From NCBI RefSeq assembly GCF_026248685.1, contig NZ_CP111040.1, positions 186,001 to 250,000 on the forward strand: a stretch of DNA of 64,000 bases, written 5' to 3'. The position numbers and the translations under genes were made by a program. The stretch comes from Haladaptatus caseinilyticus. GTDB lineage: Archaea > Halobacteriota > Halobacteria > Halobacteriales > Haladaptataceae. The first letter of the stretch is position 1; each line of letters begins with the position of its first letter. Shown piece after piece: positions 1 through 64,000 of this stretch. Under the pieces are notes generated by a model that did not search any database, was not told the DNA's origin, and saw only the letters and a list, made by a program, of their open reading frames with translations.

Positions 1-1145
1 ATTAATTCATGGGTATTGACAACCCCATAACCGAACGAAGAGGGTGCGCGTAGTATTGCCCGGATACCACCTTTCCAGAGTTCGAAACGACCATTTGCAC
101 TGATCGGAATCACTGAAAAGAGAATACCCCCGAGGAATAACACTGTTAATACTCCAACTGCGATAGCAGTATATGGGACACTTCGCCGACCAAGTATAAG
201 ATATGCCAGATACAACGTTGAAGCAATACCAAAAGCGAGCCAGGAAGCTCGAGAGTAAGATAAGAACAAACCTAGCGTACTTACTATGAGCATTGCTCCT
301 GCGATCGGGATTGAGGACAATCTCTTCCGCCGAATATTTTCACCAATTAGTGCGAGAGCGCCGAACGCACCTGCGAAGGTAAGTCCACCGACAGTATTTG
401 GGTTTGTGAAAATTGATTGGAAGAAGTGAACCTCCGTTCCAAATATCGGCAAAGCGAATGTACCCTGATATAGCGAGATTTGGAGCCAAGATAGGTTGAA
501 TTCACCTATTAGATAGGCCGGAAGTCCGAGCACAACGATAAATGAGGACAAAGAAGATATCCCCCAAAGGAAGACATCACGTGATACATATCGTGGAATA
601 AAAAACAAGTTCAATCCAAAAATCAACCCCATATAGACGACGAAGGATGCTCTTGTTGACCCGGCGCTCATCTCATTGACGTGGTAGAAAAATACACCAA
701 GGATGGTTACATATGATCCAATATATACTGCTCTACTTCGAAGAAATTGCATGAAGTTGTGACTGATGAGCGGATAGAGTACATATAACAGAAAGATAAG
801 GGCAACGTGTACCGTTCGACCCTCTGCTGGAATATATTTGTTGCGCTGGCGTAGGAATATAAATGTAAGTAGTATTAACGCCGATATTTGTGCAACGTGC
901 AACCATAAGTCCCGATTTTCACTGTAATAACTACGCATGAGCAGTAACAGTGGGACAAAGTAAAGGTAAAGCATGTTAAGATGAAACGACCCGTACTGTT
1001 CTGGAGAATTTGATGCGCGAAGGAGAATATCTACAAATAGAAGGGGAATTAAAAGAATCTGTAGAAGGGCAATCGGCCTGAATTCGCCGGTTAATGGATT
1101 CAGTGATAGTGAAGTAGAGGTTTTTTGTTGATCTTGTAAACTCAT
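1..1145 (-). CDS. O-antigen ligase-like (Wzy/WaaL) polytopic membrane protein, 3' end outside window
   Basis: This reading frame is open to the window edge, so its C-terminus is missing; about 381 codons are visible from the ATG at 1145. The protein is almost entirely hydrophobic with about ten membrane segments. Two stretches are typical of the Wzy_C / O-antigen ligase family (PF04932): TNPNTVGGLTFAG, and LFLSYSRASWLAF further on. Members of this family polymerise or ligate lipid-linked glycans on the outer face of the membrane. In an archaeon without LPS a role in surface glycan or exopolysaccharide assembly is the natural inference, and it fits the glycan locus from 20.8 kb onward. The acceptor and substrate cannot be read from the sequence. 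Confidence 0.8.
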   Translation of the reverse strand, partial: MSLQDQQKTSTSLSLNPLTGEFRPIALLQILLIPLLFVDILLRASNSPEQYGSFHLNMLYLYFVPLLLLMRSYYSENRDLWLHVAQISALILLTFIFLRQRNKYIPAEGRTVHVALIFLLYVLYPLISHNFMQFLRSRAVYIGSYVTILGVFFYHVNEMSAGSTRASFVVYMGLIFGLNLFFIPRYVSRDVFLWGISSLSSFIVVLGLPAYLIGEFNLSWLQISLYQGTFALPIFGTEVHFFQSIFTNPNTVGGLTFAGAFGALALIGENIRRKRLSSIPIAGAMLIVSTLGLFLSYSRASWLAFGIASTLYLAYLILGRRSVPYTAIAVGVLTVLFLGGILFSVIPISANGRFELWKGGIRAILRAPSSFGYGVVNTHEL

Positions 1146-1760
1146 TCTTTTTCCTCGGTAGTTAGAGTGGACATTGCACTAAGGGTTAAAAAGAGTAATT
1201 CATTCTATTCTTAACTTCACAAACAGTAAATAAATGGTCTAGTTGACAGAGAGGACTGCTACCGTCTATTCAAGACATAATACCTTGTTAACCGTTTCCA
1301 AATTTTTGGCGCGAAAAACTTGAAGTCGCTATCTGTGGCAGATTTATAGTATTTGACTAGTGCTAAGACGTTGCGCATGATTGGACTTGATGTCAATGTC
1401 ATACTTACTTCTCGATCAGCCCAACATTGAGAACAGGTAATCGAGACAGTCACTTAGTGCACGCACACACACACACTTCGACTCAGTATCGAAAAATCAT
1501 TCCGTGAATTTGAGGAGATGCCGCTAATCTTCTAATATAAGTCATACACAAGTAGAATCATTTTTAATAGTGTATATGGGTAATCTGCGATCGAGTTAAT
1601 ACACAATTGTGGTCGTGTATGTCAGTAAAAACAAATTTTTATTTCATTCTCACATTTTATTAACTTGTGGGAAAGTGCTCGGTGAATAGGCCCTCACCTA
1701 TGAGATGAATTTTTCCTGTCATGGTTTCGTAAAGGTATATAAACTAGATTAGATAACCAA
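1146..1760. other. Intergenic region with one weak small ORF
   Basis: This 615-base spacer separates two minus-strand genes. It holds a weak 64-codon minus-strand frame (1259-1453, GTG start) with one CxxC pair (CSQC) and a basic, aromatic C-terminus; it may be a relic or noncoding. A short CA run lies at 1464-1476. The last 70 bases before the PQQ gene stop contain TTTCCTGTCATG followed by TTTC, which recurs downstream of the second PQQ copy near 15220. The duplicated module therefore extends beyond the stop codon. Confidence 0.5.
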
Positions 1761-3152
1761 TTACTTGCTTTGAGACGCGATTATCCGTTCGCCATCAGGC
1801 AGTGAATTTGAGGCTTCTAAGACAAAGAAATTAGAGTACTGAATATAGTGATGATCAAGGATTGAGCCTGCAGGATAGGTTGTAGTAAATATTTTTCCAG
1901 CGCTAACAACAGGAGTTCCAGCACCAATCATTCCTTCAGGAGATGTGGTGAGGTTACTTGCATCTAATAGGTGAGACCATTCACGATTCCCGGTTTTCAA
2001 ATCAAGCGCATGAATCGCTGCTTGGATTATACCAGGGTTTGTGAGATCGATATATCGACCGCCAATATAGATAATACCGTTTGCTATAGTGAAATTACTG
2101 AAATAGTCGCCAACCAGCTCTTTTGTCCAGATCTGTGATCCTGTTTTTGCATTTAGGGCTGTTATCGTTTCCCTCTCGGAGTCGAAAAAGAGCACATGGC
2201 CATCAGCGACTGCGAATCGTCTATCTATAATGTTTTTACCACCAATCTCATGACTCCAATCAACTGTCCCATCCCTAACCGATCGTGATTCAACCGTAAC
2301 AACGTCATTGTCATTTTCAACATATTTAGTTCGGAGATAATACACTCGATTATCCACAATAGTATGATTCGCAAATGCCGAGTTGCTATCTGTTACTCGC
2401 CACTTTACAGATCCGTCTGCAGCATTTAGCGCAGTGCCGTCACTAAAGAATATAGTCCCATTAGCATAACTCAATGCTCCATCCCCACCGTCAGTTAGCA
2501 TACCAATATCCTTTGTCCGCCAAATGGTCTCACCACTCTTTCGATTGAGCGCATATGCGCCGTCACTATTCGAGGTATATAGTCGGCTTCCCACTACTAT
2601 TGGAGATGTCCATTTGAGTGTGTCTTTACGACTCCAAACAGTATCGCCACTCTCTCGTTCAACACCATAGAGACCTCCTTTGTTCTCTTTACTTATTTCC
2701 GGAACGTTAGTAGCAAAATAAATCAGAGATTCACCAACGGTGGGTGTCTTTGGTGAAGGGTAATCTGATTGTATCCATTGTTGATTTCCAGTTTCGATAT
2801 CATATGCACCAATAAATCCGCCACCCTCCGTGGGATCACTATTTGTCGTAACTGCAAGATAGACTGTCCCATCAGCGACGACAGGTTCTTTCGAGAACAT
2901 ACTGCCTGCCAAGTTTCTCTTCCATTTTGTTGCTGTATAGGGAGTTGGTCCGCTAGTATTGATTGTTCCAGTCCGTTGTGCATTTGCTCGGGCTGTATTC
3001 CAATTGATATCCTTTCGAATGTTGTTATTGTCCTTTTGTGCAGCTGCAGCCGTGGATTCAAGACTTACTGCACCCATGGTGACACCGACCTTCTTCAAAA
3101 ACGATCTTCGACCATTATCCTGACAATTCGATTGACAGTTTTGATTCATCAA
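1761..3152 (-). CDS. Tat-exported PQQ-type beta-propeller (BamB-like) protein
   Basis: 463 aa. The N-terminus has a twin-arginine signal (G-R15-R16-S-F-L-K-K followed by a short hydrophobic stretch), so the folded protein is probably exported by Tat. The rest is about eight propeller blades of the PQQ-like/BamB type, each ending in a D/N-x-x-(S/T)-G-x-x-x-W motif, for example YDIETGNQQW, ERESGDTVW, LNRKSGETIW, LNAKTGSQIW and LDLKTGNREW. Such propellers are usually binding scaffolds in archaea; no enzyme activity is implied. The gene is divergent from the beta-helix gene at 3367, and the same arrangement recurs at 15.2-19.1 kb, which suggests partnership at the cell surface. A TATA-like element about 26-32 bases upstream of the ATG (3178-3188 read in reverse) fits a leaderless transcript. 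ATG codons 1 and 2 are both possible starts. Confidence 0.85.
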   Translation of the reverse strand: MMNQNCQSNCQDNGRRSFLKKVGVTMGAVSLESTAAAAQKDNNNIRKDINWNTARANAQRTGTINTSGPTPYTATKWKRNLAGSMFSKEPVVADGTVYLAVTTNSDPTEGGGFIGAYDIETGNQQWIQSDYPSPKTPTVGESLIYFATNVPEISKENKGGLYGVERESGDTVWSRKDTLKWTSPIVVGSRLYTSNSDGAYALNRKSGETIWRTKDIGMLTDGGDGALSYANGTIFFSDGTALNAADGSVKWRVTDSNSAFANHTIVDNRVYYLRTKYVENDNDVVTVESRSVRDGTVDWSHEIGGKNIIDRRFAVADGHVLFFDSERETITALNAKTGSQIWTKELVGDYFSNFTIANGIIYIGGRYIDLTNPGIIQAAIHALDLKTGNREWSHLLDASNLTTSPEGMIGAGTPVVSAGKIFTTTYPAGSILDHHYIQYSNFFVLEASNSLPDGERIIASQSK

Positions 3153-3177
3153 TTGGTTTGCTAGAAATAGTACTATG

Positions 3178-3260
3178 ATATTTATCTACTGGTTTGTGAC
3201 TGCATTCATATGGTAAAAGTTATATACTAATGATAATAGTTGCTACTAACGAAAAATGAG
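3178..3260. promoter_or_regulatory. Conserved core of divergent promoter, copy A
   Basis: The spacer between the PQQ propeller gene and the beta-helix gene shares an interrupted but clear match with 15747-15829. Common blocks are ATATTTATCTA, ATATGGTAAAA, ATACTAAT and TACTAACGAAA, in the same order and spacing. Read leftward, ATATTTATCTA gives a TATA box at a leaderless distance from the propeller ATG. The other blocks may be regulator sites serving both genes (inference). Confidence 0.6.
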
Positions 3261-3366
3261 AGTTGGAAATTTAGGAGTATGTAACAGCGATATCTTTACT
3301 AAATACCATTATTCTACCGAATCACAAATTTACTATAACTTTACAATTTTCAGGAGGGATTCATAG

Positions 3367-6300
3367 ATGCAAACCTATAATATTGTAAATGAAGGTGCAG
3401 ATAATAGCGGAAATACAGCAATTGATTCCGTCCTACATGAGATTATTGATGAGAATACTGTCATCATATTCCCATCTGGTACATATAAACTCAATGAGCT
3501 AATTGTCTATTCTGGCCTCGAAAATCTCAATCTCATTGCACCAAATGGAGCTCGACTCATCCCTGGGCAATCAGGTGATAATGTTAGCTGGTTCGATGTC
3601 TACTCGAGTGGATTCGTACTCGATGGGTTCGAACTCGATATGCGGGACACAGAAATACCACCCTTTGTTCGAATGAATAATGAAGCAGGTGACTGGGAAC
3701 TCAAGCGTCTGGTCACGCGTGGGAAAGTTCGAGCAGCTACAGACTCCAACGTAGGATCAGGTGATTCATCCGACGCTCGAACATACTTCCGGCTATCTGC
3801 TGCAGAGGGGACCCGTGGACTACTCCAAGACTGTTATTTTCACGAAGGGTCCTGTGAACCGACTGAAGCGAGCAATCGACGAGCAATTCTCGTCGAATCA
3901 GGAAAAGGAGAACTCGTTTTCAATCGCTGTTGGTTCGAATTGTGGGGGGAAAACACAATTTACGCAAAGAAACCAGAGGGGCGGCTAAAAATTTATAATT
4001 GTTTCTGTCGAAACACACAAGTCGGTATTAGACTTGGAGGTAAATCTGAAGTGCGTAATTGTGTTTCGATCAAAGATGATATTCATCCAATACAGGCATG
4101 GTCGGGTGGATCGCTTCAGCGCGGTGTGAGCGTCGAGGCTGTCGATCCAGCAGATTCAGATGATGGAATCAATAGTTACAATGGGACAATTACAATCACT
4201 GACAGTGATTTCTATCATCGTTATCCGTCCTCAAGTTGTGGTGGACCGATTACAGCATCAGCACCGTGTGAGCGCCTTGATGTTCATAATGTCCGGATTA
4301 GCTATAATTCCGAAAAGTTCCACGATGCAATCTACACACTCGAGGGGCAAATGAGTAATGGGGAACCCGCGAGCCTGGAGTATCTCGGACTTGAAGACGT
4401 TCATGTCCATAACGATCACGATTACCAATATGCCATCTCAATCGGACAAGAGCCGACGGAATGGGGTACTGTCTCAGGAATCCTCGGGGGAGATGGACTA
4501 CAGACGGATTCATCGTATATTCAAAACGAAATGACTACCGATGGGGATCCAACACACCCTGATACACGCCCGCCACTTCCTAAAGCACCACCACTTGGAG
4601 AAGTCCCACTCCAATCAGCACAGTTAATCCGTATCGACAACACCGGCAACAATGTTGATTCATCCTATCAAATTACAGCAGGTACAGCTGCTCTCCCTGC
4701 AGGTGACAATGGGGCAACTGTCGCAATGGATTGGGGAGAGAATAATTCACCAGTGCGACCACCTAATTCAGAACAAGCGACTGGATCAGTTCCACCAGGC
4801 GGAGTCCATGCATTCTATGTGACTGGCGGTATCGTCTCGACTAGTGCTAGTGGATCTGCAACGTGGAGTGTTGACGGGGCATCCTTTACTCCTGGGAGTG
4901 TACTTACAACGAATACACTAACCAGCAAACAGTCATCGGTAGACGAATGGCATCAGGTTGAAACGAATGACAATTCAACCGGTGTAGTCATTGGAAAGCC
5001 TCTCTCGTCCAACGGTGGCCATCCGGCCCATGTTCGACTCCGGAATACGTTGACTGGTGGGTTCGAGTATAAAATCGAGGAATGGGAGTATCTTGATGGT
5101 ACACATATTACTGAAACATTCAACACACTCGCTGTATCCCCCGGTGAGTATAAACTGCAGTTAGGCAACGGGTATCCATATCGGGTAAAAGCGGGAACTA
5201 TCTCGACAGATGATGAGTTTGAGACAAGCCCATTAGGGGACTTCTTCGATTCGATACGACCCGTTGTGCTGGCACAGGTACAGAGCTTCGAAGGGTCGGA
5301 GCCGGTTGTAACGCGTGTATCTGAAGTTTCACCAAATTCATTTAACGCCAAGGTCCATGAGGCGGGGAGCGAAAGCCATCGTATCGAAACTATTGGCTAT
5401 ATAGCACTACAGCCAGGAACTGGCTATCTCAACGGAAAGCCATTCGAAGTGCACCGAACTGCAGAAATAGTCTCTGATAGCTGGACCCAGATTGAATTTG
5501 AACAACGATATACGAATCCCAAATTTGTTGCTGGATTGCAAACATTCAACGGGCTAGATACCGCAAATATCCGTTATCGAAATCTTACGAGTACTAGTGT
5601 CGAGATAAAGGTTGAAGAGCTACAGAGTAAGGATTCTGAAACAGCTCATATCAAAGAAGAGGTTGGCTATGCTGTTTTTGGTGATCCTTTGCTCGTATCC
5701 ACCATTTCGAGCAACAACCAGCGAGCCCGAAGTCAGTGGCAGCGTGCAAATTCAGTTGTCCAACCTGATGGCGTTGCAATCGCAAAACCACTCTCGTACA
5801 GTGGTAATCATCCATCTCATATTCGCATGCGAAATGTATCCGAAGGCAGTCTTGAATATAAAATTGAGGAATGGCGATATCTTGATGGATCGCATATCAG
5901 CGAAACATTCCATATACTCTCAATGGGGCAGGTCGAAGGGGAAATGCGACTTGACGATGGCACGCGCTATCGAACCAAAGGGGGGGAAGTACCGGTAAAT
6001 GATGAATTTAGGACAATTCCGTTAAATAATGTTTTCGAATCCGAGACACCAGTTGTATTCGCTCAGGCACAGACATACAATGGTGCCGACCCGATTGTTA
6101 CACGGATGCGAAATGTCTCAAGCGAATCCTTCGATATACGGGTGCAAGAAGAAGAGGCACAAAGTGGCCACCCAAACAATGAATCAATTGGCTACATCGC
6201 ATTGCAACAAACCACAGGCAAAATAAACGGCAGACCATTCGAAGTTCAGCGCACAGGACGATCGATTGGCAGTGAATGGGTGTACATCTCGTTCGAACAA

Positions 6301-6486
6301 GAGTATGAATCACCAGCGTTCATCGCAGGCATGCAGACATTTAGTGGAATCAATACAGCCAATTTGCGCTATCGAAATCTTTCTGGATCCGGTGTCGAGG
6401 TCAAAGTTGAGGAAGAGAAAAGTAAAGAGCCAGAGATATACCATGATTCAGAGTCAGTTGGATACGCTGTTTTCGAAAACGCTTAA
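3367..6486 (+). CDS. Giant beta-helix protein with six H-lectin-like repeat units (copy A)
   Basis: 1039 aa. Residues 1-385 form a right-handed parallel beta-helix of the pectate-lyase-3 type: the opening YNIVNEGADNSGNTAID and the following FPSGTY match the usual start of that fold. A proline-rich linker (about 390-415) and a beta-rich domain (415-515) follow. Residues 517-1039 are two near-repeats of about 260 aa, each made of three units of about 87 aa. The units carry HVRLRN..EYKIEEW, VTRV..NVS..F..KV..E..GYIAL, and NIRYRNLTSTSVEIKVEE..VGYAVF. The R-N-(V/L)-T-x-x-x-(F/V)-x-(V/Y)-K-V-E pattern resembles H-type lectin domains (PF09458), so glycan binding is inferred. No signal peptide or membrane segment is visible. 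A ribosome-binding site AGGAGGG lies 8 bases before the ATG and supports this start. It could equally be a structural or tail-spike-like protein. Confidence 0.8.
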   Translation: MQTYNIVNEGADNSGNTAIDSVLHEIIDENTVIIFPSGTYKLNELIVYSGLENLNLIAPNGARLIPGQSGDNVSWFDVYSSGFVLDGFELDMRDTEIPPFVRMNNEAGDWELKRLVTRGKVRAATDSNVGSGDSSDARTYFRLSAAEGTRGLLQDCYFHEGSCEPTEASNRRAILVESGKGELVFNRCWFELWGENTIYAKKPEGRLKIYNCFCRNTQVGIRLGGKSEVRNCVSIKDDIHPIQAWSGGSLQRGVSVEAVDPADSDDGINSYNGTITITDSDFYHRYPSSSCGGPITASAPCERLDVHNVRISYNSEKFHDAIYTLEGQMSNGEPASLEYLGLEDVHVHNDHDYQYAISIGQEPTEWGTVSGILGGDGLQTDSSYIQNEMTTDGDPTHPDTRPPLPKAPPLGEVPLQSAQLIRIDNTGNNVDSSYQITAGTAALPAGDNGATVAMDWGENNSPVRPPNSEQATGSVPPGGVHAFYVTGGIVSTSASGSATWSVDGASFTPGSVLTTNTLTSKQSSVDEWHQVETNDNSTGVVIGKPLSSNGGHPAHVRLRNTLTGGFEYKIEEWEYLDGTHITETFNTLAVSPGEYKLQLGNGYPYRVKAGTISTDDEFETSPLGDFFDSIRPVVLAQVQSFEGSEPVVTRVSEVSPNSFNAKVHEAGSESHRIETIGYIALQPGTGYLNGKPFEVHRTAEIVSDSWTQIEFEQRYTNPKFVAGLQTFNGLDTANIRYRNLTSTSVEIKVEELQSKDSETAHIKEEVGYAVFGDPLLVSTISSNNQRARSQWQRANSVVQPDGVAIAKPLSYSGNHPSHIRMRNVSEGSLEYKIEEWRYLDGSHISETFHILSMGQVEGEMRLDDGTRYRTKGGEVPVNDEFRTIPLNNVFESETPVVFAQAQTYNGADPIVTRMRNVSSESFDIRVQEEEAQSGHPNNESIGYIALQQTTGKINGRPFEVQRTGRSIGSEWVYISFEQEYESPAFIAGMQTFSGINTANLRYRNLSGSGVEVKVEEEKSKEPEIYHDSESVGYAVFENA

Positions 6487-6751
6487 TAGATTTAAAAATA
6501 TTCGACTGCATCCTTTCTCAACTCCACTATATAATATTGTCTGTATAGGGGGCCTTGCCACGGGTACGAACTACACCACAGAGTCCAGATTCACAATCAA
6601 ATAAGACTCAGGATTGTCAATATTTGAAAATTTCATTTTTGAAAATGCAAGCAGGAAGCGAGTTGTTAACAACGCCTTTATTTCTGAGTAACGGGTCCAA
6701 TTATCCTTCAGACACCTCATAACAATCAATAAGGGTGACAATAAATGACCT

Positions 6752-6919
6752 ATGGTCGAGAGTAGAACTATTGACCAACGAGAAGAAACGAAAGACACGA
6801 TCGAGCAAAGATGGGCCGTGGCAATTCACCTCAGAAAGTACTTACAGCGAACTGTTGATCTTTGCCATGATTTGAGGGGTCGACTCGATGCTCGGCATCC
6901 AATAATGGAGATTGTGTAG
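6752..6919 (+). CDS. Small helical hypothetical protein abutting the copy B beta-helix gene
   Basis: 55 codons, from ATG at 6752 to TAG at 6917-6919. The stop is directly followed by the ATG of the beta-helix gene at 6920. The product is charged and helix-forming (EETKDTIEQRWAVAIHLRKY, then RTVDLCHDLRGRLD), with no recognised family. The stop-start adjacency suggests translational coupling. No such frame sits before the other two beta-helix copies. It may be a genuine small gene or a chance open frame. Confidence 0.35.
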   Translation: MVESRTIDQREETKDTIEQRWAVAIHLRKYLQRTVDLCHDLRGRLDARHPIMEIV

Positions 6920-9900
6920 ATGCCAACCTATAATATCGCCCAGCAGGGGGCAGACAAGACAGGAGAGGTTGCCATCGACACTGTTCTTTCGAGACTTATC
7001 GGTAGTGATACCACGATCGTGTTTCCACGTGGGACGTATAAAATCAATGAGCTCGTGGTTCAGTCCGGTACAAATAATCTCGAGCTCATCGCACCTAGGG
7101 GTGCCCGCTTAGTGCCTGGCCGATCAGACGACAGTATTCGATGGATTGACGTCTACTCGAATGGGTTCGTGCTGGATGGTTTCGAACTGGACATGCGAAA
7201 TATAGAAATACCTCCATTCGTGCGAATGAATTCAGAGGCTGGCAATTGGGAAATCCGACGAGTGATTACCCGTGGGCGAGTGCGTGGGGCGACTGATACA
7301 AATGTTGGATCGAATAGTTCGTCCGAGGCACGAACGTATTTCCGGCTGTCTGCAGCAGCAGGTACTCGTGGGTTGCTCCAAGATTGTTACTTCAATCGAG
7401 GATCGTGTGCACCAGACGAAGCGAGCAATCGTCGTGCAATTCTCGTCGAATCAGCAAAAGGTGCACTTACATTCAACCGCTGTTGGTTCGAGAGTTGGGG
7501 AGAAAACACGATATACGCGAAAAAACCCGAAGGCAGACTTAAAATCTTAAACTGCTTTGTTCGCAATTCACAAAACGGGCTACGACTTGGTGGCAACACT
7601 GATGTTCAAAACTGTGTCTCAATCAAAGATGACCAACATCCAACTCAAGCTTGGTCTAACGGATCACTCCAACGCGGAGTGAATGCAGAAGCGATCGACT
7701 CTCCGAATACATCACAGGGAATCAATAGCTACGATGGGACGCTTTCGATTAGTGATAGTGATTTTTATCACCGCTACCCGGACAATAGCTGTGGTGGGGC
7801 AATTACTGCTCCAGCTCCATGTCAACGCATCAACATTCAGCGGGTGCGCATTAGTTATAATTCAACAAAAAGCCACGACGCTATCTATACGTATGAGGGC
7901 AGGATGAGTGATGGCACACCTGCAAATCTTGAATATCTCCAACTCGAAGATGTCCACGTTACAAACGATCATCGTTCTGAATACGGTATTTATATTGGGC
8001 AAGTACCCGATACGTGGGGAACTGTTTCTGGTGTGATTGGGGGCAGTGGCACACAGACGAACTCCTCATATGTCCAGAATCAGATGACCACGGGTGAGGA
8101 TCCTATCCAACCAAACACGACGCCACCACTGCCAAGTCCGCCACCACTTGGGGAGGTTCCGATGCAACAGTCACAACTCGTCCGTATTGATAATACAGGG
8201 GGTAATGAACCAACGACTTACCAGATTACGGCTGGTCAGTATGCTCTTCCGGCAGCAAACGATGGTGCGTCGATAACGATGTCATGGGGTCCGGATAGCG
8301 GACCAAGACGCCCACCGAACTCGGAGGTTGCCACAGGTACGATTCCAGCAGGGAAGGCGCATGCATTCTATGTAAGAGGAGGCATTATTTCAACTGAGTC
8401 CAATGGCCCTGCAGTTTGGACCGTTGATGGCGAGGCATACGAACCTGAATCTGAGGGACCAGCAATACTCACAAATAGAATTACCAGCGAAAAGCAAGAA
8501 GCTCGAAGCCAATGGCAACTGGCAGACACAGTTGTCCAACCTAATGGCGTTGCGATCGCGAAACCACTGTCATACGATGGCATTCAACCAGCACATGTTC
8601 GCGTTCGAAACATTGCAGACAGTAGTTTAGAGTACAGACTCGAGGAATGGCGATATCTCGATGGAAACCACACCAACGAAACGTTCCATACGCTTTCTAC
8701 AAGAGTAGGCGAACACGAAATCGAGCTAGATAATGGAACGACGTATCGAACAAAAGGAAGAAAAGTCGCAACTAATGACGAATTCAAATCTGTTTCACTT
8801 GGTGACTTCTTCGGTGCTGAGACACCCATTCTCCTCGCTCAAGCACAGTCGTTCAATGGAGGTGATCCGATTGTCACACGATTGCGTAATATCTCAAGTG
8901 ACGCATTTGATGTGCGAGTTCAAGAGGAAGAAGCCCAGGGAGGACATCCGAACAATGAGCAGGTTGGTACTGTGGCACTTGAGCAAACCGTGGGTAGCCT
9001 TGATAGCAGGTCTTTCGAGGTGCAACGGACCGGAGAAACAGTTAATCACGAGTGGTCTCGGATCGCTTTCGAGCAGGCGTATGAAATTCCACAGTTTGTC
9101 GCCGATATACAGACGTTCAATGGCTCCGATACAGCAAACCTCCGGTATCGGAATTTGTCTGGGTCCGGTGTTGAGATAAAGGTCGAAGAAGCACAGAGTG
9201 CAGACACTGAAATAGAGCATGCACCGGAGTCAGTTGGATACGCTGTTTTCGAAGGTGCTACATTACTGACTACCACTGTTACCAGCAATCAAGCAACCAG
9301 GGGCGAATGGAAACAAGCAGATTCCATTGTTCAACCAAATGGTGTTGTTATCGCGAGTCCGCTCTCATATAATGGTCCGAGTCCATGTCACGTTCGACTT
9401 CGAAATGTTGGTGGTAATAGCTTCGGATATAAACTCGAAGAATGGAAATACCTCGATGGCAGGCACATCAGTGAAACATTTCACGCACTCGCTGCAGGAG
9501 TTGGTAGTCGCCAAATCCGACTCGATGATGGTCGATCCTCTCAAGTAGAGGTTGGAACCGTATCCACGCCGGATAGATTTATCAGCGTTTCTCTAAGTAA
9601 TTCATTTGGCGCGGAAACGCCAGTCGTTCTTGCCCAGTCACAGACCTTCAACGGCGGCGATCCAATTGTGACACGTATACAGAACGTCTCAAATAATTCA
9701 TTCGACGTTCGAGTCCAAGAAGAGGAAGCCGAAAGTGGCCATCCGAATAACGAGACGGTAGGTTATATCGCACTCGAAGAGGTGGTCGGTGAAATGAACG
9801 GCCGGACATTTGAGGTACAGCGGACTGGGGCGACTATCAGTAACAGATGGTCTCGAATTAACTTCCAGCAATCATATGAAGACCCGAAGTTTGTGGCCAG

Positions 9901-10060
9901 TATACAAACGTTCAACGGCGCGGATACAGCAAACCTCCGCTATCGAAATCTAACGGGCACTAGTGTGGAAGTCAAAGTTGAGGAGGGAGAGAGTGCAGAC
10001 ACTGAAACCGAGCACGTTTCAGAAGCAGTTGGATACGCCGTCTTCGAAGACTCTGTGTAG
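6920..10060 (+). CDS. Giant beta-helix protein with six H-lectin-like repeat units (copy B)
   Basis: 1046 aa, full-length paralogue of the proteins at 3367 and 15945 with the same order: N-terminal beta-helix (about 1-390), Pro-rich linker (NTTPPLPSPPPLGEVPM), beta-rich domain, then two triplets of H-type-lectin-like units ending in VGYAVFE. It is the most diverged of the three; copies A and C are much closer to each other in the N-terminal domain. It has no divergent propeller gene; a short open frame abuts its start instead. As in the other copies, Cys residues in the helix domain (LLQDCYF, GSCAPDE, NRCWFE, NCF) are kept. No export signal is visible, so how it would reach the surface is unknown. 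Confidence 0.8.
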   Translation: MPTYNIAQQGADKTGEVAIDTVLSRLIGSDTTIVFPRGTYKINELVVQSGTNNLELIAPRGARLVPGRSDDSIRWIDVYSNGFVLDGFELDMRNIEIPPFVRMNSEAGNWEIRRVITRGRVRGATDTNVGSNSSSEARTYFRLSAAAGTRGLLQDCYFNRGSCAPDEASNRRAILVESAKGALTFNRCWFESWGENTIYAKKPEGRLKILNCFVRNSQNGLRLGGNTDVQNCVSIKDDQHPTQAWSNGSLQRGVNAEAIDSPNTSQGINSYDGTLSISDSDFYHRYPDNSCGGAITAPAPCQRINIQRVRISYNSTKSHDAIYTYEGRMSDGTPANLEYLQLEDVHVTNDHRSEYGIYIGQVPDTWGTVSGVIGGSGTQTNSSYVQNQMTTGEDPIQPNTTPPLPSPPPLGEVPMQQSQLVRIDNTGGNEPTTYQITAGQYALPAANDGASITMSWGPDSGPRRPPNSEVATGTIPAGKAHAFYVRGGIISTESNGPAVWTVDGEAYEPESEGPAILTNRITSEKQEARSQWQLADTVVQPNGVAIAKPLSYDGIQPAHVRVRNIADSSLEYRLEEWRYLDGNHTNETFHTLSTRVGEHEIELDNGTTYRTKGRKVATNDEFKSVSLGDFFGAETPILLAQAQSFNGGDPIVTRLRNISSDAFDVRVQEEEAQGGHPNNEQVGTVALEQTVGSLDSRSFEVQRTGETVNHEWSRIAFEQAYEIPQFVADIQTFNGSDTANLRYRNLSGSGVEIKVEEAQSADTEIEHAPESVGYAVFEGATLLTTTVTSNQATRGEWKQADSIVQPNGVVIASPLSYNGPSPCHVRLRNVGGNSFGYKLEEWKYLDGRHISETFHALAAGVGSRQIRLDDGRSSQVEVGTVSTPDRFISVSLSNSFGAETPVVLAQSQTFNGGDPIVTRIQNVSNNSFDVRVQEEEAESGHPNNETVGYIALEEVVGEMNGRTFEVQRTGATISNRWSRINFQQSYEDPKFVASIQTFNGADTANLRYRNLTGTSVEVKVEEGESADTETEHVSEAVGYAVFEDSV

Positions 10061-11009
10061 GGTCTGTTCTCTCAGCATTCTCTATTCGCCAATGAAATCA
10101 TAAAATGTGAATTGATCAAATGGCTTCTATCGCAATCTTGATCACGACCTACGAACTCACGGATTGTCCATTCGAATTAGTATAATAATCCATAGAATAT
10201 GGTCACAGATACTGTGACTTAGCGTACATGAAAACATTGAATTGTAGGTTACTAGGCTCTCTGTCTAGCGTTGAAAGAAAAACGACTAAGCTATCTAGTG
10301 ATACTAAAATACAATTTCGAAGAGATATCAGGCTGAACGTGAAAGAAGTCAGGCAGTAAATAACAATTATTTAGTAACGATATTTTGTAGATGTCGGGTA
10401 GAAATTCCCTCAGCCCTATTGGATCATACGCCCGACTCTCATGGGGAACACGTCTCAGGACATGGCCATCCCCATGAGATCAAATCGCAATATGTAGTCT
10501 GAGAGTAGTAATTGAGGTCAGACACGAGACCCAACAAGGATCAATTCTGGATGTCGGTGTGTTTGATCCTACAATAGTTTCACAAACAGATTTTGACTCC
10601 TTTAGAATAGAGTAAGTCGGTTAGTCGTCTCGAGTTTGGTTCACTCCTTATGCAAATCAAATATCCGCTGTGGACTATTTGGGGTAGTTCTGAATATTGT
10701 CGATTATGTCTAATTCGCTAGTGGCAACGTATGTTGATAACGTGGTCACTCGGGTCTGACTGTATTAACCCCATCATTGGTTTGATAGGTCACGCTATTC
10801 GATTCGGAGTCACGAACAGAAGTCGTTCGTTGATATCCAACTCTTTGGTGGGATTACATCGTTATAATAACGGGGGACACGCCTGTGTATTCCCTGCACT
10901 ATTGCAGAAACACCGCAGAAACAACCGCACTTGCTAGTAGTTGAGGGTTGCGTACAGTGGCTACGTCGGTGGAAGTTGTGTTCGTGTGGCTGGTGTAGTA
11001 GAATACAAA
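10061..11009. other. Long noncoding stretch with one hairpin
   Basis: About 950 bases with no convincing gene. Short frames here (for example 10731-10937) lack family resemblance and have poor codon structure. The only structured element I see is the inverted repeat at 10437-10479, listed separately. Confidence 0.5.
10437..10479. repeat. 11-bp perfect inverted repeat
   Basis: TCTCATGGGGA (10437-10447) and its exact reverse complement TCCCCATGAGA (10469-10479) are separated by 21 bases that include the palindrome ATGGCCAT. It sits alone in a noncoding stretch, so it could be a relic of an insertion-sequence end, a regulator site or a small RNA stem. Confidence 0.45.
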
Positions 11010-11026
11010 GGGGTTCGGCGAACCCC
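11010..11026 (-). terminator. Hairpin terminator candidate after the three-gene cassette
   Basis: GGGGTTC-GGC-GAACCCC forms a perfect 7-bp stem with a 3-base loop, 20 bases past the stop of the minus-strand coiled-coil gene. On that strand it is followed by TTTG. The position suits transcript end formation or 3' stabilisation. Confidence 0.5.
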
Positions 11027-11045
11027 CTGTATTATACGATCGTAA

Positions 11046-11846
11046 TCAGCCCTCCCGGTGAGCACGAACCCATCCACGTAGGTCGGGATGGTTCCACTCA
11101 ACGCGAATACGCTTTCCTTCGACTTTCGTGGTAGCGTCCACGTCCGAATTGGCGAGATGGCCATCGACATACTGGACTCCGGGTACCCGATCGCTCATCT
11201 CTTCCATCACGCGATAGCCATCGGTCATATAGGCACACCCATAATGGGTTGCAACCTCGCGATAGTTCAGATAGACAATTTGAGTGTTGGTTTCGCGAGC
11301 TTTCTCCTCTGCCCGTCCAAGAACGTGGAGGTATTTTTCGTGGATGCTCGTGTTTGCTGGTCGTTTGGTTGTGAAGTCGAGCAGACTGGCGTTGTCGGTT
11401 GATCGTTCAATTGTATCGTGCAGTTCTTTCCCGACGGTGGCCGCTTCGGCCACGATGTTCGGTGAGGTGGCATCGACGCTACTGCCGTCATCACTCGTAT
11501 AATCGCGTACGTCGTTGATGATTCGCGAGACTGATGCACGAATGCGTTGGTTCTGTTCGCGTTCTCTATTGAGTTCAGTCTGGAAGTCAGTGGTCACGGT
11601 TTCGAGGTCATCGATGCATGATTCGAGGGCGGCGGTTCGGTCGCGTTCGGTTGCAAGGTTTGCTTCAAGGGTCTCCATTTGATCGGTGGTGGTCGCGAGT
11701 TCGGTTCTGAGCGCTTCGCAGTCGTGCTCTAAGTTGCGGATGCGTTGGTCTTTGGCTGCTAATTCGGATTCAAGCTTGTCGACACGCTCAGTAAGGGCGC
11801 TCAGTTGATCGACCAAGGTAGCATTGGAGATAGTTGACTGGCTCAT
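11046..11846 (-). CDS. Coiled-coil protein of unknown function, third gene of a GC-richer cassette
   Basis: 266 aa. Residues 10-110 are a continuous heptad-rich coiled coil (LVDQLSALTERVDKLESEL and onward) followed by a globular C-terminal domain of about 130 aa containing YLNYREVATHYGCAYMTDGY and RIRVEWNHPDLRGW. I do not recognise a named family. It overlaps the 78-aa gene by ATGA, so the three genes form a translationally coupled operon. Base composition is visibly richer in GC than the flanking AT-rich spacers, which suggests acquisition from a plasmid or virus (inference). A coiled coil in front of a small domain is common in plasmid-borne DNA-binding or partition accessory proteins, but nothing here proves that. 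Confidence 0.75.
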   Translation of the reverse strand: MSQSTISNATLVDQLSALTERVDKLESELAAKDQRIRNLEHDCEALRTELATTTDQMETLEANLATERDRTAALESCIDDLETVTTDFQTELNREREQNQRIRASVSRIINDVRDYTSDDGSSVDATSPNIVAEAATVGKELHDTIERSTDNASLLDFTTKRPANTSIHEKYLHVLGRAEEKARETNTQIVYLNYREVATHYGCAYMTDGYRVMEEMSDRVPGVQYVDGHLANSDVDATTKVEGKRIRVEWNHPDLRGWVRAHREG

Positions 11847-12079
11847 CGATTGATCACCTCTTCAGGAGACACCGTGGTGGGACGGTGAAGGACGGTGTCC
11901 TGGTATCCACTTTCGACGATGGTGATCTCGCTGGCAGCAAAGTAGAACTGACACGGGTCGAAGAATGAGAACAAGCCGTTAGTGACGCGGGTGGTTTGCC
12001 ACGTGGCATCTGGATTCTGTGCTCTGGCCAAGTAAGTTGGAAGCGATACCTGGGTGGGTGAGTCGTGGGCGGCGCTCAT
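11843..12079 (-). CDS. Small hypothetical protein, second gene of the cassette
   Basis: 78 aa, no membrane segment or known motif. It is linked to both neighbours by 4-base ATGA overlaps (12076-12079 upstream, 11843-11846 downstream), which is strong evidence that it is translated. The middle has an aromatic stretch (LFSFFDPCQFYFAASE). The C-terminal half (TVVS-type loop, PTTVSPEEVINR) is unremarkable. Function unknown. Confidence 0.65.
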   Translation of the reverse strand: MSAAHDSPTQVSLPTYLARAQNPDATWQTTRVTNGLFSFFDPCQFYFAASEITIVESGYQDTVLHRPTTVSPEEVINR

Positions 12080-12480
12080 TCGTCACACCCCCGTTGTGTG
12101 TCAGTGAGGTCGGCTGGCAGATGGCCAGTGTGTTCATCGGTGGGGTGGGTATTGTCGGGTCGCGTGACGGTTTCGATAGAGGCGTGCGTGCGCACCCAGG
12201 CGTACTTGCCGTTAGGTGTGAGTTCGTAGCGATCAAGCTGGTGCTGTGTGTGGTCGTACGCCTCATAGTAGGTGTAAGTGAGTCGGTACAGGTCGTTGCT
12301 GGGGGTGGCGAACAACAACGTATGGGAGCCGGGCTCCGGCCCACGGTGAGTCAGTATCGGATCGACGTGCTCGTGGTCGTAGATGACGCCTGTAAGCGTG
12401 CGCTTGGTGGTTGTGACCTGGATGGGATCAGTGCGTGTGAGTAAGAGGATAGTCTCTGTGCGAAGACTGGGATCGGTCAT
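12076..12480 (-). CDS. Hypothetical protein, first gene of the cassette; has a broken paralogue at 20.1-20.5 kb
   Basis: 134 aa. Recognisable blocks are DPIQVTTTKRTLTGVIYDHE, HRGPEPGSHTLLFAT and YTYYEA, then YAWVRTHASIE near the end. The same blocks in the same order occur in the frameshifted copy at 20101-20507, so this is a real and once-duplicated family. No named domain is recognised. The first block resembles a small beta-barrel, and the frame is free of membrane segments. It heads the operon, divergent from the phiH1-like repressor at 12808, so repression by that protein is a reasonable inference. Confidence 0.7.
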   Translation of the reverse strand: MTDPSLRTETILLLTRTDPIQVTTTKRTLTGVIYDHEHVDPILTHRGPEPGSHTLLFATPSNDLYRLTYTYYEAYDHTQHQLDRYELTPNGKYAWVRTHASIETVTRPDNTHPTDEHTGHLPADLTDTQRGCDE

Positions 12481-12555
12481 TAGGCATCACCTCTCAACTG
12501 GTGTGCAAAGCGTGGTGGCGTGTGCAGGTTAATTGGTGGGTGCTGCAGCTCTCGG

Positions 12556-12575
12556 ACGGGACACTTTTGTCCCGT
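12556..12575. promoter_or_regulatory. 8-bp palindrome upstream of the cassette
   Basis: ACGGGACA-CTTT-TGTCCCGT is a perfect 8-bp inverted repeat 76 bases upstream of the first cassette gene. A degraded version (CGGACGAGACATTACAGTCC) is found upstream of the pseudogene copy near 20550. The retained position suggests an operator or promoter-proximal element belonging to the cassette. Confidence 0.45.
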
Positions 12576-12715
12576 GTGCGTGTAGAGGTTCATGCGGTTG
12601 ACTCCAAACGACCGCATGACGGGCGCGTGGTGCAAGCACGTGTCCGTTCTGAGTTTTAGTTAAACAACCCGTCGTGCAGTCGTTACTCTTTGTATGATTC
12701 TGACTTCCAATAAAT

Positions 12716-12758
12716 GTTGTCACAATAGTGTGCCAATTTGTCCTAAATTTGTGACAAC
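12716..12758. promoter_or_regulatory. Operator-like 10-bp inverted repeat before the phiH1-like repressor
   Basis: GTTGTCACAA (12716-12725) and TTGTGACAAC (12749-12758) are exact inverted copies separated by 23 bases. They lie between the repressor and the divergent cassette. A TATA-like TTCTATAAAT follows directly at 12761-12770, so a protein bound here would block the rightward promoter. Autoregulation by the winged-helix protein is inferred. Confidence 0.55.
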
Positions 12759-12807
12759 TGTTCTATAAATCGACGGGTGTAATAATAAGGAGGATTGACG
12801 GAATCTC

Positions 12808-13086
12808 ATGAGAAACCGGGCATCATGGATGAATAAGGCAACCGACCCGGTCCTTGAGATACTTGCTGACACGGGCTACGCACTCCCATCAGGAGCAATC
12901 TATTACAACCTCTCACATAAGGAGCAAACAGATGTTTCTAGACGCACCGTACTGCGCGCGTTAGATCCATTGAAAGAGCATGGATTGGTGAGAATTGCTG
13001 ATCAGACAGAGACATATTACGAGATTACCGAGAAAGGACAAAGATATCTTAGCGGAAATCTAGATGCTGAAACATTGGAATCATAG
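12808..13086 (+). CDS. phiH1 repressor-like winged-helix transcriptional regulator
   Basis: 92 aa. The order WMNKATDPVLEILADTGYA (helix 1), a helix-turn-helix around SRRTVLRALDPLKEHGLVRI, and a wing ending in YYEITEKGQRYLSGNLD is that of the haloarchaeal phiH1-repressor / PhiH-like winged-helix family, at its normal length. A GGAGG ribosome-binding site lies about 12 bases upstream, with a TATA box and inverted repeat before it. It stands divergent from the GC-richer cassette, as a repressor of that cassette and itself would. A virus or plasmid origin of the pair is inferred, not shown. Confidence 0.8.
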   Translation: MRNRASWMNKATDPVLEILADTGYALPSGAIYYNLSHKEQTDVSRRTVLRALDPLKEHGLVRIADQTETYYEITEKGQRYLSGNLDAETLES

Positions 13087-13676
13087 CTATAATTCGATCT
13101 TAGGTTCTAATAACAGAGGTACATCGTAGGAGCAAGACTGGTTTGATGCGTCGCCTCACAATACTTTACATCACTAGCTCGATCCGCTTTGCAACTTTTT
13201 ACAATACCTGTTGAAAATTCTTACGTAACTCTGGGAATATCCAAAACAGTCTACGATATTTCGTGCTGGCGAGAGATAATAATCGCTCTCTTTGAAGATC
13301 TTGCTATAAATTTCAACAACGACATCAAGCACTCAACAAACCACTCAACCGTAACTCGTGATGGTTGGTTACTTGTGGCAGCGTTTTCGCCACCAGACCA
13401 CACTTTGTGGCCCGAGCTTTATTTTTCAATTTCACCCTCTCGTGCTAATCGCGCAAGTCGCCGACGGGAACATCAACTTAGAGAGCTGGTGATCTTCAGT
13501 ATCTGAACAGGGAGGTCACCAGCAGCCCCATGATGATTACCCAGTCACGGTCTATGCTTCTCAATCAAGAAATAGTCGTGAGTGGATTGTCACAGGCGTG
13601 TACTGCGCCAATAATTGCAAGTAGTAGAATTAGACGGATCCGAGGATTTTACTGATGAGTAGTCAAACTTGAATAG
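13087..13676. other. Noncoding spacer
   Basis: 590 bases without a convincing gene. A 105-codon plus-strand frame (13189-13506) has no family resemblance and an unlikely composition. GCTGGTGA (13485-13492) and TCACCAGC (13516-13523) form an 8-bp inverted repeat of unknown role. Confidence 0.45.
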
Positions 13677-14612
13677 ATGGAAGCTGACGAAATTCATCCG
13701 CAGGCAAAGAGCGTCCTCAAACGCCAACAGTATATTCCACTCCCTCACAGCGAGCGCGGCCTTCGTCTCTTCCGACTGTTTACCCACGTTACCGCCAGAA
13801 TACGGAATCGGAATCCACCAACAGTCGGAAAAATCGTCAACCGAACGATTCCCGGTTCTGACGAACCGCTTGAAGCAAAATTGTATCTCCCGGAAGGATC
13901 TGGACCTCACCCGACTATCGTGTTTTTTCACGGCGGTGGCTTTGTTTTCGGGGATTTAACGACATACGACGTCCTCTGTCGGCAGTTGACCCGTGCTAGT
14001 GGGTGTGCAGTATTATCAGTTGCATACCGTCTCGCCCCGGAACATCCGTTTCCAGCAGCCGTTGAAGACGCTTACGCAGCAGTACAATGGGTGGCTTCAA
14101 ACCCTTCTGCAATCGGGTCAACTGGAGACCTAGCAGTCGCCGGTGATAGTGCAGGCGGGAACGTAGCGGCTGTCACATCCCTAATGGCCGCGGAAAAGAA
14201 TGGCCCTGAAATCACACATCAAGCACTATTGTATCCGGCTGTTGGCAGCGAAGCTGGACAACCATCAGTTGAACATCATACTGGAACCGTTCTAGATGAG
14301 CGTGACCTCCAGTGGTTTCGAGACTGTTACTTTGACAGAGAGATCCATGAGCGGAATCCATACGCAGATCCGATGAATGCCTGTGATCTTTCCGGTGTGG
14401 CACCAGCAACGATTATCACTGCCGGGTTCGATCCGCTTCGAGACGGTGGCAAAGCATATGCGGAACGTCTCGATGACGACGGGGTATCGGTTCGATATAT
14501 CAACTACGAGGATATGATTCACGGATTTATGTCCTACCGAGAGATCGACCGGACACATGAAGCGATCACCACTGTGGGTAGTGATCTTGCGGATGCACTG
14601 ATTTCATGTTGA
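13677..14612 (+). CDS. Alpha/beta hydrolase, HSL-type esterase/lipase
   Basis: 311 aa, the normal length for the hormone-sensitive-lipase family of esterases (alpha/beta hydrolase fold 3). Family marks are the oxyanion motif HGGG at residues 85-88, the nucleophile elbow GDSAGG with Ser158, the Asp in AGFDPLRD (Asp252) and His282 in IHGFMSY, so the catalytic triad is complete. YRLAPEHPFPAA is also characteristic. There is no signal peptide, so it acts in the cytoplasm on short-chain carboxylic esters; the physiological substrate is unknown. It stands alone, with long noncoding spacers on both sides. Confidence 0.9.
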   Translation: MEADEIHPQAKSVLKRQQYIPLPHSERGLRLFRLFTHVTARIRNRNPPTVGKIVNRTIPGSDEPLEAKLYLPEGSGPHPTIVFFHGGGFVFGDLTTYDVLCRQLTRASGCAVLSVAYRLAPEHPFPAAVEDAYAAVQWVASNPSAIGSTGDLAVAGDSAGGNVAAVTSLMAAEKNGPEITHQALLYPAVGSEAGQPSVEHHTGTVLDERDLQWFRDCYFDREIHERNPYADPMNACDLSGVAPATIITAGFDPLRDGGKAYAERLDDDGVSVRYINYEDMIHGFMSYREIDRTHEAITTVGSDLADALISC

Positions 14613-15269
14613 CCTCAGTACCCTCTGGCATTGCTCGCTCAGTGGGTTGCGGATACGGTTTGTGCACTCTTTCTCACACTCCCCTCTTCTATCGAACTTT
14701 ATGCGCATTATCGCGTGAATCCTCAGCGAGAGTCATGCTGACAGGGGTGCTCGTCCACTTGCTTCCTACAAAGAAGGCTGCTAGTGTCCACTCATCAAAT
14801 CCAATAATGTAGATTACGTGCTCACCATAGTTTATGGGTTGGAAAAGACGCGAATGGATGCGCGCGTCTTTGGAATACAAAACGATTCCAAGTGGTAGTA
14901 AATCAACTACCCGTCTAAAAGTTTCGATTGAGAACGAGTATTTAATAGAACAATGAGAAATTTCAGAGAAGTTCAATAAACATCAATATTATGACGAATA
15001 GATGGGATACAATCTAAACTCGCCAAACTACTCCAACACGTTTGCTATCAAAACCAGATTTGTTGGTTTTCCCGTCCAAACTTGTATTCGACTCATCTCT
15101 CCTGGTTCATGGTAAAAATCCTCACAAACACAAAGGATTTATATTGGCCACAAGAACTTGAAAGTTGCAGGAAAGGTACGGAATCGAGAGATTACGATAA
15201 GCCTTAAACTGCGAACCTTTCCTGTCATGCTTTCATATACTACCAATAAAATGCAGTACTCTAGTTATT
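14613..15269. other. Noncoding spacer with hairpin and 3' flank of the collapsed PQQ copy
   Basis: About 650 bases. Short frames on both strands have no family resemblance. It contains the inverted repeat at 14844-14871 and, at its right end, sequence matching the 3' flank of the intact PQQ gene (TTTCCTGTCATG). Confidence 0.4.
14844..14871. repeat. 9-bp perfect inverted repeat
   Basis: AAAGACGCG (14844-14852) and CGCGTCTTT (14863-14871) are exact inverted copies around a 10-base spacer. It could be an RNA hairpin or the remnant of a mobile-element end; it is 230 bases past the hydrolase stop, rather far for a terminator. Confidence 0.4.
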
Positions 15270-15718
15270 TCACGTACTGTGAGCTGCAATAGTTCGTTCG
15301 CTATCCGGTAACGAGGCGCAGGAAGGTTTGATTGTCTCCACTGTTGCTCACCAGTTTTGGTATCATATGCGCCAATATAGCCCTCACTATCAGTGGGACC
15401 ATTATTCGTTGTAGCTGCAAGATAAACCATCTCATCCTTAATAATTGGTTCGACAGAATACATACTACCATCTAGATCCATTTTCCAGTTTGTTTTTGCA
15501 TAAGGAGTTGGATCAGTTGCAGTGATTGCACCAGTTCGTCGAAATTTTGATCGAGCAGTTGTCCACGGAGCAGGCTGACCAACGCTTGTATCATTGGTAT
15601 CCGCTTTTGCAGCGACAGTTGCAGCCTCTATGCTTGCTGTGCCCATTGTAATGCCTACTGTTTTGAGAAATGTTCTTCGGCTATTTCCACAACTGTCAGG
15701 ATGATCATCTTCTTGCAT
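15270..15718 (-). pseudogene. Collapsed copy of the Tat PQQ-propeller gene (internal deletion)
   Basis: The first ~130 codons match the intact gene at 1761-3152: Tat signal SRRTFLKTVGITMG, then TARSKFRRTGAITATDPTPY, YLAATTNNGPTDS and GAYDTKTGEQQWRQSN. Directly after SNLPAP the sequence jumps to the last codons of the family. In the shifted frame the DNA reads ASLPDSERTIAAHST-stop, corresponding to SLPDGERIIASQSK of the intact copy. About 310 codons, most of the propeller, are therefore deleted, and the junction is out of frame. The open frame instead runs on to 15233 with a meaningless tail. The ATG at 15718 (not 15733) aligns with the intact start and keeps the TATA distance. The remaining product would be a signal peptide plus roughly one blade, so it is nonfunctional. 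Confidence 0.85.
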
Positions 15719-15746
15719 CTGTCCATATATCAAAAAAATTATTATA

Positions 15747-15829
15747 ATATTTATCTAATGGTTCCTAGCTACATCTATATGGTAAAAACTAAATACTAAT
15801 TACAAACTTTATTACTAACGAAATATGAA
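15747..15829. promoter_or_regulatory. Conserved core of divergent promoter, copy C
   Basis: Second copy of the divergent spacer described at 3178-3260, with ATATTTATCTA, ATATGGTAAAA, ATACTAAT and TACTAACGAAA in the same order. It is retained even though the leftward gene has been destroyed, consistent with its still serving the rightward beta-helix gene. Confidence 0.6.
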
Positions 15830-15944
15830 CATCGGGAAAAAGTTTAGTCATGACAATTATGGGCTCCACCATCTTTCAAATATTTTACATATATATCAAC
15901 CTATAGATATAAAAAAAATTATTAACTATGCGGAGTGTCGGTAA

Positions 15945-18900
15945 ATGCCGACCTATAACATTATTGAAGAAGGAGCAGATAATAGTGGGAATTCAGCAAT
16001 TGATCCGGTTCTTAATGAAATCGTAGGTTCTGATACAACCATTATCTTCCCGTCTGGAACATATTTACTTAATGATCTTGTTGTCTATTCTGGTATTACT
16101 AATCTACATCTAATTGCACCAAATGGTGCGCGTCTGGTTCCGGGAACGTCCGGTGATAATGTCAGCTGGTTCGATGTCTACTCGAACGGATTCGTACTCG
16201 ATGGGTTCGAACTCGATATGCGGGATATTGAGGTCCCACCGTTTGTGCGAATGAATAACGAAGCGGGGGACTGGGAACTCAAGCGTCTGGTCACGCGTGG
16301 GAAAGTTCGAGCAGCCACCGACTCTAACATTGGTTCGGGCAGTTCAAGCGATGCTCGAACGTACTTTCGGTTGTCAGCAGCAGAGGGAACCCGAGGACTA
16401 TTACAAGACTGCTACTTCCACGAAGGGGCTTGCGAACCGACTGAAGCGAGTAATCGGCGGGCAATCCTGGTCGAATCAGGAAAGGGCGAACTCGTCTTTA
16501 ATCGCTGTTGGTTCGAATTGTGGGGTGAGAATACAATCTATGCGAAGAAACCGGAAGGCCCGCTGAACATCTACAACTGCTTCTGGCGCAACACACAGGT
16601 TGGGGTTCGCGTCGGAGGGAACTCCGAGGTTCGAAACTGTGTTTCCATTAAAGATGATGCTCATCCTGTTCAAGCTTGGTCCGGTGGCTCACTCCAACGC
16701 GGTGTGAGCGTTGAGGCTGTTGTTCCAGCAGATCCAGAAAACGGGATTAACAGCTATGATGGGACTGCTACTGTCGCTGATAGTGACTTCTATCATCGCT
16801 ATCCAGACTCAAGTTGTGGTGGGCCAATTACCGCATCGACACCATGTGAACGGATCAGTATCAACAACGTCCGTATTAGCTACAATTCTGAGAAATACCA
16901 TGACGCGATCTACACGCTCAACGGCCGAATGAACGACGGTGATCCGGCGAATCTCAAATATTTAGAGCTACAGAAGGCTAAGATTCACAATGATCACGAT
17001 AACCAATATGCTGTCTCGATTGGTCAAACACCAGATCAATGGGGGGATGTAGCTGGAGAATTAGGTGGCAGTGGGCCACAGACGGACTCCGCGTATATTC
17101 GAGATCAGATGACTACCAACGGCGATCCTACCTTGCCTGATACACGACCACCGCTCCCATCTGTGCCTCCGCTTGGAGAGGTACCACTACAATCCGCACA
17201 GCTCGTACGGATTGATAATAGCGGGAATAACGCTTCCTCGGCCTACCAGATTACTGGTGGAACATACGTGCTTCCGGCAGGTGATGACGGTGCAACGGTG
17301 GCAATGGATTGGGGTTCGAATAATGCGCCAGTGCGCCCGCCTGATTCAGAACAAGCGACTGGTTCAGTTCCACCAGGGGAGGTGTATGCCTTCTATGTGA
17401 CTGGGGGTATCGTCTCAACCAGTGCAAGTGGGGCTGCAACCTGGACGGTTGATGGAACGCCATATTCTCCGGGCAGCGTCCTTTCAACAAATACGCTGTC
17501 GTCTAACCAGACGAACCGAGATCAGTGGCACCAGGTTGAGGCAAGCGATCAATCGACGGGCGTTGTTGTAGGAAAACCGCTTTCGTATAATGGCAATCAA
17601 CCAGCACACGTTCGCCTTCGAAATTCCATAACCGGTGGCTTCGACTATAAACTCGAAGAATGGGAATATCTTGATGGGGGACACACTACTGAAACGTTCA
17701 ACACCCTTGCGGTACCACCTGCTGAATACAAATTACAACTGAGTAATGACTTACCCTACCTAGTGAAATCCGGGACAGTGTCTACTGACCATGAATTCAC
17801 AACTGTTTCACTTGGAGATTTCTTTGGGTCAGGGCAACCAGTTATCCTAGCACAATCACAGAGCTTCGAGGGGAGTGAGGCAATTGTCACACAAGTATCT
17901 GATGTTTCAAGTGACACATTTGATGTGAAAGTTCAGGAGGAAGGAGGCGAAGCTCATCGCGTAGAAACAATTGGGTATATTGCACTCCAGCCGGAGGTTG
18001 GTCATCTCGATGGAAGACCATTTGAAGTCCAGCGAACAGCCGAGATAGTTACTGACGAGTGGACTCGTATTGACTTCCAACAACAGTATAACAGACCTCA
18101 ATTTATCGCAGGTCTACAGACGTACCATGGACTGGATACAGCGGGCGTCCGTTACAGAAATCTCACGAGTTCAAGTGTCGAAGTAATGGTTGAAGAAGAA
18201 CAAAGTGATTCTTCTGAAACAAATCACGCGACAGAGGTAATTGGTTACGCTGTTTTCGGGGAGCCAGCAATCCTAACAAAAACAATTTCTAGTAATCAAC
18301 CTAGTAGCGATCACTGGCATGAAATCGATCTAGACGTACAGTCTCCACGCATTGTTATCGCAAAACCACTTTCAAATAATGATGGTCAACCATCTCACCT
18401 TCGGCTTCAGAATGTGACGAAGAACAGTTTCCAGTATAAGATAGAAGAGTGGAAATATCTTGATGGGGTACACATAGATGAGATATTTCATATGATGGCT
18501 GTGGAACCAACCGAACAGGAATTACTATTGGATGATGGTTCTACCTATCGTGCTGAGGCTGGAACTACATCGATTGCTGGTAGTTTTATTAATGTCTCTC
18601 TCGGGAGCTCCTTTGGCTCAGAACGACCAGTTGTTTTCACGCAGGTTCAAACATTCAATGGCCCACAACCGATTGTCACTCGGGTAAGAAATGTCTCAAA
18701 TGACTCGTTTGGAGTAGGACTGCAAGAAGAAGGCGAAGACGAGTGGCATACACAAGAAGAACTTGGATATATTACACTTGAACAAACGTCGGGTCAAATC
18801 AATGGTGCCTCATTTGAAGTTCAACGCACCGAAGAAACGGTTACTGACCAGTGGACTCATATCACCTTCAGTCAAGAATACGAATCACCACGATTTATTT

Positions 18901-19067
18901 CACATATGCAAACTTTCAATGGTGTAGACACTTCCAATTTACGGTATCAAAACTTGACTAATACTGGCGTTGATGTTAAAATTGAAGAAGAAAAATCGAC
19001 AGATGGTGAAACAAGACATCAAAATGCGGAAGAAATTGGCTACGCTGTCTTCGAAAATTCAATTTAG
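15945..19067 (+). CDS. Giant beta-helix protein with six H-lectin-like repeat units (copy C)
   Basis: 1040 aa, third paralogue. Residues 50-250 are almost identical to copy A (for example SWFDVYSNGFVLDGFELDMR and the following RLVTRGKVRAATDSN), and the DNA is also very close there. The repeat units have drifted more. The domain order is the same: beta-helix (1-385), Pro-rich linker, beta-rich domain, two triplets of lectin-like units. In the second triplet some consensus acidic residues are altered, for example GVGLQEEGED instead of DVRVQEEEA. There is no signal peptide. A weak GGAG precedes the ATG by about 10 bases. The divergent propeller partner is a pseudogene, so this copy either works alone or shares the intact propeller at 1761. 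Confidence 0.8.
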   Translation: MPTYNIIEEGADNSGNSAIDPVLNEIVGSDTTIIFPSGTYLLNDLVVYSGITNLHLIAPNGARLVPGTSGDNVSWFDVYSNGFVLDGFELDMRDIEVPPFVRMNNEAGDWELKRLVTRGKVRAATDSNIGSGSSSDARTYFRLSAAEGTRGLLQDCYFHEGACEPTEASNRRAILVESGKGELVFNRCWFELWGENTIYAKKPEGPLNIYNCFWRNTQVGVRVGGNSEVRNCVSIKDDAHPVQAWSGGSLQRGVSVEAVVPADPENGINSYDGTATVADSDFYHRYPDSSCGGPITASTPCERISINNVRISYNSEKYHDAIYTLNGRMNDGDPANLKYLELQKAKIHNDHDNQYAVSIGQTPDQWGDVAGELGGSGPQTDSAYIRDQMTTNGDPTLPDTRPPLPSVPPLGEVPLQSAQLVRIDNSGNNASSAYQITGGTYVLPAGDDGATVAMDWGSNNAPVRPPDSEQATGSVPPGEVYAFYVTGGIVSTSASGAATWTVDGTPYSPGSVLSTNTLSSNQTNRDQWHQVEASDQSTGVVVGKPLSYNGNQPAHVRLRNSITGGFDYKLEEWEYLDGGHTTETFNTLAVPPAEYKLQLSNDLPYLVKSGTVSTDHEFTTVSLGDFFGSGQPVILAQSQSFEGSEAIVTQVSDVSSDTFDVKVQEEGGEAHRVETIGYIALQPEVGHLDGRPFEVQRTAEIVTDEWTRIDFQQQYNRPQFIAGLQTYHGLDTAGVRYRNLTSSSVEVMVEEEQSDSSETNHATEVIGYAVFGEPAILTKTISSNQPSSDHWHEIDLDVQSPRIVIAKPLSNNDGQPSHLRLQNVTKNSFQYKIEEWKYLDGVHIDEIFHMMAVEPTEQELLLDDGSTYRAEAGTTSIAGSFINVSLGSSFGSERPVVFTQVQTFNGPQPIVTRVRNVSNDSFGVGLQEEGEDEWHTQEELGYITLEQTSGQINGASFEVQRTEETVTDQWTHITFSQEYESPRFISHMQTFNGVDTSNLRYQNLTNTGVDVKIEEEKSTDGETRHQNAEEIGYAVFENSI

Positions 19068-19219
19068 AATGCATTTTAAAAATTAATATATCTATATTGG
19101 TCAATTTACGAAGCGAGTAATTTGTCGACATAGTGCCTTGATCGACCGAGAACTGCTCAGCGAGACTGTAGAGAGGTGAATTCTGAATGCTGGGAATGTG
19201 ATGGGACGGCAACGTCTGT

Positions 19220-19545
19220 TAGGGCGTTCGCCGTCCGTCTCTACGCGACCGGTTGTTCCTCAGAGTGACAAGTCACATCAAGCGATTTTTCTGTGGGTGT
19301 ATTGTGTGTCTAACAACGTTTGTGACCCACATCGACTGTGCCGACACGCGTCGCGGTTGACGAAACCACTATCAAAATTTGCAGCGAGTGATCTTGGGTG
19401 TACGTCGCAATATGTATCAAAACCAAGCTGCTGCTTGACGTCGCCGTGTGATTGGTATAGCACCGATAGCGGCGACACAAGTGTAGGCTCGCAAAAAACA
19501 CGACTACTGGAATCTCCGATGATCACGAGGAACCGAATATTTCCG
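19220..19545 (+). pseudogene. Decayed IS6-type transposase relic
   Basis: Fragments of one transposase are spread over three frames. They are AVRLYATG near 19230, SHQAIF-x-WV from 19271, TRVAVDETTIKI-x-x-E from 19344, SWVYVAI and TKLLLDVAV shortly after, and G-x-x-PIAA and KKHDY from 19454 onward. These are the conserved N-terminal and DDE-catalytic blocks of haloarchaeal IS6-family (ISH-type) transposases, in the correct order, with the first catalytic Asp in VDET still present. In-frame TGA and TAG stops and at least two frame changes show it is dead. No C-terminal part or terminal repeats were recognised, so the element's limits are unknown. The rest of 19068-20100 shows no gene. Confidence 0.75.
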
Positions 19546-20100
19546 CTAATCGTAGGATCTTCGCGCTCGATGCCATTGATGGATCTATGAGGTATCGGAG
19601 AGAAACTGAAAGAAGGACGTTTGTTAATCTCACGGATAATGATAGAATTGTGTACTAAACCAAAAACAAATATGTCTTCAGAAATGATAATGGCGGCAAG
19701 GTGCAAGCGTGATTGGCGGATACAGGGGAGGAATGCATATTTCAGGACGACGACGTCAACGAGTGGAACGGTCGACCTGCTGTCACTGAGAGTCATGTGC
19801 CTTTCGTCGAGTCGGATCATAAGGGAACGTGAACACCATTCATTCAAAAAACGGGTGAGGTGGCATGGACGAATCAGACGTGGAGTCGAGCGCTGAATCA
19901 GTGGAGCTGTGGTACGTGATGTGCTGGATGTTGTGGCGTGTCGGTCGTAACATGAGAACGAGCGCGGTGGTGTGTGACTTGTCGCTGTCGTCTCGGCAAC
20001 TACTGCCAGTGAGAAGTTCGTGGTACCGTGAACGTTCTCACCGAATAAACAATGGGTGGCTCTAGGTTTTGTGGATCAAGCGGCGGTGACGTCTCGATTC

Positions 20101-20507
20101 TCATGCCTGTTTACCACCCGCTGGGTCGACGATAGCCTCGACATGGGCGTTCGTTCGAAGCCAAGCGTATTCCAGTAGGTGTTCGACTGTACCGATCGAG
20201 AATTGTTCCGGTGTGGCCGATTCTTCGTAGTAGCAATACTGTACTCTCTAGCGATCATTTTGGGTGTCACAACGTACAGGACATGCTCGCCAGGTTCGGG
20301 GCCACGGCAGGTGAGAACGCGGTCGTGGTGTGTACACTGGTAGACGACACCTGTGAGCGTGCACGTTTTAGTGTGAATCTGGATCATATCCGCTGTCGAA
20401 CAAGAGGATTGTGTGGTGGTCGATCGTTGTCCGTCCTCGTGTGTGGTGTCTTTGTGCGTTATGATCCAGCAGTCCGGACGTGGGGTGGGATGGTGCGAAT
20501 CACTCAT
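20101..20507 (-). pseudogene. Frameshifted paralogue of the cassette gene at 12076-12480
   Basis: Reading leftward, the first half gives MIQIHTKTCTLTGVVYQCTH and CRGPEPGEHVLYVVTP, matching IQVTTTKRTLTGVIYDHEH and HRGPEPGSHTLLFATP of the intact gene. Near 20250 the frame must change to continue the match: VQYCYYEESATPEQF, then LEYAWLRTNAHVEAIVD, ending at TGA 20101-20103. The uncorrected frame runs to 20076 with an unrelated tail. A single indel has thus disrupted the gene. The stop overlaps an ATG, as in the intact operon, but I could not recognise the following two genes downstream. The upstream spacer also keeps a degraded version of the cassette's palindrome. Confidence 0.75.
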
Positions 20508-20766
20508 TGGGTCTCACCACCCGTTGGAGTGTTGGTTTGGAGACGGTAGTCGGACGAGACATTACAGTCCTACTTTACTCGATTATCAATAGTCGAGAGC
20601 GATGTATGATCATGATAGAACAATGCGAGTTGCTTGTCATAGACTGTACTACCGGCAGAAGAGTAGGGTTTGACGTTTTTATATCATGATGTTTAAGTCA
20701 ACAATTTCAATATAAGCGAGCTTCGACCGGAAAGCAAGAGGGTACTTATACTCATCCTCTGTTTGA

Positions 20767-20783
20767 ATATCAATAATTGATAT
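20767..20783. terminator. AT-rich hairpin after the GT4 gene
   Basis: ATATCAA-TAA-TTGATAT is a perfect 7-bp inverted repeat 22 bases past the stop of the minus-strand glycosyltransferase (stop at 20805). The rest of the 20508-20804 spacer shows nothing else. Confidence 0.35.
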
Positions 20784-20804
20784 ATAATGCGGGCACTAAA
20801 TTTA

Positions 20805-21935
20805 CTACCAGCTTCCACCTACTGCACGTGAATAAATAGATGCTGCCTGCTCAGCGACATTGTCCCAGTCGTATTGTTGAGCTCGGTCACGAGGTGCGTG
20901 AGTAGGACGATTATCTGCGAGTGCCTTATCAAGAGAGTTAGCTAATTCCACAATCGTAGGTTCTACTACGAGACCTGCATCGCCGATAACCTCTTTAGCT
21001 GCCGAATTGGGGTGATCTGCTCCGATAACCGTACAATCTGAGGCCATTGCCTCTACATAGGTGATGCCAAATCCTTCGCGGGTAGACGGGGAAGCAAAAA
21101 CGTCCGCCGCGCGCATGTGTCCGAGTACTTCGTTGTATTCGTCCAGGAATCCAAGGAAAGAGATCTGGTTGGACGTTTCCAAATTTCTGGCCTCCTGCTT
21201 TAATGATTCAAGTTCTGGACCTTCACCAATGATACCAAGTGTTGAATCAGGAGGTGCAATTCTATCGAAGGCTTCGAGGAGCCTGTCAACTCGTTTGTCC
21301 TCGATCAGTCGACCAGCAAAAAGTACATCAAAGCCATCATCTGCAGGTTCGACAGAGCGGATCTGATCATAATCGATTCCGTTTGGAACGACAGGTACTG
21401 TGTCGTAATTAGGGCTAAGTGATGTCAGTCGATCCGCGGTAATACCGGAGACGGCGAGTGGATACTGTGGAATACTTGCAGTAAATCGCTCCGTAATCTT
21501 CCCGAAGGGAGCTAATGTTCCAAGATAGTCAGTCCAATAGTCCTGCCAAACCTCATGCCAAGTAGTTACGACAGGGAGTTCGGAGAAGAGAGTCGAAAGC
21601 TTCGTCGAGAGTACCGGGAAATACGGGAAGACAGAAGCCACGATAATATCGTGTTCATGGCGATGTCGATACAGCGGAACGACAAGATCCTTTGCAAATT
21701 CGATTGCCTCGGTAATTGAGCGGCGTTCTTGTGCGTACAGTTCCCGTTCTGGACTGACTGCACGAAGTGTCATCCCCGAGTGAGTGATCTCTGTCGATCC
21801 ATCCCAGAAATGACGACCGTAAATTGTCACGTCGTGACCGGCATCGGCAAGTCGCGTGCCGATTTCATGAACACGCTTTTCAGCACCACCGGTGACAAAA
21901 GGATACACGACATTTGTGATGAACGCGATTCTCAT
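20805..21935 (-). CDS. GT4 family glycosyltransferase
   Basis: 376 aa, GT-B fold, retaining GT4 type. The N-terminal half opens with MRIAFITNVVYPFVTGGAEK, the nucleotide-fold start with the GG-A/E loop that contacts the acceptor. The C-terminal donor domain has FAGRLIEDKRVDRLLEAF and the E-x7-E motif EGFGITYVEAMAS. No membrane segment is present, so it is a cytoplasmic or peripheral enzyme adding a sugar from a nucleotide donor to a lipid-linked glycan. It is divergent from the sulfatase-like gene at 22060 and sits at the left edge of the glycan locus. The donor sugar cannot be inferred. Confidence 0.9.
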   Translation of the reverse strand: MRIAFITNVVYPFVTGGAEKRVHEIGTRLADAGHDVTIYGRHFWDGSTEITHSGMTLRAVSPERELYAQERRSITEAIEFAKDLVVPLYRHRHEHDIIVASVFPYFPVLSTKLSTLFSELPVVTTWHEVWQDYWTDYLGTLAPFGKITERFTASIPQYPLAVSGITADRLTSLSPNYDTVPVVPNGIDYDQIRSVEPADDGFDVLFAGRLIEDKRVDRLLEAFDRIAPPDSTLGIIGEGPELESLKQEARNLETSNQISFLGFLDEYNEVLGHMRAADVFASPSTREGFGITYVEAMASDCTVIGADHPNSAAKEVIGDAGLVVEPTIVELANSLDKALADNRPTHAPRDRAQQYDWDNVAEQAASIYSRAVGGSW

Positions 21936-22059
21936 TTGAATGTATAAATTGGTTCAAGCAACTATTCTGTTTCGGAAAAGATCCATCATAAATTAATTTT
22001 GCTTTAGAATTCGCGTCGGAACCAAAGTAATATATCCTTCGAGCAAACTCAACTTAGTA

Positions 22060-23337
22060 ATGAGTTCCGGAAATCAGAATGTGATTCTTCTGTCGATGGA
22101 CGCACTTCGTGCGGATCATCTATCCTGTTATGGATACGAGAGGAACACATCCCCCAATCTCGACAAATTGGCGAACCAAGGTATCTTATTTAAGAACGCG
22201 TACAGTGCAAGTTCACACACACGTGAAGCAGTGCCGGCGATCCTCACAGGACGATATCCTGATGAAGCAATCAACTCGAACTACCATCGCGCCAGAGATA
22301 CAGTCGCTACTCATCTAAAACAAGAGGGGTACACCACCGCGGGGTTTCACTCGAATCCTTTCGTCTCACGAGCCTACGGATTCAATGATGGGTTTGATAT
22401 GTTTGATGACGATCTCCATCTTGGCAAACACAAACTCATCGCGCTCGCTCAGCGGGCGTTGGATAAACTACGCAACCGACACTATGCTCGGGCGGATGAA
22501 ATCAACGAACGGTCACTCGATTGGATCGATTCCCTCGATAGCGATCAACCATTCTTCCTCTGGAACCACTACATGGATCCACACGGACCATACGAACCCT
22601 TCGATAAATATCGAGCGTTATATCACGACGAGCCAGTAAGCGACAGGCGCGCGCAAAAACTCTACAAGCGAGCAATCAACTTTCCGGAATCGATTTCGAA
22701 CTCTGAACGAAAACTACTCATCGATTTGTACGACGCTGAAATCCGCTACACAGACAAACAAGTTAAGGAGTTCATCGATATACTGAATAACAGAGGGCTA
22801 CTCAACGATACTCTCCTCGTGATTACGGCGGATCACGGCGATGCCTTCGGTGAACGTGGATACTACGAACATCCACGCTACGTTCACGAGGAACTCACTC
22901 GAGTTCCGATGATTGTTATAGATCCGGATTGCGGAGCGAAAACCGTCGAGACGCCGGTCAACACCATTGACGTCGTTCCCACGCTGTTGGACGCAGCCGA
23001 AACGAACGCCGACCTGCCGGGTCGGTCGCTATTGGAATTTGCCTCGGAACCGTCCGTGAACCGAACCATATTCATGCAAGCCCGCGGGGAAAAAGAGAAC
23101 AGCCACCTCCGCCGCTTCGCCGCACGAAACGAGGATGCGATCGGGTACGCGACGTACAATCTGGAGGCGGAGGAGATCGTTGCAGAAGAGGTGGACGACG
23201 AAGAACTGTCCTGTAAACTCGAAGCTTACATCCAAGAACGGGTAGCAGAAGGAGAAACGCAGGCCGCCGATTCGGACAGGGACGAGGCAGACGAAGAGAT
23301 TGAACGTCGACTTGCCGCATTGGGGTACAAAGAGTAA
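22060..23337 (+). CDS. Sulfatase-like alkaline-phosphatase-superfamily enzyme, Thr at nucleophile position
   Basis: 425 aa. Metal ligands typical of the superfamily are visible: Asp14 in LLSMDALRADHL, Asp258-His259 in ITADHGDAFGE, and further His residues in GYYEHPRYVHEE. At the nucleophile position the sequence is SSHTREAVPAILTGRYP, with Thr54 where true sulfatases have the Cys of C-x-P-x-R that becomes formylglycine. Thr is the nucleophile of phospho-transferring relatives (LtaS/EptA type), so a phosphotransferase or phosphodiesterase acting on glycan substituents is at least as likely as a sulfatase (inference). It lacks membrane segments. It ends in LAALGYK, a C-terminal signature shared by the other three homologues here. 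The last 400 bases are distinctly GC-rich. The next gene starts one base after this stop. Confidence 0.85.
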   Translation: MSSGNQNVILLSMDALRADHLSCYGYERNTSPNLDKLANQGILFKNAYSASSHTREAVPAILTGRYPDEAINSNYHRARDTVATHLKQEGYTTAGFHSNPFVSRAYGFNDGFDMFDDDLHLGKHKLIALAQRALDKLRNRHYARADEINERSLDWIDSLDSDQPFFLWNHYMDPHGPYEPFDKYRALYHDEPVSDRRAQKLYKRAINFPESISNSERKLLIDLYDAEIRYTDKQVKEFIDILNNRGLLNDTLLVITADHGDAFGERGYYEHPRYVHEELTRVPMIVIDPDCGAKTVETPVNTIDVVPTLLDAAETNADLPGRSLLEFASEPSVNRTIFMQARGEKENSHLRRFAARNEDAIGYATYNLEAEEIVAEEVDDEELSCKLEAYIQERVAEGETQAADSDRDEADEEIERRLAALGYKE

Positions 23338-23338
23338 C

Positions 23339-24424
23339 ATGAAAATTGGGATTAATGCACGTACGTTCTCAGTTGATGAACCAGGTGGATCAGTGCAAAC
23401 ATCACTGAGATTGACCAATGAGTTGATGACCTACCCTGAGATTGAAGTAGTACTATTTGGTCATAATTCTTTAAAACATATTTTTCCAAATGCAAAAATA
23501 ATTGATAAATATTATCTTAAAGACAGTCAAATATACGGATTATTCTGGGAACGAACGGTGCTTCCCAATATAGCTTCAGCAGAAGAGGTAGATGTACTCT
23601 ACTGTCCCAACGGAAACGCGCCCTTGCATCCCGTTTCATATCCCGTTGTAATGTGCATCCACGATATAAACGCAATCAAAGGAATGTCAAATAAGCACCA
23701 TCAATTATATAGAAAATTAACAGTACCACAAGCTGCTAAATCAGCCGATGCAGTCGTGACTGTTTCAAATTTTTCAAAAAGAGAAATAGTAAATGAATTA
23801 TCTATTGATTCAAACAAAATAAATGTTGTACATAACGGCATTAAAAACACATATTTCAATAATGAGAGCAGTTCGTCAATTGACTTACCAGAAAAGTATA
23901 TACTATATGTTGGAGCATTTAATCCAAGGAAAAACATTAAACGTCTCGTAGCAGCGTTCAAGCAATTAAAAGAGGAAGCAGATATACCTCACAAGCTTGT
24001 TCTAATTGGACCTAAGAATAAAATGATATTTAAAAATATGGATATTACCATATCGGAAGAGATTATAACTCCTGGGTTCCTGAAAATAGAAGAATTAAAA
24101 TTCGCTTATCAAAATGCTACGATATTTGCCTATCCTTCGTTATATGAAGGATTTGGATTACCACCCTTAGAGGCGATGGCCTGTAAAACACCAGTTGTGG
24201 CATCTACAGCATCCTCACTTCCTGAAATATTAGACAATGCAGCAGAATTGGCCGATCCATACGAGATCGAGGATATTAAACAATCAATATATAAGGTAAT
24301 AAGTGACGAACAATATCAAGACAAATTGGCTAATCTGGGTCAAATTAGAAGTCAACGATTCACATGGAAAGCTGCAGCAGAAAAAATGGTGGATATATTT
24401 ATATCAGTTAATAATAAAAGATAA
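23339..24424 (+). CDS. GT4 family glycosyltransferase
   Basis: 361 aa from the ATG at 23339, one base after the previous stop. A longer frame from 23300 overlaps the upstream gene and adds residues unlike the family, so MKIGINARTF is the better start. The donor-domain signatures are YVGAFNPRKNIKRLVAAF and the E-x7-E segment EGFGLPPLEAMAC, as in GT4 mannosyl/rhamnosyl-type transferases. It is a soluble enzyme of the surface glycan pathway. Its base composition is extremely AT-rich (about 15% GC around 23461-23520 by count) directly next to about 60% GC at 22981-23040 in its neighbour, so the two genes have different histories. Confidence 0.88.
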   Translation: MKIGINARTFSVDEPGGSVQTSLRLTNELMTYPEIEVVLFGHNSLKHIFPNAKIIDKYYLKDSQIYGLFWERTVLPNIASAEEVDVLYCPNGNAPLHPVSYPVVMCIHDINAIKGMSNKHHQLYRKLTVPQAAKSADAVVTVSNFSKREIVNELSIDSNKINVVHNGIKNTYFNNESSSSIDLPEKYILYVGAFNPRKNIKRLVAAFKQLKEEADIPHKLVLIGPKNKMIFKNMDITISEEIITPGFLKIEELKFAYQNATIFAYPSLYEGFGLPPLEAMACKTPVVASTASSLPEILDNAAELADPYEIEDIKQSIYKVISDEQYQDKLANLGQIRSQRFTWKAAAEKMVDIFISVNNKR

Positions 24425-24499
24425 TATTGAAATATTTTATAATTTATATATAATCTCGATATCCGATGCGTTTTTATCCTGGTAGGGTATTAACTAATT

Positions 24500-25915
24500 A
24501 TGGTAAATGACATTTATTTAATTACGATTGATTGTCTTAGGTATGATAAGTGTGGGTTTTCAGGGTATGAAAAAGACACCACACCAAATATAGATAAATT
24601 GGCCGAAAATGGAGCCGTTTTTGAAGATGCCATTGCCCCGGGTCCTCGAACGAGTGAATCGATCCCAGGTATCCTTTCAGGTCGACATTCGTATCAATGT
24701 GACTATGTGGAAGAGTTATCATATAAATCAATACCCAATAATGCAGAAACCTTCGCTTCTTGGCTCTCCAACCATGGATATACCACTGTCGGAATTGTAG
24801 CAAACCCACAATTGACGCCCATTCGGAATTTCGACGCCGGATTTGACAAATTCAGGAACATTCGTATCGAATCGCAGGGGGATAAATTTTCAGAGGAAGG
24901 TGATACCAGTGGAAATCCAGTACTAGGAGTGGGCCGAGCTCTTCTCCGGCAAATGGAAAATTCACCTCTTCCTCTTAATCCGGTCAGATTAGCATTTGTT
25001 GGATATAGAATAAAGCAATTGTATGATGGTTGGCCAACCATTGATGGGAAAATAGTGATTGATAATTTAATGTCATATATGTCCGATAGAGAAGGACCCA
25101 TGTTTGCCTGGACCCATTTGAATGATTTACATACACCAATTCATCCAAGGCGAGCAAAAGAAGGAGGGATGGCTAATCATTCATCATTACGCCAATTTTG
25201 GGACGATTCAAAGCGGGTGCGCCACCAATATGCACCAATCTATGAAAAAGCGTATGATAGCGTGCTCAAATATATTGACGCACAAGTCGGACGTTTTATT
25301 GACTTTCTTAAAAATGAAGATCGTTGGGAAAAATCGCTAGTCATTGTAACTGCAGACCATGGAGATTCAATGTTGGAGCATGGTTACTATGATCACGGTG
25401 CAGGGGCTGAACAGAGAATATGCAACGATGATCGTGATTACCTGTATCGCGATTTGTTACACGTCCCATTGGTTCTTTCCGGCCCGCAAGTTAGTCAAAC
25501 CAGAATTCAAAAGAGTTTCTCACTCACATGGCTTAACGAATTAGTGGCACAAACAGTTAACATTGAAAGAGGAGATTTCCCAATTGAAAAAGATATTGGA
25601 AATATATCGATTAGAGAATTTTATCCATCTCGGCCGGTTATTGCCGATGCTCTAACCGAAAGAGGTCATACTATAGTTGCACATGACTAAACTGGGACAG
25701 TCTATTCAAGCGACAGCAATGACATAAATGAGTGGTGGTATTTTTCAGCTAATGATCCCAAGGAGTGCAAACCGAAAAGTGTGCCAGAAAAATCGCCAAG
25801 CAAGTTAAAAGACGAAATCAAATCGGTGAAAACAAATCCGGAAGAGATGCGTCGTCTTACTGATTCAATAGATGCAGAAACCAAGCAATTATTGTCTGAT
25901 CTAGGCTACAAATAA
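24500..25915 (+). pseudogene. Sulfatase-like enzyme gene interrupted by one in-frame TAA
   Basis: The open frame from 24500 stops at TAA 25688-25690 (396 aa). In the same frame a further 75 codons continue with coding character, and the end LLSDLGYK-TAA (25913-25915) reproduces the LGY terminus of the three homologous proteins nearby. The natural gene is therefore about 470 aa with a single nonsense codon at position 397. All core elements lie before it: Asp11 in LITIDCLRYD, Thr51 in GPRTSESIPGILSGR at the nucleophile position, and Asp286-His287 in VTADHGDSMLEHGYYDHG. The truncated protein might still fold and act. The convergent gene at 25931 starts only 15 bases past the second stop, which supports 25915 as the true end. 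A sequencing error or stop readthrough cannot be excluded. Confidence 0.8.
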
Positions 25916-25930
25916 AAAATATAATTAATA

Positions 25931-26956
25931 TCAGTATTTAATGAATATTTCGTTGAGATTTTCTATAGCTGCTTTCCAGGAATATTTTTCAGCTAGCTTT
26001 CTGCATGATGCAGTGTCACAACTGGAAACTTCCTCAACACCTTTTGTAAGATCATTTGACACAACTCCGGTAGACTCGTTGAGTAATTCACTTGCACCGC
26101 ACCTCGAAGACACTACAACAGGGGTCCCACAAGCTAAAGATTCTAAGATGATATTTCCAAATGCTTCGAAATTGGCAGGGTGAATAGTGGCATAAGCCTT
26201 ACTATACAAACTACGAAGTTCTTCTTGAGAGATGTCAGATAAGGTCTCAAAATATTGTGAACTGTGATTTGGATCGCCAACAATGATCACACGACGTTGA
26301 GTTTCACTTGAAAACCGCCTCACGTCGTCTATGCCTTTTCTTTCATTATCTCCAATAAAAAGAACATAGTCCTCCTGTCCTTCTTCGGGAAAAAACTCAC
26401 CTGAATCAACACCATTGTAGACAATATTAGAGGGTGATGAGAATTTGTAGTACTCCTGCCATGCATCACGACATATTTTACTGTTGAAAATGTAATGATC
26501 CGACACATCTAATGAACGTTGGTCAACAAATCTCCTTGTTGGTTCTACTATTTTATCTAATATTTTCTTGAACGTACTGTACTCTTTCATGACATACTCG
26601 CCCGACTTTCGTTTGGAGTCATGATAGTGAGTTATAAGGGGTATTTTCAGACCATACGGAAGTGGAGTGTGAGTATATGCAATATCGAATCGTTCGATAT
26701 CAAAATCAGCTAGAAAGGTTTTCAAAGCATATGGGAACCTAATATGATTTCCTTCAATACTCCCAAAGTCAACGGTATGTAGGGTGAAGTCACGGCTGAT
26801 TTCGTGGATTGGACGGTCGGACGCTTCTCGACATGTTCCAGTAATTACTTCCACATCGTGATCTCTTAACAGTTCATCACAGATTTGAGCAAGGGCATAC
26901 GATATGCCACCAAGTACATGAGGGGGAAATTCTCTAGTTATCAGTAATATTTTCAT
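25931..26956 (-). CDS. GT4 family glycosyltransferase
   Basis: 341 aa. It opens with MKILLITREFPPHVLGGISY, the GG loop of the N-terminal GT-B domain, and has VLFIGDNERKGIDDVRRF and the E-x7-E segment EAFGNIILESLACGTPVVVS in the donor domain. It is slightly shorter than most GT4 enzymes but complete. No membrane segment. It lies downstream of the flippase on the same strand (100-base gap), so the two may be co-transcribed with the sulfatase-like gene at 28668. Donor and acceptor are unknown. Confidence 0.88.
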   Translation of the reverse strand: MKILLITREFPPHVLGGISYALAQICDELLRDHDVEVITGTCREASDRPIHEISRDFTLHTVDFGSIEGNHIRFPYALKTFLADFDIERFDIAYTHTPLPYGLKIPLITHYHDSKRKSGEYVMKEYSTFKKILDKIVEPTRRFVDQRSLDVSDHYIFNSKICRDAWQEYYKFSSPSNIVYNGVDSGEFFPEEGQEDYVLFIGDNERKGIDDVRRFSSETQRRVIIVGDPNHSSQYFETLSDISQEELRSLYSKAYATIHPANFEAFGNIILESLACGTPVVVSSRCGASELLNESTGVVSNDLTKGVEEVSSCDTASCRKLAEKYSWKAAIENLNEIFIKY

Positions 26957-27056
26957 CGATATTGCAGTAGGAATGATGAACTCCTATATGAAAAATATTC
27001 CCTTTATGTAGAATTTCATGGTGATTATCTAATAGATGCACTACGGATACATATAA

Positions 27057-28571
27057 TCACTGAACACCAGATTTAAGAATTGCTCTGATCAATGGGATTT
27101 CAATACCGAAACGGTTTTCAATCTGATAATATAGATCTAAATCATCTTTTTCAAGGCTACTCGTCCCGACTAAACATATGAGTTGAAAAATAGAAATAAC
27201 GATGCCTAATGAAATCAATCCAGTGAAATTGGTTATGTGGCCGATTACCTTCGAAATAATAGCCGTAATTAATATATTGGCGAGTAAAGGCTTTAATAGA
27301 TGGCTGGAAAATGGGTGAATACTTGTCATTCGATAAATTATTATAATTTCTATTAAATTGTATATCCCATATCCGATGACCGTTCCAAAAGCTGCGCCAA
27401 CAATTCCAAATTGGGGTATTAACCAAATATTCAACAGAATATTTGACACTACACCGACAACTGAAGCATATAACTCGATCTGGGGTCGGTTAATTGCCTT
27501 TACTACGTCACCGTCTAAACCAACTAAAGAACGTATAAAGAGACCACCGGTTAGTACTGCCAGTGTCGGAGCAGCAGCTGAATATGCGCTTCCAAAGAAT
27601 ACCCTCACAGTATCCCCTGAGAAGAACGTGAATAACAGCACAGGTGGGAAGGTAAGAGTGACAATCCATTTCGTGGAGGTCTGATAGAACTGATGGAGAG
27701 AAATTATGTCATTCTCTTCGAAATATCTGGTTGCTAGTGGTAAAAACAAAAAAGTAAAAGAACTCATTACAAAAGTAGTTACTTGACGAAGAGGCTGTAC
27801 GGCACGATAAAGACCAACATCTTGTGAATCCAAAAAGTACGCAATCATGATCATATCTGAATTTGAAAGCAGAAGAAAAACAGTGGAACTGACTGCAAGT
27901 GGCCAAGAAAATGCAAATAGTTCATGCAATGATTTTTTGTCGAAATTCAGTGATGACCTGGTAGGCCAATCAACATAATAAAAAGAAGAGATAAGAACGA
28001 ATAGTGGAAGAAATGCCCAATAGATAGCTGCTCCTTCTTCCGGACGGTTGAAATAAAGGAATAGAGTCAAAATGATAAAGCATCCAATTCGGGGTATGAG
28101 TTCTCGAGAAACCACAGCATGTAGAGATTTCCCTTCTGCTCTAAGAATACCGAACGAGATCCGAGAGAGGGGATAAAGAAGTAAAAATGGCAGAAAGTAT
28201 GGAATGAGATCTGAGAAAGACGGTGCTGATAAAATATCTGCGATTAAAAAACGGGCAAAGTATATTGTTACCGATCCAATTGTTGCTCCTGCTAAAGCAA
28301 TCACGTATCCTGAGATAATAGTATTCCCACTTGATACATTATTGGATGAGAGCATTCGAGTGATGCCTTCGTCCGATCCAATCACAAGGATACTACCAAT
28401 TGATAAAACAATAGTATAAGTAAGTGCAATTTCTCCAAACAATTCAGGATTTAATGTTCGTGCAATAAAAATTTCGCTACATAGGGCAAGTAATCTACCG
28501 ACAATTGTCCCAATTAATATTATTACTGAACTTTTTGCTAGATTTCCAAGCGCGTTGGAGGAAGAGGTCAC
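27057..28571 (-). CDS. Wzx-type polysaccharide flippase (MATE/MVF superfamily)
   Basis: 504 aa with about fourteen hydrophobic segments and only short loops. The N-terminus NLAKSSVIILIGTIVGRLL followed by EIFIARTLNPELFGEIAL is characteristic of the polysaccharide-biosynthesis (RfbX/Wzx, AglR-like) family, which flips lipid-linked sugars or assists their flipping. The mid-protein segment SDMIMIAYFLDSQDVGLYRA is another family mark. Its presence between glycosyltransferases shows that the locus makes a glycan finished outside the membrane. Confidence 0.88.
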   Translation of the reverse strand: MTSSSNALGNLAKSSVIILIGTIVGRLLALCSEIFIARTLNPELFGEIALTYTIVLSIGSILVIGSDEGITRMLSSNNVSSGNTIISGYVIALAGATIGSVTIYFARFLIADILSAPSFSDLIPYFLPFLLLYPLSRISFGILRAEGKSLHAVVSRELIPRIGCFIILTLFLYFNRPEEGAAIYWAFLPLFVLISSFYYVDWPTRSSLNFDKKSLHELFAFSWPLAVSSTVFLLLSNSDMIMIAYFLDSQDVGLYRAVQPLRQVTTFVMSSFTFLFLPLATRYFEENDIISLHQFYQTSTKWIVTLTFPPVLLFTFFSGDTVRVFFGSAYSAAAPTLAVLTGGLFIRSLVGLDGDVVKAINRPQIELYASVVGVVSNILLNIWLIPQFGIVGAAFGTVIGYGIYNLIEIIIIYRMTSIHPFSSHLLKPLLANILITAIISKVIGHITNFTGLISLGIVISIFQLICLVGTSSLEKDDLDLYYQIENRFGIEIPLIRAILKSGVQ

Positions 28572-28667
28572 ATGAATAAGAAATAAGCAAGTCTCTTCAA
28601 CTTTTCGGGATTATTTTACAATCTAATTCCTAAAACCATTATATATCATATTTATCGTTTTCCAATC

Positions 28668-29570
28668 TTAGTCCAAGTAACCGAGAGCCTTCAGTTGATC
28701 CTGCTTTTCCATGTCATGTTCTTTGATCCAAGAATCGGGTTCATAGCCATTAGTATTCGTTGCTTCCGTTTCAATCCAGGGAACAGTTCTCAAGGAAGAA
28801 TGTGGCATCCGCGGGGGATGACCATAGATTCCCCACTTACCCAATGCATTGCCATGATCCGATGTAATCACAACATCTCCATTAACCGACTCCAATAATG
28901 TATGAATATTGTCTAAAACTAATTCTAAATTCTTCCGATAACCCTCCCATAATTCATCAAGAGTAATATCCCTATCGCGATATAACTCCCATACGTCTCG
29001 ATGATCATGGGATGAAAACTCATTTAACTTCTTTTGAGAGAATGGTTTGGGTATAAAGGGGCAGTGAGGCTGTAGATAATGAGCAATAGTACGATCTGAG
29101 TTTGTTCCACGCATCGCACGGATTGTTTCATCAGTGACCGCTTGTGGTGGGACTGTTCCCGGCTCTTCCCAGACGCATTTCCATAATTCCACTACTTTTT
29201 TAAATTTATTATTATCTACTAAGTTATCAGAAAAAGGATTTGAGCAAATATAAGTGGTTTCTTTGATTTGGTCATGCTTAAATGTCCTTCGCATCCAATA
29301 CGCAGTTGTACTGTCTACAGACCAATGTGAATCTACTTTTGGGATATAATCATATTGATTCGCCACTTCACACATGAGGTCATATCTACATGAGTCAACA
29401 ACTATCAATAAATCCCAACTATAGTCATAAATATTGTCTCCAGCTGGTTGAAATCGACGACCCTGCTCTAGAAACTTACGATACACTGGCCATAATGATT
29501 CTCGAATTCCGCCTATTCCATCTTTTTCAATGTTATTTCTAGACTCTGTTAACCAATGGAATAAATCCAT
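28668..29570 (-). CDS. Short sulfatase-like alkaline-phosphatase-superfamily protein
   Basis: 300 aa, markedly shorter than usual. Superfamily marks are WDLLIVVDSCRYD with Asp59, a possible Thr nucleophile in SVDSTTAYWMRR (Thr88 or Thr89), and ITSDHGNALGKWGIYGHP with Asp238-His239. It ends in LKALGYLD like its relatives. The usual tight LTG-type turn after the nucleophile is not recognisable, so this is a divergent branch. It has no signal or membrane segment. It is divergent from the membrane protein at 29641 with a 70-base promoter region. The activity (phosphate or sulfate ester) is uncertain. Confidence 0.75.
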   Translation of the reverse strand: MDLFHWLTESRNNIEKDGIGGIRESLWPVYRKFLEQGRRFQPAGDNIYDYSWDLLIVVDSCRYDLMCEVANQYDYIPKVDSHWSVDSTTAYWMRRTFKHDQIKETTYICSNPFSDNLVDNNKFKKVVELWKCVWEEPGTVPPQAVTDETIRAMRGTNSDRTIAHYLQPHCPFIPKPFSQKKLNEFSSHDHRDVWELYRDRDITLDELWEGYRKNLELVLDNIHTLLESVNGDVVITSDHGNALGKWGIYGHPPRMPHSSLRTVPWIETEATNTNGYEPDSWIKEHDMEKQDQLKALGYLD

Positions 29571-29640
29571 ATGATTTATTACCTCCCCGTGTAATTAATA
29601 CTATCGTATGTCGGAATACTACTATAATTACTAAGTTCAT

Positions 29641-31236
29641 ATGAGAATACAAACCAAAAATTCGCTGGTTCGTAGAAAAACTTCGATCAAATTGTTGTGT
29701 ATAATTTGGTTTTTAGCATTTACTACGTTAGTACTAACAGCGTTTAGCTTAATATCTATCCCTTACCAAATAGTATATTTTAATTTGATATTTTTGGGCG
29801 TAGTACTAGTCATCATCAATAAATTCAACGTGCTAGACACTACCCGTATGATATTTATATCCTTATTATCATTAGTCAACTTATTGATCGTAATTGATCC
29901 CAAAGAGTTGAAACTATATGGCTATGACCCAGCGACAACCTTGCAAATATTCAAATTATATCAAAATTCTGGGTTGTTATCGGCAACGTCCAAGGGTGGA
30001 TGGCCAGGTATGTACATTCTGATTGATGTATTAAATGAAATACTAAGTATTCCACTAATGAAGATTGGAAAATATTTACCGTTAATTAGCATATTAATTC
30101 CCATTATTTTTTTTCTAGGAGTGAAACGGATCGGAGGAAGTAAAGTTGCATTATATGCTGTATTATCAGTCATATATCTTAAAACATATAGAGGATTTGA
30201 AGCAAAGCTAGTTGATGAAATTCCAGCTATGATTGCGCTTTATTTTATATTATATATATTTATGTTTAAATTTAGAGCGAGATCTTCCAATAAGCGTGTA
30301 ATAGTTTTATCCGCTGTGTTTTTTTCATTAGCAATAATCAGTCATCCTATCCTTGCAATTGCGTCAGTAATACTAATATTAATAAATGAAATTTTAGTTG
30401 AAAATCTCCTGTACAGGATTGATATAACAGACGAACAAAAATCGATATCAATATTACAGATAGCAACAGCTGCAGCGATCGCCGTTACTGTATTGATTTT
30501 CTGGGGAATTAATAGTAATACTGTGGCAGGAATAATTGTAGGATTAACACAATTAGGTGGTTCGCCTAGTTGGACAGTAGGAGGAAAATCAATACCTTCT
30601 ATCAGACAAATGGTTGTATACTATGGTACGATGAGTTTGATTGTAATATGGTCCATCGCCACACTTTTATCAGTAGTAAATAAAAGAACTAAGACAAAAA
30701 ATTGGCAATTATCACTATCATTTTTTGCCGGAGTTACGACAATATTATATTTCTTCCAGCTTTTTGCTGGACGTGTAATCGCTTATGATCCTGCTCGTTA
30801 TTTATTATTATTTATTCCTATAACAACGTTTATAATGCTACATGAATTAGAACATATAGATGCCTTTCCAAAGGATATTATTCAAATAGTTCTTTTAATA
30901 TCATTTATTACGATACATTCTTTTGCTATTTCTCCTCAAGTCCTAATTTCCAATCCCGATGAAACTACACTAGGTGAAGGTAATTACACACCTCAACAGT
31001 ATCAGTCAACATATTGGGTAGAGGAATATTCATCAGAAAAATATACAGTTGTGGGATACGAAATTGAACTATGGCGATATATAGGACGTCAGCCAGAATT
31101 ACGTCCATCAAGTTGTGAACCGAATAAAATTTTCGTGGAAAGACTAGATCAAATGGCCAAAGATAACTCATATATAAATGGAGACAAAATCTACACATCG
31201 CATGGAGTAAAGCTCTATAGATGCTCTGTCCTTTGA
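29641..31236 (+). CDS. Polytopic membrane protein, GT-C-like architecture
   Basis: 531 aa. About eleven membrane segments fill residues 20-440, followed by a soluble C-terminal domain of about 90 aa. An early extracytoplasmic loop holds ELKLYGYDPATTLQIFK. The layout is that of GT-C glycosyltransferases or polymerases using lipid-linked donors, and it resembles the proteins at 34437 and 62390, but no family-defining motif is certain. The gene is extremely AT-rich with many ATA codons, which is unusual for haloarchaea and suggests transfer. Its location among glycosyltransferases and a flippase supports a role as polymerase or late transferase (inference). Confidence 0.7.
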   Translation: MRIQTKNSLVRRKTSIKLLCIIWFLAFTTLVLTAFSLISIPYQIVYFNLIFLGVVLVIINKFNVLDTTRMIFISLLSLVNLLIVIDPKELKLYGYDPATTLQIFKLYQNSGLLSATSKGGWPGMYILIDVLNEILSIPLMKIGKYLPLISILIPIIFFLGVKRIGGSKVALYAVLSVIYLKTYRGFEAKLVDEIPAMIALYFILYIFMFKFRARSSNKRVIVLSAVFFSLAIISHPILAIASVILILINEILVENLLYRIDITDEQKSISILQIATAAAIAVTVLIFWGINSNTVAGIIVGLTQLGGSPSWTVGGKSIPSIRQMVVYYGTMSLIVIWSIATLLSVVNKRTKTKNWQLSLSFFAGVTTILYFFQLFAGRVIAYDPARYLLLFIPITTFIMLHELEHIDAFPKDIIQIVLLISFITIHSFAISPQVLISNPDETTLGEGNYTPQQYQSTYWVEEYSSEKYTVVGYEIELWRYIGRQPELRPSSCEPNKIFVERLDQMAKDNSYINGDKIYTSHGVKLYRCSVL

Positions 31237-31313
31237 TAAATAAATTAGAAATAACTTTAATAAATAATTATAATCTTGCTTAATCTAGGTTGTAATATTA
31301 TGATGCATTCCAA

Positions 31314-32648
31314 GTGCTTTTCACTCTTAACTCCGATAACTATACTATTGTGAGATTCAAGAATGATCTAAAGAGTTTAGTTCGACCAGTATATTTCTGG
31401 AAACTTTCGAAACAGGCTAATCTGGAACATTGTAGTCCTAGCTTTAAGCCGAGTAAAGATAACCTTCCAAGAGATGCTCCAGAACACGTTTTAATGATTT
31501 GTATTGATGCACTTCGTGCCAAGAGTATGATGAAAATCCCTGGTTTTACACTTTCTGATGCTATAGCCCCAAGTCCTTGGACATTTCCATCTGTATCTAG
31601 CTATTTGACCGGATTATATCCACATAAGCATGGAGCCGTTGCGCATACAGATTCAAATAGTGATTCATTCGCAATGCCAAAACAGACAAACGAGGGAAAA
31701 CCTCTTCCAATCCTTTTTGAGGAGCACGGATATGAGACATTTGCTGGATACGGTTTCCCAATGCCATTCATGGCGACAAAAAGTTGGTTCCAATCACACC
31801 GAGTGTATGCGGATGCCAATTCAGAAAAAGTAACAGATAAATATCAGTCATGGCGATCAGATCGGGAACGAACATTCGGTTATATTCATCTAGGTGATGT
31901 TCATGCTCCTATTGAAATTCCAGATGAATACATCAAACAAAGGAAGGTAGATACCTCCATAGACCAACTTAAATCCTTTAGTAAATATACTAATAATTAT
32001 AATTCTAATGATGAAAACTGTAGACGATATCGTAAACATCGATTGCGGCTATATCATGCAGCTATTGATTATACTCTAGAAGTAGTAAAAAGCCTAAACA
32101 ATGAACTAGAAAATACGACGATTTTTATATTTGGTGACCATGGAGAAGCTCATTGGGAATTCTCCGATCTCGATAGAAAGTTCACTGATAGCCGACCAAA
32201 TTACTGCTGTGGGCATGGTGGTACTCCCTTTGACGTCGTTGCAAGAGTCCCGATTGGCTCAACTGATTCAAAATTAGTTCCCACAGGTGGACGTGCCAGT
32301 CTAATCGATTTACCGAAAACAATTGCCTCACTAATTGGTAAAGGAGACCAATATACAGGTTGTAATTGGAAAGACCCAATATCAACGGGTCGAAAAGTCC
32401 TTTGTGAGGGAGTACGCTACGGTGTAGAGCGGAAAGCTATTTATTGTGACACTCAGAAAATCATTGTATCCAAGCAGGATGATGTAATTCTTTCATCATA
32501 CATTAAGGATGGAAAGGAACAATTTGATGCTAATGAAGAAAATGAAGAATTAGTTTCAGCTCTCCCAGATGATTGGGAAGATTCTGACCCAGTTGGACAA
32601 ACAAGTAAGATGGTTGAAAGTCAGCTTCGGGCGCTTGGGTATAAGTGA
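31314..32648 (+). CDS. Sulfatase-like alkaline-phosphatase-superfamily enzyme, Thr at nucleophile position
   Basis: 444 aa from the GTG at 31314; a second GTG at 31350 is also possible, and no in-frame ATG exists upstream. Marks are HVLMICIDALRAKSM (metal Asp), SPWTFPSVSSYLTGLYP with Thr90 in the nucleophile position, and FIFGDHGEAHWE with Asp275-His276. It ends in LRALGYK. The SPWT pattern is common in archaeal members that lack formylglycine, so phosphate-ester or phosphotransfer chemistry is more likely than sulfate hydrolysis (inference). An N-terminal basic segment of about 60 aa precedes the domain. It follows the membrane protein at 29641 in the same direction. Confidence 0.83.
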   Translation: MLFTLNSDNYTIVRFKNDLKSLVRPVYFWKLSKQANLEHCSPSFKPSKDNLPRDAPEHVLMICIDALRAKSMMKIPGFTLSDAIAPSPWTFPSVSSYLTGLYPHKHGAVAHTDSNSDSFAMPKQTNEGKPLPILFEEHGYETFAGYGFPMPFMATKSWFQSHRVYADANSEKVTDKYQSWRSDRERTFGYIHLGDVHAPIEIPDEYIKQRKVDTSIDQLKSFSKYTNNYNSNDENCRRYRKHRLRLYHAAIDYTLEVVKSLNNELENTTIFIFGDHGEAHWEFSDLDRKFTDSRPNYCCGHGGTPFDVVARVPIGSTDSKLVPTGGRASLIDLPKTIASLIGKGDQYTGCNWKDPISTGRKVLCEGVRYGVERKAIYCDTQKIIVSKQDDVILSSYIKDGKEQFDANEENEELVSALPDDWEDSDPVGQTSKMVESQLRALGYK

Positions 32649-32722
32649 CTGGTACAGTCTATGACCGTTATTATTTCTTAAATCTTACTTACTGAATAAT
32701 TAATATTAAAAATAGTTTTTAT

Positions 32723-33943
32723 TTATTCCGATATAGTGCTCACTAAGAACGCCGAAAAAATGGTTTGAACACCTAAGACAATCGCAGTGAACGCGAGTAT
32801 GTCGTCCATCAACAATGGTAACTCAACGAATCCACTCGACACCCACTGGATTACGAGATACGCCGCATAGACCGTGCCACCGGCGAACAATAAGACCCCA
32901 AGTGTCGCTGCATGTTCGAGTTGCAACTGTTTTAATATCCGACCCATGATTGGCTGACGCGATTGTTTAATCGGATTTCCAGCGACTGTCGCAAACACTC
33001 CGAGGCTTCCAACCTGATAGCCGCTGATCGCCAATAAACTCCCGGCAATCATTGAGTGCAGGCCGACGTGTACTCCATTGATCGTAATACCAGTATACGC
33101 TAGAAACATCACTAACAACCCAATCCCAGAAAGGAACATCGCTGGAACTGAGAACAAATATCCCGGTGCATTCACGAGCATGAACTTCACGTGTCGCCAA
33201 CCGTCACTAAAGCTATCGAGCGTAGCATCACCTTCGCGTTCGTGATACGTAATGGGCACCTCTTTGATCGTCATATCGCGCGCACCAGCCTCCATGATCA
33301 TTTCGCTGGCGTATTCCATTCCGGTTGTCTTTAATTCCAACTCCTCATACGCCTCACGTTCAATGATACGGAATCCACTGTGCGCGTCGGAAACACCCGC
33401 TCCATAAAACGTATTGAGAAACTTCGTCAGCAGTGGGTTGCCAATATACTGATGCAGAGGTGGCATGGCACCAGATTTGATTTCACCTTCAAGCCGACTC
33501 CCCATCACCATATCCGCATCGTTGTGCGTAACCTCCTCTAAGAGCCGAGGAATATCCTCAAAATCGTACGTTGTATCTGCATCCCCAATGACGATGTACC
33601 GGCCACGAGCATGGTCAAACGCATACCGATATGCATACCCATATCCAGGTTTGTCCGGTTCAACGACGATTGCACCCATTTCGCGTGCGATCTCTGGAGT
33701 ACGATCAGTTGAACTATCACTGATAATGATCTCAGTCGTCACACCAATTTTACTGATCCCTCGTTTCACCATTTCAATGCATTCTGCAATCCCATCTTCT
33801 TCATTGAGTGTGGGCATGATCACACTCAACAGGGGGGTCACAGCACTGTCTTTCCCAACAAGGAGATTGCCTGGTGAATCCGCGTCCTGTTCTTCTGCTA
33901 CTGTACGGTTACGACTGGAGGGTATAGTTTCCTCTTCGCTCAT
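32723..33943 (-). CDS. GT2 polyprenyl-phosphate sugar synthase-like glycosyltransferase
   Basis: 406 aa. The N-terminal GT-A domain (about 40-260) is DPM1-like: LSVIMPTLNEEDGIAECIEM, DSSTDRTPEIAREMGA and the metal-binding IVIGDADTTYDFEDIPRLL. Two or three pairs of hydrophobic segments (about 265-400) anchor it to the membrane. This family transfers a sugar from UDP or GDP to dolichyl or polyprenyl phosphate, giving the lipid-linked donor used by GT-C enzymes. It follows the zinc-ribbon microprotein 18 bases downstream on the same strand, so the two likely form an operon. Gene names such as AglJ would be overreach here. Confidence 0.88.
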   Translation of the reverse strand: MSEEETIPSSRNRTVAEEQDADSPGNLLVGKDSAVTPLLSVIMPTLNEEDGIAECIEMVKRGISKIGVTTEIIISDSSTDRTPEIAREMGAIVVEPDKPGYGYAYRYAFDHARGRYIVIGDADTTYDFEDIPRLLEEVTHNDADMVMGSRLEGEIKSGAMPPLHQYIGNPLLTKFLNTFYGAGVSDAHSGFRIIEREAYEELELKTTGMEYASEMIMEAGARDMTIKEVPITYHEREGDATLDSFSDGWRHVKFMLVNAPGYLFSVPAMFLSGIGLLVMFLAYTGITINGVHVGLHSMIAGSLLAISGYQVGSLGVFATVAGNPIKQSRQPIMGRILKQLQLEHAATLGVLLFAGGTVYAAYLVIQWVSSGFVELPLLMDDILAFTAIVLGVQTIFSAFLVSTISE

Positions 33944-33961
33944 TTATTTCAATCCTGAATT

Positions 33962-34147
33962 TTAGTCGTCTGCAATTGGGCTCGGTTTCGCAACCGCCGG
34001 TTCCTTTTGTCCTTGTTCATTCTTTTCAATAGGTGATTCGCCACATTTGACACAACCGTATGCTCCATCTACGGTTTGGACAACAGGCGCGTTGCATGCG
34101 ATACATTTGATCGACGCCGCTCGAACGGATTTTGGATATCGTGACAT
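33962..34147 (-). CDS. Zinc-ribbon microprotein
   Basis: 61 aa with two CxxC pairs, C-I-A-C and C-V-K-C, 15 residues apart, and a short acidic tail. This is the haloarchaeal small zinc-finger type, where one zinc is bound by the four cysteines. It is read in the same direction as the GT2 gene and ends 18 bases before it. Small zinc proteins of this kind are often regulators or partners, but the partner here is unknown. The 289-base spacer upstream (34148-34436) contains only AT-rich sequence. Confidence 0.75.
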   Translation of the reverse strand: MSRYPKSVRAASIKCIACNAPVVQTVDGAYGCVKCGESPIEKNEQGQKEPAVAKPSPIADD

Positions 34148-34436
34148 TGATTCCTTGATTTGACTTCTATTTGTTTAGTCTTCGGTTTCATTCTACTCGC
34201 AACTAGAGTAGATATTCCTCAAGAAGATTGATTCGGACAAGACATATATAATTTCCGCTTATAATATTATCTGTTAATACCGACACTGCCAACAGTTGAA
34301 AATGTATAAATTAATTGGTTAGAAAAACCATAATTTATGAAAAACCGTCCAACCAGTAGCGATATAGTTAATTAAATGTTATGAACTAGTGTGTAAATAC
34401 CGTGTTTAAGTGATGTAATAGGGGTGGCAAATGTTG

Positions 34437-36080
34437 TCAGCAATATTTTCCATTGTCTGCTATCGGTCTTGTAATAGTAATCTGATCATTTCCACTTGTC
34501 GTATAGACCATGTTTTGTTTTGCAATCCATTGCTGATATTTACTGGCAGAAATCCGTTTCGGAGAATCGGGAAACAATTGGACGCCTAAAGTCGTCCAAG
34601 AGGACTGTGAGACAACAGTACAAGTGGGAGGCATCCCTCCGCCTTGGGCCCACTGATACATTGGGGTATAAGTCGCATTTGTCTGACGGGGATAGTAATA
34701 GAGGGCGAGACGTGAGAGATGACCATCACTTACCCACGTATTCGGGACGTAGTTCGCAGCGAATGTTGTGGACTCATACTCGCTGGGTGCAATAACTGCC
34801 TGTGCTGAAGTTGCATGCAACCCTGTAAAGGCCAATGGCGCACTCATCAGTGCTGCTACTAGCAAGAGCGGAACAAATCCAGCACGAATACCGTTCCATA
34901 CATGACTACTGGAATCCCCTCGTAGGCTGAGACTGACGACGGCAAGCGCCGCTAAGATAGCGGCCACCAAGTGTAGAAAGATCTGTCCTCGGACGATAAG
35001 CCCCTGATATTCAATTGTCAATCTACCTGTCAATCCGAAACCAATGAGCGTCAATGGGCCAAGAAGAAGAGCAAGACCGATCACACCATCCCTTGCAACC
35101 GTAATATATGGGAGTCCATGGGTAGCGAGGAGACCGATACAAATGATTGGAATGGAAAACAGCAATGCAGACATATGGAGTGACGCTGTTCCGGGGAAAA
35201 CAGGAACGAAGAAATTAGCAACCAGAACTCCGACACCGCCAAATAGTGCGAACATGGGTACGCTACGTTGTGTTCGGACACTCGTTGATGGGATCCAAAC
35301 TGCTGCGACAAACAAAACAATAATCCAGGCAAGAAAGAGCCCAGGAACAGACGAGACTCGAGAGAGTTCGTTCATTCCCATAACAGAGTAATAGCTACTG
35401 AGATAGATCCAAAATGCGATGACTGCTAGTCCACCTGCAACAAGGACACGTCCTGTCGACTGACGAACCGAGACAGCGAGAAGCGCTGTAATCACAAGGG
35501 CACCGATCATTGTACTCAGATTGTGCGTTAGTGGGAAGATAGCGATCAGCAAGGCCGTCAATACGATCCATGGCCACCGGCCAGTTTGCAACAGTCGGTA
35601 AAAGACAATCGCTAAAATAGCGACAAATACGAGACCAAGTCCTTCACTTGTTACTGCTGCAGATCGACCAAGGTAGACGCCTTCTGTTGCTAAAACAAGA
35701 CCAGCGAGAGCAGCTGCGATACGTGTATGCACTGGGTTCCATTGTAACTGATGACCGATACGCCGCGTCAGCCACACTGCAATCAAACAGGGGACACTGC
35801 CAATCACTGCGATTGCGGGCTGTGCAATACGAAGTGGTGAAATCCCCGTCAACTGGCTACAAATGGTGAGCAATGCAGAGAATGTGTATTTATCTGGGTG
35901 AAAAAATCCATAAGAAGTTGGAAGATGGCCATGAGAGAGTGTATATCGAGCGGGGGCAGCAAATTGGAGACCGTCGAGATTGAACGGAAGATAGCTCCAA
36001 TAGAGCGGGATTGTCCGCATCGCGACTGCCACCATGAAGACGGTGATACCAATGAAGACGTACGGACGACGGTTAGTCAT
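34437..36080 (-). CDS. GT-C-like polytopic membrane protein
   Basis: 547 aa with about twelve membrane segments (to residue 440) and a soluble C-terminal domain of about 110 aa that contains PNTWVSDGHLSRLALYYYP and several Trp/Tyr-rich turns. An extracytoplasmic loop near the N-terminus reads FNLDGLQFAAPARYTLSHGH, comparable with the first loop of GT-C transferases. No catalytic motif is certain. It overlaps the FtsX-type permease gene by 8 bases and is the last gene of the 40182-34437 operon, so it probably works with that transport system (inference). Confidence 0.7.
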   Translation of the reverse strand: MTNRRPYVFIGITVFMVAVAMRTIPLYWSYLPFNLDGLQFAAPARYTLSHGHLPTSYGFFHPDKYTFSALLTICSQLTGISPLRIAQPAIAVIGSVPCLIAVWLTRRIGHQLQWNPVHTRIAAALAGLVLATEGVYLGRSAAVTSEGLGLVFVAILAIVFYRLLQTGRWPWIVLTALLIAIFPLTHNLSTMIGALVITALLAVSVRQSTGRVLVAGGLAVIAFWIYLSSYYSVMGMNELSRVSSVPGLFLAWIIVLFVAAVWIPSTSVRTQRSVPMFALFGGVGVLVANFFVPVFPGTASLHMSALLFSIPIICIGLLATHGLPYITVARDGVIGLALLLGPLTLIGFGLTGRLTIEYQGLIVRGQIFLHLVAAILAALAVVSLSLRGDSSSHVWNGIRAGFVPLLLVAALMSAPLAFTGLHATSAQAVIAPSEYESTTFAANYVPNTWVSDGHLSRLALYYYPRQTNATYTPMYQWAQGGGMPPTCTVVSQSSWTTLGVQLFPDSPKRISASKYQQWIAKQNMVYTTSGNDQITITRPIADNGKYC

Positions 36081-39000
36081 TCAGACCTCCTTGTGAGCCA
36101 GTGCTCGTTTCACGACTTGTGGATTTAAAAAGGGAGACTGGCTGTTGACGAAGAAGGCCGAGAGTGACGAGGAGAGCACTGAACAGAATAATCATGAGTT
36201 CACCACATAGTACAACCCCGACCACTGTTAACGTTATCTCTGGTGTGATTTGAATTCCAAATATGGTCAAGAATCCGCCCCACGCAAGTATCGCAGTCAC
36301 CAAAATTGCACTGCTAAATGCAGTAACAGTCGCAACCGCACCGATTTTGAGTGCATCCATGAGAATCAAGCGAGCAACCTGATACGGGATGGCACCAGTT
36401 GCTCGGTGAACACCGATAGCTTGTCGACGGGCATGAATCGCCTGTGCGAAGGTTGCTGTTGTACTGCCGATCGTCATAACGCCCGCTAAGACACTGAGAA
36501 TCCCAACAAGGAACGTAAGATTCCCAAACGCGGTCTCAAGTATACTTCCGACACCACTACTGCCAGAATACGCCCCTTGGTTTGCATAGGCTGCGACGAT
36601 CCGGTCATCCCCTGAGACAGTATAGTCGGCAACAGCAAGGGTTCGCTCTGACGCCATTAGACGAGCTGTATACGAACCCGGGGCCATTCGTGGTAGCTGG
36701 ATTTCCGTTGATTTGTTTTGCCCTGGTGCAACTGAGACGGTGCGTGTGTATTGCTTCCCTGCTGTCGAAACAACAGCTTTTGTGGAGACCTTTGTTTGCC
36801 ATGGGTTATAGAGTGAAATACGTGCGTGTGGTCGAACTGCAATCGAGGGGTTAGTTGGGCGAATACGGATTTGGCCGACAAGGGTTCGCGATGCGGTTTC
36901 CGAGACGTTGATTGTCTGTGTTTTGGACTGGTTTTGATGGTGGACTGTGAGCGTTTGCGTTCCAGGCTCATCAAGTGGAACCCGCACACGGCCGTTTTGG
37001 TTTGTCTCGACAGTTCGGTTCCCGATAGTGAGTGATGCATTCGCGACTGGTGTTCCGGTTGTATTTGTCACTGTCACCAATGGATTGCTCGATAGCGGTG
37101 CAGACGATGGTAGCCCATCTATCTGGAGTCCATTGCGGGGAAGTACAGTAACAGATGTCCTCTGCGTTCCGACCTGAATGTGCTGTGTTCCTGGTGTCCG
37201 AACTGGAACATGTAGTGTAACGGTGCGTTGTGCATGTGCCTCCAGTTTAACAGTGATTTTTCGAGTCTCATTTCCGACGTGTGCACGGACTGTTCGAGTA
37301 ATCGTTTTTGAGCCGAAATTCTGAACACGAATACGAACGGGGAGCCTCTGTGTAACCGCTATCCGTTCAGGTGCAGTGACATCGAGAATGGTATAGTTCG
37401 ACTGCGTGCTCGAAGTTGTCGAGACCTGTTTTGTGGTTCGAATAAAATGCACCATTCCTGGCTTCGCAAGTGAAAGGTGTTGTCCCGTCTGAAGTGAAAC
37501 TAGCAGCTGATCGTCGTAGAGGCCGGATGCAGAATACTTCCCGACGACCTTCACGCGGGTAAATGAGGGTGCAGTACTCCCACCTAATGTGATTGAATCG
37601 CCAACCTGGATATCACGTTTATCTGCAATGTCAGCGCCGATTACGGCTTCATCTGGTGACTGTGGTGCACGTCCCTGTTCCACATTTGCATCAGAGAGGA
37701 TGGCGAATGAATCAAAGTCGACACCCCTCACCAAGAGCGAGTTGCCATTGTGAACGGTAAAGAGCAATAACTCTGGACTGGCAGTGTTTCCTTGCTCTTG
37801 AAGTGTTGTTGCATAGGAACTGGGTACCTTACTGCCGATAGGGTGAACCGCACCCGGTTCGGTAATTGTCGAATTGCCAGTATTCATAAGCGGCGTGAGA
37901 ACGCCAGCAACTGATGCACCAACGAGAACGACCGTTGCAAATACAGTGAGTGTTGTTGTACTGGGGAGCAACGCCCGCCAGTCAAGAAATGTGAGTGAGA
38001 AATGCTGAAAAAGTCGGTGTGAGAGAGAATTTGATGAGCCAGTATGAGAGATTTGGTGACGAAGTGCTGCTGGCGATCGGCGACTCGCTGGCCATGCAGC
38101 ACTGATCCCTGCCAGAAGACCGGTGAGTGCAACCCCACCAAACCCAATTGCTAATAGTCGAGCGACCTGTGTAGTCACGGTCATCGAAAGTGATATTGGG
38201 AATCCGGAAGCAACCGCGAAGTTGACAGCTGCCCGCGTCATGATGATACCGACTGCATACCCACTGGCAATACCAACGAGAGTAAGCAGCAATGCTCGAA
38301 CGCCAAATAACATCCAAATGCTAGTCGAAGTTCCACCAGTTGATCGGATCAGTCGGATAGTCTGAATCCGATCGCGGACAGTCATTCGTGTGATACTGTG
38401 GACAACGACGCCAACCAGCACTGCGCCACCAACCGCAAGGAGTGTCACCAAAGAAAGTAATTGGCGAGTTCCCACTATGAAAAACGCAAGCACAGATCGC
38501 AGTGGAACGCCGGTCTGTGGAACCGTTTGTGCGTTCTTCGTTGGTAGCTCGATTACAAATGCACCAGTAGTACCGAGTTGCCGAACCGTTGCTGGTGTTG
38601 TACGATACCATGAGGGTGGAACAGTTGCTTTCGACTGAATATTCGCATCGACAGTGACCGGAACGGTGAGCGCCCTATTTTTCCCGACTAACCGTTGTGA
38701 ATCAGTAGTGAACCCAGCATTACTGGACACACTGACGCCATTCTGTGGCGGATTTGGAATCGTAATATCAGTCTGCTTATTGAAAGTACGAGCGGCATCA
38801 GGTGGAATACCGATAACGTATTGCTGTGATCCATTTGGCAGTGTAACCGTTGCTATAGGAAGAACGAGTGCGTTGTTGGGTGATTGAGTGTGAGCTGCCT
38901 CAAGCGAGTTGTAATAGGTCGCAGTGCCATCCGAATCGAAGTCTTCTGCAATAGTTGTCGTCTGTGTCCCTGTCGCTGTGAGAACAAGAGTTGTTCCTGT

Positions 39001-39087
39001 GAGAAACGCAACGGTAACAGTAATGACGAGGATTGCAAGCTTATCGCGATGAGACCACCGCAAAAGAACTGAACGACGGTATCCCAC
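36073..39087 (-). CDS. Giant FtsX-type ABC transporter permease with long ectodomain
   Basis: 1004 aa. It starts with LLRWSHRDKLAILVITVTVA, a cytoplasmic amphipathic stretch and first membrane helix shared with its paralogue at 40397. A first FtsX core with the family marks RMTVRDRIQTIRLIRSTGG follows at about 205-345 and a further helix at 370-400. A large extracytoplasmic part (about 405-880) contains MacB-like and Ig-like beta domains. A second FtsX core (about 885-995) has AIHARRQAIGVHRATGA. Such permeases work with a LolD/MacB-type ATPase; no ATPase is adjacent, and the one at 56741 is a candidate. It follows DUF1616 by 3 bases. Confidence 0.82.
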   Translation of the reverse strand: MGYRRSVLLRWSHRDKLAILVITVTVAFLTGTTLVLTATGTQTTTIAEDFDSDGTATYYNSLEAAHTQSPNNALVLPIATVTLPNGSQQYVIGIPPDAARTFNKQTDITIPNPPQNGVSVSSNAGFTTDSQRLVGKNRALTVPVTVDANIQSKATVPPSWYRTTPATVRQLGTTGAFVIELPTKNAQTVPQTGVPLRSVLAFFIVGTRQLLSLVTLLAVGGAVLVGVVVHSITRMTVRDRIQTIRLIRSTGGTSTSIWMLFGVRALLLTLVGIASGYAVGIIMTRAAVNFAVASGFPISLSMTVTTQVARLLAIGFGGVALTGLLAGISAAWPASRRSPAALRHQISHTGSSNSLSHRLFQHFSLTFLDWRALLPSTTTLTVFATVVLVGASVAGVLTPLMNTGNSTITEPGAVHPIGSKVPSSYATTLQEQGNTASPELLLFTVHNGNSLLVRGVDFDSFAILSDANVEQGRAPQSPDEAVIGADIADKRDIQVGDSITLGGSTAPSFTRVKVVGKYSASGLYDDQLLVSLQTGQHLSLAKPGMVHFIRTTKQVSTTSSTQSNYTILDVTAPERIAVTQRLPVRIRVQNFGSKTITRTVRAHVGNETRKITVKLEAHAQRTVTLHVPVRTPGTQHIQVGTQRTSVTVLPRNGLQIDGLPSSAPLSSNPLVTVTNTTGTPVANASLTIGNRTVETNQNGRVRVPLDEPGTQTLTVHHQNQSKTQTINVSETASRTLVGQIRIRPTNPSIAVRPHARISLYNPWQTKVSTKAVVSTAGKQYTRTVSVAPGQNKSTEIQLPRMAPGSYTARLMASERTLAVADYTVSGDDRIVAAYANQGAYSGSSGVGSILETAFGNLTFLVGILSVLAGVMTIGSTTATFAQAIHARRQAIGVHRATGAIPYQVARLILMDALKIGAVATVTAFSSAILVTAILAWGGFLTIFGIQITPEITLTVVGVVLCGELMIILFSALLVTLGLLRQQPVSLFKSTSRETSTGSQGGLND

Positions 39088-39090
39088 GGT

Positions 39091-40182
39091 CTATGACTCC
39101 GCACTAGTCACGTGATTGTTCGCTCCAGCACTTGGTGGCTGCACTGACGCAGCAGTACCACTGTCCGAAACGTTGACCCACAGATGCAGCTCTCGATATG
39201 CAGACTTCTGAGATGGATTAGCGGGGACGGATCCCTTGTATAACAGATATTGAAGTCGAAGTCGTGTCCCAGTCATCGAAGGCGAGATTGTATGTTTCTT
39301 GCGCCACGTCGAATTATCGTCGAGCGTAGTTTGAAAGCGCTTTAACTCCTGTGTATTTTTTACCTGCGTCGTATTATTAGTCACTGAGACTTGCTGAAGA
39401 CGAACCAACACAGTGTATGAAACCTGTTGGTGCTCGTTGTTTTCGATGCCAACATACAGTGGTTTGCCCTCTCCCTGCGTGAAGTTGGTTGGATAATCAT
39501 CGGCAACGAATTGGTCACTCTCATTTTTAGTCAATAAATAGAATTCAGAAAATGATTCTCCTTGGTTTGGAACAGCAACGACGTAGCCAACACTCCCGAC
39601 AGCGAGAATTAAGCTGATTGCGAGCACAACATTGAGAGCGGCATCTGCTCTCGTATCCGGCTCAAGTAGTTCCACTTTAGTAGCGACACCCCATTGTTTG
39701 TATGGAACGCGAAACCGTTCTTCCGCGGGAAGGTCCCAACGTCGAACAGCAGCAATCACGGTCATACAAAGGGTAAATAGGCTAAGGCTGAGCAAGACGG
39801 GAACTAGTCGAATCCCCCATGGAGTGAAGTTGAGTATGAGGCCAATTAACGGAACAATGGCAATACTGGTTCCAAAAGACAGTGCAACTCGCTCAAGGCC
39901 ATCAATTCCAGATCCAAATCGCGAAGGATTCCCCTCCGTCGATTCAGTCATTTTTTCATCTGTGGAGATACCCTCTGGAAACAGGGCTGCGATGAATGCA
40001 TACCCAGGTGGGAAGAGCACAAACAGAAGTCCAATGATTGCTCGAACTGGGCTTGTATTCAATCCAGGTATGAAAACAACAGCAATTGTAAGAATGACGA
40101 GGGCACCAATAACGGCTAGATCCGCTGGAAGGCGGCGGATCGGTCGGGGTAAAAGGAGCTTTGGGTCAACGTCACGAGTCAT
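39091..40182 (-). CDS. DUF1616 membrane protein
   Basis: 363 aa. The N-terminal half contains four hydrophobic segments with LLFVLFPPGYAFIAALFPE, diagnostic of DUF1616, a family common in haloarchaeal glycan and envelope loci. A further helix near residue 195 leads to a C-terminal extracytoplasmic beta domain ending about residue 345. It precedes the FtsX permease by 3 bases on the same strand and is divergent from the second permease at 40397 (214-base spacer). No enzymatic function is known for this family; association with surface-glycan export is inferred from context. Confidence 0.85.
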   Translation of the reverse strand: MTRDVDPKLLLPRPIRRLPADLAVIGALVILTIAVVFIPGLNTSPVRAIIGLLFVLFPPGYAFIAALFPEGISTDEKMTESTEGNPSRFGSGIDGLERVALSFGTSIAIVPLIGLILNFTPWGIRLVPVLLSLSLFTLCMTVIAAVRRWDLPAEERFRVPYKQWGVATKVELLEPDTRADAALNVVLAISLILAVGSVGYVVAVPNQGESFSEFYLLTKNESDQFVADDYPTNFTQGEGKPLYVGIENNEHQQVSYTVLVRLQQVSVTNNTTQVKNTQELKRFQTTLDDNSTWRKKHTISPSMTGTRLRLQYLLYKGSVPANPSQKSAYRELHLWVNVSDSGTAASVQPPSAGANNHVTSAES

Positions 40183-40396
40183 TCATTTTCCCATGAGGGC
40201 TAGCATAATAAAAAGCCCTCGGTAAAATCGGTTAGATATCACAAGTGGCAAGTTATATCAGAATTTATATTAAAATAACTAGTTAATGAAATCCATCATT
40301 AGTTAATATTGAATAGCTGCAGGTTAAGATTATACTATAGAGACAGTCATTATCATATTCATTAGTGTCTACCGATCCCAGGAAAATGAACTCTAA

Positions 40397-43300
40397 ATGA
40401 ACTATACTGAAATACTCCTTCGAAAGTGGTCACGACGAGATCAATTAGCAATCGTCATTGTCGCAGTGACAGTTGCGTTTCTCGTTGGAACAACCCTCTT
40501 GCTAACTGCTGCAAGTGCGCAGTCATCAGCAATAACCGGTGGAGAGAACGACTCGATGGTTGTCCAGCAGTATAATTCATACCAAGGTGCTCAACAAGAC
40601 GCAAGTAAGAACGATATCGTATTTCCGACGACTACTATCAGACATAATGGAACGGAATATCGAGTTATTGGCATCCCGAAAAACGCACCATCCGAACTTA
40701 CAAAGCTTTCTGTATCATGGAAGAATGCGACGGTTCCGTCACCGCCATCAACAGGCTTCCAAGGGCCTGTTTCTGAACCAACACGCCAGCGATTCCATAC
40801 ACAATCAGGCAAGCGTGTGACCAAACACGTCGCTCCCTACACAGAACAAGATTCTATTTTTCCACAAACGTGGTATGTTGGTGACGCTGGGTCAGTGAGG
40901 TCTCTCGAAGATTCAGGCGCATTTCTCGTTCACACAAATCAGCAAACAAAGAACAGTCAACAACTGCCACAAGAAGGGACGCTGAGTCCCTCACTCTTTG
41001 CTTACTTTTTCGGAGGAATGCAGCAGGTACTTCAAACGTTAGTTGCAGCAACGGTTGCCGCTGGGGTTCTAATCCTCGTCGTCATACATAATATAACTGT
41101 AATGAGTGTTCGGGATCGACTTACTGAAATTGCGGTTATTCGATCAACCGGTGGGTCTACACGCCGGATTATCGGAATATTTGCGTTACGAGCAGGCATC
41201 ATTGCTCTTGTTGGATCTATTCTGGGATATGCAATCGGAGTAATCACAATCCGAGCCCTCGTGAATTTCGCTATTTTCGCTGGTTTGTCTGTCTCATTAG
41301 ATCCAACTGTCACAGTAACATCCACACGAATATTGCTGTTTGTAGTGGTATTTCTGAGTGGTGCTGGAACGCTCGCAGGTGCTGTTGCTACCAGAAGCGT
41401 TGTAATACCACCACCATCCCAACTATGGAAAACCACTAGCAGAGCACCACCGGAACACCAGCGATGGGAACCACTATCTCGATTTCGGCTTCGTCCCCAA
41501 CTTCTTCCATGGCGAACGCTTATACCAGCGACGGCAACACTGACCGTGTTCGCCTTGATAGTGATTTTATCGAGTTCGCTCGTCGGTGCACTCACACCGG
41601 TTGCGACCACCTCAACGGGGACAGTCACGGAACCTGGTTCTCCATATCCGATGGCAAGTCGCATCGATGCTCAATATGCCTCAGAACTACGGAACCAAGG
41701 ACTGAGCGCGAGTCCAGAAATCATTGTGGCACAAGTTTCTGATGGAAAGCCGTACCTCGCAAGAGGTGCTAATTATTCAGCGTTTGCTTCCGTCTCGGAT
41801 ACAAAGCTAACAAAGGGTCACCCTCCCCACACTGAGGGGCAGGCAGTAATTGGTCAAGACCTTGCACAAACACTGGATAAAACGACTGGTGATACGATCA
41901 TCGTTGGTGGGAGCACATCGCCCGCAGTGACACAAGTGAAAATTGTGGGTGTATTTCGTGCGCCGGGAATACTTGATGACCAGCTCATCATCCCTCTTCC
42001 AACAGCCCATTCGCTTTCAACAAAGCCAGGGACGGTACATTTCATTCGGACAGCGGGTGGGACACCAAACCAGGTGCTCAATAACCAAGAAAGCTCTCCA
42101 AACAGCGAGTTACAGCAACAAAAAATGCGTATAACCAGTGTCTCTGCGCCAGAAGAGGGCATTCTGAAACAACCAATACCGGTCTCAGTGACTATCCAAA
42201 ACATAGGTTCAACCAAACGCACTAGACAAGTGAAGGCTGCTGTGGGAGACGATGTACAACGGCGTTCAGTCACCCTTCAACCAGGGGAAGAGACTCAAGT
42301 TCAGATGAATCTGAGTGCCTCTCACTCTGGAAATCAAACGTTAGAGGTAGGGCGATATTCACAGCCAATCCGAGTATATAAACGCTCGCCACTTGTCCTC
42401 CCAATCCTTCCTGAAAAAGCGCCACCAGGGTCTCAGGTTGCAATTTCGATTCAAACAATATATGAGAAAAACATTACAGGAGCAACAGTGACTATTGATG
42501 GAACCACTACAACAACCAACGACCAGGGAATTGCACTCGTAACACTTCCGAACAAACCGGGAACATACGAGCTTACCGCACGCAAGGGCGAACGAACGTA
42601 CTCTTCACAAATCCAAATTTCGCGAGATGCTTCACGACGATTATTTGCAGATATCAAGGTAACGCCAAAGAGAGGGAGTGTCTATACGACTCCAAGAGCA
42701 ATAATTCGAGTCGCAAATCCTTGGGGAGTAAAGCTCACCCGAAATATTTCTCTTGTGACCCCTGGACAGACACGCACACAAACACGAACAGTTCCGGCAT
42801 ATAATTTGAGTGAAAAGCAAGTGACGCTTGAGAAATCAACCGAGCCGGAATCTACTAACCAGTTTGCACCGGGTGAATACACGATTCGTGTCGTATCCAA
42901 TGGAACAACACTGGCCAGTGACGATTATGTCGTAATAGGTGATAAGCGAATACAGTCAACACTGGCACAGAATGCAGAATTTTCTGCTGGGAGTGGACTA
43001 GGTCAGGCAGTCGAGATGGTGTTCGGAAATTTTAAACTATTGTTATTTGGAATGATTGGTCTCGCGGGATTAACAACGATCGGAAGCACGACATCGACGT
43101 TTGCACAGGTAGTTCATTCTCGACGTCAATCAATTGGCATCTATCGCGCCACTGGTGCAACGCGCAGACAGCTTCTCAAATTACTGCTAGGTGATGTAGT
43201 GCGGATAGCAATACCAGCATCTGTTGTTTCTATGCTTATTGCGCTTGGTTCTGTATACGTACTTTCATTTAGTAGTTTGATGACAGTATTTGGTGTTCAG

Positions 43301-43426
43301 TTGAATGTGGCGATGAATCCATACATGCTCATTGGCGTTGGAGCAGGCGCACTCATACTGTCTTGCATTGGTGTAATAATCGCGGTGATACCGTTTCTCA
43401 CTGTACAACCAACGGAAATGCAGTAA
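40397..43426 (+). CDS. Giant FtsX-type ABC transporter permease, paralogue of 36073-39087
   Basis: 1009 aa. It has the same layout as the divergent paralogue: RKWSRRDQLAIVIVAVTVA at the N-terminus, a first FtsX core at about 210-345 (MSVRDRLTEIAVIRSTGG), a helix near 375-400, a long ectodomain with two Ig-like stretches (about 590-850), and a second core at 870-1000 with VVHSRRQSIGIYRATGATRR. The two genes face away from each other across the DUF1616 gene, which suggests a duplicated module. Such proteins extract or remodel lipids or proteins at the outer membrane face, or act as mechanotransmitters; the substrate here is unknown. Confidence 0.82.
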   Translation: MNYTEILLRKWSRRDQLAIVIVAVTVAFLVGTTLLLTAASAQSSAITGGENDSMVVQQYNSYQGAQQDASKNDIVFPTTTIRHNGTEYRVIGIPKNAPSELTKLSVSWKNATVPSPPSTGFQGPVSEPTRQRFHTQSGKRVTKHVAPYTEQDSIFPQTWYVGDAGSVRSLEDSGAFLVHTNQQTKNSQQLPQEGTLSPSLFAYFFGGMQQVLQTLVAATVAAGVLILVVIHNITVMSVRDRLTEIAVIRSTGGSTRRIIGIFALRAGIIALVGSILGYAIGVITIRALVNFAIFAGLSVSLDPTVTVTSTRILLFVVVFLSGAGTLAGAVATRSVVIPPPSQLWKTTSRAPPEHQRWEPLSRFRLRPQLLPWRTLIPATATLTVFALIVILSSSLVGALTPVATTSTGTVTEPGSPYPMASRIDAQYASELRNQGLSASPEIIVAQVSDGKPYLARGANYSAFASVSDTKLTKGHPPHTEGQAVIGQDLAQTLDKTTGDTIIVGGSTSPAVTQVKIVGVFRAPGILDDQLIIPLPTAHSLSTKPGTVHFIRTAGGTPNQVLNNQESSPNSELQQQKMRITSVSAPEEGILKQPIPVSVTIQNIGSTKRTRQVKAAVGDDVQRRSVTLQPGEETQVQMNLSASHSGNQTLEVGRYSQPIRVYKRSPLVLPILPEKAPPGSQVAISIQTIYEKNITGATVTIDGTTTTTNDQGIALVTLPNKPGTYELTARKGERTYSSQIQISRDASRRLFADIKVTPKRGSVYTTPRAIIRVANPWGVKLTRNISLVTPGQTRTQTRTVPAYNLSEKQVTLEKSTEPESTNQFAPGEYTIRVVSNGTTLASDDYVVIGDKRIQSTLAQNAEFSAGSGLGQAVEMVFGNFKLLLFGMIGLAGLTTIGSTTSTFAQVVHSRRQSIGIYRATGATRRQLLKLLLGDVVRIAIPASVVSMLIALGSVYVLSFSSLMTVFGVQLNVAMNPYMLIGVGAGALILSCIGVIIAVIPFLTVQPTEMQ

Positions 43427-43567
43427 CGGTTTTATTACAACTACTATTATATAGTTTCATTCATTTAATAACACAGCTATTGGCGGTATCGTTAAGTAAA
43501 ATATAAGTGTTAAGTTCGGTTACTATATCCTGAGGTTATAATGGGAGAGATTTCCCATTAAATAATA

Positions 43568-44596
43568 ATGAGTAAACGTAAAATAGTGAGTATTTTCCTG
43601 GTTGGAATACTCGTCATTTCAGCAATTGGCATTGGACAGGCAAGCATGCCTACAAAAGCAGAAGATAAAAATAAAAATCCACAACCGCAGAAGATGACTC
43701 TGCAAGTGGAAGAGGTGACGGTTCACAATTGGTCGTTCACTGTCGGACCGGACGACTCTGTGGATCGTACCGTGTATGTTGATCCAATTTCGATCAAAAA
43801 CAAAAAGTACAAAGTGGATCTAAAGAAGCTTGCTAAAGCAGACGACATGTCTGGTCTTGCGACAATGCCTGCAAAGAAACAGGCACAGGCGCAAGCAAAA
43901 CAGAATGTAAACATCAAAGAGGGAGAGACGGTTCGTATCTGCATTAAGAAGATTCACATTGAAAACGTGGATGTCATGGTGAAACTGCCGAAACAGATGC
44001 CGAATTCGAAGAAGATGTCGAATGCTCAAATGGCATCGATGGATTCGGACAAGCCGGGATACATGGTCACGATCAATAAACTGAGCATTAATAAATGGTC
44101 ATTTATTGTCGGTCCGAAGAAGAAGCCGGATGAAACAATCACAATCGGTGACGTTACTGTCAAAGATCGGGTCATCCACGTTGGGTCTTCTGACTCTAAC
44201 GACGAGAAATCGGCCGCAGCAATGGAATCCATCCGAAAGCAAATCAAAGGCAAGATGGCTGAAAAAGGTGTGAAGAAGGGTAAAACTTATCGAGTCATCA
44301 TTCAGAATATTAACATTGAAAACGTTACGTTCGTCTTTGGGAACCCCGAGAATATCGATGTTCCGGAAGATGGGACGACAACAACAGAAGAGACTACGAC
44401 CGAAGAAGACACGAGTGAAGAGGACATGACGACGACCGAAGAGGGGGATACAACCACAACGACGACTTCCAGTGAAGGCTCCAATGGTGACGATGGGTCA
44501 GAGACGACAAATAATGGTGGACAGCCTGGATTCGGCGTCGGAATTGCTTTACTTGCATTGCTCGGTGTCGGGTTCCTAGCGGTTCGTAGAGAGTAA
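43568..44596 (+). CDS. PGF-CTERM surface protein with internal duplication
   Basis: 342 aa. It has an N-terminal Sec signal (hydrophobic stretch after MSKRK) and a C-terminal sorting signal: Thr/Glu-rich linker, then QPGFGVGIALLALLGVGFLA and RRE. This is the PGF-CTERM tripartite signal processed by archaeosortase A, so the mature protein is lipid-anchored outside the cell. Between them are two copies of a domain of about 110 aa: VTVHNWSFTVGPDDSVDRT with VRICIKKIHIENVDVMV, and LSINKWSFIVGPKKKPDET with YRVIIQNINIENVTFVF. The Thr-rich linker is a probable O-glycosylation site. The domain has no recognised name. It follows the second permease by 141 bases on the same strand, and may be a component of or cargo for it. 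Confidence 0.83.
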   Translation: MSKRKIVSIFLVGILVISAIGIGQASMPTKAEDKNKNPQPQKMTLQVEEVTVHNWSFTVGPDDSVDRTVYVDPISIKNKKYKVDLKKLAKADDMSGLATMPAKKQAQAQAKQNVNIKEGETVRICIKKIHIENVDVMVKLPKQMPNSKKMSNAQMASMDSDKPGYMVTINKLSINKWSFIVGPKKKPDETITIGDVTVKDRVIHVGSSDSNDEKSAAAMESIRKQIKGKMAEKGVKKGKTYRVIIQNINIENVTFVFGNPENIDVPEDGTTTTEETTTEEDTSEEDMTTTEEGDTTTTTTSSEGSNGDDGSETTNNGGQPGFGVGIALLALLGVGFLAVRRE

Positions 44597-44779
44597 AGAA
44601 TAGCACCAATTTTTATTGATTGTTCACAAAGTGATGTCAGTACACTATAGAACAATCTATGGTTTTAAAAATTGATATAATGAAAATTGTACATAAATAC
44701 AATTTTATCCTATATTTATTTAGATATTCTTTCGAATCTGCAAAACAGATAAGTAGACGTGAGCAACAGACCCAAGCGT

Positions 44780-45748
44780 ATGAAAGCGATTGTCCTCGCG
44801 GGTGGGTATGCAACACGATTGTGGCCAATCACCAAGAATCGGCCAAAGATGTTTCTTCCAATAGGGGAGTCAACTGTTATTGACCGGATATTCACTGAAC
44901 TTGAAGCAGATGATCGCATATCAGAAGTGTTTGTAAGTACGAACGAACGCTTTGCAGAAGATTTCCGTGAGCATCTTGAGCAGAGCAATTTTGACAAACC
45001 AACGCTTTCAATTGAGGATACTTCCGACGAAGATGAAAAGTTCGGCGTTGTTGGTGCACTAGCACAACTTGTAGAGCGAGAAGGGATCGGAGATGATACG
45101 GTTGTTATTGCTGGCGACAACCTCATCAGCTTTGAAATTAGCGACTTCATCGATTATTTTGAACAGCAAAACGCAGCGACACTTGCTGCTTATGATGTTG
45201 GCAGTCGTGAACAAGCGAAATCGTATGGGTTAGTGGAGCTTGAAGGAGAAGAAATTATTGATTTCCAAGAGAAGCCAGATAAGCCAAAGAGTACGCTTGT
45301 TTCGATCGCGTGCTATGCGTTTCCTCAAGCTACGATACCGTTGCTTGAAAAATATCTCGAAGAAGATAACAACCCGGATGAACCTGGCTGGTTCATTCAA
45401 TGGCTCCAGTCACAAGAATCCGTATATGCTTATACGTTCGATGAAGCATGGTACGATATCGGCACACCGGATAGCTACTTAGAAGCGGTTCAGTGGGAAC
45501 TTGGAACTGAGAACTACGTTGCCGAAAGCGCAACTGTAAAAGATACAGAGCTCGGTGAGAATGTTCACGTAATGGCCGGTGCTGAGATTGTTGACTCAAC
45601 AGTCTCTAACTCAATAATCTTCCCTGACACTACAATTGAGAAGACAATTGTTCGAGAGTCGATTATTGATACCGACACAACAGTCACGACGATGGATCTT
45701 CACAATGCGCTCATCGGTGCGCATACTACCATTAATCCAGAACGGTGA
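44780..45748 (+). CDS. Sugar nucleotidyltransferase
   Basis: 322 aa from the ATG at 44780; the longer frame starting with GTG at 44759 adds seven residues not typical of the family. The N-terminus MKAIVLAGGYATRLWPIT with RPKMFLPIGES is the nucleotide-binding signature of the RmlA/GlmU-type transferase fold, and EEIIDFQEKPDKPKST and FDEAWYDIGTPDSYLEA are the substrate-site blocks. The C-terminal ~80 aa form left-handed beta-helix-like turns (VKDTELGENVHVMAGAEIV). It activates a sugar-1-phosphate to an NDP-sugar, supplying donors for the glycosyltransferases of this window. The exact sugar cannot be assigned. Confidence 0.88.
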   Translation: MKAIVLAGGYATRLWPITKNRPKMFLPIGESTVIDRIFTELEADDRISEVFVSTNERFAEDFREHLEQSNFDKPTLSIEDTSDEDEKFGVVGALAQLVEREGIGDDTVVIAGDNLISFEISDFIDYFEQQNAATLAAYDVGSREQAKSYGLVELEGEEIIDFQEKPDKPKSTLVSIACYAFPQATIPLLEKYLEEDNNPDEPGWFIQWLQSQESVYAYTFDEAWYDIGTPDSYLEAVQWELGTENYVAESATVKDTELGENVHVMAGAEIVDSTVSNSIIFPDTTIEKTIVRESIIDTDTTVTTMDLHNALIGAHTTINPER

Positions 45749-45803
45749 GTCGTTAGCTGCGAAAACCAAGCGAGTAGGGACTTACGGATTGCAGGCGAGA
45801 AAG

Positions 45804-45832
45804 CCTCGCCTTGAGGGCGGGGAGGATGTCAA
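45804..45832 (+). mobile_element. Orphan right-end hairpin of an IS200/IS605 (IS1341-type) element
   Basis: CCTCGCC-TTGAG-GGCGGGG (45804-45822) followed by AGGATGTCAA is the typical 3'-end hairpin of haloarchaeal TnpB-bearing IS200/IS605-type elements. No tnpB reading frame precedes it; only the tail of the nucleotidyltransferase lies upstream. The hairpin is thus the scar of a deleted element or a small non-autonomous one. The remaining spacer to 46043 contains a weak open frame of no recognised type. Confidence 0.6.
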
Positions 45833-46043
45833 ATTGTCTCCGCCGTTCAAGACACCAATAAGCGTGCGTCGGACGTGTACCCTGTGTGTCGAGAAGGTGG
45901 AAGATAGACATTTCAAACCAGTCGAGGAGCCAACGCCTGTAGAGTTTAAACTAATTTTAGATGGGGTTCTGCAAGTTTGGAAACCGAATCATGAAACACC
46001 GATCCAAGAGTCATTAGCGGCGACAAACGTCGGAAGAGTTGAT

Positions 46044-48185
46044 CTATTTAGTATTCGTATTTGATCCCCCTTCAGCAATATCGTAGGTGCTTACGATTTC
46101 AACAGCTCTTTTTGCACTCTTTCGGGATGGAATCCGTGTCGTGAACGTCGCTTGCTCGTATAATTGTGTTAACTCGTGCAACCCCTCAAGTTGATCTTCA
46201 GTGAAATCCCGATTTTGACACAGTCGATAAAACTCCCAGTGCGTCTGTCCATCCTCCAGAATTGACTCATCAGCATTCATGAAGTAATGACGGCCGGCGG
46301 CATAGGCTGTTTCAATACTGGTTTGGAATTGTTCCTCAGACAATGCAGTCTTTGCACGGTTGACTAGCATAGAAGCAGTTACCTCCGGAATCACTTCTGA
46401 CTCGTCACTATTAGATTCACTCATCTCTTCATCAGAAATATAGTCAATCTCATCTGACTGATTAGATGTGGAAAGCAGATCAGATCGCCGGATCGCGAAA
46501 CCACTCATCGCAATAAAGCCAAGGAGACCGATAATTCCGAACCAAATTAGAGTCGAGCCACTAAATAAGGACTCAGAGTCGAATTGGATATTTGCAGTGG
46601 CACTCGACGGTTTCAGGTTCGTTCCTTTGCCTGCGTACGATGCAGACAGACGAAGCTCTGATTTCTCTTTTTTCTCTGCAAGTTTGGCAGGGAGACGAAT
46701 CTGTGAATCGTAGGTTCCGTTTGCGTCGGTCGTTACCGTTCCGACCTTCATTCCATTACTTCGAAGTACAATAGTTTCATTTGGAATCGCAACTCCAGTC
46801 ACCGTTGTTAAATTCCCATGAACAGAGATATTGCGTTGATCAAGCGCCTGTGCTGAGAGATTTACGGTCGTATTCGTTGATTGAACTGAGAGGGGTGCTT
46901 TCGTCGTTGTTCGTGCTAATGCTCGATCGCGAAGCGGCACTAAGACATGGATTTGCTGTTGGCCATTCAGAACCGATTTAGGGAATGCTTTGGACAGAGA
47001 AAATCGGCCATCGGGGCCGGTTTTCACGTCTCCAAGTACTGTGTTGCCGATCGTTATCACGACGGGCACTCCACCGGCACCAACGTTCTCAGCGCTAACG
47101 CGACCAGTTACTGCAAACGATTTATTAAATTGGACTTGTTTTGGTTTCTGAGAGATAGTAACCGATGGGCGAACCTGTTGGATTGTGGTATTGACGGTTG
47201 TGTTTGACCCGAGATAGATTGATGACGATTTTGGCACGTGTCGGATTGTTACCGATTGCTCACCGAGAGAGAGGATAGTTGGACGGCCAGTAATCGTGAA
47301 ATCACCGTCTTCGTCAGTCGTTGTCGTCTGTGTTCTATTCTCTCCAAGTTGTATTTGGATTGTTTCGTTCTCGAGTTCAGTGCCATTTTCATCTACAAGT
47401 TCGCCACTTACAGTTACGGGATCTAAAAACGAAGATTCATCTGATTCGACTTCGGCTGAAATCTCTGTCTGAGAAAATTCGGCGGCTCGAATCTCGGCTT
47501 GTTGGTCAGATATATTTGAGTTGATTTCCTCGACAGTATTCGTTTCCTCAGTGAAGTCTGTATTCGTTGTATTGGAAAGGTTTTGATAATTTTGAGTGAG
47601 ACTTTGCCCAGTGTTATCGATTTGATCTGATGAGTTCTGCAATTGTCGAGCCAACTGGCGAGCCTTTTCATCATTCCCATTTTCTTTCGCCTGCTGATAT
47701 TTTTTATACGTTTGACGATATTCAGAAACGTTTTCTGCATACTCTTTTTGATCCTCGCTCGTTCGTTTGAATTGTTTTGCGCGCTTGTCATCTTTCGTGC
47801 TTTTAGTCCTGCCAGAAACATCAACATATTTGGATAACATGTCGTTGTATTGATCCCCGACAACCGAACGGGCTGATTGATACTCACCTTGATTAAGCTT
47901 TACAGTACTGTCTCCAAGTCGAGAACCCAACTGACCAGCCATCCACTGCTCTAGTTCGGATAATTCCTCTTCAGATTGAACCTTCGAGGGATCTCTATGA
48001 CGAGGTTGGCTAGAATTATTTGTAGTCTCTGGGGATTGCTGAGCTGACTGAGGAGTCAACATACCGTTCGGTGTATGAATGTCCTCATGCGTCGGAAAAC
48101 CACCAAGCGCAGGAGTTGAAAAACCAGTAATCGCTAAGAGCAGAATTAGTAAGACTAGTTTCGGTGAGGCAGAAATTTGAGGCAT
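46044..48185 (-). CDS. Membrane-anchored coiled-coil/Ig-like protein with DUF4129-like C-terminus
   Basis: 713 aa from the ATG at 48185, which has AAGGA five bases upstream; an ATG at 48206 is the alternative. A Sec signal (LVLLILLLAITGF) leads to a polar region with coiled coil (about 90-215), then two or three Ig-like/carboxypeptidase-regulatory-like domains (EDGDFTITGR and PDGRFSLSKAF are typical). A single membrane helix follows at about 550-575. The cytoplasmic C-terminus (about 620-705) has AKTALSEEQFQTSIETAYAA and AKRAVEIVSTY, resembling DUF4129. Such proteins belong with MoxR-DUF58 systems, and the MoxR and DUF58 genes lie 3-7 kb away. Function is probably envelope-linked; partner substrates are unknown. 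Confidence 0.72.
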   Translation of the reverse strand: MPQISASPKLVLLILLLAITGFSTPALGGFPTHEDIHTPNGMLTPQSAQQSPETTNNSSQPRHRDPSKVQSEEELSELEQWMAGQLGSRLGDSTVKLNQGEYQSARSVVGDQYNDMLSKYVDVSGRTKSTKDDKRAKQFKRTSEDQKEYAENVSEYRQTYKKYQQAKENGNDEKARQLARQLQNSSDQIDNTGQSLTQNYQNLSNTTNTDFTEETNTVEEINSNISDQQAEIRAAEFSQTEISAEVESDESSFLDPVTVSGELVDENGTELENETIQIQLGENRTQTTTTDEDGDFTITGRPTILSLGEQSVTIRHVPKSSSIYLGSNTTVNTTIQQVRPSVTISQKPKQVQFNKSFAVTGRVSAENVGAGGVPVVITIGNTVLGDVKTGPDGRFSLSKAFPKSVLNGQQQIHVLVPLRDRALARTTTKAPLSVQSTNTTVNLSAQALDQRNISVHGNLTTVTGVAIPNETIVLRSNGMKVGTVTTDANGTYDSQIRLPAKLAEKKEKSELRLSASYAGKGTNLKPSSATANIQFDSESLFSGSTLIWFGIIGLLGFIAMSGFAIRRSDLLSTSNQSDEIDYISDEEMSESNSDESEVIPEVTASMLVNRAKTALSEEQFQTSIETAYAAGRHYFMNADESILEDGQTHWEFYRLCQNRDFTEDQLEGLHELTQLYEQATFTTRIPSRKSAKRAVEIVSTYDIAEGGSNTNTK

Positions 48186-48431
48186 ACATTCCTTTAATGC
48201 GACCATATGAAAATACCTTTCTCTTCGATAGTTTATGAATTAAGAATATAGTGATGGCGAAATTGTAGACAAATTAACGTGGAATATTAGTATCATACAG
48301 ATTTTAATATTATATATAATAACATAAGAATTAACTATAGAAAAAGGTAATGGGAGCATAATCAAGAGTAATACAAGCCTTCGATTAATTAGTTCGTGAT
48401 AAACTAAGTAATAGGTGATTCACATCAAAGT

Positions 48432-49247
48432 ATGTCACAAGCCGACCTCCAGAGTAAGGGTGAACTCTTCGAAGAACTGTTCGACATTACTACTGACTCA
48501 ATTTTAGTGGTGAACCCAACAAGCCATCAGCTTGAGTCAGTGATAACGGCTGCAGTCGAATATGAAGATGATTTCCCAGAGCTACGTATCCTTGCGAGAG
48601 AGAAGTTGGTTAAAGACCTTGCAGATGACTTCATAATAACAAGCATGGCTGTAGATCTCATCAATCAAAATAAGATTTCAATTCGTATTATTAATAATAT
48701 CAATAGGGGTTCGATCATTGTGTTGGAAGATTCGGTTATTTCACTTCTGCAGCTCAATGATCATATTGATGGGTTACGCACAGAGGATGAAGACTTGGTC
48801 GAAACAGCACATGAGACAATGATGCCAGTTTGGGAAAATTCCGAAAAGTTCTCGTTTCGCACGCCTGCTCTTTCAGAAATAGAAGAGAGTTTAGATGATG
48901 AAATCGGGCTTGAAACGAAAGACGACTTTATGAAAGTAATCGAATCACGTGATGAAATTCGGGGTTCGGGAAATCTCGACGAGGTATCGATTTGTCTATT
49001 GATTGCAGCAAAAAACCGAGTTTTACTGTACGACATCAGCAGATGGGGAGAGGATGTGGGAGTTGCTAGTAAAGCAACATTTTCTCGGGCAAAAACACAA
49101 TTACAAGATCTGGGTGTGATTGATACGGAGAAGGTTCCAATCGATGTTGGCCGACCACGACTCCGTTTGAAGCTCGCTGACGAATCACAAGACGATATGG
49201 ATGCTGATGAAATGGTCGAAGAGATAGAACATAATATCTCAGCCTGA
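48432..49247 (+). CDS. TbsP/DUF5821-like haloarchaeal transcriptional regulator
   Basis: 271 aa, acidic. The N-terminal part (about 10-130) is the DUF5821-type alpha/beta domain, with DSILVVNPTSHQLESVITAA and IVLEDSVISLLQLN. The C-terminal part contains a winged helix (ISRWGEDVGVASKATFSRAK followed by LGVIDTEKVPIDVGRPRLRL). This matches TbsP, a regulator characterised in Haloferax as acting alongside TrmB on central carbon metabolism. Orthology is not proven by the sequence alone, hence no symbol. It is divergent from the DUF4129-like gene, and its own target here is unknown. Confidence 0.75.
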   Translation: MSQADLQSKGELFEELFDITTDSILVVNPTSHQLESVITAAVEYEDDFPELRILAREKLVKDLADDFIITSMAVDLINQNKISIRIINNINRGSIIVLEDSVISLLQLNDHIDGLRTEDEDLVETAHETMMPVWENSEKFSFRTPALSEIEESLDDEIGLETKDDFMKVIESRDEIRGSGNLDEVSICLLIAAKNRVLLYDISRWGEDVGVASKATFSRAKTQLQDLGVIDTEKVPIDVGRPRLRLKLADESQDDMDADEMVEEIEHNISA

Positions 49248-49655
49248 ATTCCGCCAGCAAATTTGATACTCCTCACTGCGAGGGTCGAAGCCAAACATTT
49301 GCCTTCTACGGATTCAAACCGAACAAAGACCGTACGTAGCTCTGACGTTCCTATTTATTTAGCAAATCAATGTAGCGTATCCTGTGAATCGCTTCGGAGT
49401 CAAAGTTCGAGGTATACGGCCTGATTCGCCTATAAAAACAGGAGCATATGTCCGCAATGTGGGTGGTAGGCTAGTCGACATGGTGGTCAGAAGCTCACAG
49501 TTGCATCAAATAATCATACCGATAGCCTACAACAATTTCACTGTCAATAATACAAATGAGCTAACCGGAATAGGGTAGGACACACCCTATTTGTTATAAT
49601 ATTCATCCTAATACAATAGATTAACGTTCTTGGTTTCCTTATCTTCAGTATAAGT
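49248..49655. other. Noncoding spacer with a weak ORF
   Basis: 408 bases. A 64-codon plus-strand frame (49384-49578) has no recognisable features. CTCCTCACTGCGAGG near 49270 vaguely resembles a decayed IS605-type end but does not form a good hairpin. The promoter of the DUF58 gene presumably lies in the last 60 bases. Confidence 0.4.
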
Positions 49656-51101
49656 ATGAAACCAACGCGCCGCTATTGGACTGGACTTGGGGTCGTTTGT
49701 TTCCTCGCTGGCGGTGCGTGGATTCTCAAAAACCCACTTCTGCTCATTGGCGCAGGTGGAATTGGAGCGCTTCTTGTTTCATCCCAATTCATTTTCCTAT
49801 CATCTATTTTGAATATTAGGGGTAATTTGAATATTTCACAAGTACCCGCACAAAAACAAGTATCGAAGCGGTCTGACCTTACTGTAACAATTCATGGGAG
49901 CCTTCCTAAACCAACGACCCATGAGATACAGATCGATGCCCAGCCACCAAAAACGGCCACGAAGACTGGTTCTAGTGAATCCACGATTACCATTGCAATT
50001 GATGAGAGTGAAGCTCAAACAACAGCTACATTTCACTGCCCTATTGCAACTCGCTTGCACTTTCGTATGCCAACAATCACGGTTACTGATCGAGCAGGAT
50101 TCTTTCGCTCAACATTTGAACACGGATCTCCCACAACAGTGACGGTGACACCAAACCGTGTTGAAGCACCCGGAATTGGCGATGACGGTCATCATCAATT
50201 AGCTAATCTTGGGGAATATAAACACGGTGAGCGAGGGACTGGACTAGAGCCTGCTGAAGTTCGTCAGTATGTTCCGGGGGATACCGCCCAGCGTATCGAC
50301 TGGAAGGTAACAGCACGCCTATCAACACCCCATGTTCGCGATTTCGAAGCAGAAGCCGAGTTACAAACTTATTTGTTCGTAGATCAGCGCCAATCCATGT
50401 TCGCAGAGTCGACAGAAACAGTGAAATTTGACTTCGCACGAGAAATCGCACTTCAATACATTATGAATGCACGAACAACAAGTGAATCGCTTGGACTCAC
50501 ACTCATAAATGAGGAGCAAATACTTGATTACCCACCTGCTGCAACCCCAGACCATTATATTAGATTACAAAATCACCTATATGATCAAACGACAGCAAGC
50601 GCAGACAGTACTCAAACAAGGGCTGAGCTCCCCGTCGAACAACTAGCAACAGCAAATCACAAGGCAAGTCAGCTTCAGGAAAATGTATCATTGTTTGCTC
50701 AACAGTTGCTTCCGTTGGTTAAGACAAGGGGGCGCGTGCAGCGTGTAACAGAAGACCCACTCTTGCGAGCGGTCAAATCACGACTGAAAGGACGGTTTGG
50801 CATAGTTCAGGCTGTGCTTATTACTGACGATACAAATCGAATTGAGGTTCACGAAGCGGTTAAACTAGCACGACAATGGAGCGATTCTGTTACTCTCTTT
50901 CTGATTCCGTCTGTCTTATTCGAAGAGGGGAGTATAGCAGAGGTTGAAGACGCCTATCAACAATATAATGAATATGAGCAACTCAAGCGTTCGCTGGATC
51001 GACTTGATGGAGTTACTGTTATTGAAGTTGATTCAAAAGATATCCAAAAAGAAAAATCAGGAAAGAACGAACAGTCATCTGAAGAACAAGTATTACAGTG
51101 A
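49656..51101 (+). CDS. DUF58 domain protein
   Basis: 481 aa. Two N-terminal membrane helices (about 8-50) are followed by a beta-sandwich (60-170) and the DUF58 domain, marked by GTGLEPAEVRQYVPGDTAQR, IDWKVTARL and LFVDQRQSMF, which begins a vWA-like fold. DUF58 proteins partner MoxR AAA ATPases; the ATPase is encoded convergently at 52565. Downstream genes at 51116 and 51564 follow tightly, forming an operon. The system is thought to help assemble or activate envelope or metal-binding protein complexes; no client can be named here. Confidence 0.88.
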   Translation: MKPTRRYWTGLGVVCFLAGGAWILKNPLLLIGAGGIGALLVSSQFIFLSSILNIRGNLNISQVPAQKQVSKRSDLTVTIHGSLPKPTTHEIQIDAQPPKTATKTGSSESTITIAIDESEAQTTATFHCPIATRLHFRMPTITVTDRAGFFRSTFEHGSPTTVTVTPNRVEAPGIGDDGHHQLANLGEYKHGERGTGLEPAEVRQYVPGDTAQRIDWKVTARLSTPHVRDFEAEAELQTYLFVDQRQSMFAESTETVKFDFAREIALQYIMNARTTSESLGLTLINEEQILDYPPAATPDHYIRLQNHLYDQTTASADSTQTRAELPVEQLATANHKASQLQENVSLFAQQLLPLVKTRGRVQRVTEDPLLRAVKSRLKGRFGIVQAVLITDDTNRIEVHEAVKLARQWSDSVTLFLIPSVLFEEGSIAEVEDAYQQYNEYEQLKRSLDRLDGVTVIEVDSKDIQKEKSGKNEQSSEEQVLQ

Positions 51102-51115
51102 GTTGATCTAGAACT

Positions 51116-51571
51116 ATGAATCAAAACACACCATGGATTAGCGCTCTAGGAATCGGAACAACGGTCTGTATGCTCATCCTTGCTCATGGAGTACCGGGGA
51201 TGATTGCTGGCGGATTACTTGTAGTCTTTTGGTTCGTTGGCCCACCGTTATATGCCGTTGGATATGGGCAGGTCGCAATCGGGGCGCTATTTTCACTTGA
51301 CGGTTTTCTCACTCAAATTGCGATTGCAGAAATCGGGCTGTTATATGCACTTCTCACCCCAAGTCTGACGTTAGATCATCCTACAAAACGGTTAGTAGCT
51401 GCAGTAGCGGGAATGGGTGTGCTAATTGGTGGTATATTAGTCGGGATCTCTTGGCATATTGAGGAGGGAAATATCGGTATTGTTTTACTTGGTGTCCTCG
51501 GGATAATTGCATATAGTATGCACCGATACGAACGGGTTGCTGTCGGCGCAATTGGGGGCAGTCATGAGTAA
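51116..51571 (+). CDS. Small membrane protein in the DUF58 operon
   Basis: 151 aa with about four to five hydrophobic segments and almost no soluble part. It starts 14 bases after the DUF58 stop, and its end overlaps the next gene by 8 bases. I do not recognise a family beyond the haloarchaeal membrane proteins usually found beside DUF58. It is probably a structural partner of that complex (inference). Confidence 0.72.
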   Translation: MNQNTPWISALGIGTTVCMLILAHGVPGMIAGGLLVVFWFVGPPLYAVGYGQVAIGALFSLDGFLTQIAIAEIGLLYALLTPSLTLDHPTKRLVAAVAGMGVLIGGILVGISWHIEEGNIGIVLLGVLGIIAYSMHRYERVAVGAIGGSHE

Positions 51572-52472
51572 ACAAGAACAGGCGCCACCGAATACGGCAA
51601 ACGACCGTTCAGACACGACCACAACGGAATCAGACGTTGAAAATCTCCGTGCTCAGCTCGATATTTTAGCGGAAGAGAACACTCAGCTTCGAACAGCTTA
51701 TCGACGCTCCAAACAAGTGGAGTATCGTAACACAGCTTTAGGGCTCACTGGAATTAGTCTAATTTGTACTCTCGCTGCATTTGTGTTTCCAGAGTCACAA
51801 ACGGTTCTTTTCGCACTTGCTGGTAGCGGAGGCTTTGGTGCCGTTCTCACGTATTATTTAACACCAGAACAGGTCGTTCCAGCATCGATTGGTGAGCGAG
51901 CGTATTCTGCATTTGCTAAAACTGGTGATGCAGTGAGTGCTGAACTCGGTCTCCAAGACACGACTATTTACATTCCCGAAGTAGGAACGCCAACACAAAC
52001 ATCTACATCTGTACGCCTATTCCGGCCACAACATGCTCGATACAAACTCCCAAGTACGGATGCACTCACGTCTGTCTTTGTAGTAACAGACACTGAAGCA
52101 GAATATGGGATATCGCTGTATCCCTCTGGTGCCATGTTGTTGGATGAATTCAAGAAGATGACAGGGGATATTTCCTCTGAGAGAGACGAGCTTGCAGCCC
52201 AACTCGCTGAAACCCTTTCTCAAGGATTTGAATTAGTAGAGGACGCTACTGTTGAAGAGGTAGAAGCTAATCAGCAAATTACGTTCAGTATCACAGGTAG
52301 CGCCTATGGATCAATTACTCGGTTTGATCATCCTGTGTCATCATTTCTGGGATCAGGGCTTGCAACCCATTTGCAATTGCCGGTGACGGTCGAAACGGTT
52401 GAGGTCAACGTGGAGAAGGGTGAGTACTTAATTACATGTTCTTGGGATGAAAAGATCGATGAGACTCAGTGA
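51564..52472 (+). CDS. Membrane protein with N-terminal coiled coil, third gene of the DUF58 operon
   Basis: 302 aa from the ATG at 51564, which overlaps the previous gene by 8 bases. The frame opens earlier (51507), but that part would overlap the upstream gene much more and looks non-native. An acidic disordered start is followed by a short coiled coil (VENLRAQLDILAEENTQLR), two membrane helices (about 60-110) and a soluble domain of about 190 aa containing YLTPEQVVPASIGERAYSAF. No named function is recognised. Its place in the operon suggests it acts with the DUF58/MoxR pair. Confidence 0.72.
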   Translation: MSKQEQAPPNTANDRSDTTTTESDVENLRAQLDILAEENTQLRTAYRRSKQVEYRNTALGLTGISLICTLAAFVFPESQTVLFALAGSGGFGAVLTYYLTPEQVVPASIGERAYSAFAKTGDAVSAELGLQDTTIYIPEVGTPTQTSTSVRLFRPQHARYKLPSTDALTSVFVVTDTEAEYGISLYPSGAMLLDEFKKMTGDISSERDELAAQLAETLSQGFELVEDATVEEVEANQQITFSITGSAYGSITRFDHPVSSFLGSGLATHLQLPVTVETVEVNVEKGEYLITCSWDEKIDETQ

Positions 52473-52564
52473 ACTAACCACCCTGTGCTCCGCGCGATGA
52501 GGACGTAGCTATTTGCTTCCGAAAGACGCGTTACAGATACTGGTCGATCGTTGAGGATGGGGGC

Positions 52565-53569
52565 TTAGCGTTGTATTTCAGGTGATTCAGCAGTTGCTTC
52601 TTGTGTTTCAAACTCTGTCTTCGAGTCGCTCCCGGGAGGCGTAACTGAACTCAATATCTCTTCGATAATGGAATCGGGTGTTTGTTCGCTCAATTCTGAT
52701 TCAGAGTTGAGAACTATGCGATGTCGGAGGACAGGCATTGCTAGTTGCTTTATATCGTCTGGGATGACGTAATCACGCTCATGGAGCGCTGCACGGGCTT
52801 TTGACGTTTTCAGCAACGCAATAGTGGCTCGTGGCGACCCTCCATACTCAATAGCACTGTGTGTCCTGGTTGCAGCGATCAAGTCCCGAAGATAGTGTCT
52901 TGCTTTTTCAGCAATGTGAACCTGCTCCACGGCTGTTCGTGCGGCAGTCAGTTCTTCTAATGTGATTGCTTGTGATATTTGTGCTGGGTTGAGATTTGGT
53001 TGAGAATCAAATCGATCGATCAACGCAAGTTCCGTATCTTCATCAGGCAACTCTACCGTTAGTTTGAGTTGAAAGCGGTCTCGTTGTGCTTCTGGAAGTT
53101 GGTATGTTCCCTCCATTTCAATTGGATTTTGTGTTGCAACAACCATGAACGGAGTCGGCAAGGGTAACGTCTCCCCCTCGATAGTAACATTCCGTTCTTC
53201 CATTGCTTCTAAGAGTGCACTTTGTGTCTTTGGTGTTGCTCGGTTGATCTCATCAGCAATAACAAGATTCGAGAATATCGGTCCTTTTTGTAATTCGAAT
53301 TTACCCGTTGGTTCTCGATAAATGTGTGTCCCCGTGATATCAGCAGGGAGTAAATCCGGAGTCATTTGTATACGGGTTGATTCAATACCCGCTGCGCGAG
53401 CGAATAGATTTGCAATTGTCGTTTTTGCAACGCCAGGAACACCTTCTAACAAGACATGCCCTTGTGTGAGAAGTGAAATGGAGAGACCCTCAACAATGTC
53501 TTCATTGCCCAAAAGAACAGTATCGACTTCATTGATGATTTGATCATGGATCGCAGCGGGCGAAGTCAT
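52565..53569 (-). CDS. MoxR-family AAA+ ATPase
   Basis: 334 aa. Walker A is GVPGVAKTT at residues 43-51, Walker B is LVIADEINRATPKTQSALLE, and sensor 1 is VVATQNPIEMEGTYQLPEAQ, followed by RDRFQLKL. These are textbook MoxR features at the usual length. The C-terminal lid domain reads GGSPRATIALLKTSKARAAL. A short acidic tail follows. It is convergent with the DUF58 operon rather than in it, although the two families usually form one operon. Role: ATP-driven chaperone-like activation of a DUF58-linked complex. Confidence 0.93.
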   Translation of the reverse strand: MTSPAAIHDQIINEVDTVLLGNEDIVEGLSISLLTQGHVLLEGVPGVAKTTIANLFARAAGIESTRIQMTPDLLPADITGTHIYREPTGKFELQKGPIFSNLVIADEINRATPKTQSALLEAMEERNVTIEGETLPLPTPFMVVATQNPIEMEGTYQLPEAQRDRFQLKLTVELPDEDTELALIDRFDSQPNLNPAQISQAITLEELTAARTAVEQVHIAEKARHYLRDLIAATRTHSAIEYGGSPRATIALLKTSKARAALHERDYVIPDDIKQLAMPVLRHRIVLNSESELSEQTPDSIIEEILSSVTPPGSDSKTEFETQEATAESPEIQR

Positions 53570-53794
53570 TGGTATCGTTTTGGAACCAGATATCTTAAAT
53601 CAATTGAAAGCGAGACAATGATTTGATCTTCCCCTATTCCTAACTAGGGAAGAATTCCGTCATTGGATTTCAGGCCATCCGATACGATCCTCAGAACAGA
53701 AACTGCTGCGTTTTGTCCTTGCATAGTACGGGGAGCATACTAGTCGGAGCACAGACAATAAAGAATTAGTGATGGACGATCTAATCACAGTACA

Positions 53795-54025
53795 ATGTCT
53801 GAATCACGAGATAATTTGTTACAAAATTTAAATGAGAAGCTAGCAGTCGAAAGTACGCCGCCAGAAAATCGGGAAATAATCGGGACGTTATGTAGCACAA
53901 TTCAGACCCTTGGAAAAGAAATTGATATGCTAGAAGAACAATTAACTGAAGTTCAGGAGCGATTAGAGGAGGTTGAAGATACAAACCAAGAACAAGAAAA
54001 GCGGGCATGGTATTCAGAGCGATAG
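53795..54025 (+). CDS. Small coiled-coil protein
   Basis: 76 aa. After a polar start, residues 40-68 form a heptad coiled coil (IDMLEEQLTEVQERLEEVED). The protein is highly acidic, as expected for a haloarchaeal cytoplasmic protein. A frame of 84 codons on the opposite strand is a shadow. The gene is divergent from the MoxR gene and stands alone. Function unknown; oligomerisation is the only thing that can be predicted. Confidence 0.6.
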   Translation: MSESRDNLLQNLNEKLAVESTPPENREIIGTLCSTIQTLGKEIDMLEEQLTEVQERLEEVEDTNQEQEKRAWYSER

Positions 54026-54130
54026 TCACTCCCATTTACCTGTGATAAGGGACAAGTGCCCCTAAGTGAAAGTTTGATAGGTTTGTCACACCAACCCATA
54101 CAAAAGCTAAATAGTTTTTAAATAATATTG

Positions 54131-54679
54131 CTATTTACTTTGTTTATTGGGCAATATATCGCGCCCATTCCGTAGACCAGGAAACCCATCACGAAACCAG
54201 TAGTAAATGGCCAATACGACTAGGAAGAGCTGAAAGACAAAGAACCAAGTGAACTCCATATTCGTGAAGTGCGCAGTAAAACTTGGCGCCGTTTTATACG
54301 GCGGCGTGGAAAGAAACGGCCACAAAAGAAAATTTGCATAGGCAGTATCCCCTTGAAGTAGTGGGAGTGCTATATCTGCAATCAAGTGCGAAAGGTATCC
54401 AATAGCAAAAGCCACCCAAATATCACGACGGGTACCTCTATAAGAGAAATAATAGAGACATCCGAGGATGACAGAGGCGGAAAGAAGGGAATGAGTAAGT
54501 GATCTACCTGTTGGAAGAATCCCAACGTTCCAGGCAAGTGGTTTATCAATGAGATCTGGAAATTGGGTCCCAAGAGCAAGCGCAAGAACGGTAATGTCTG
54601 TCGGTGGATTTCGCGAACGGGCTGCACAATAACCTGAATATAGTAGATAGCCTGTTGCTAGATGTCCCCACGGCCACAT
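54131..54679 (-). CDS. YdjM/DUF457-type membrane-bound metal-dependent hydrolase
   Basis: 182 aa, a normal length for the family. The N-terminus has HLATGYLLYS (metal-ligand His). QFPDLIDKP, RSLTHSLL and YLSHLIADIALPLLQG are the other conserved blocks with His/Asp ligands. About four membrane segments are present. The family (LexA-binding membrane-associated hydrolases, DUF457) has poorly known substrates, with suspected phosphatase or phospholipase activity. It is divergent from the membrane protein at 54772. Confidence 0.85.
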   Translation of the reverse strand: MWPWGHLATGYLLYSGYCAARSRNPPTDITVLALALGTQFPDLIDKPLAWNVGILPTGRSLTHSLLSASVILGCLYYFSYRGTRRDIWVAFAIGYLSHLIADIALPLLQGDTAYANFLLWPFLSTPPYKTAPSFTAHFTNMEFTWFFVFQLFLVVLAIYYWFRDGFPGLRNGRDILPNKQSK

Positions 54680-54771
54680 AGTAAGTGTAACGCAATCCGC
54701 TTTGTTAGTCTCTTCGCACTTCGTTTGAAAAATCGGTACTTTAGTAAGCCCACTCCTACTATTTCAATTAA

Positions 54772-55047
54772 ATGCCGACGCAACAGAGTCGTCAGTTTAT
54801 CCATTATCAACTCACGTGGATGCTGGGGGCGCTCGTTATTCTATCACTTCTCAAGGCACTCACGCTCGAGCTTTTTTTCGTTATTTCCCTTATTGGATTG
54901 CTCATCATGATAGAATTGACTGCACCAATCTATGTGGCACCACAATGGCGACACCGTCTCAAATGGTTAATTGGCATTGGTTTGTTGGTTTTCACGTATA
55001 TCGTCATCCAGAGAATACTCGCGATACTCCCTCCGGGGGTCATCTAA
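54772..55047 (+). CDS. Small membrane protein next to DUF4350
   Basis: 91 aa with two to three hydrophobic segments and a basic tail loop (APQWRHRLKW). It ends 3 bases before the DUF4350 gene, so the two are co-transcribed. No family recognised; small membrane proteins of this kind are usual companions of DUF4350 and MoxR systems in haloarchaea. Confidence 0.65.
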   Translation: MPTQQSRQFIHYQLTWMLGALVILSLLKALTLELFFVISLIGLLIMIELTAPIYVAPQWRHRLKWLIGIGLLVFTYIVIQRILAILPPGVI

Positions 55048-55050
55048 AAG

Positions 55051-56112
55051 ATGAAGTCGCCACGAAACTGGGATAAGCCACAATTAGTATTTGCTGTCTT
55101 CACGGGTATTGCCCTGATTACACTAATTACAGCTGCAAGTACATCGGCTGCATCGTTTGGTATCTATAACTCTGCCTGGGATGGGAGTTCAAAACTAAGT
55201 GCTGAAGCAAAAGCGACCGGTGCGACTGTAACGGTTGCACGAGATGTAGAAGAGTATAATTCAGTCCCATCAAGGGAAACAATCGCGTTTATTCTGTCAC
55301 CCGACTCGTCATATAGTCCTTCGGAACGCCAAAATCTCCGACGATTCGTTCAAAATGGTGGCACACTTGTTATTGCGGAGGACTTTGGTACTCACTCAAA
55401 TGCAATTGTGCAGGCAATAGGCGCTGATGCACGTTTCGATGGACATCTCATTCGTGATGATCGATATAACTATCAGTCACCGGCAATGCCTCTCGCCAAT
55501 AATATTGAAAATGGCACATATACGGAAAATGTTTCAGCACTCACACTGAACCATGGAACGGCAATCAGAACACAGAATGGAAGCGGGATTGTACAATCAT
55601 CGGGATACGCATATCTCGACACAATCCCAAACTCAAAGCTTGATAGTAGTGAGACCATCAAAAACCATACAGTTGTTGCGACGCAGTCAGTCGGACAAGG
55701 GCAAGTTATCTTAGTGGGTGATCCCAGTATATTCATTAATTCAATGATTAAACAATCAGGAAATAGGGTATTTGTTCAAAACTTAGTCAGTAATCATGAG
55801 AACGTACTTTTAGATACATCGCATACGTCACAACTCCCACCTCTCATGGGAGCGATTCTATTTGTTCGTGGTTCTGCAGCAGCACAGATTCTTCTCGGGG
55901 GAAGTGGTATTTTTGGACTTATCGTTTTGGGATTTCATGCACAGCGGGTGAAATCACTACTACCCAATTGGAACGATCAAAAACACCGGAAATCACATGA
56001 AATGGACACCAGAGCGATGGGCTCATATCTGCAACAAAAGTATCCAGAATGGGATCAAGAACGAACTGAGCGTGTAGTCACATCGCTTCAGAATCACTAT
56101 CAAAACGATTGA
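55051..56112 (+). CDS. DUF4350 domain membrane protein
   Basis: 353 aa. N-terminal membrane helix (about 12-32), extracytoplasmic DUF4350 domain with NLRRFVQNGGTLVIAEDFG and GQVILVGDPSIFIN, then a helix near 270-300 and a soluble C-terminal tail with EMDTRAMGSYLQQKYPEW. This matches the DUF4350 family, a regular member of MoxR-DUF58-transglutaminase-like clusters. It thus completes the set spread over 46-56 kb. The biochemical role is unknown; the ThuA/GATase-like domain lacks a clear catalytic cysteine. Confidence 0.85.
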   Translation: MKSPRNWDKPQLVFAVFTGIALITLITAASTSAASFGIYNSAWDGSSKLSAEAKATGATVTVARDVEEYNSVPSRETIAFILSPDSSYSPSERQNLRRFVQNGGTLVIAEDFGTHSNAIVQAIGADARFDGHLIRDDRYNYQSPAMPLANNIENGTYTENVSALTLNHGTAIRTQNGSGIVQSSGYAYLDTIPNSKLDSSETIKNHTVVATQSVGQGQVILVGDPSIFINSMIKQSGNRVFVQNLVSNHENVLLDTSHTSQLPPLMGAILFVRGSAAAQILLGGSGIFGLIVLGFHAQRVKSLLPNWNDQKHRKSHEMDTRAMGSYLQQKYPEWDQERTERVVTSLQNHYQND

Positions 56113-56224
56113 ACGAGAGCTGGAGTGACCACCTCCCCACTGTTCACGGCGGAATTCGCTGGCCAAAACAGATTACCAACCCGAATACCTTGGGTTTATT
56201 TTGTTCCTCTTTTTAGTATCGTCT

Positions 56225-56485
56225 ATGTCAAACCTTTTCGTTCAGAACATTATTGGGATGGATGTTTCAAGTACTAATGGAATAGCAATTGGATCAATAT
56301 CTAGTATTACGATGAATTTCAAAACTGGTCAGCTATCAAATTTAGTCATTGAACCAAATAGAGATTCAAAAACCATTGAGCAACTGCCAATTGATGAAAG
56401 TGGCCACATTCAAATTCCAATTACTAAGGTAAAGGCCGTTAATGATCATTTGATAGTAAATGTAGACACGATCATAAAAAATTGA
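56225..56485 (+). CDS. CdpB-like PRC-barrel protein
   Basis: 86 aa from the ATG at 56225; the longer frame from 56201 adds a hydrophobic segment that PRC-barrel proteins lack. Blocks NIIGMDVSSTNGIAIGSISS, ITMNFKTGQLSNLVIEP and ITKVKAVNDHLIV are typical of short archaeal PRC-barrel proteins such as the CdpB cell-division factors, where the barrel mediates protein contacts at the division ring. It could equally be a different PRC-barrel paralogue, of which haloarchaea have several. Confidence 0.75.
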   Translation: MSNLFVQNIIGMDVSSTNGIAIGSISSITMNFKTGQLSNLVIEPNRDSKTIEQLPIDESGHIQIPITKVKAVNDHLIVNVDTIIKN

Positions 56486-56543
56486 TTGAGGAGGCTGCTA
56501 TCGGTGGGACAATAACAACATTCTCACAGACAGTACATATTCG

Positions 56544-56726
56544 TTGGCGGAAGTGTTCACATTCTCATGTTCACAGTGCAATTATCACTACCGTATCTTA
56601 TTGCCTTACCTACAGCAGTGTAGAAAGGTACTCCCCACATCTGCGTATGTTGGTGGTAGAGAGACAATGGCCACGACTGGAGGATACAATTCAGTGAATT
56701 ATTTTCCCAAATACGAAGATAATTAG
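56544..56726 (+). CDS. Doubtful small Cys-containing ORF before the ABC ATPase
   Basis: 60 codons from a TTG. It has FSCSQCNYHYRILLPYLQQC near its start, which is reminiscent of a zinc ribbon with one CxxC and a single further Cys, and it ends 14 bases before the ATPase gene. A different frame in the same stretch (56482-56697) is also open. It may be a relic of a zinc-ribbon gene or just chance. Confidence 0.25.
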   Translation: MAEVFTFSCSQCNYHYRILLPYLQQCRKVLPTSAYVGGRETMATTGGYNSVNYFPKYEDN

Positions 56727-56740
56727 GGAGGAAACTTAGT

Positions 56741-57472
56741 ATGACCCAGCACGAATACACCACAATGGTAGAGAACGTATTAGAGGCAAAATCGATTCGG
56801 GTTGTTCGCGGTGAGCAAGAAATCATTTCTGACGCATCACTTTCGATTCCAGCAGATACACAGCTTTTAGTGCAAGGACCGAGTGGTGCTGGCAAGACCA
56901 CGCTATTTAATATTCTCGGGCTTCTCGACGTTCCAACAAGTGGAACCATACGAATCGCAGGTGAAGATACAGCATCACTCTCGGAGCGAAAACGAGCACT
57001 GCTGCGTCGAGAAACGATTGGATTCATCTTTCAAGACTTTCAGCTCATCAGCGATCTAACTGCATGGGAAAATGCAGCACTTCCTCAAGATCATACTGGA
57101 GAACGTGATGAAGAGTGGCTTCAAACGTTATTTACAAAACTTGAAATTGACGATCGCGCTAATCAATATCCTGCGACGCTTAGCGGCGGTGAGAAGCAAC
57201 GTGTGGCTATCGCCCGGGCACTAGCCAATCGGCCAAATATCATACTGGCCGATGAACCGACGGGACAACTCGACCCAACTACAACTACACAAGTACTCGA
57301 TCTATTATTTCGATTACAAGATGTCACAGGTTCATCATTAGTGGTCATCAGTCATGATATGCAGCTGCAACCGCGGTTTGATACTGTTGCTCGACTGGAG
57401 AATGGTAGCATTCACAAACTTGAAACAAAGGCAGAGAACGACAAGGAGACTTCATCTATCGAGGTACGGTGA
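56741..57472 (+). CDS. ABC transporter ATP-binding protein, LolD/MacB type
   Basis: 243 aa. Walker A GPSGAGKTT at residues 46-54, signature LSGGEKQRVAIARAL, Walker B IILADEPTGQLDP and switch His in VVISHDMQLQ are all intact. The FQDFQLISDLTAWENAALP segment and the length place it in the LolD/MacB/FtsE-like group that drives FtsX-type permeases. No permease is adjacent; the two giant FtsX-type permeases at 36-43 kb lack an ATPase, so pairing is inferred. A second Met at residue 9 is an alternative start. Confidence 0.9.
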   Translation: MTQHEYTTMVENVLEAKSIRVVRGEQEIISDASLSIPADTQLLVQGPSGAGKTTLFNILGLLDVPTSGTIRIAGEDTASLSERKRALLRRETIGFIFQDFQLISDLTAWENAALPQDHTGERDEEWLQTLFTKLEIDDRANQYPATLSGGEKQRVAIARALANRPNIILADEPTGQLDPTTTTQVLDLLFRLQDVTGSSLVVISHDMQLQPRFDTVARLENGSIHKLETKAENDKETSSIEVR

Positions 57473-57734
57473 CATCCCTATCCGTCCTAAATATTGCCCC
57501 GGTGAAATACAGAAAACACGAAAGAATCAATTTAGCGTTGAATAAGATGTCGTTAACCAGACAATGGTGAGATAGCAGCTAATATGAGAAAAATGGTAAT
57601 AAGCGAGCGTTTGCCTTCTGGTGGTAGTTCTACAATGCAGTATGCGTCAACAATGTGTATAAAAATGTAAGAATAGAAAAATAGAAATATGAGTCCAAAT
57701 ATACCAAGACAGTCGCTCGACGCCACACCACGTC

Positions 57735-58571
57735 TCAGAACAAATAGTCGTTGATTTTTGATCCAAGTTGCCCTGATAACCTTCCATCATCAACATATTG
57801 AGTTGCAATGAGAACACTTCCAATCCCGAGAACTATCCCTGCAACCACGTCTGTACCCCAGTGAATTCCGAGGTACATTGTTGCGATGACGATGCTTGTT
57901 GCTATTGGCATTGCAACCAATGCCCACCCTGGGTATGCCTTGCGTGTTCGATATGCGAGCATGGCAGTACTGACTGACAGTGACGTATGTAAGGAAGGAA
58001 AAACATTTGTATTTGCGTTAACCTCCCCAGTAAGAATCTGTGATTGAGGATATGTTGAGTAAAGTAGTGGCTCTACGATATCTGGAATGAGGTTTCGCGG
58101 TCCGTATGAAATAAAGATAATATAGCAAACTAGTCCAATACCATAATTCACTGTATATGCAATTGCAATCTCTTTTAGCGGTCTATCCTCTGGGAGAGCA
58201 AAATAAGCGATGAATGGGAATACGAGTAAAAACACATAACCATAAATATACATAAATGAAAAATATGCCGTTAGTTCTGGAGTCGCGATTGATTGGAGTT
58301 TTCCTACGAAGTCGCCTTCGATTGCATGAATTAACCCTGTAATATTCCAATCGATGAGCCATGAGATTTCAGGGCCATATTCACGAGCCACTTTGTTTAT
58401 TGCGAGGACGCCAATTAATAGACTGAAATAAGGATATACCGCCTTAAGACGCTCTCGAAACTGGGTTCGAGCCTGTTGAAGGCCTGATACGCCGATAAAT
58501 AATACCATCGCAAAACCGAGCAGTATTACCTCACCAATGAGCAATCGTCCTGCAATATCGGCTAAACTCAT
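57735..58571 (-). CDS. PAP2 superfamily membrane phosphatase
   Basis: 278 aa with about six membrane segments. The catalytic marks of PAP2 (AUR1/inositolphosphotransferase-like branch) are FPSLHTSLSVSTAML and YLGIHWGTDVVAGIVLGIG, giving the two active-site His residues. The classic first motif K-x6-R-P is not obvious, as is usual in that branch. It probably removes phosphate from polyprenyl or diacylglyceryl-type lipids, or transfers head groups. It is separated from the solute-binding protein gene by 147 bases on the same strand. The 262-base spacer on its downstream side shows nothing recognisable. Confidence 0.85.
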   Translation of the reverse strand: MSLADIAGRLLIGEVILLGFAMVLFIGVSGLQQARTQFRERLKAVYPYFSLLIGVLAINKVAREYGPEISWLIDWNITGLIHAIEGDFVGKLQSIATPELTAYFSFMYIYGYVFLLVFPFIAYFALPEDRPLKEIAIAYTVNYGIGLVCYIIFISYGPRNLIPDIVEPLLYSTYPQSQILTGEVNANTNVFPSLHTSLSVSTAMLAYRTRKAYPGWALVAMPIATSIVIATMYLGIHWGTDVVAGIVLGIGSVLIATQYVDDGRLSGQLGSKINDYLF

Positions 58572-58718
58572 ATTGTTACCTACCGTCGTTTTGTGGTTCG
58601 GTATTCATCGCTATCTGTTTCATTTTCAGCACTCCCGGTCCAATATTTGAATACTACAATTCAGTTTGAGAGCGGCTTGATCTGACATCGAGTGGTTTTG
58701 GAGTGGTTCCATATTTAA

Positions 58719-60557
58719 TTACCGCTGGAGAATTTCGCCATCATTTGAATACTTGAATCCAGCATTGGTGAATAAGGTTCTTGCTTTGTCTCTGTCGAGA
58801 TTCCCATTCGTTCCAGGGAAGGGAAGTTTCGGATCATCCCCTTCCCAGCGAAGGTCTTCAACAAGTGAGTCGTGTCGAGCTAACGGACTGGCTGCCGGTT
58901 TTGCATAGCCACCAAATACATCGTCCACGAGAAATTCCTTATCGAGTAATTGGGCTACTGCTCGACGGAATCGGACATTGCTAAAGGGCCGTTTTCGAGC
59001 ATTGTAACCCACGTGGTACATCGCTGTTGACTCATCAATTTTCAATTGTACGCTTTCTGCGCGTCCAATGTCACGTACATCACCTACCGAGACGCTTGTT
59101 GCCGTTCCGTCTGCCTCATCGTTCAGTACAAGGGATGTTGCTGCTGCTCCTGAAGGGACAACAATGAATCGTAAACGTTTGTAGTCTGGTTTGCCTGCGT
59201 ATCGTTTGATATGATTTGGTTCCGATCTTGGACCATTGGAATCAAATTGTATGTTTTGGGCAGTGTCTACGTGATGGAGAAAATGCTCTTCGAACTGTTC
59301 TAAAGTTAATGACTCTTTCTTTTTCGCATTCGAAAACTGAAATGGGCCACTTCCAACTGGGTGCAAGTTATTCCAGACGAGTGCTTTCGTCGCAGTAGAA
59401 TCGGTTTGAAATACGATCTCAGCCTGTTTTCGTTTTGGCCACCAAATATGCTTTGGTAAAACTGGAACTGCAAGCGACTTCATAGCGACTTCTCGACTGG
59501 CCGTTCCAAACCGAATACGAACTGTCTGGTCGTCTACGGTACTCGTCGACTCAACAAGCGTGGCGGCGTCGCGAAATCGCGGCGATGGGACAGGGCTTTT
59601 GAGTTCGCTCAATGCTGTGTCATTGAGGAACCGATATGTAAACGCTACGTCGTTTGAAGTGAGTGAATTTCCATCATGCCACTCAAGATCGTCTCGTAAC
59701 CGAACATCCCCAATGAGATTCTCGTTTGACGATTTCCATTCCCAGGACTGGGCAAGCCATGGACGAACCTTTCCGTCGATCCACTGCCCTAGTCGATCAT
59801 ATAGTAGATCCACTATTGTCCCATCTCCTCGGAACTCCGCGGAGAGAGGATTCAGATTTTCCGTTGGACGAGAATCTTGTAGCGTCATTCGGAGCGTATT
59901 TTTACCATTTTGTGTCTGTACCGAAAGATACCCAAGGGGAGAATGAAGTTGCTCAACTTCTCCCCATTTGGCAAATGTGTCCTTCCGGGCTGCTCGAATC
60001 TCGTCGGGGAATGCGACGACTGAAAATGGTTGATTGCGTGCGATTGCGTGTTGAAGTTCTCCAAGTGTTTTCAATCGCTTGCGGTTCTGTTGGCGTCGTT
60101 GGGCATTTAGTAACCGGTCGACGTTGAGATTTGCATAGCCGAATGGATTTTGCCATCCTACTTCGGTGTCGAATTGAGAATGTAGTAATGTTCTAAGTGC
60201 ATCTGGTTCCTCGATACCAGGATGGCAAGCAACGTAGCAATCAAACGATTGCTCCAAGAGAATTTCGCGAAGTAACTCAACACGTTCCATTGGCTCAATT
60301 TGCACTGCAATACCAACTTCGTTCAAACGTTTCGCAAGAAACCTAGCGATACGAATCGCCTGTGGGTCTGCATCCGCTGGCAACGTTTTAATTGAAAATG
60401 TGATTTGTTTTGATTGGTCACGGCTAACCAAGGACTTAGCTTTATTTACACAACCACTACCCAATGTTATGCCAACGGCAGCAAGTAATTCTCTTCGTCC
60501 CGTTTTAGATCCCGTTTCTGATTCGGTGGAGGGCTTGGAATTCTGCTTCGGTAACAT
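58719..60557 (-). CDS. Tat lipoprotein, family 5 (peptide-type) ABC solute-binding protein
   Basis: 612 aa. The twin-arginine signal (T-G-R21-R22-E-L-L-A-A) is followed by lipobox GSGC with Cys36, so it is exported folded and lipid-anchored. The mature part has the two-domain SBP_bac_5 layout: DSRPTENLNPLSAEFRGDG and SWEWKSSNENLIGDVRLRDD, then LEWHDGNSLTSNDVAFTYRF (the usual W-H-D-G motif), and FSNVRFRRAVAQLLDKEFLV near the C-terminus. Such proteins deliver peptides, nickel or oligosaccharides to an ABC importer, but no cognate permease or ATPase is seen in this window. Unusually for the family, the extracellular N-terminal ~200 aa reads like a separate lobe (MERVELLREILLEQSFDCYV). Confidence 0.85.
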   Translation of the reverse strand: MLPKQNSKPSTESETGSKTGRRELLAAVGITLGSGCVNKAKSLVSRDQSKQITFSIKTLPADADPQAIRIARFLAKRLNEVGIAVQIEPMERVELLREILLEQSFDCYVACHPGIEEPDALRTLLHSQFDTEVGWQNPFGYANLNVDRLLNAQRRQQNRKRLKTLGELQHAIARNQPFSVVAFPDEIRAARKDTFAKWGEVEQLHSPLGYLSVQTQNGKNTLRMTLQDSRPTENLNPLSAEFRGDGTIVDLLYDRLGQWIDGKVRPWLAQSWEWKSSNENLIGDVRLRDDLEWHDGNSLTSNDVAFTYRFLNDTALSELKSPVPSPRFRDAATLVESTSTVDDQTVRIRFGTASREVAMKSLAVPVLPKHIWWPKRKQAEIVFQTDSTATKALVWNNLHPVGSGPFQFSNAKKKESLTLEQFEEHFLHHVDTAQNIQFDSNGPRSEPNHIKRYAGKPDYKRLRFIVVPSGAAATSLVLNDEADGTATSVSVGDVRDIGRAESVQLKIDESTAMYHVGYNARKRPFSNVRFRRAVAQLLDKEFLVDDVFGGYAKPAASPLARHDSLVEDLRWEGDDPKLPFPGTNGNLDRDKARTLFTNAGFKYSNDGEILQR

Positions 60558-60927
60558 ACTGATATGCTGGATTCATCACGCCAGCAACGATGATCTCAAG
60601 GTGCCTTTGATGCGCAAGTGTGATTTCACGCTAATCGTTTCAGAGTTGTTGCTACCTATCGTGAGACCTGGCTAATGTTTTATTATATGGACGCTAATGC
60701 CACTCTCTATTCCTATTGAGAATGGTCTTTGAAAACTGTTACCATGGTAACGTTGCTGCCAAAATATTAAGTATATTGTGGGGTATCTTCTGATATATGT
60801 ATCGGCAATTATCGTATCGCGACTGTTGTGTCGCGTTAGGACATTATTATATGGTTCATAGATTGTTCAAACAGTGTCTGAATGGCTTAACGACGCGATA
60901 ATAAAAAGTACGCAGGTATATCCTATA
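60558..60927. other. Divergent promoter region with palindrome
   Basis: 370 bases between the solute-binding protein and the propeller gene. The only clear structure is the 14-bp palindrome at 60738-60751, listed separately. Flanking sequence is AT-rich with several TATA-like stretches on both strands. Confidence 0.45.
60738..60751. promoter_or_regulatory. 14-bp perfect palindrome, operator candidate
   Basis: GTTACCATGGTAAC is fully self-complementary and lies between the divergent solute-binding protein gene and the propeller gene, 180 bases from each start. A dimeric regulator could bind it; no such regulator is encoded nearby. Confidence 0.45.
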
Positions 60928-62352
60928 ATGAAGATGGCCGTCCGGAAACTAATCCGCCTTGTCTTTGCCTCCCTTATCGTCATTTCAATACTTGCTTTGG
61001 CGAACGGAGCTGCAAGTTCATCAGTTGGACACACCGATGAGCAAATTCGCCAAGCAAATATCTCGACTGGTGATCGTGAGCAAGTAGCCCCGTCATCAAC
61101 TAATATCACAGTGATTGCAACGGACTCTAACACGTGGACGGGTAAGGCAGGCGACGGCCCTCGCGCTCGGGCAGAACTAGTTGCGTTCAATCCAAATGGA
61201 ACTGTCCTCTATTACAATGATTCACACACGCGTTACTGGGATGTTGACCCAGTAAATGGTACTAAGAGTACTGTTGAGTATCTCTATGCAGACCATCTCA
61301 ACAAATCGGAGTGTGGTTCTGAAGTGTGTACACGCAATGGAATTGAGCGGGTAAACCTCACGACTGGCAACACAACAGAAATCTACAGTCGTATCACCCC
61401 TGGAAAGCACTCTACACGCTGGCATGATGGTGACCGAATTAATGAATCGAGATACGCCATTGCTGACATCGCTCAGGATCGTGTTTTCGTTGTTAACACG
61501 ACAACTGGACTTTTAGAATGGTCCTGGGATGCCCAGAACAACTTTGACCCAACGAAGCACGGTGGACCGTTTCCTGAAGACTGGACGCATATCAATGATG
61601 TTGAAGTCCTCGAAAATGGTCGGTTGATGGTTAGCATCAGGAACCACGACCAAGTCGCATTTCTTGATCGCGAAACGGGTCTGCTTGAGAATTGGACCCT
61701 TGGAACAGACGATGCACACGACGTCATCTATGAGCAGCATAATCCGGATTTCATCCCGACTTCGCAAGGAGGTCCTGCGGTTCTCATTGGGGATTCCGAG
61801 AATAATCGCGTTATTGAATATCAGCGCGAAAACGGTGAATGGAATCAGACTTGGTCGTGGCAAGACTCCCGAATGCAATGGCCTCGTGATGCGGACCGGT
61901 TGCCGAGCGGTAATACGTTAATCACTGATTCGAATGGCAACCGTGTCTTTGAGGTCAATCAACAGGGAGAAGTCGTTTGGTCACTTGACATTGCGTTTCC
62001 GTACGAAGCGGAACGTCTCGAGACAGGTGACGAGAGCACAAATGGCAAGAGTGCAAAAGAACTCGGCCTTGATTCGGCAATTAAACAAAAGACTAGTGAA
62101 GGCAAGGCTAATACCCAAAATGGCCAGAAAGACCGTATAGCTGGAACAATTTGGGTACAGATTAAAGAACTCGTCCCCGGTCGATATATGAATGCCTTCA
62201 TGTACGTGCTTCCAGCATGGATGGGACCAACCGAGGTGTTTGCCCTCCTCACTTTCGGCCTGATATCGATTGTATGGGCTGTTACTGAGTGGCGTTGGTC
62301 ATCACGGTCGCTCTCCATCCCGTGGACGATAAATATCGATCGGAAAGGATGA
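60928..62352 (+). CDS. Arylsulfotransferase-like propeller with membrane anchors
   Basis: 474 aa from the ATG at 60928, where a basic start and hydrophobic segment (LIRLVFASLIVISILALANG) form a signal or anchor; the frame is also open from a GTG at 60874. The core is a propeller with Trp-rich blades, of the arylsulfotransferase (ASST) type. Marks are WTHINDVEVLENGRLMVSIR (the H-x-N-x-V block), the following HDQVAFLDRETG, and LPSGNTLITDSNGNRVFEV. A helix at about 425-450 leads into a short charged tail. ASST enzymes move sulfuryl groups between phenols; many archaeal family members may only bind ligands, and a catalytic His is suggested but not certain. The next membrane protein follows by 37 bases. 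Confidence 0.82.
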   Translation: MKMAVRKLIRLVFASLIVISILALANGAASSSVGHTDEQIRQANISTGDREQVAPSSTNITVIATDSNTWTGKAGDGPRARAELVAFNPNGTVLYYNDSHTRYWDVDPVNGTKSTVEYLYADHLNKSECGSEVCTRNGIERVNLTTGNTTEIYSRITPGKHSTRWHDGDRINESRYAIADIAQDRVFVVNTTTGLLEWSWDAQNNFDPTKHGGPFPEDWTHINDVEVLENGRLMVSIRNHDQVAFLDRETGLLENWTLGTDDAHDVIYEQHNPDFIPTSQGGPAVLIGDSENNRVIEYQRENGEWNQTWSWQDSRMQWPRDADRLPSGNTLITDSNGNRVFEVNQQGEVVWSLDIAFPYEAERLETGDESTNGKSAKELGLDSAIKQKTSEGKANTQNGQKDRIAGTIWVQIKELVPGRYMNAFMYVLPAWMGPTEVFALLTFGLISIVWAVTEWRWSSRSLSIPWTINIDRKG

Positions 62353-62389
62353 TCATGTTCGAACAAACCTCCATGATAGGTGATATCTG

Positions 62390-64000
62390 ATGTCACACGG
62401 TATCAACGAACGACAAAGTTGGACTATCACATCGAAGCTTGCAGAGCTCGCTAGTGACAAACGTGCGTGGCTTGGTGTGGCGATAGGAACAGGAATACTT
62501 GTTCATATCGTTTATCTCATAACCCATCCATATCCTGCCTACGGGGCTGGTTTGTACCTTCAAATCGCAGAGGAAATTAGCACACATGGATATGATTTGC
62601 CAGAACGGATTCCTCTCTATACGAAGGACGGAATTCCATTCGCCTATCCACCATTGATGTATTACGTTTCGGCGGTAGTGATGGATATAACAGGGGTTGA
62701 TCCAATCACGCTAAGCCGACTGTTACCCGGTTTCGTGACGGTTCTGTATCTCATTCCTTTCTACTATCTTGCACGTGAAATATTGGACTCGACTCCACGA
62801 GCTGGATTTGCGACGTTCGTGCTAGCTGTAACACCCCCTGCTCTTCAATGGCATCTGTCAGCTGGGGGTGTTGTACGTGCTCCGGCGTTCTTGTTTGCCC
62901 TGACTGGAATATACACTGGTCTAAAACTGTTCAAAACCGACGATCGAAAATGGATTATTCCTTCGGCGGTCCTGTTCGGAATGACAATTCTCACTCATCC
63001 AGTGTACACTGTCTTTTTCGGGACGACGTACCTCGTGATGTTTGTCTATTTCAATCGCACTCCTCGAGGTCTCATTTACGGTGCAATTGTCGCTGGAAGT
63101 GGTATCCTTCTGGCATCCCCCTGGTGGCTTCAGATTGTTGCTACCCATGGTGTTGGAATTTTCAGTGCAGCCTCTGGAACACACACCGGGCTTGGTGGTG
63201 GTCTCGGTCGACTGCTTAGTCAATTTGTATATCCTTTTGAGCCAAACCTTCCTGTCATCTTTTTCCTTGGATCATTCACCGGGATGGTGTACCTTTTGAA
63301 ACAGCGTCGTATCTTCCTCCCGTTGTGGCTAGTCACAGCTGCATTCGTACTGGGGAAAGTTCGATTCCAATTCCCAGCCGGGGCAATGATGATTTCAATT
63401 CTCGTCTTCGAACTCATCGTGCCACGCATTCGATCTGTAGTGTCGAAATCGCGCTACTCGCGATCAGCACCACTGGTCGTCGTCCTAGTAATTGTGTTGT
63501 TGATTTCGAGTGTTGGTATCTCATTTGCTGCTAGCGGACTCAACTCTCATCATGATAGTACCACGCAACCTGCATTTATGGACGACAATGACATGGCTGC
63601 AATGGAGTGGATTGATGAAAACACCGCTTCAGATTCTGATTTCGTTGTTCTCGGGGATGCCGCAGAGTGGTTCCCACTCCTGACTGATCGGGCCATTCTC
63701 GTCGGTCCGTGGGGCGTTGAATGGGAAGGCCACAAAAACTATCGCCACCATCTCGGCTTGTATAAGCGGATGTCACGGTGTCCTGGGAAAGCTTGTCTCA
63801 CAAAGAAGTTGATCTCGAACGATGTGAATCCGGATTACATCTACATTCCAAAGGGTCACTACACGGTCCGAGGTATCGATGAATATCAGAAACCTTGGAT
63901 GCGAGGCCATCTTGTGGACTCTGATCGTTACAAATTGGTTTATGAAAATGAGGGTGCAATGGTGTTCCGGATTGAAGAACCGATGGAGCCGGTTGAAATC
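62390..64000 (+). CDS. GT-C-like polytopic membrane protein, 3' end outside window
   Basis: At least 537 codons from the ATG at 62390; the frame is open to the window edge. About ten to eleven membrane segments fill residues 25-380 and a soluble extracytoplasmic domain begins near residue 395 (DNDMAAMEWIDENTASD). GIPFAYPPLMYYVSAVVMD and DPITLSRLLPGFVTVLYLIP are typical of GT-C (GT39/ArnT-like) transferases that use lipid-linked sugars. The soluble domain begins like those of the proteins at 29641 and 34437. It follows the arylsulfotransferase-like gene closely, so the two may modify the same surface glycan (inference). Confidence 0.75.
   Translation, partial: MSHGINERQSWTITSKLAELASDKRAWLGVAIGTGILVHIVYLITHPYPAYGAGLYLQIAEEISTHGYDLPERIPLYTKDGIPFAYPPLMYYVSAVVMDITGVDPITLSRLLPGFVTVLYLIPFYYLAREILDSTPRAGFATFVLAVTPPALQWHLSAGGVVRAPAFLFALTGIYTGLKLFKTDDRKWIIPSAVLFGMTILTHPVYTVFFGTTYLVMFVYFNRTPRGLIYGAIVAGSGILLASPWWLQIVATHGVGIFSAASGTHTGLGGGLGRLLSQFVYPFEPNLPVIFFLGSFTGMVYLLKQRRIFLPLWLVTAAFVLGKVRFQFPAGAMMISILVFELIVPRIRSVVSKSRYSRSAPLVVVLVIVLLISSVGISFAASGLNSHHDSTTQPAFMDDNDMAAMEWIDENTASDSDFVVLGDAAEWFPLLTDRAILVGPWGVEWEGHKNYRHHLGLYKRMSRCPGKACLTKKLISNDVNPDYIYIPKGHYTVRGIDEYQKPWMRGHLVDSDRYKLVYENEGAMVFRIEEPMEPVEI

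Follow-up and report, generated by a model that had tools for sequence, protein, structure and literature searches.

Haloarchaeal beta-helix proteins with H-lectin-like units in near-obligate triplets: a candidate portable glycan-tethering module

What role could be played in Haladaptatus caseinilyticus by three giant paralogous proteins in which a right-handed beta-helix precedes six repeated, lectin-like units? The window, i.e., the whole stretch of 64,000 nucleotides of contig NZ_CP111040.1 analyzed here, carries their three genes, designated P1, P2 and P3 (Table 1). The explanation that we favor, and that we regard as reasonably probable when taken as a whole, is that each protein joins a polysaccharide-binding or -acting beta-helix to two H-type-lectin-like modules, each of which would be a lectin trimer fused in a single chain and would serve as a portable glycan-tethering module.

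Three paralogues and their locus

The three proteins share 59-70% mutual identity over their full length. The C-terminal half of each consists of a module of about 260 aa present twice, and a profile built from the six modules of the window recovers each of them at 450-469 bits. Every module is in turn composed of three units of about 85 aa, each from a distinct profile class (A, B or C), and all three paralogues show the order ABCABC. Open reading frames, full-length identity, and module and unit profiles thus agree with an earlier note on this DNA, which described three paralogues of about 1040 aa bearing two unit triplets each; the unit core that it reported, R-N-(V/L)-(T/S)-x-x-x-F-x-(V/Y)-(K/R)-(V/I)-E, was found as given.

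Downstream of the paralogues lie genes for glycosyltransferases, sulfatase-family proteins and a polysaccharide flippase, neighbors that make an exopolysaccharide a plausible substrate of the beta-helix-lectin proteins; permease genes also occur in the surroundings. The replicon holding the window is 607 kb long, in a genome of 4.8 Mb and seven contigs, and the GC content of the window is 45%, versus 57-60% in sampled stretches of the 2.6-Mb contig.

Table 1. Positions of the paralogues, their domains and adjacent features in the window.
Feature	Position	Strand	Remarks
Propeller gene, partner of P1	1761..3152	-	PQQ_2-type beta-propeller, 463 aa; twin-arginine (Tat-type) signal motif; divergent, 215 bp apart
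In-frame TAG	3364..3366	+	Immediately 5' of P1 start codon
P1	3367..6486	+	1039 aa; beta-helix ~3367-4596, middle beta domain ~4597-4911
P1 triplets	4912-5682 (triplet 1), 5695-6483 (triplet 2)	+	
In-frame TAG	6917..6919	+	Immediately 5' of P2 start codon
P2	6920..10060	+	1046 aa; beta-helix ~6920-8149, middle domain ~8150-8470
P2 triplets	8471-9259 (triplet 1), 9266-10057 (triplet 2)	+	Triplet 2 modelled, pLDDT 94
Example unit A	9263..9511	+	P2, second triplet
Example unit B	9539..9790	+	P2, second triplet
Example unit C	9803..10057	+	P2, second triplet
Shortened propeller copy	15233..15733	-	166 aa; Tat motif retained; divergent to P3, 212 bp off
In-frame TAA	15942..15944	+	Immediately 5' of P3 start codon
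P3	15945..19067	+	1040 aa; beta-helix ~15945-17174, middle domain ~17175-17489
P3 triplets	17490-18260 (triplet 1), 18273-19064 (triplet 2)	+	Pfam H_lectin above cut-off in P3

H-lectin-like units, triplets and circular permutation

Are the units lectins at all? The Pfam family H_lectin (PF09458), proposed as a check of this idea, matches P3 well above its cut-off of 24 bits (1.9e-8, 34.7 bits) and P2 below it (3e-4, 21.3 bits), while the Pfam search returned no hit at all for P1. When units were searched singly, H_lectin was recovered at E <= 0.01 in 8 out of 42 (best 8e-7), and the tail-fibre family Gp53-like_C (PF21882) was matched by one of the 42. An AlphaFold2 model of the second triplet of P2, built with 82 natural sequences, has a pLDDT of 94.3, a pTM of 0.93 and about six strands in each unit. 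Foldseek comparison of this model with the PDB, in which every match covers a single unit with a weak E-value (0.16 to 2), retrieved the octocoral lectin SLL-2 (3wmp, TMt 0.61, prob 0.84, E about 1-2), the Helix pomatia agglutinin HPA (2cgy, TMt 0.53, prob 0.51, E about 1-2), the AP22 protein gp53 (prob 0.89) and the R2 pyocin fibre (prob 0.99). None of the H-type lectins of solved structure was matched in sequence when the PDB was searched with triplet and unit profiles. Family matches in P3 and in single units, six strands per unit, and a likeness, at modest fold scores, to the lectins SLL-2 and HPA and to the discoidin-like feet of fibres together suggest that the earlier note assigned the units to the right kind of fold, that of H-lectins.

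These known proteins also indicate what may be unusual here. H-type lectins share the six-stranded unit fold, and their working forms are trimers or hexamers, HPA consisting of two homotrimers with six sites (PMC8431231). The paralogue chains carry their units in threes; they differ in bearing three unlike units in one chain, twice, and in a sequence that mostly falls under the Pfam cut-off. The feet of AP22 and the R2 pyocin are trimeric discoidin-like lectin folds of the same fold class (PMC6363177), but there three separate, identical chains come together on a virus-type fibre, whereas the paralogue units are fused and cellular.

The arrangement in threes extends well beyond the window. Of 143 ORFs in the retrieved loci that show at least one unit hit, 138 carry precisely 3, 6 or 9 units, a count that includes overlapping loci of one gene and loci mostly found by a triplet query. 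The remaining five are accounted for by a weak single hit, a frameshifted ABC triplet spread over two ORFs, an array that has degenerated, and an ORF of 106 aa that is spurious. Since searching with a triplet profile could itself favor multiples of three, a separate scan of 284 Halobacteria genomes was run with a single-unit profile; of the 34 proteins counted, which leave out those of the own genome because its scores were capped, 31 had 3, 6 or 9 units. The lectin module is thus a near-obligate triplet of units A, B and C.

The order of the classes varies. ABC (94) and ABCABC (23) predominate, and CAB (8), CABCAB (4), CABCABCAB (6) and BCA (3) also occur. In the permuted proteins, most units fall clearly into one class, often with a margin of 20-50 bits, and L136 and L139 contain one weakly assigned unit apiece; L125, a protein of 286 aa, is hardly more than C-A-B. 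A tree of re-ordered triplets, read as economically as possible, requires four order changes, with CAB members mostly in one group; its well-supported branches alone force fewer, at least two. The triplet rule and this circular permutation (ABC, CAB, BCA) are new relative to the earlier note. For a module to tolerate such permutation without loss, its terminal units must adjoin in the fold, so that the permutations point to a closed three-fold ring, in which units A, B and C of one chain would pack as an H-lectin-type trimer fused in a single polypeptide. With two such rings, one chain would bear what HPA makes from six, i.e., two trimers with up to six sugar sites, a presumed relation of the rings that would make each paralogue a single-chain counterpart of the HPA hexamer.

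We consider it very unlikely that the units are separate beads strung along the chain, with threes that merely reflect how repeats duplicate. Tandem repeats commonly amplify blockwise, and pTM alone is no proof of ring packing; nevertheless, the three classes are old and differ clearly from one another, multiples of three are found nearly always, in archaea as well as in many bacterial phyla, and the permuted orders retain exactly one each of A, B and C. Moreover, a pTM of this height over the whole chain means that the mutual placement of the units is predicted with confidence.

The module is combined with many partners. In other haloarchaea, the triplet is fused to Peptidase_S8 subtilases, CAP, Thioredoxin_4, GH26, PKD/VWD and a weak GH-type hairpin domain, and many of these triplet-bearing fusion proteins display twin-arginine motifs. 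Relatives extend to Aenigmatarchaeota, Njordarchaeota and many bacterial phyla. A scan of genome contigs with P2 alone gave nothing, its patterns being too specific, whereas the triplet alignment yielded 79 loci; PF09458 marks 3 of 292 Halobacteria genomes as positive, against 26 of 292 for the triplet profile. Given its fusions to varied domains and its wide relatives, the module behaves as a carbohydrate-binding add-on would. As a portable domain of the carbohydrate-binding-module kind, it would tether its passenger, be it a beta-helix, a subtilase, a CAP domain, a GH26-like enzyme or a thioredoxin-like protein, to a glycan surface, for which S-layer glycan and exopolysaccharide are candidates.

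That the triplet is instead a structural or stability domain of exported proteins, and no lectin, strikes us as unlikely, although this reading deserves real weight. Its attachment to many different secreted enzymes, subtilases among them, would fit such a role, and the Tk-SP subtilisin provides a precedent, having a similar discoidin-like domain that appears to raise stability (PMC5701251). Sugar binding is favored by the fusions to GH26-like and beta-helix domains and by the HPA/SLL-2-like fold. In 109 aligned triplets, a set of residues, R, E, H and E, is found in 91-100% of units, whether of class A, B or C, which exceeds the obvious needs of a scaffold; this set could bind sugar, but could still serve to hold the ring together.

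The literature search found no paper describing such proteins in haloarchaea, in line with what the earlier note had supposed. The domain name itself is not new for this group, as some relatives from Halocatena bear the label 'H-type lectin domain-containing protein' in public plasmid annotation.

The beta-helix half and the question of a virus

The N-terminal half had been likened to pectate lyase 3, a label that the Pfam search does not support: none of the three paralogues matches PF12708, Beta_helix (PF13229) appears only below threshold, and no PL or GH family is matched by this half. A right-handed beta-helix as such is supported by structure comparison, on a full-length model of low confidence (pLDDT 69, pTM 0.46) that is too weak to position the two triplets. 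The best structural matches are polysaccharide-acting beta-helix enzymes, namely PL6 alginate lyase, RbmB, AlgE4 and GH28, together with tailspikes (E 2e-5 and up); unlike these enzymes, with which they share 10-13% identity, the paralogues have no Pfam PL or GH match. An activity of the beta-helix on polysaccharide may be presumed from this likeness. Matches to PapG in a first PDB search (E 0.055) map to the beta-helix and were regarded as fortuitous. This half is strongly conserved within the genus Haladaptatus, its Cys156, 163, 188, 232 and 291 are invariant, and versions without lectin units occur.

Beta-helix and lectin-like domains are also combined in viruses, and the paralogues had been called tail-spike-like. 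The tailspike gp49 of phage LKA1 has a beta-helix followed by a C-terminal discoidin-like domain (PMC5701251), the same order of a depolymerase-type beta-helix and a lectin-like jelly roll, and the paralogues are similarly devoid of a signal peptide. In addition, gp7 of Halorubrum tailed virus 25, annotated as laminin G, has a divergent triplet-like N-terminal region, and one predicted structure in a viral structure library, which may be this very gp7 judging by length only, matches the whole triplet (TMq 0.78). We nevertheless find it highly improbable that the paralogues belong to a virus, integrated or plasmid-borne, and serve as its tail spikes or virion proteins. No phage structural genes were recognized around their genes, whose surroundings encode polysaccharide synthesis, sulfatases and permeases, and searches of viral contigs and phage records gave no relative of the full proteins. 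LKA1 gp49 is viral, homotrimeric and endowed with one lectin-like unit per chain, whereas the fused units of the paralogues, found without phage context, would make a monomer. Finally, the gene has a conserved cellular partner on chromosomes and plasmids. Tail-spike likeness therefore holds for the architecture, while a viral origin was rejected from the context despite the triplet-like region in one archaeal virus.

A propeller partner and a possible export route

The partner of P1 in this gene pair is the divergent propeller gene upstream of it. In the searched genomes, its 20 closest relatives (319-1047 bits, the window gene included) are without exception located upstream of a beta-helix gene in divergent orientation, at 215-702 bp in 19 cases and at 4039 bp in one; two of the next 19 relatives, down to 209 bits, are so placed. 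Conversely, 21 of 28 beta-helix genes have the propeller partner, and the partnership is conserved on chromosomes and plasmids. The shortened copy upstream of P3 is a trace of a duplicated propeller/beta-helix pair, and a more distant propeller is found about 2 kb from a gene of the thioredoxin-lectin type in five genomes. A joint function of the propeller and the beta-helix-lectin protein is likely.

How would the latter reach a glycan surface? P1, P2 and P3 have no Tat motif or twin-arginine signal peptide, and an in-frame stop codon abuts the ATG in all three and in all listed members with the same start, L062 excepted. Across 14 selected loci, such an adjoining stop was seen in all 15 family genes, versus 7 of the 114 remaining ORFs that are 250 aa or longer. 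Because the stop directly precedes the start, an N-terminal signal extension is excluded, and the proteins have no signal peptide. An in-frame open stretch of 33-92 codons lies upstream in all but one member; its peptides are mutually dissimilar, and no leader gene is claimed.

There is a precedent for hitchhiker Tat export in E. coli PaoABC (PMC4273604). By analogy, the divergent pair might be an export unit, in which the folded, signal-less beta-helix-lectin protein would cross the membrane bound to the Tat-signal propeller, both then acting outside the cell on polysaccharide of the host or its neighbors, where single-chain lectin trimers would hold them. We offer this proposal as a speculative and rather improbable one. 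Because a protein lacking a signal is so strictly paired with a Tat-type propeller, hitchhiker export in archaea can be put directly to the test.

If the explanation favored here is true, an obligate lectin homotrimer has become a module of one chain, open to fusion with nearly any protein destined for export, and by permuting this module circularly more than once nature has itself tested whether the ring closes. The explanation would also account for a family mostly missed by Pfam, and the module would supply genetically encodable, salt-stable lectins of tri- and hexavalent kind.

Divergent pairing of propeller and beta-helix genes

The propeller gene, which encodes a Tat-motif PQQ_2-type protein, and the gene of a signal-less beta-helix(-lectin) protein form a divergent pair that is conserved in the window and in the searched genomes G000-G008 and G010, and the same arrangement was found for all 20 of the 20 closest propeller relatives. 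Within the window, the pair is apparently duplicated (1761-6486 and 15233-19067), the second propeller copy being shortened to 166 aa. Glycosyltransferases of the GT4 and GT2 types are encoded in the polysaccharide-synthesis region, together with a flippase and three proteins of the sulfatase family.

Features of the window around the beta-helix-lectin genes P1-P3
Feature	Position	Strand	Remark
Tat-motif PQQ_2 propeller	1761-3152	-	Divergent partner of beta-helix-lectin gene 3367-6486 (+)
In-frame stop codon, P1	3364-3366		Abuts ATG
In-frame stop codon, P2	6917-6919		Abuts ATG
In-frame stop codon, P3	15942-15944		Abuts ATG
Polysaccharide-synthesis region	20805-33943		Adjoins beta-helix-lectin genes

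Sequence context of the start codon

An ATG immediately following an in-frame stop codon was observed in 27 of the 28 listed beta-helix family members; in a selected set of loci, this arrangement characterized 15/15 family genes versus 7/114 other ORFs. Upstream of the start, an in-frame stretch of 33-92 codons devoid of stops was present in 17 of 18 family members.

Lectin triplets in other proteins

Proteins of six or nine H-lectin-like units in the permuted CAB order occur in Haloferax, Halorubrum, Halovivax and Fodinibius (L105, L106, L107, L110 and L115), likewise without evident signal peptide. Five Haladaptatus genomes (G000, G002, G003, G006 and G008) have a non-helix lectin-triplet gene with a more distant PQQ-like propeller ~2 kb away; in the window's genome, this lectin-triplet gene is thioredoxin-like (thioredoxin-lectin type, L046). 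Finally, gp7 of Halorubrum tailed virus 25 (MZ334521, L178), a tailed virus of archaea, contains a lectin-triplet-like region: the triplet profile matches the N-terminal ~280 aa of this protein, annotated as 'laminin G domain-containing', at 85.9 bits, the third unit being degenerate.
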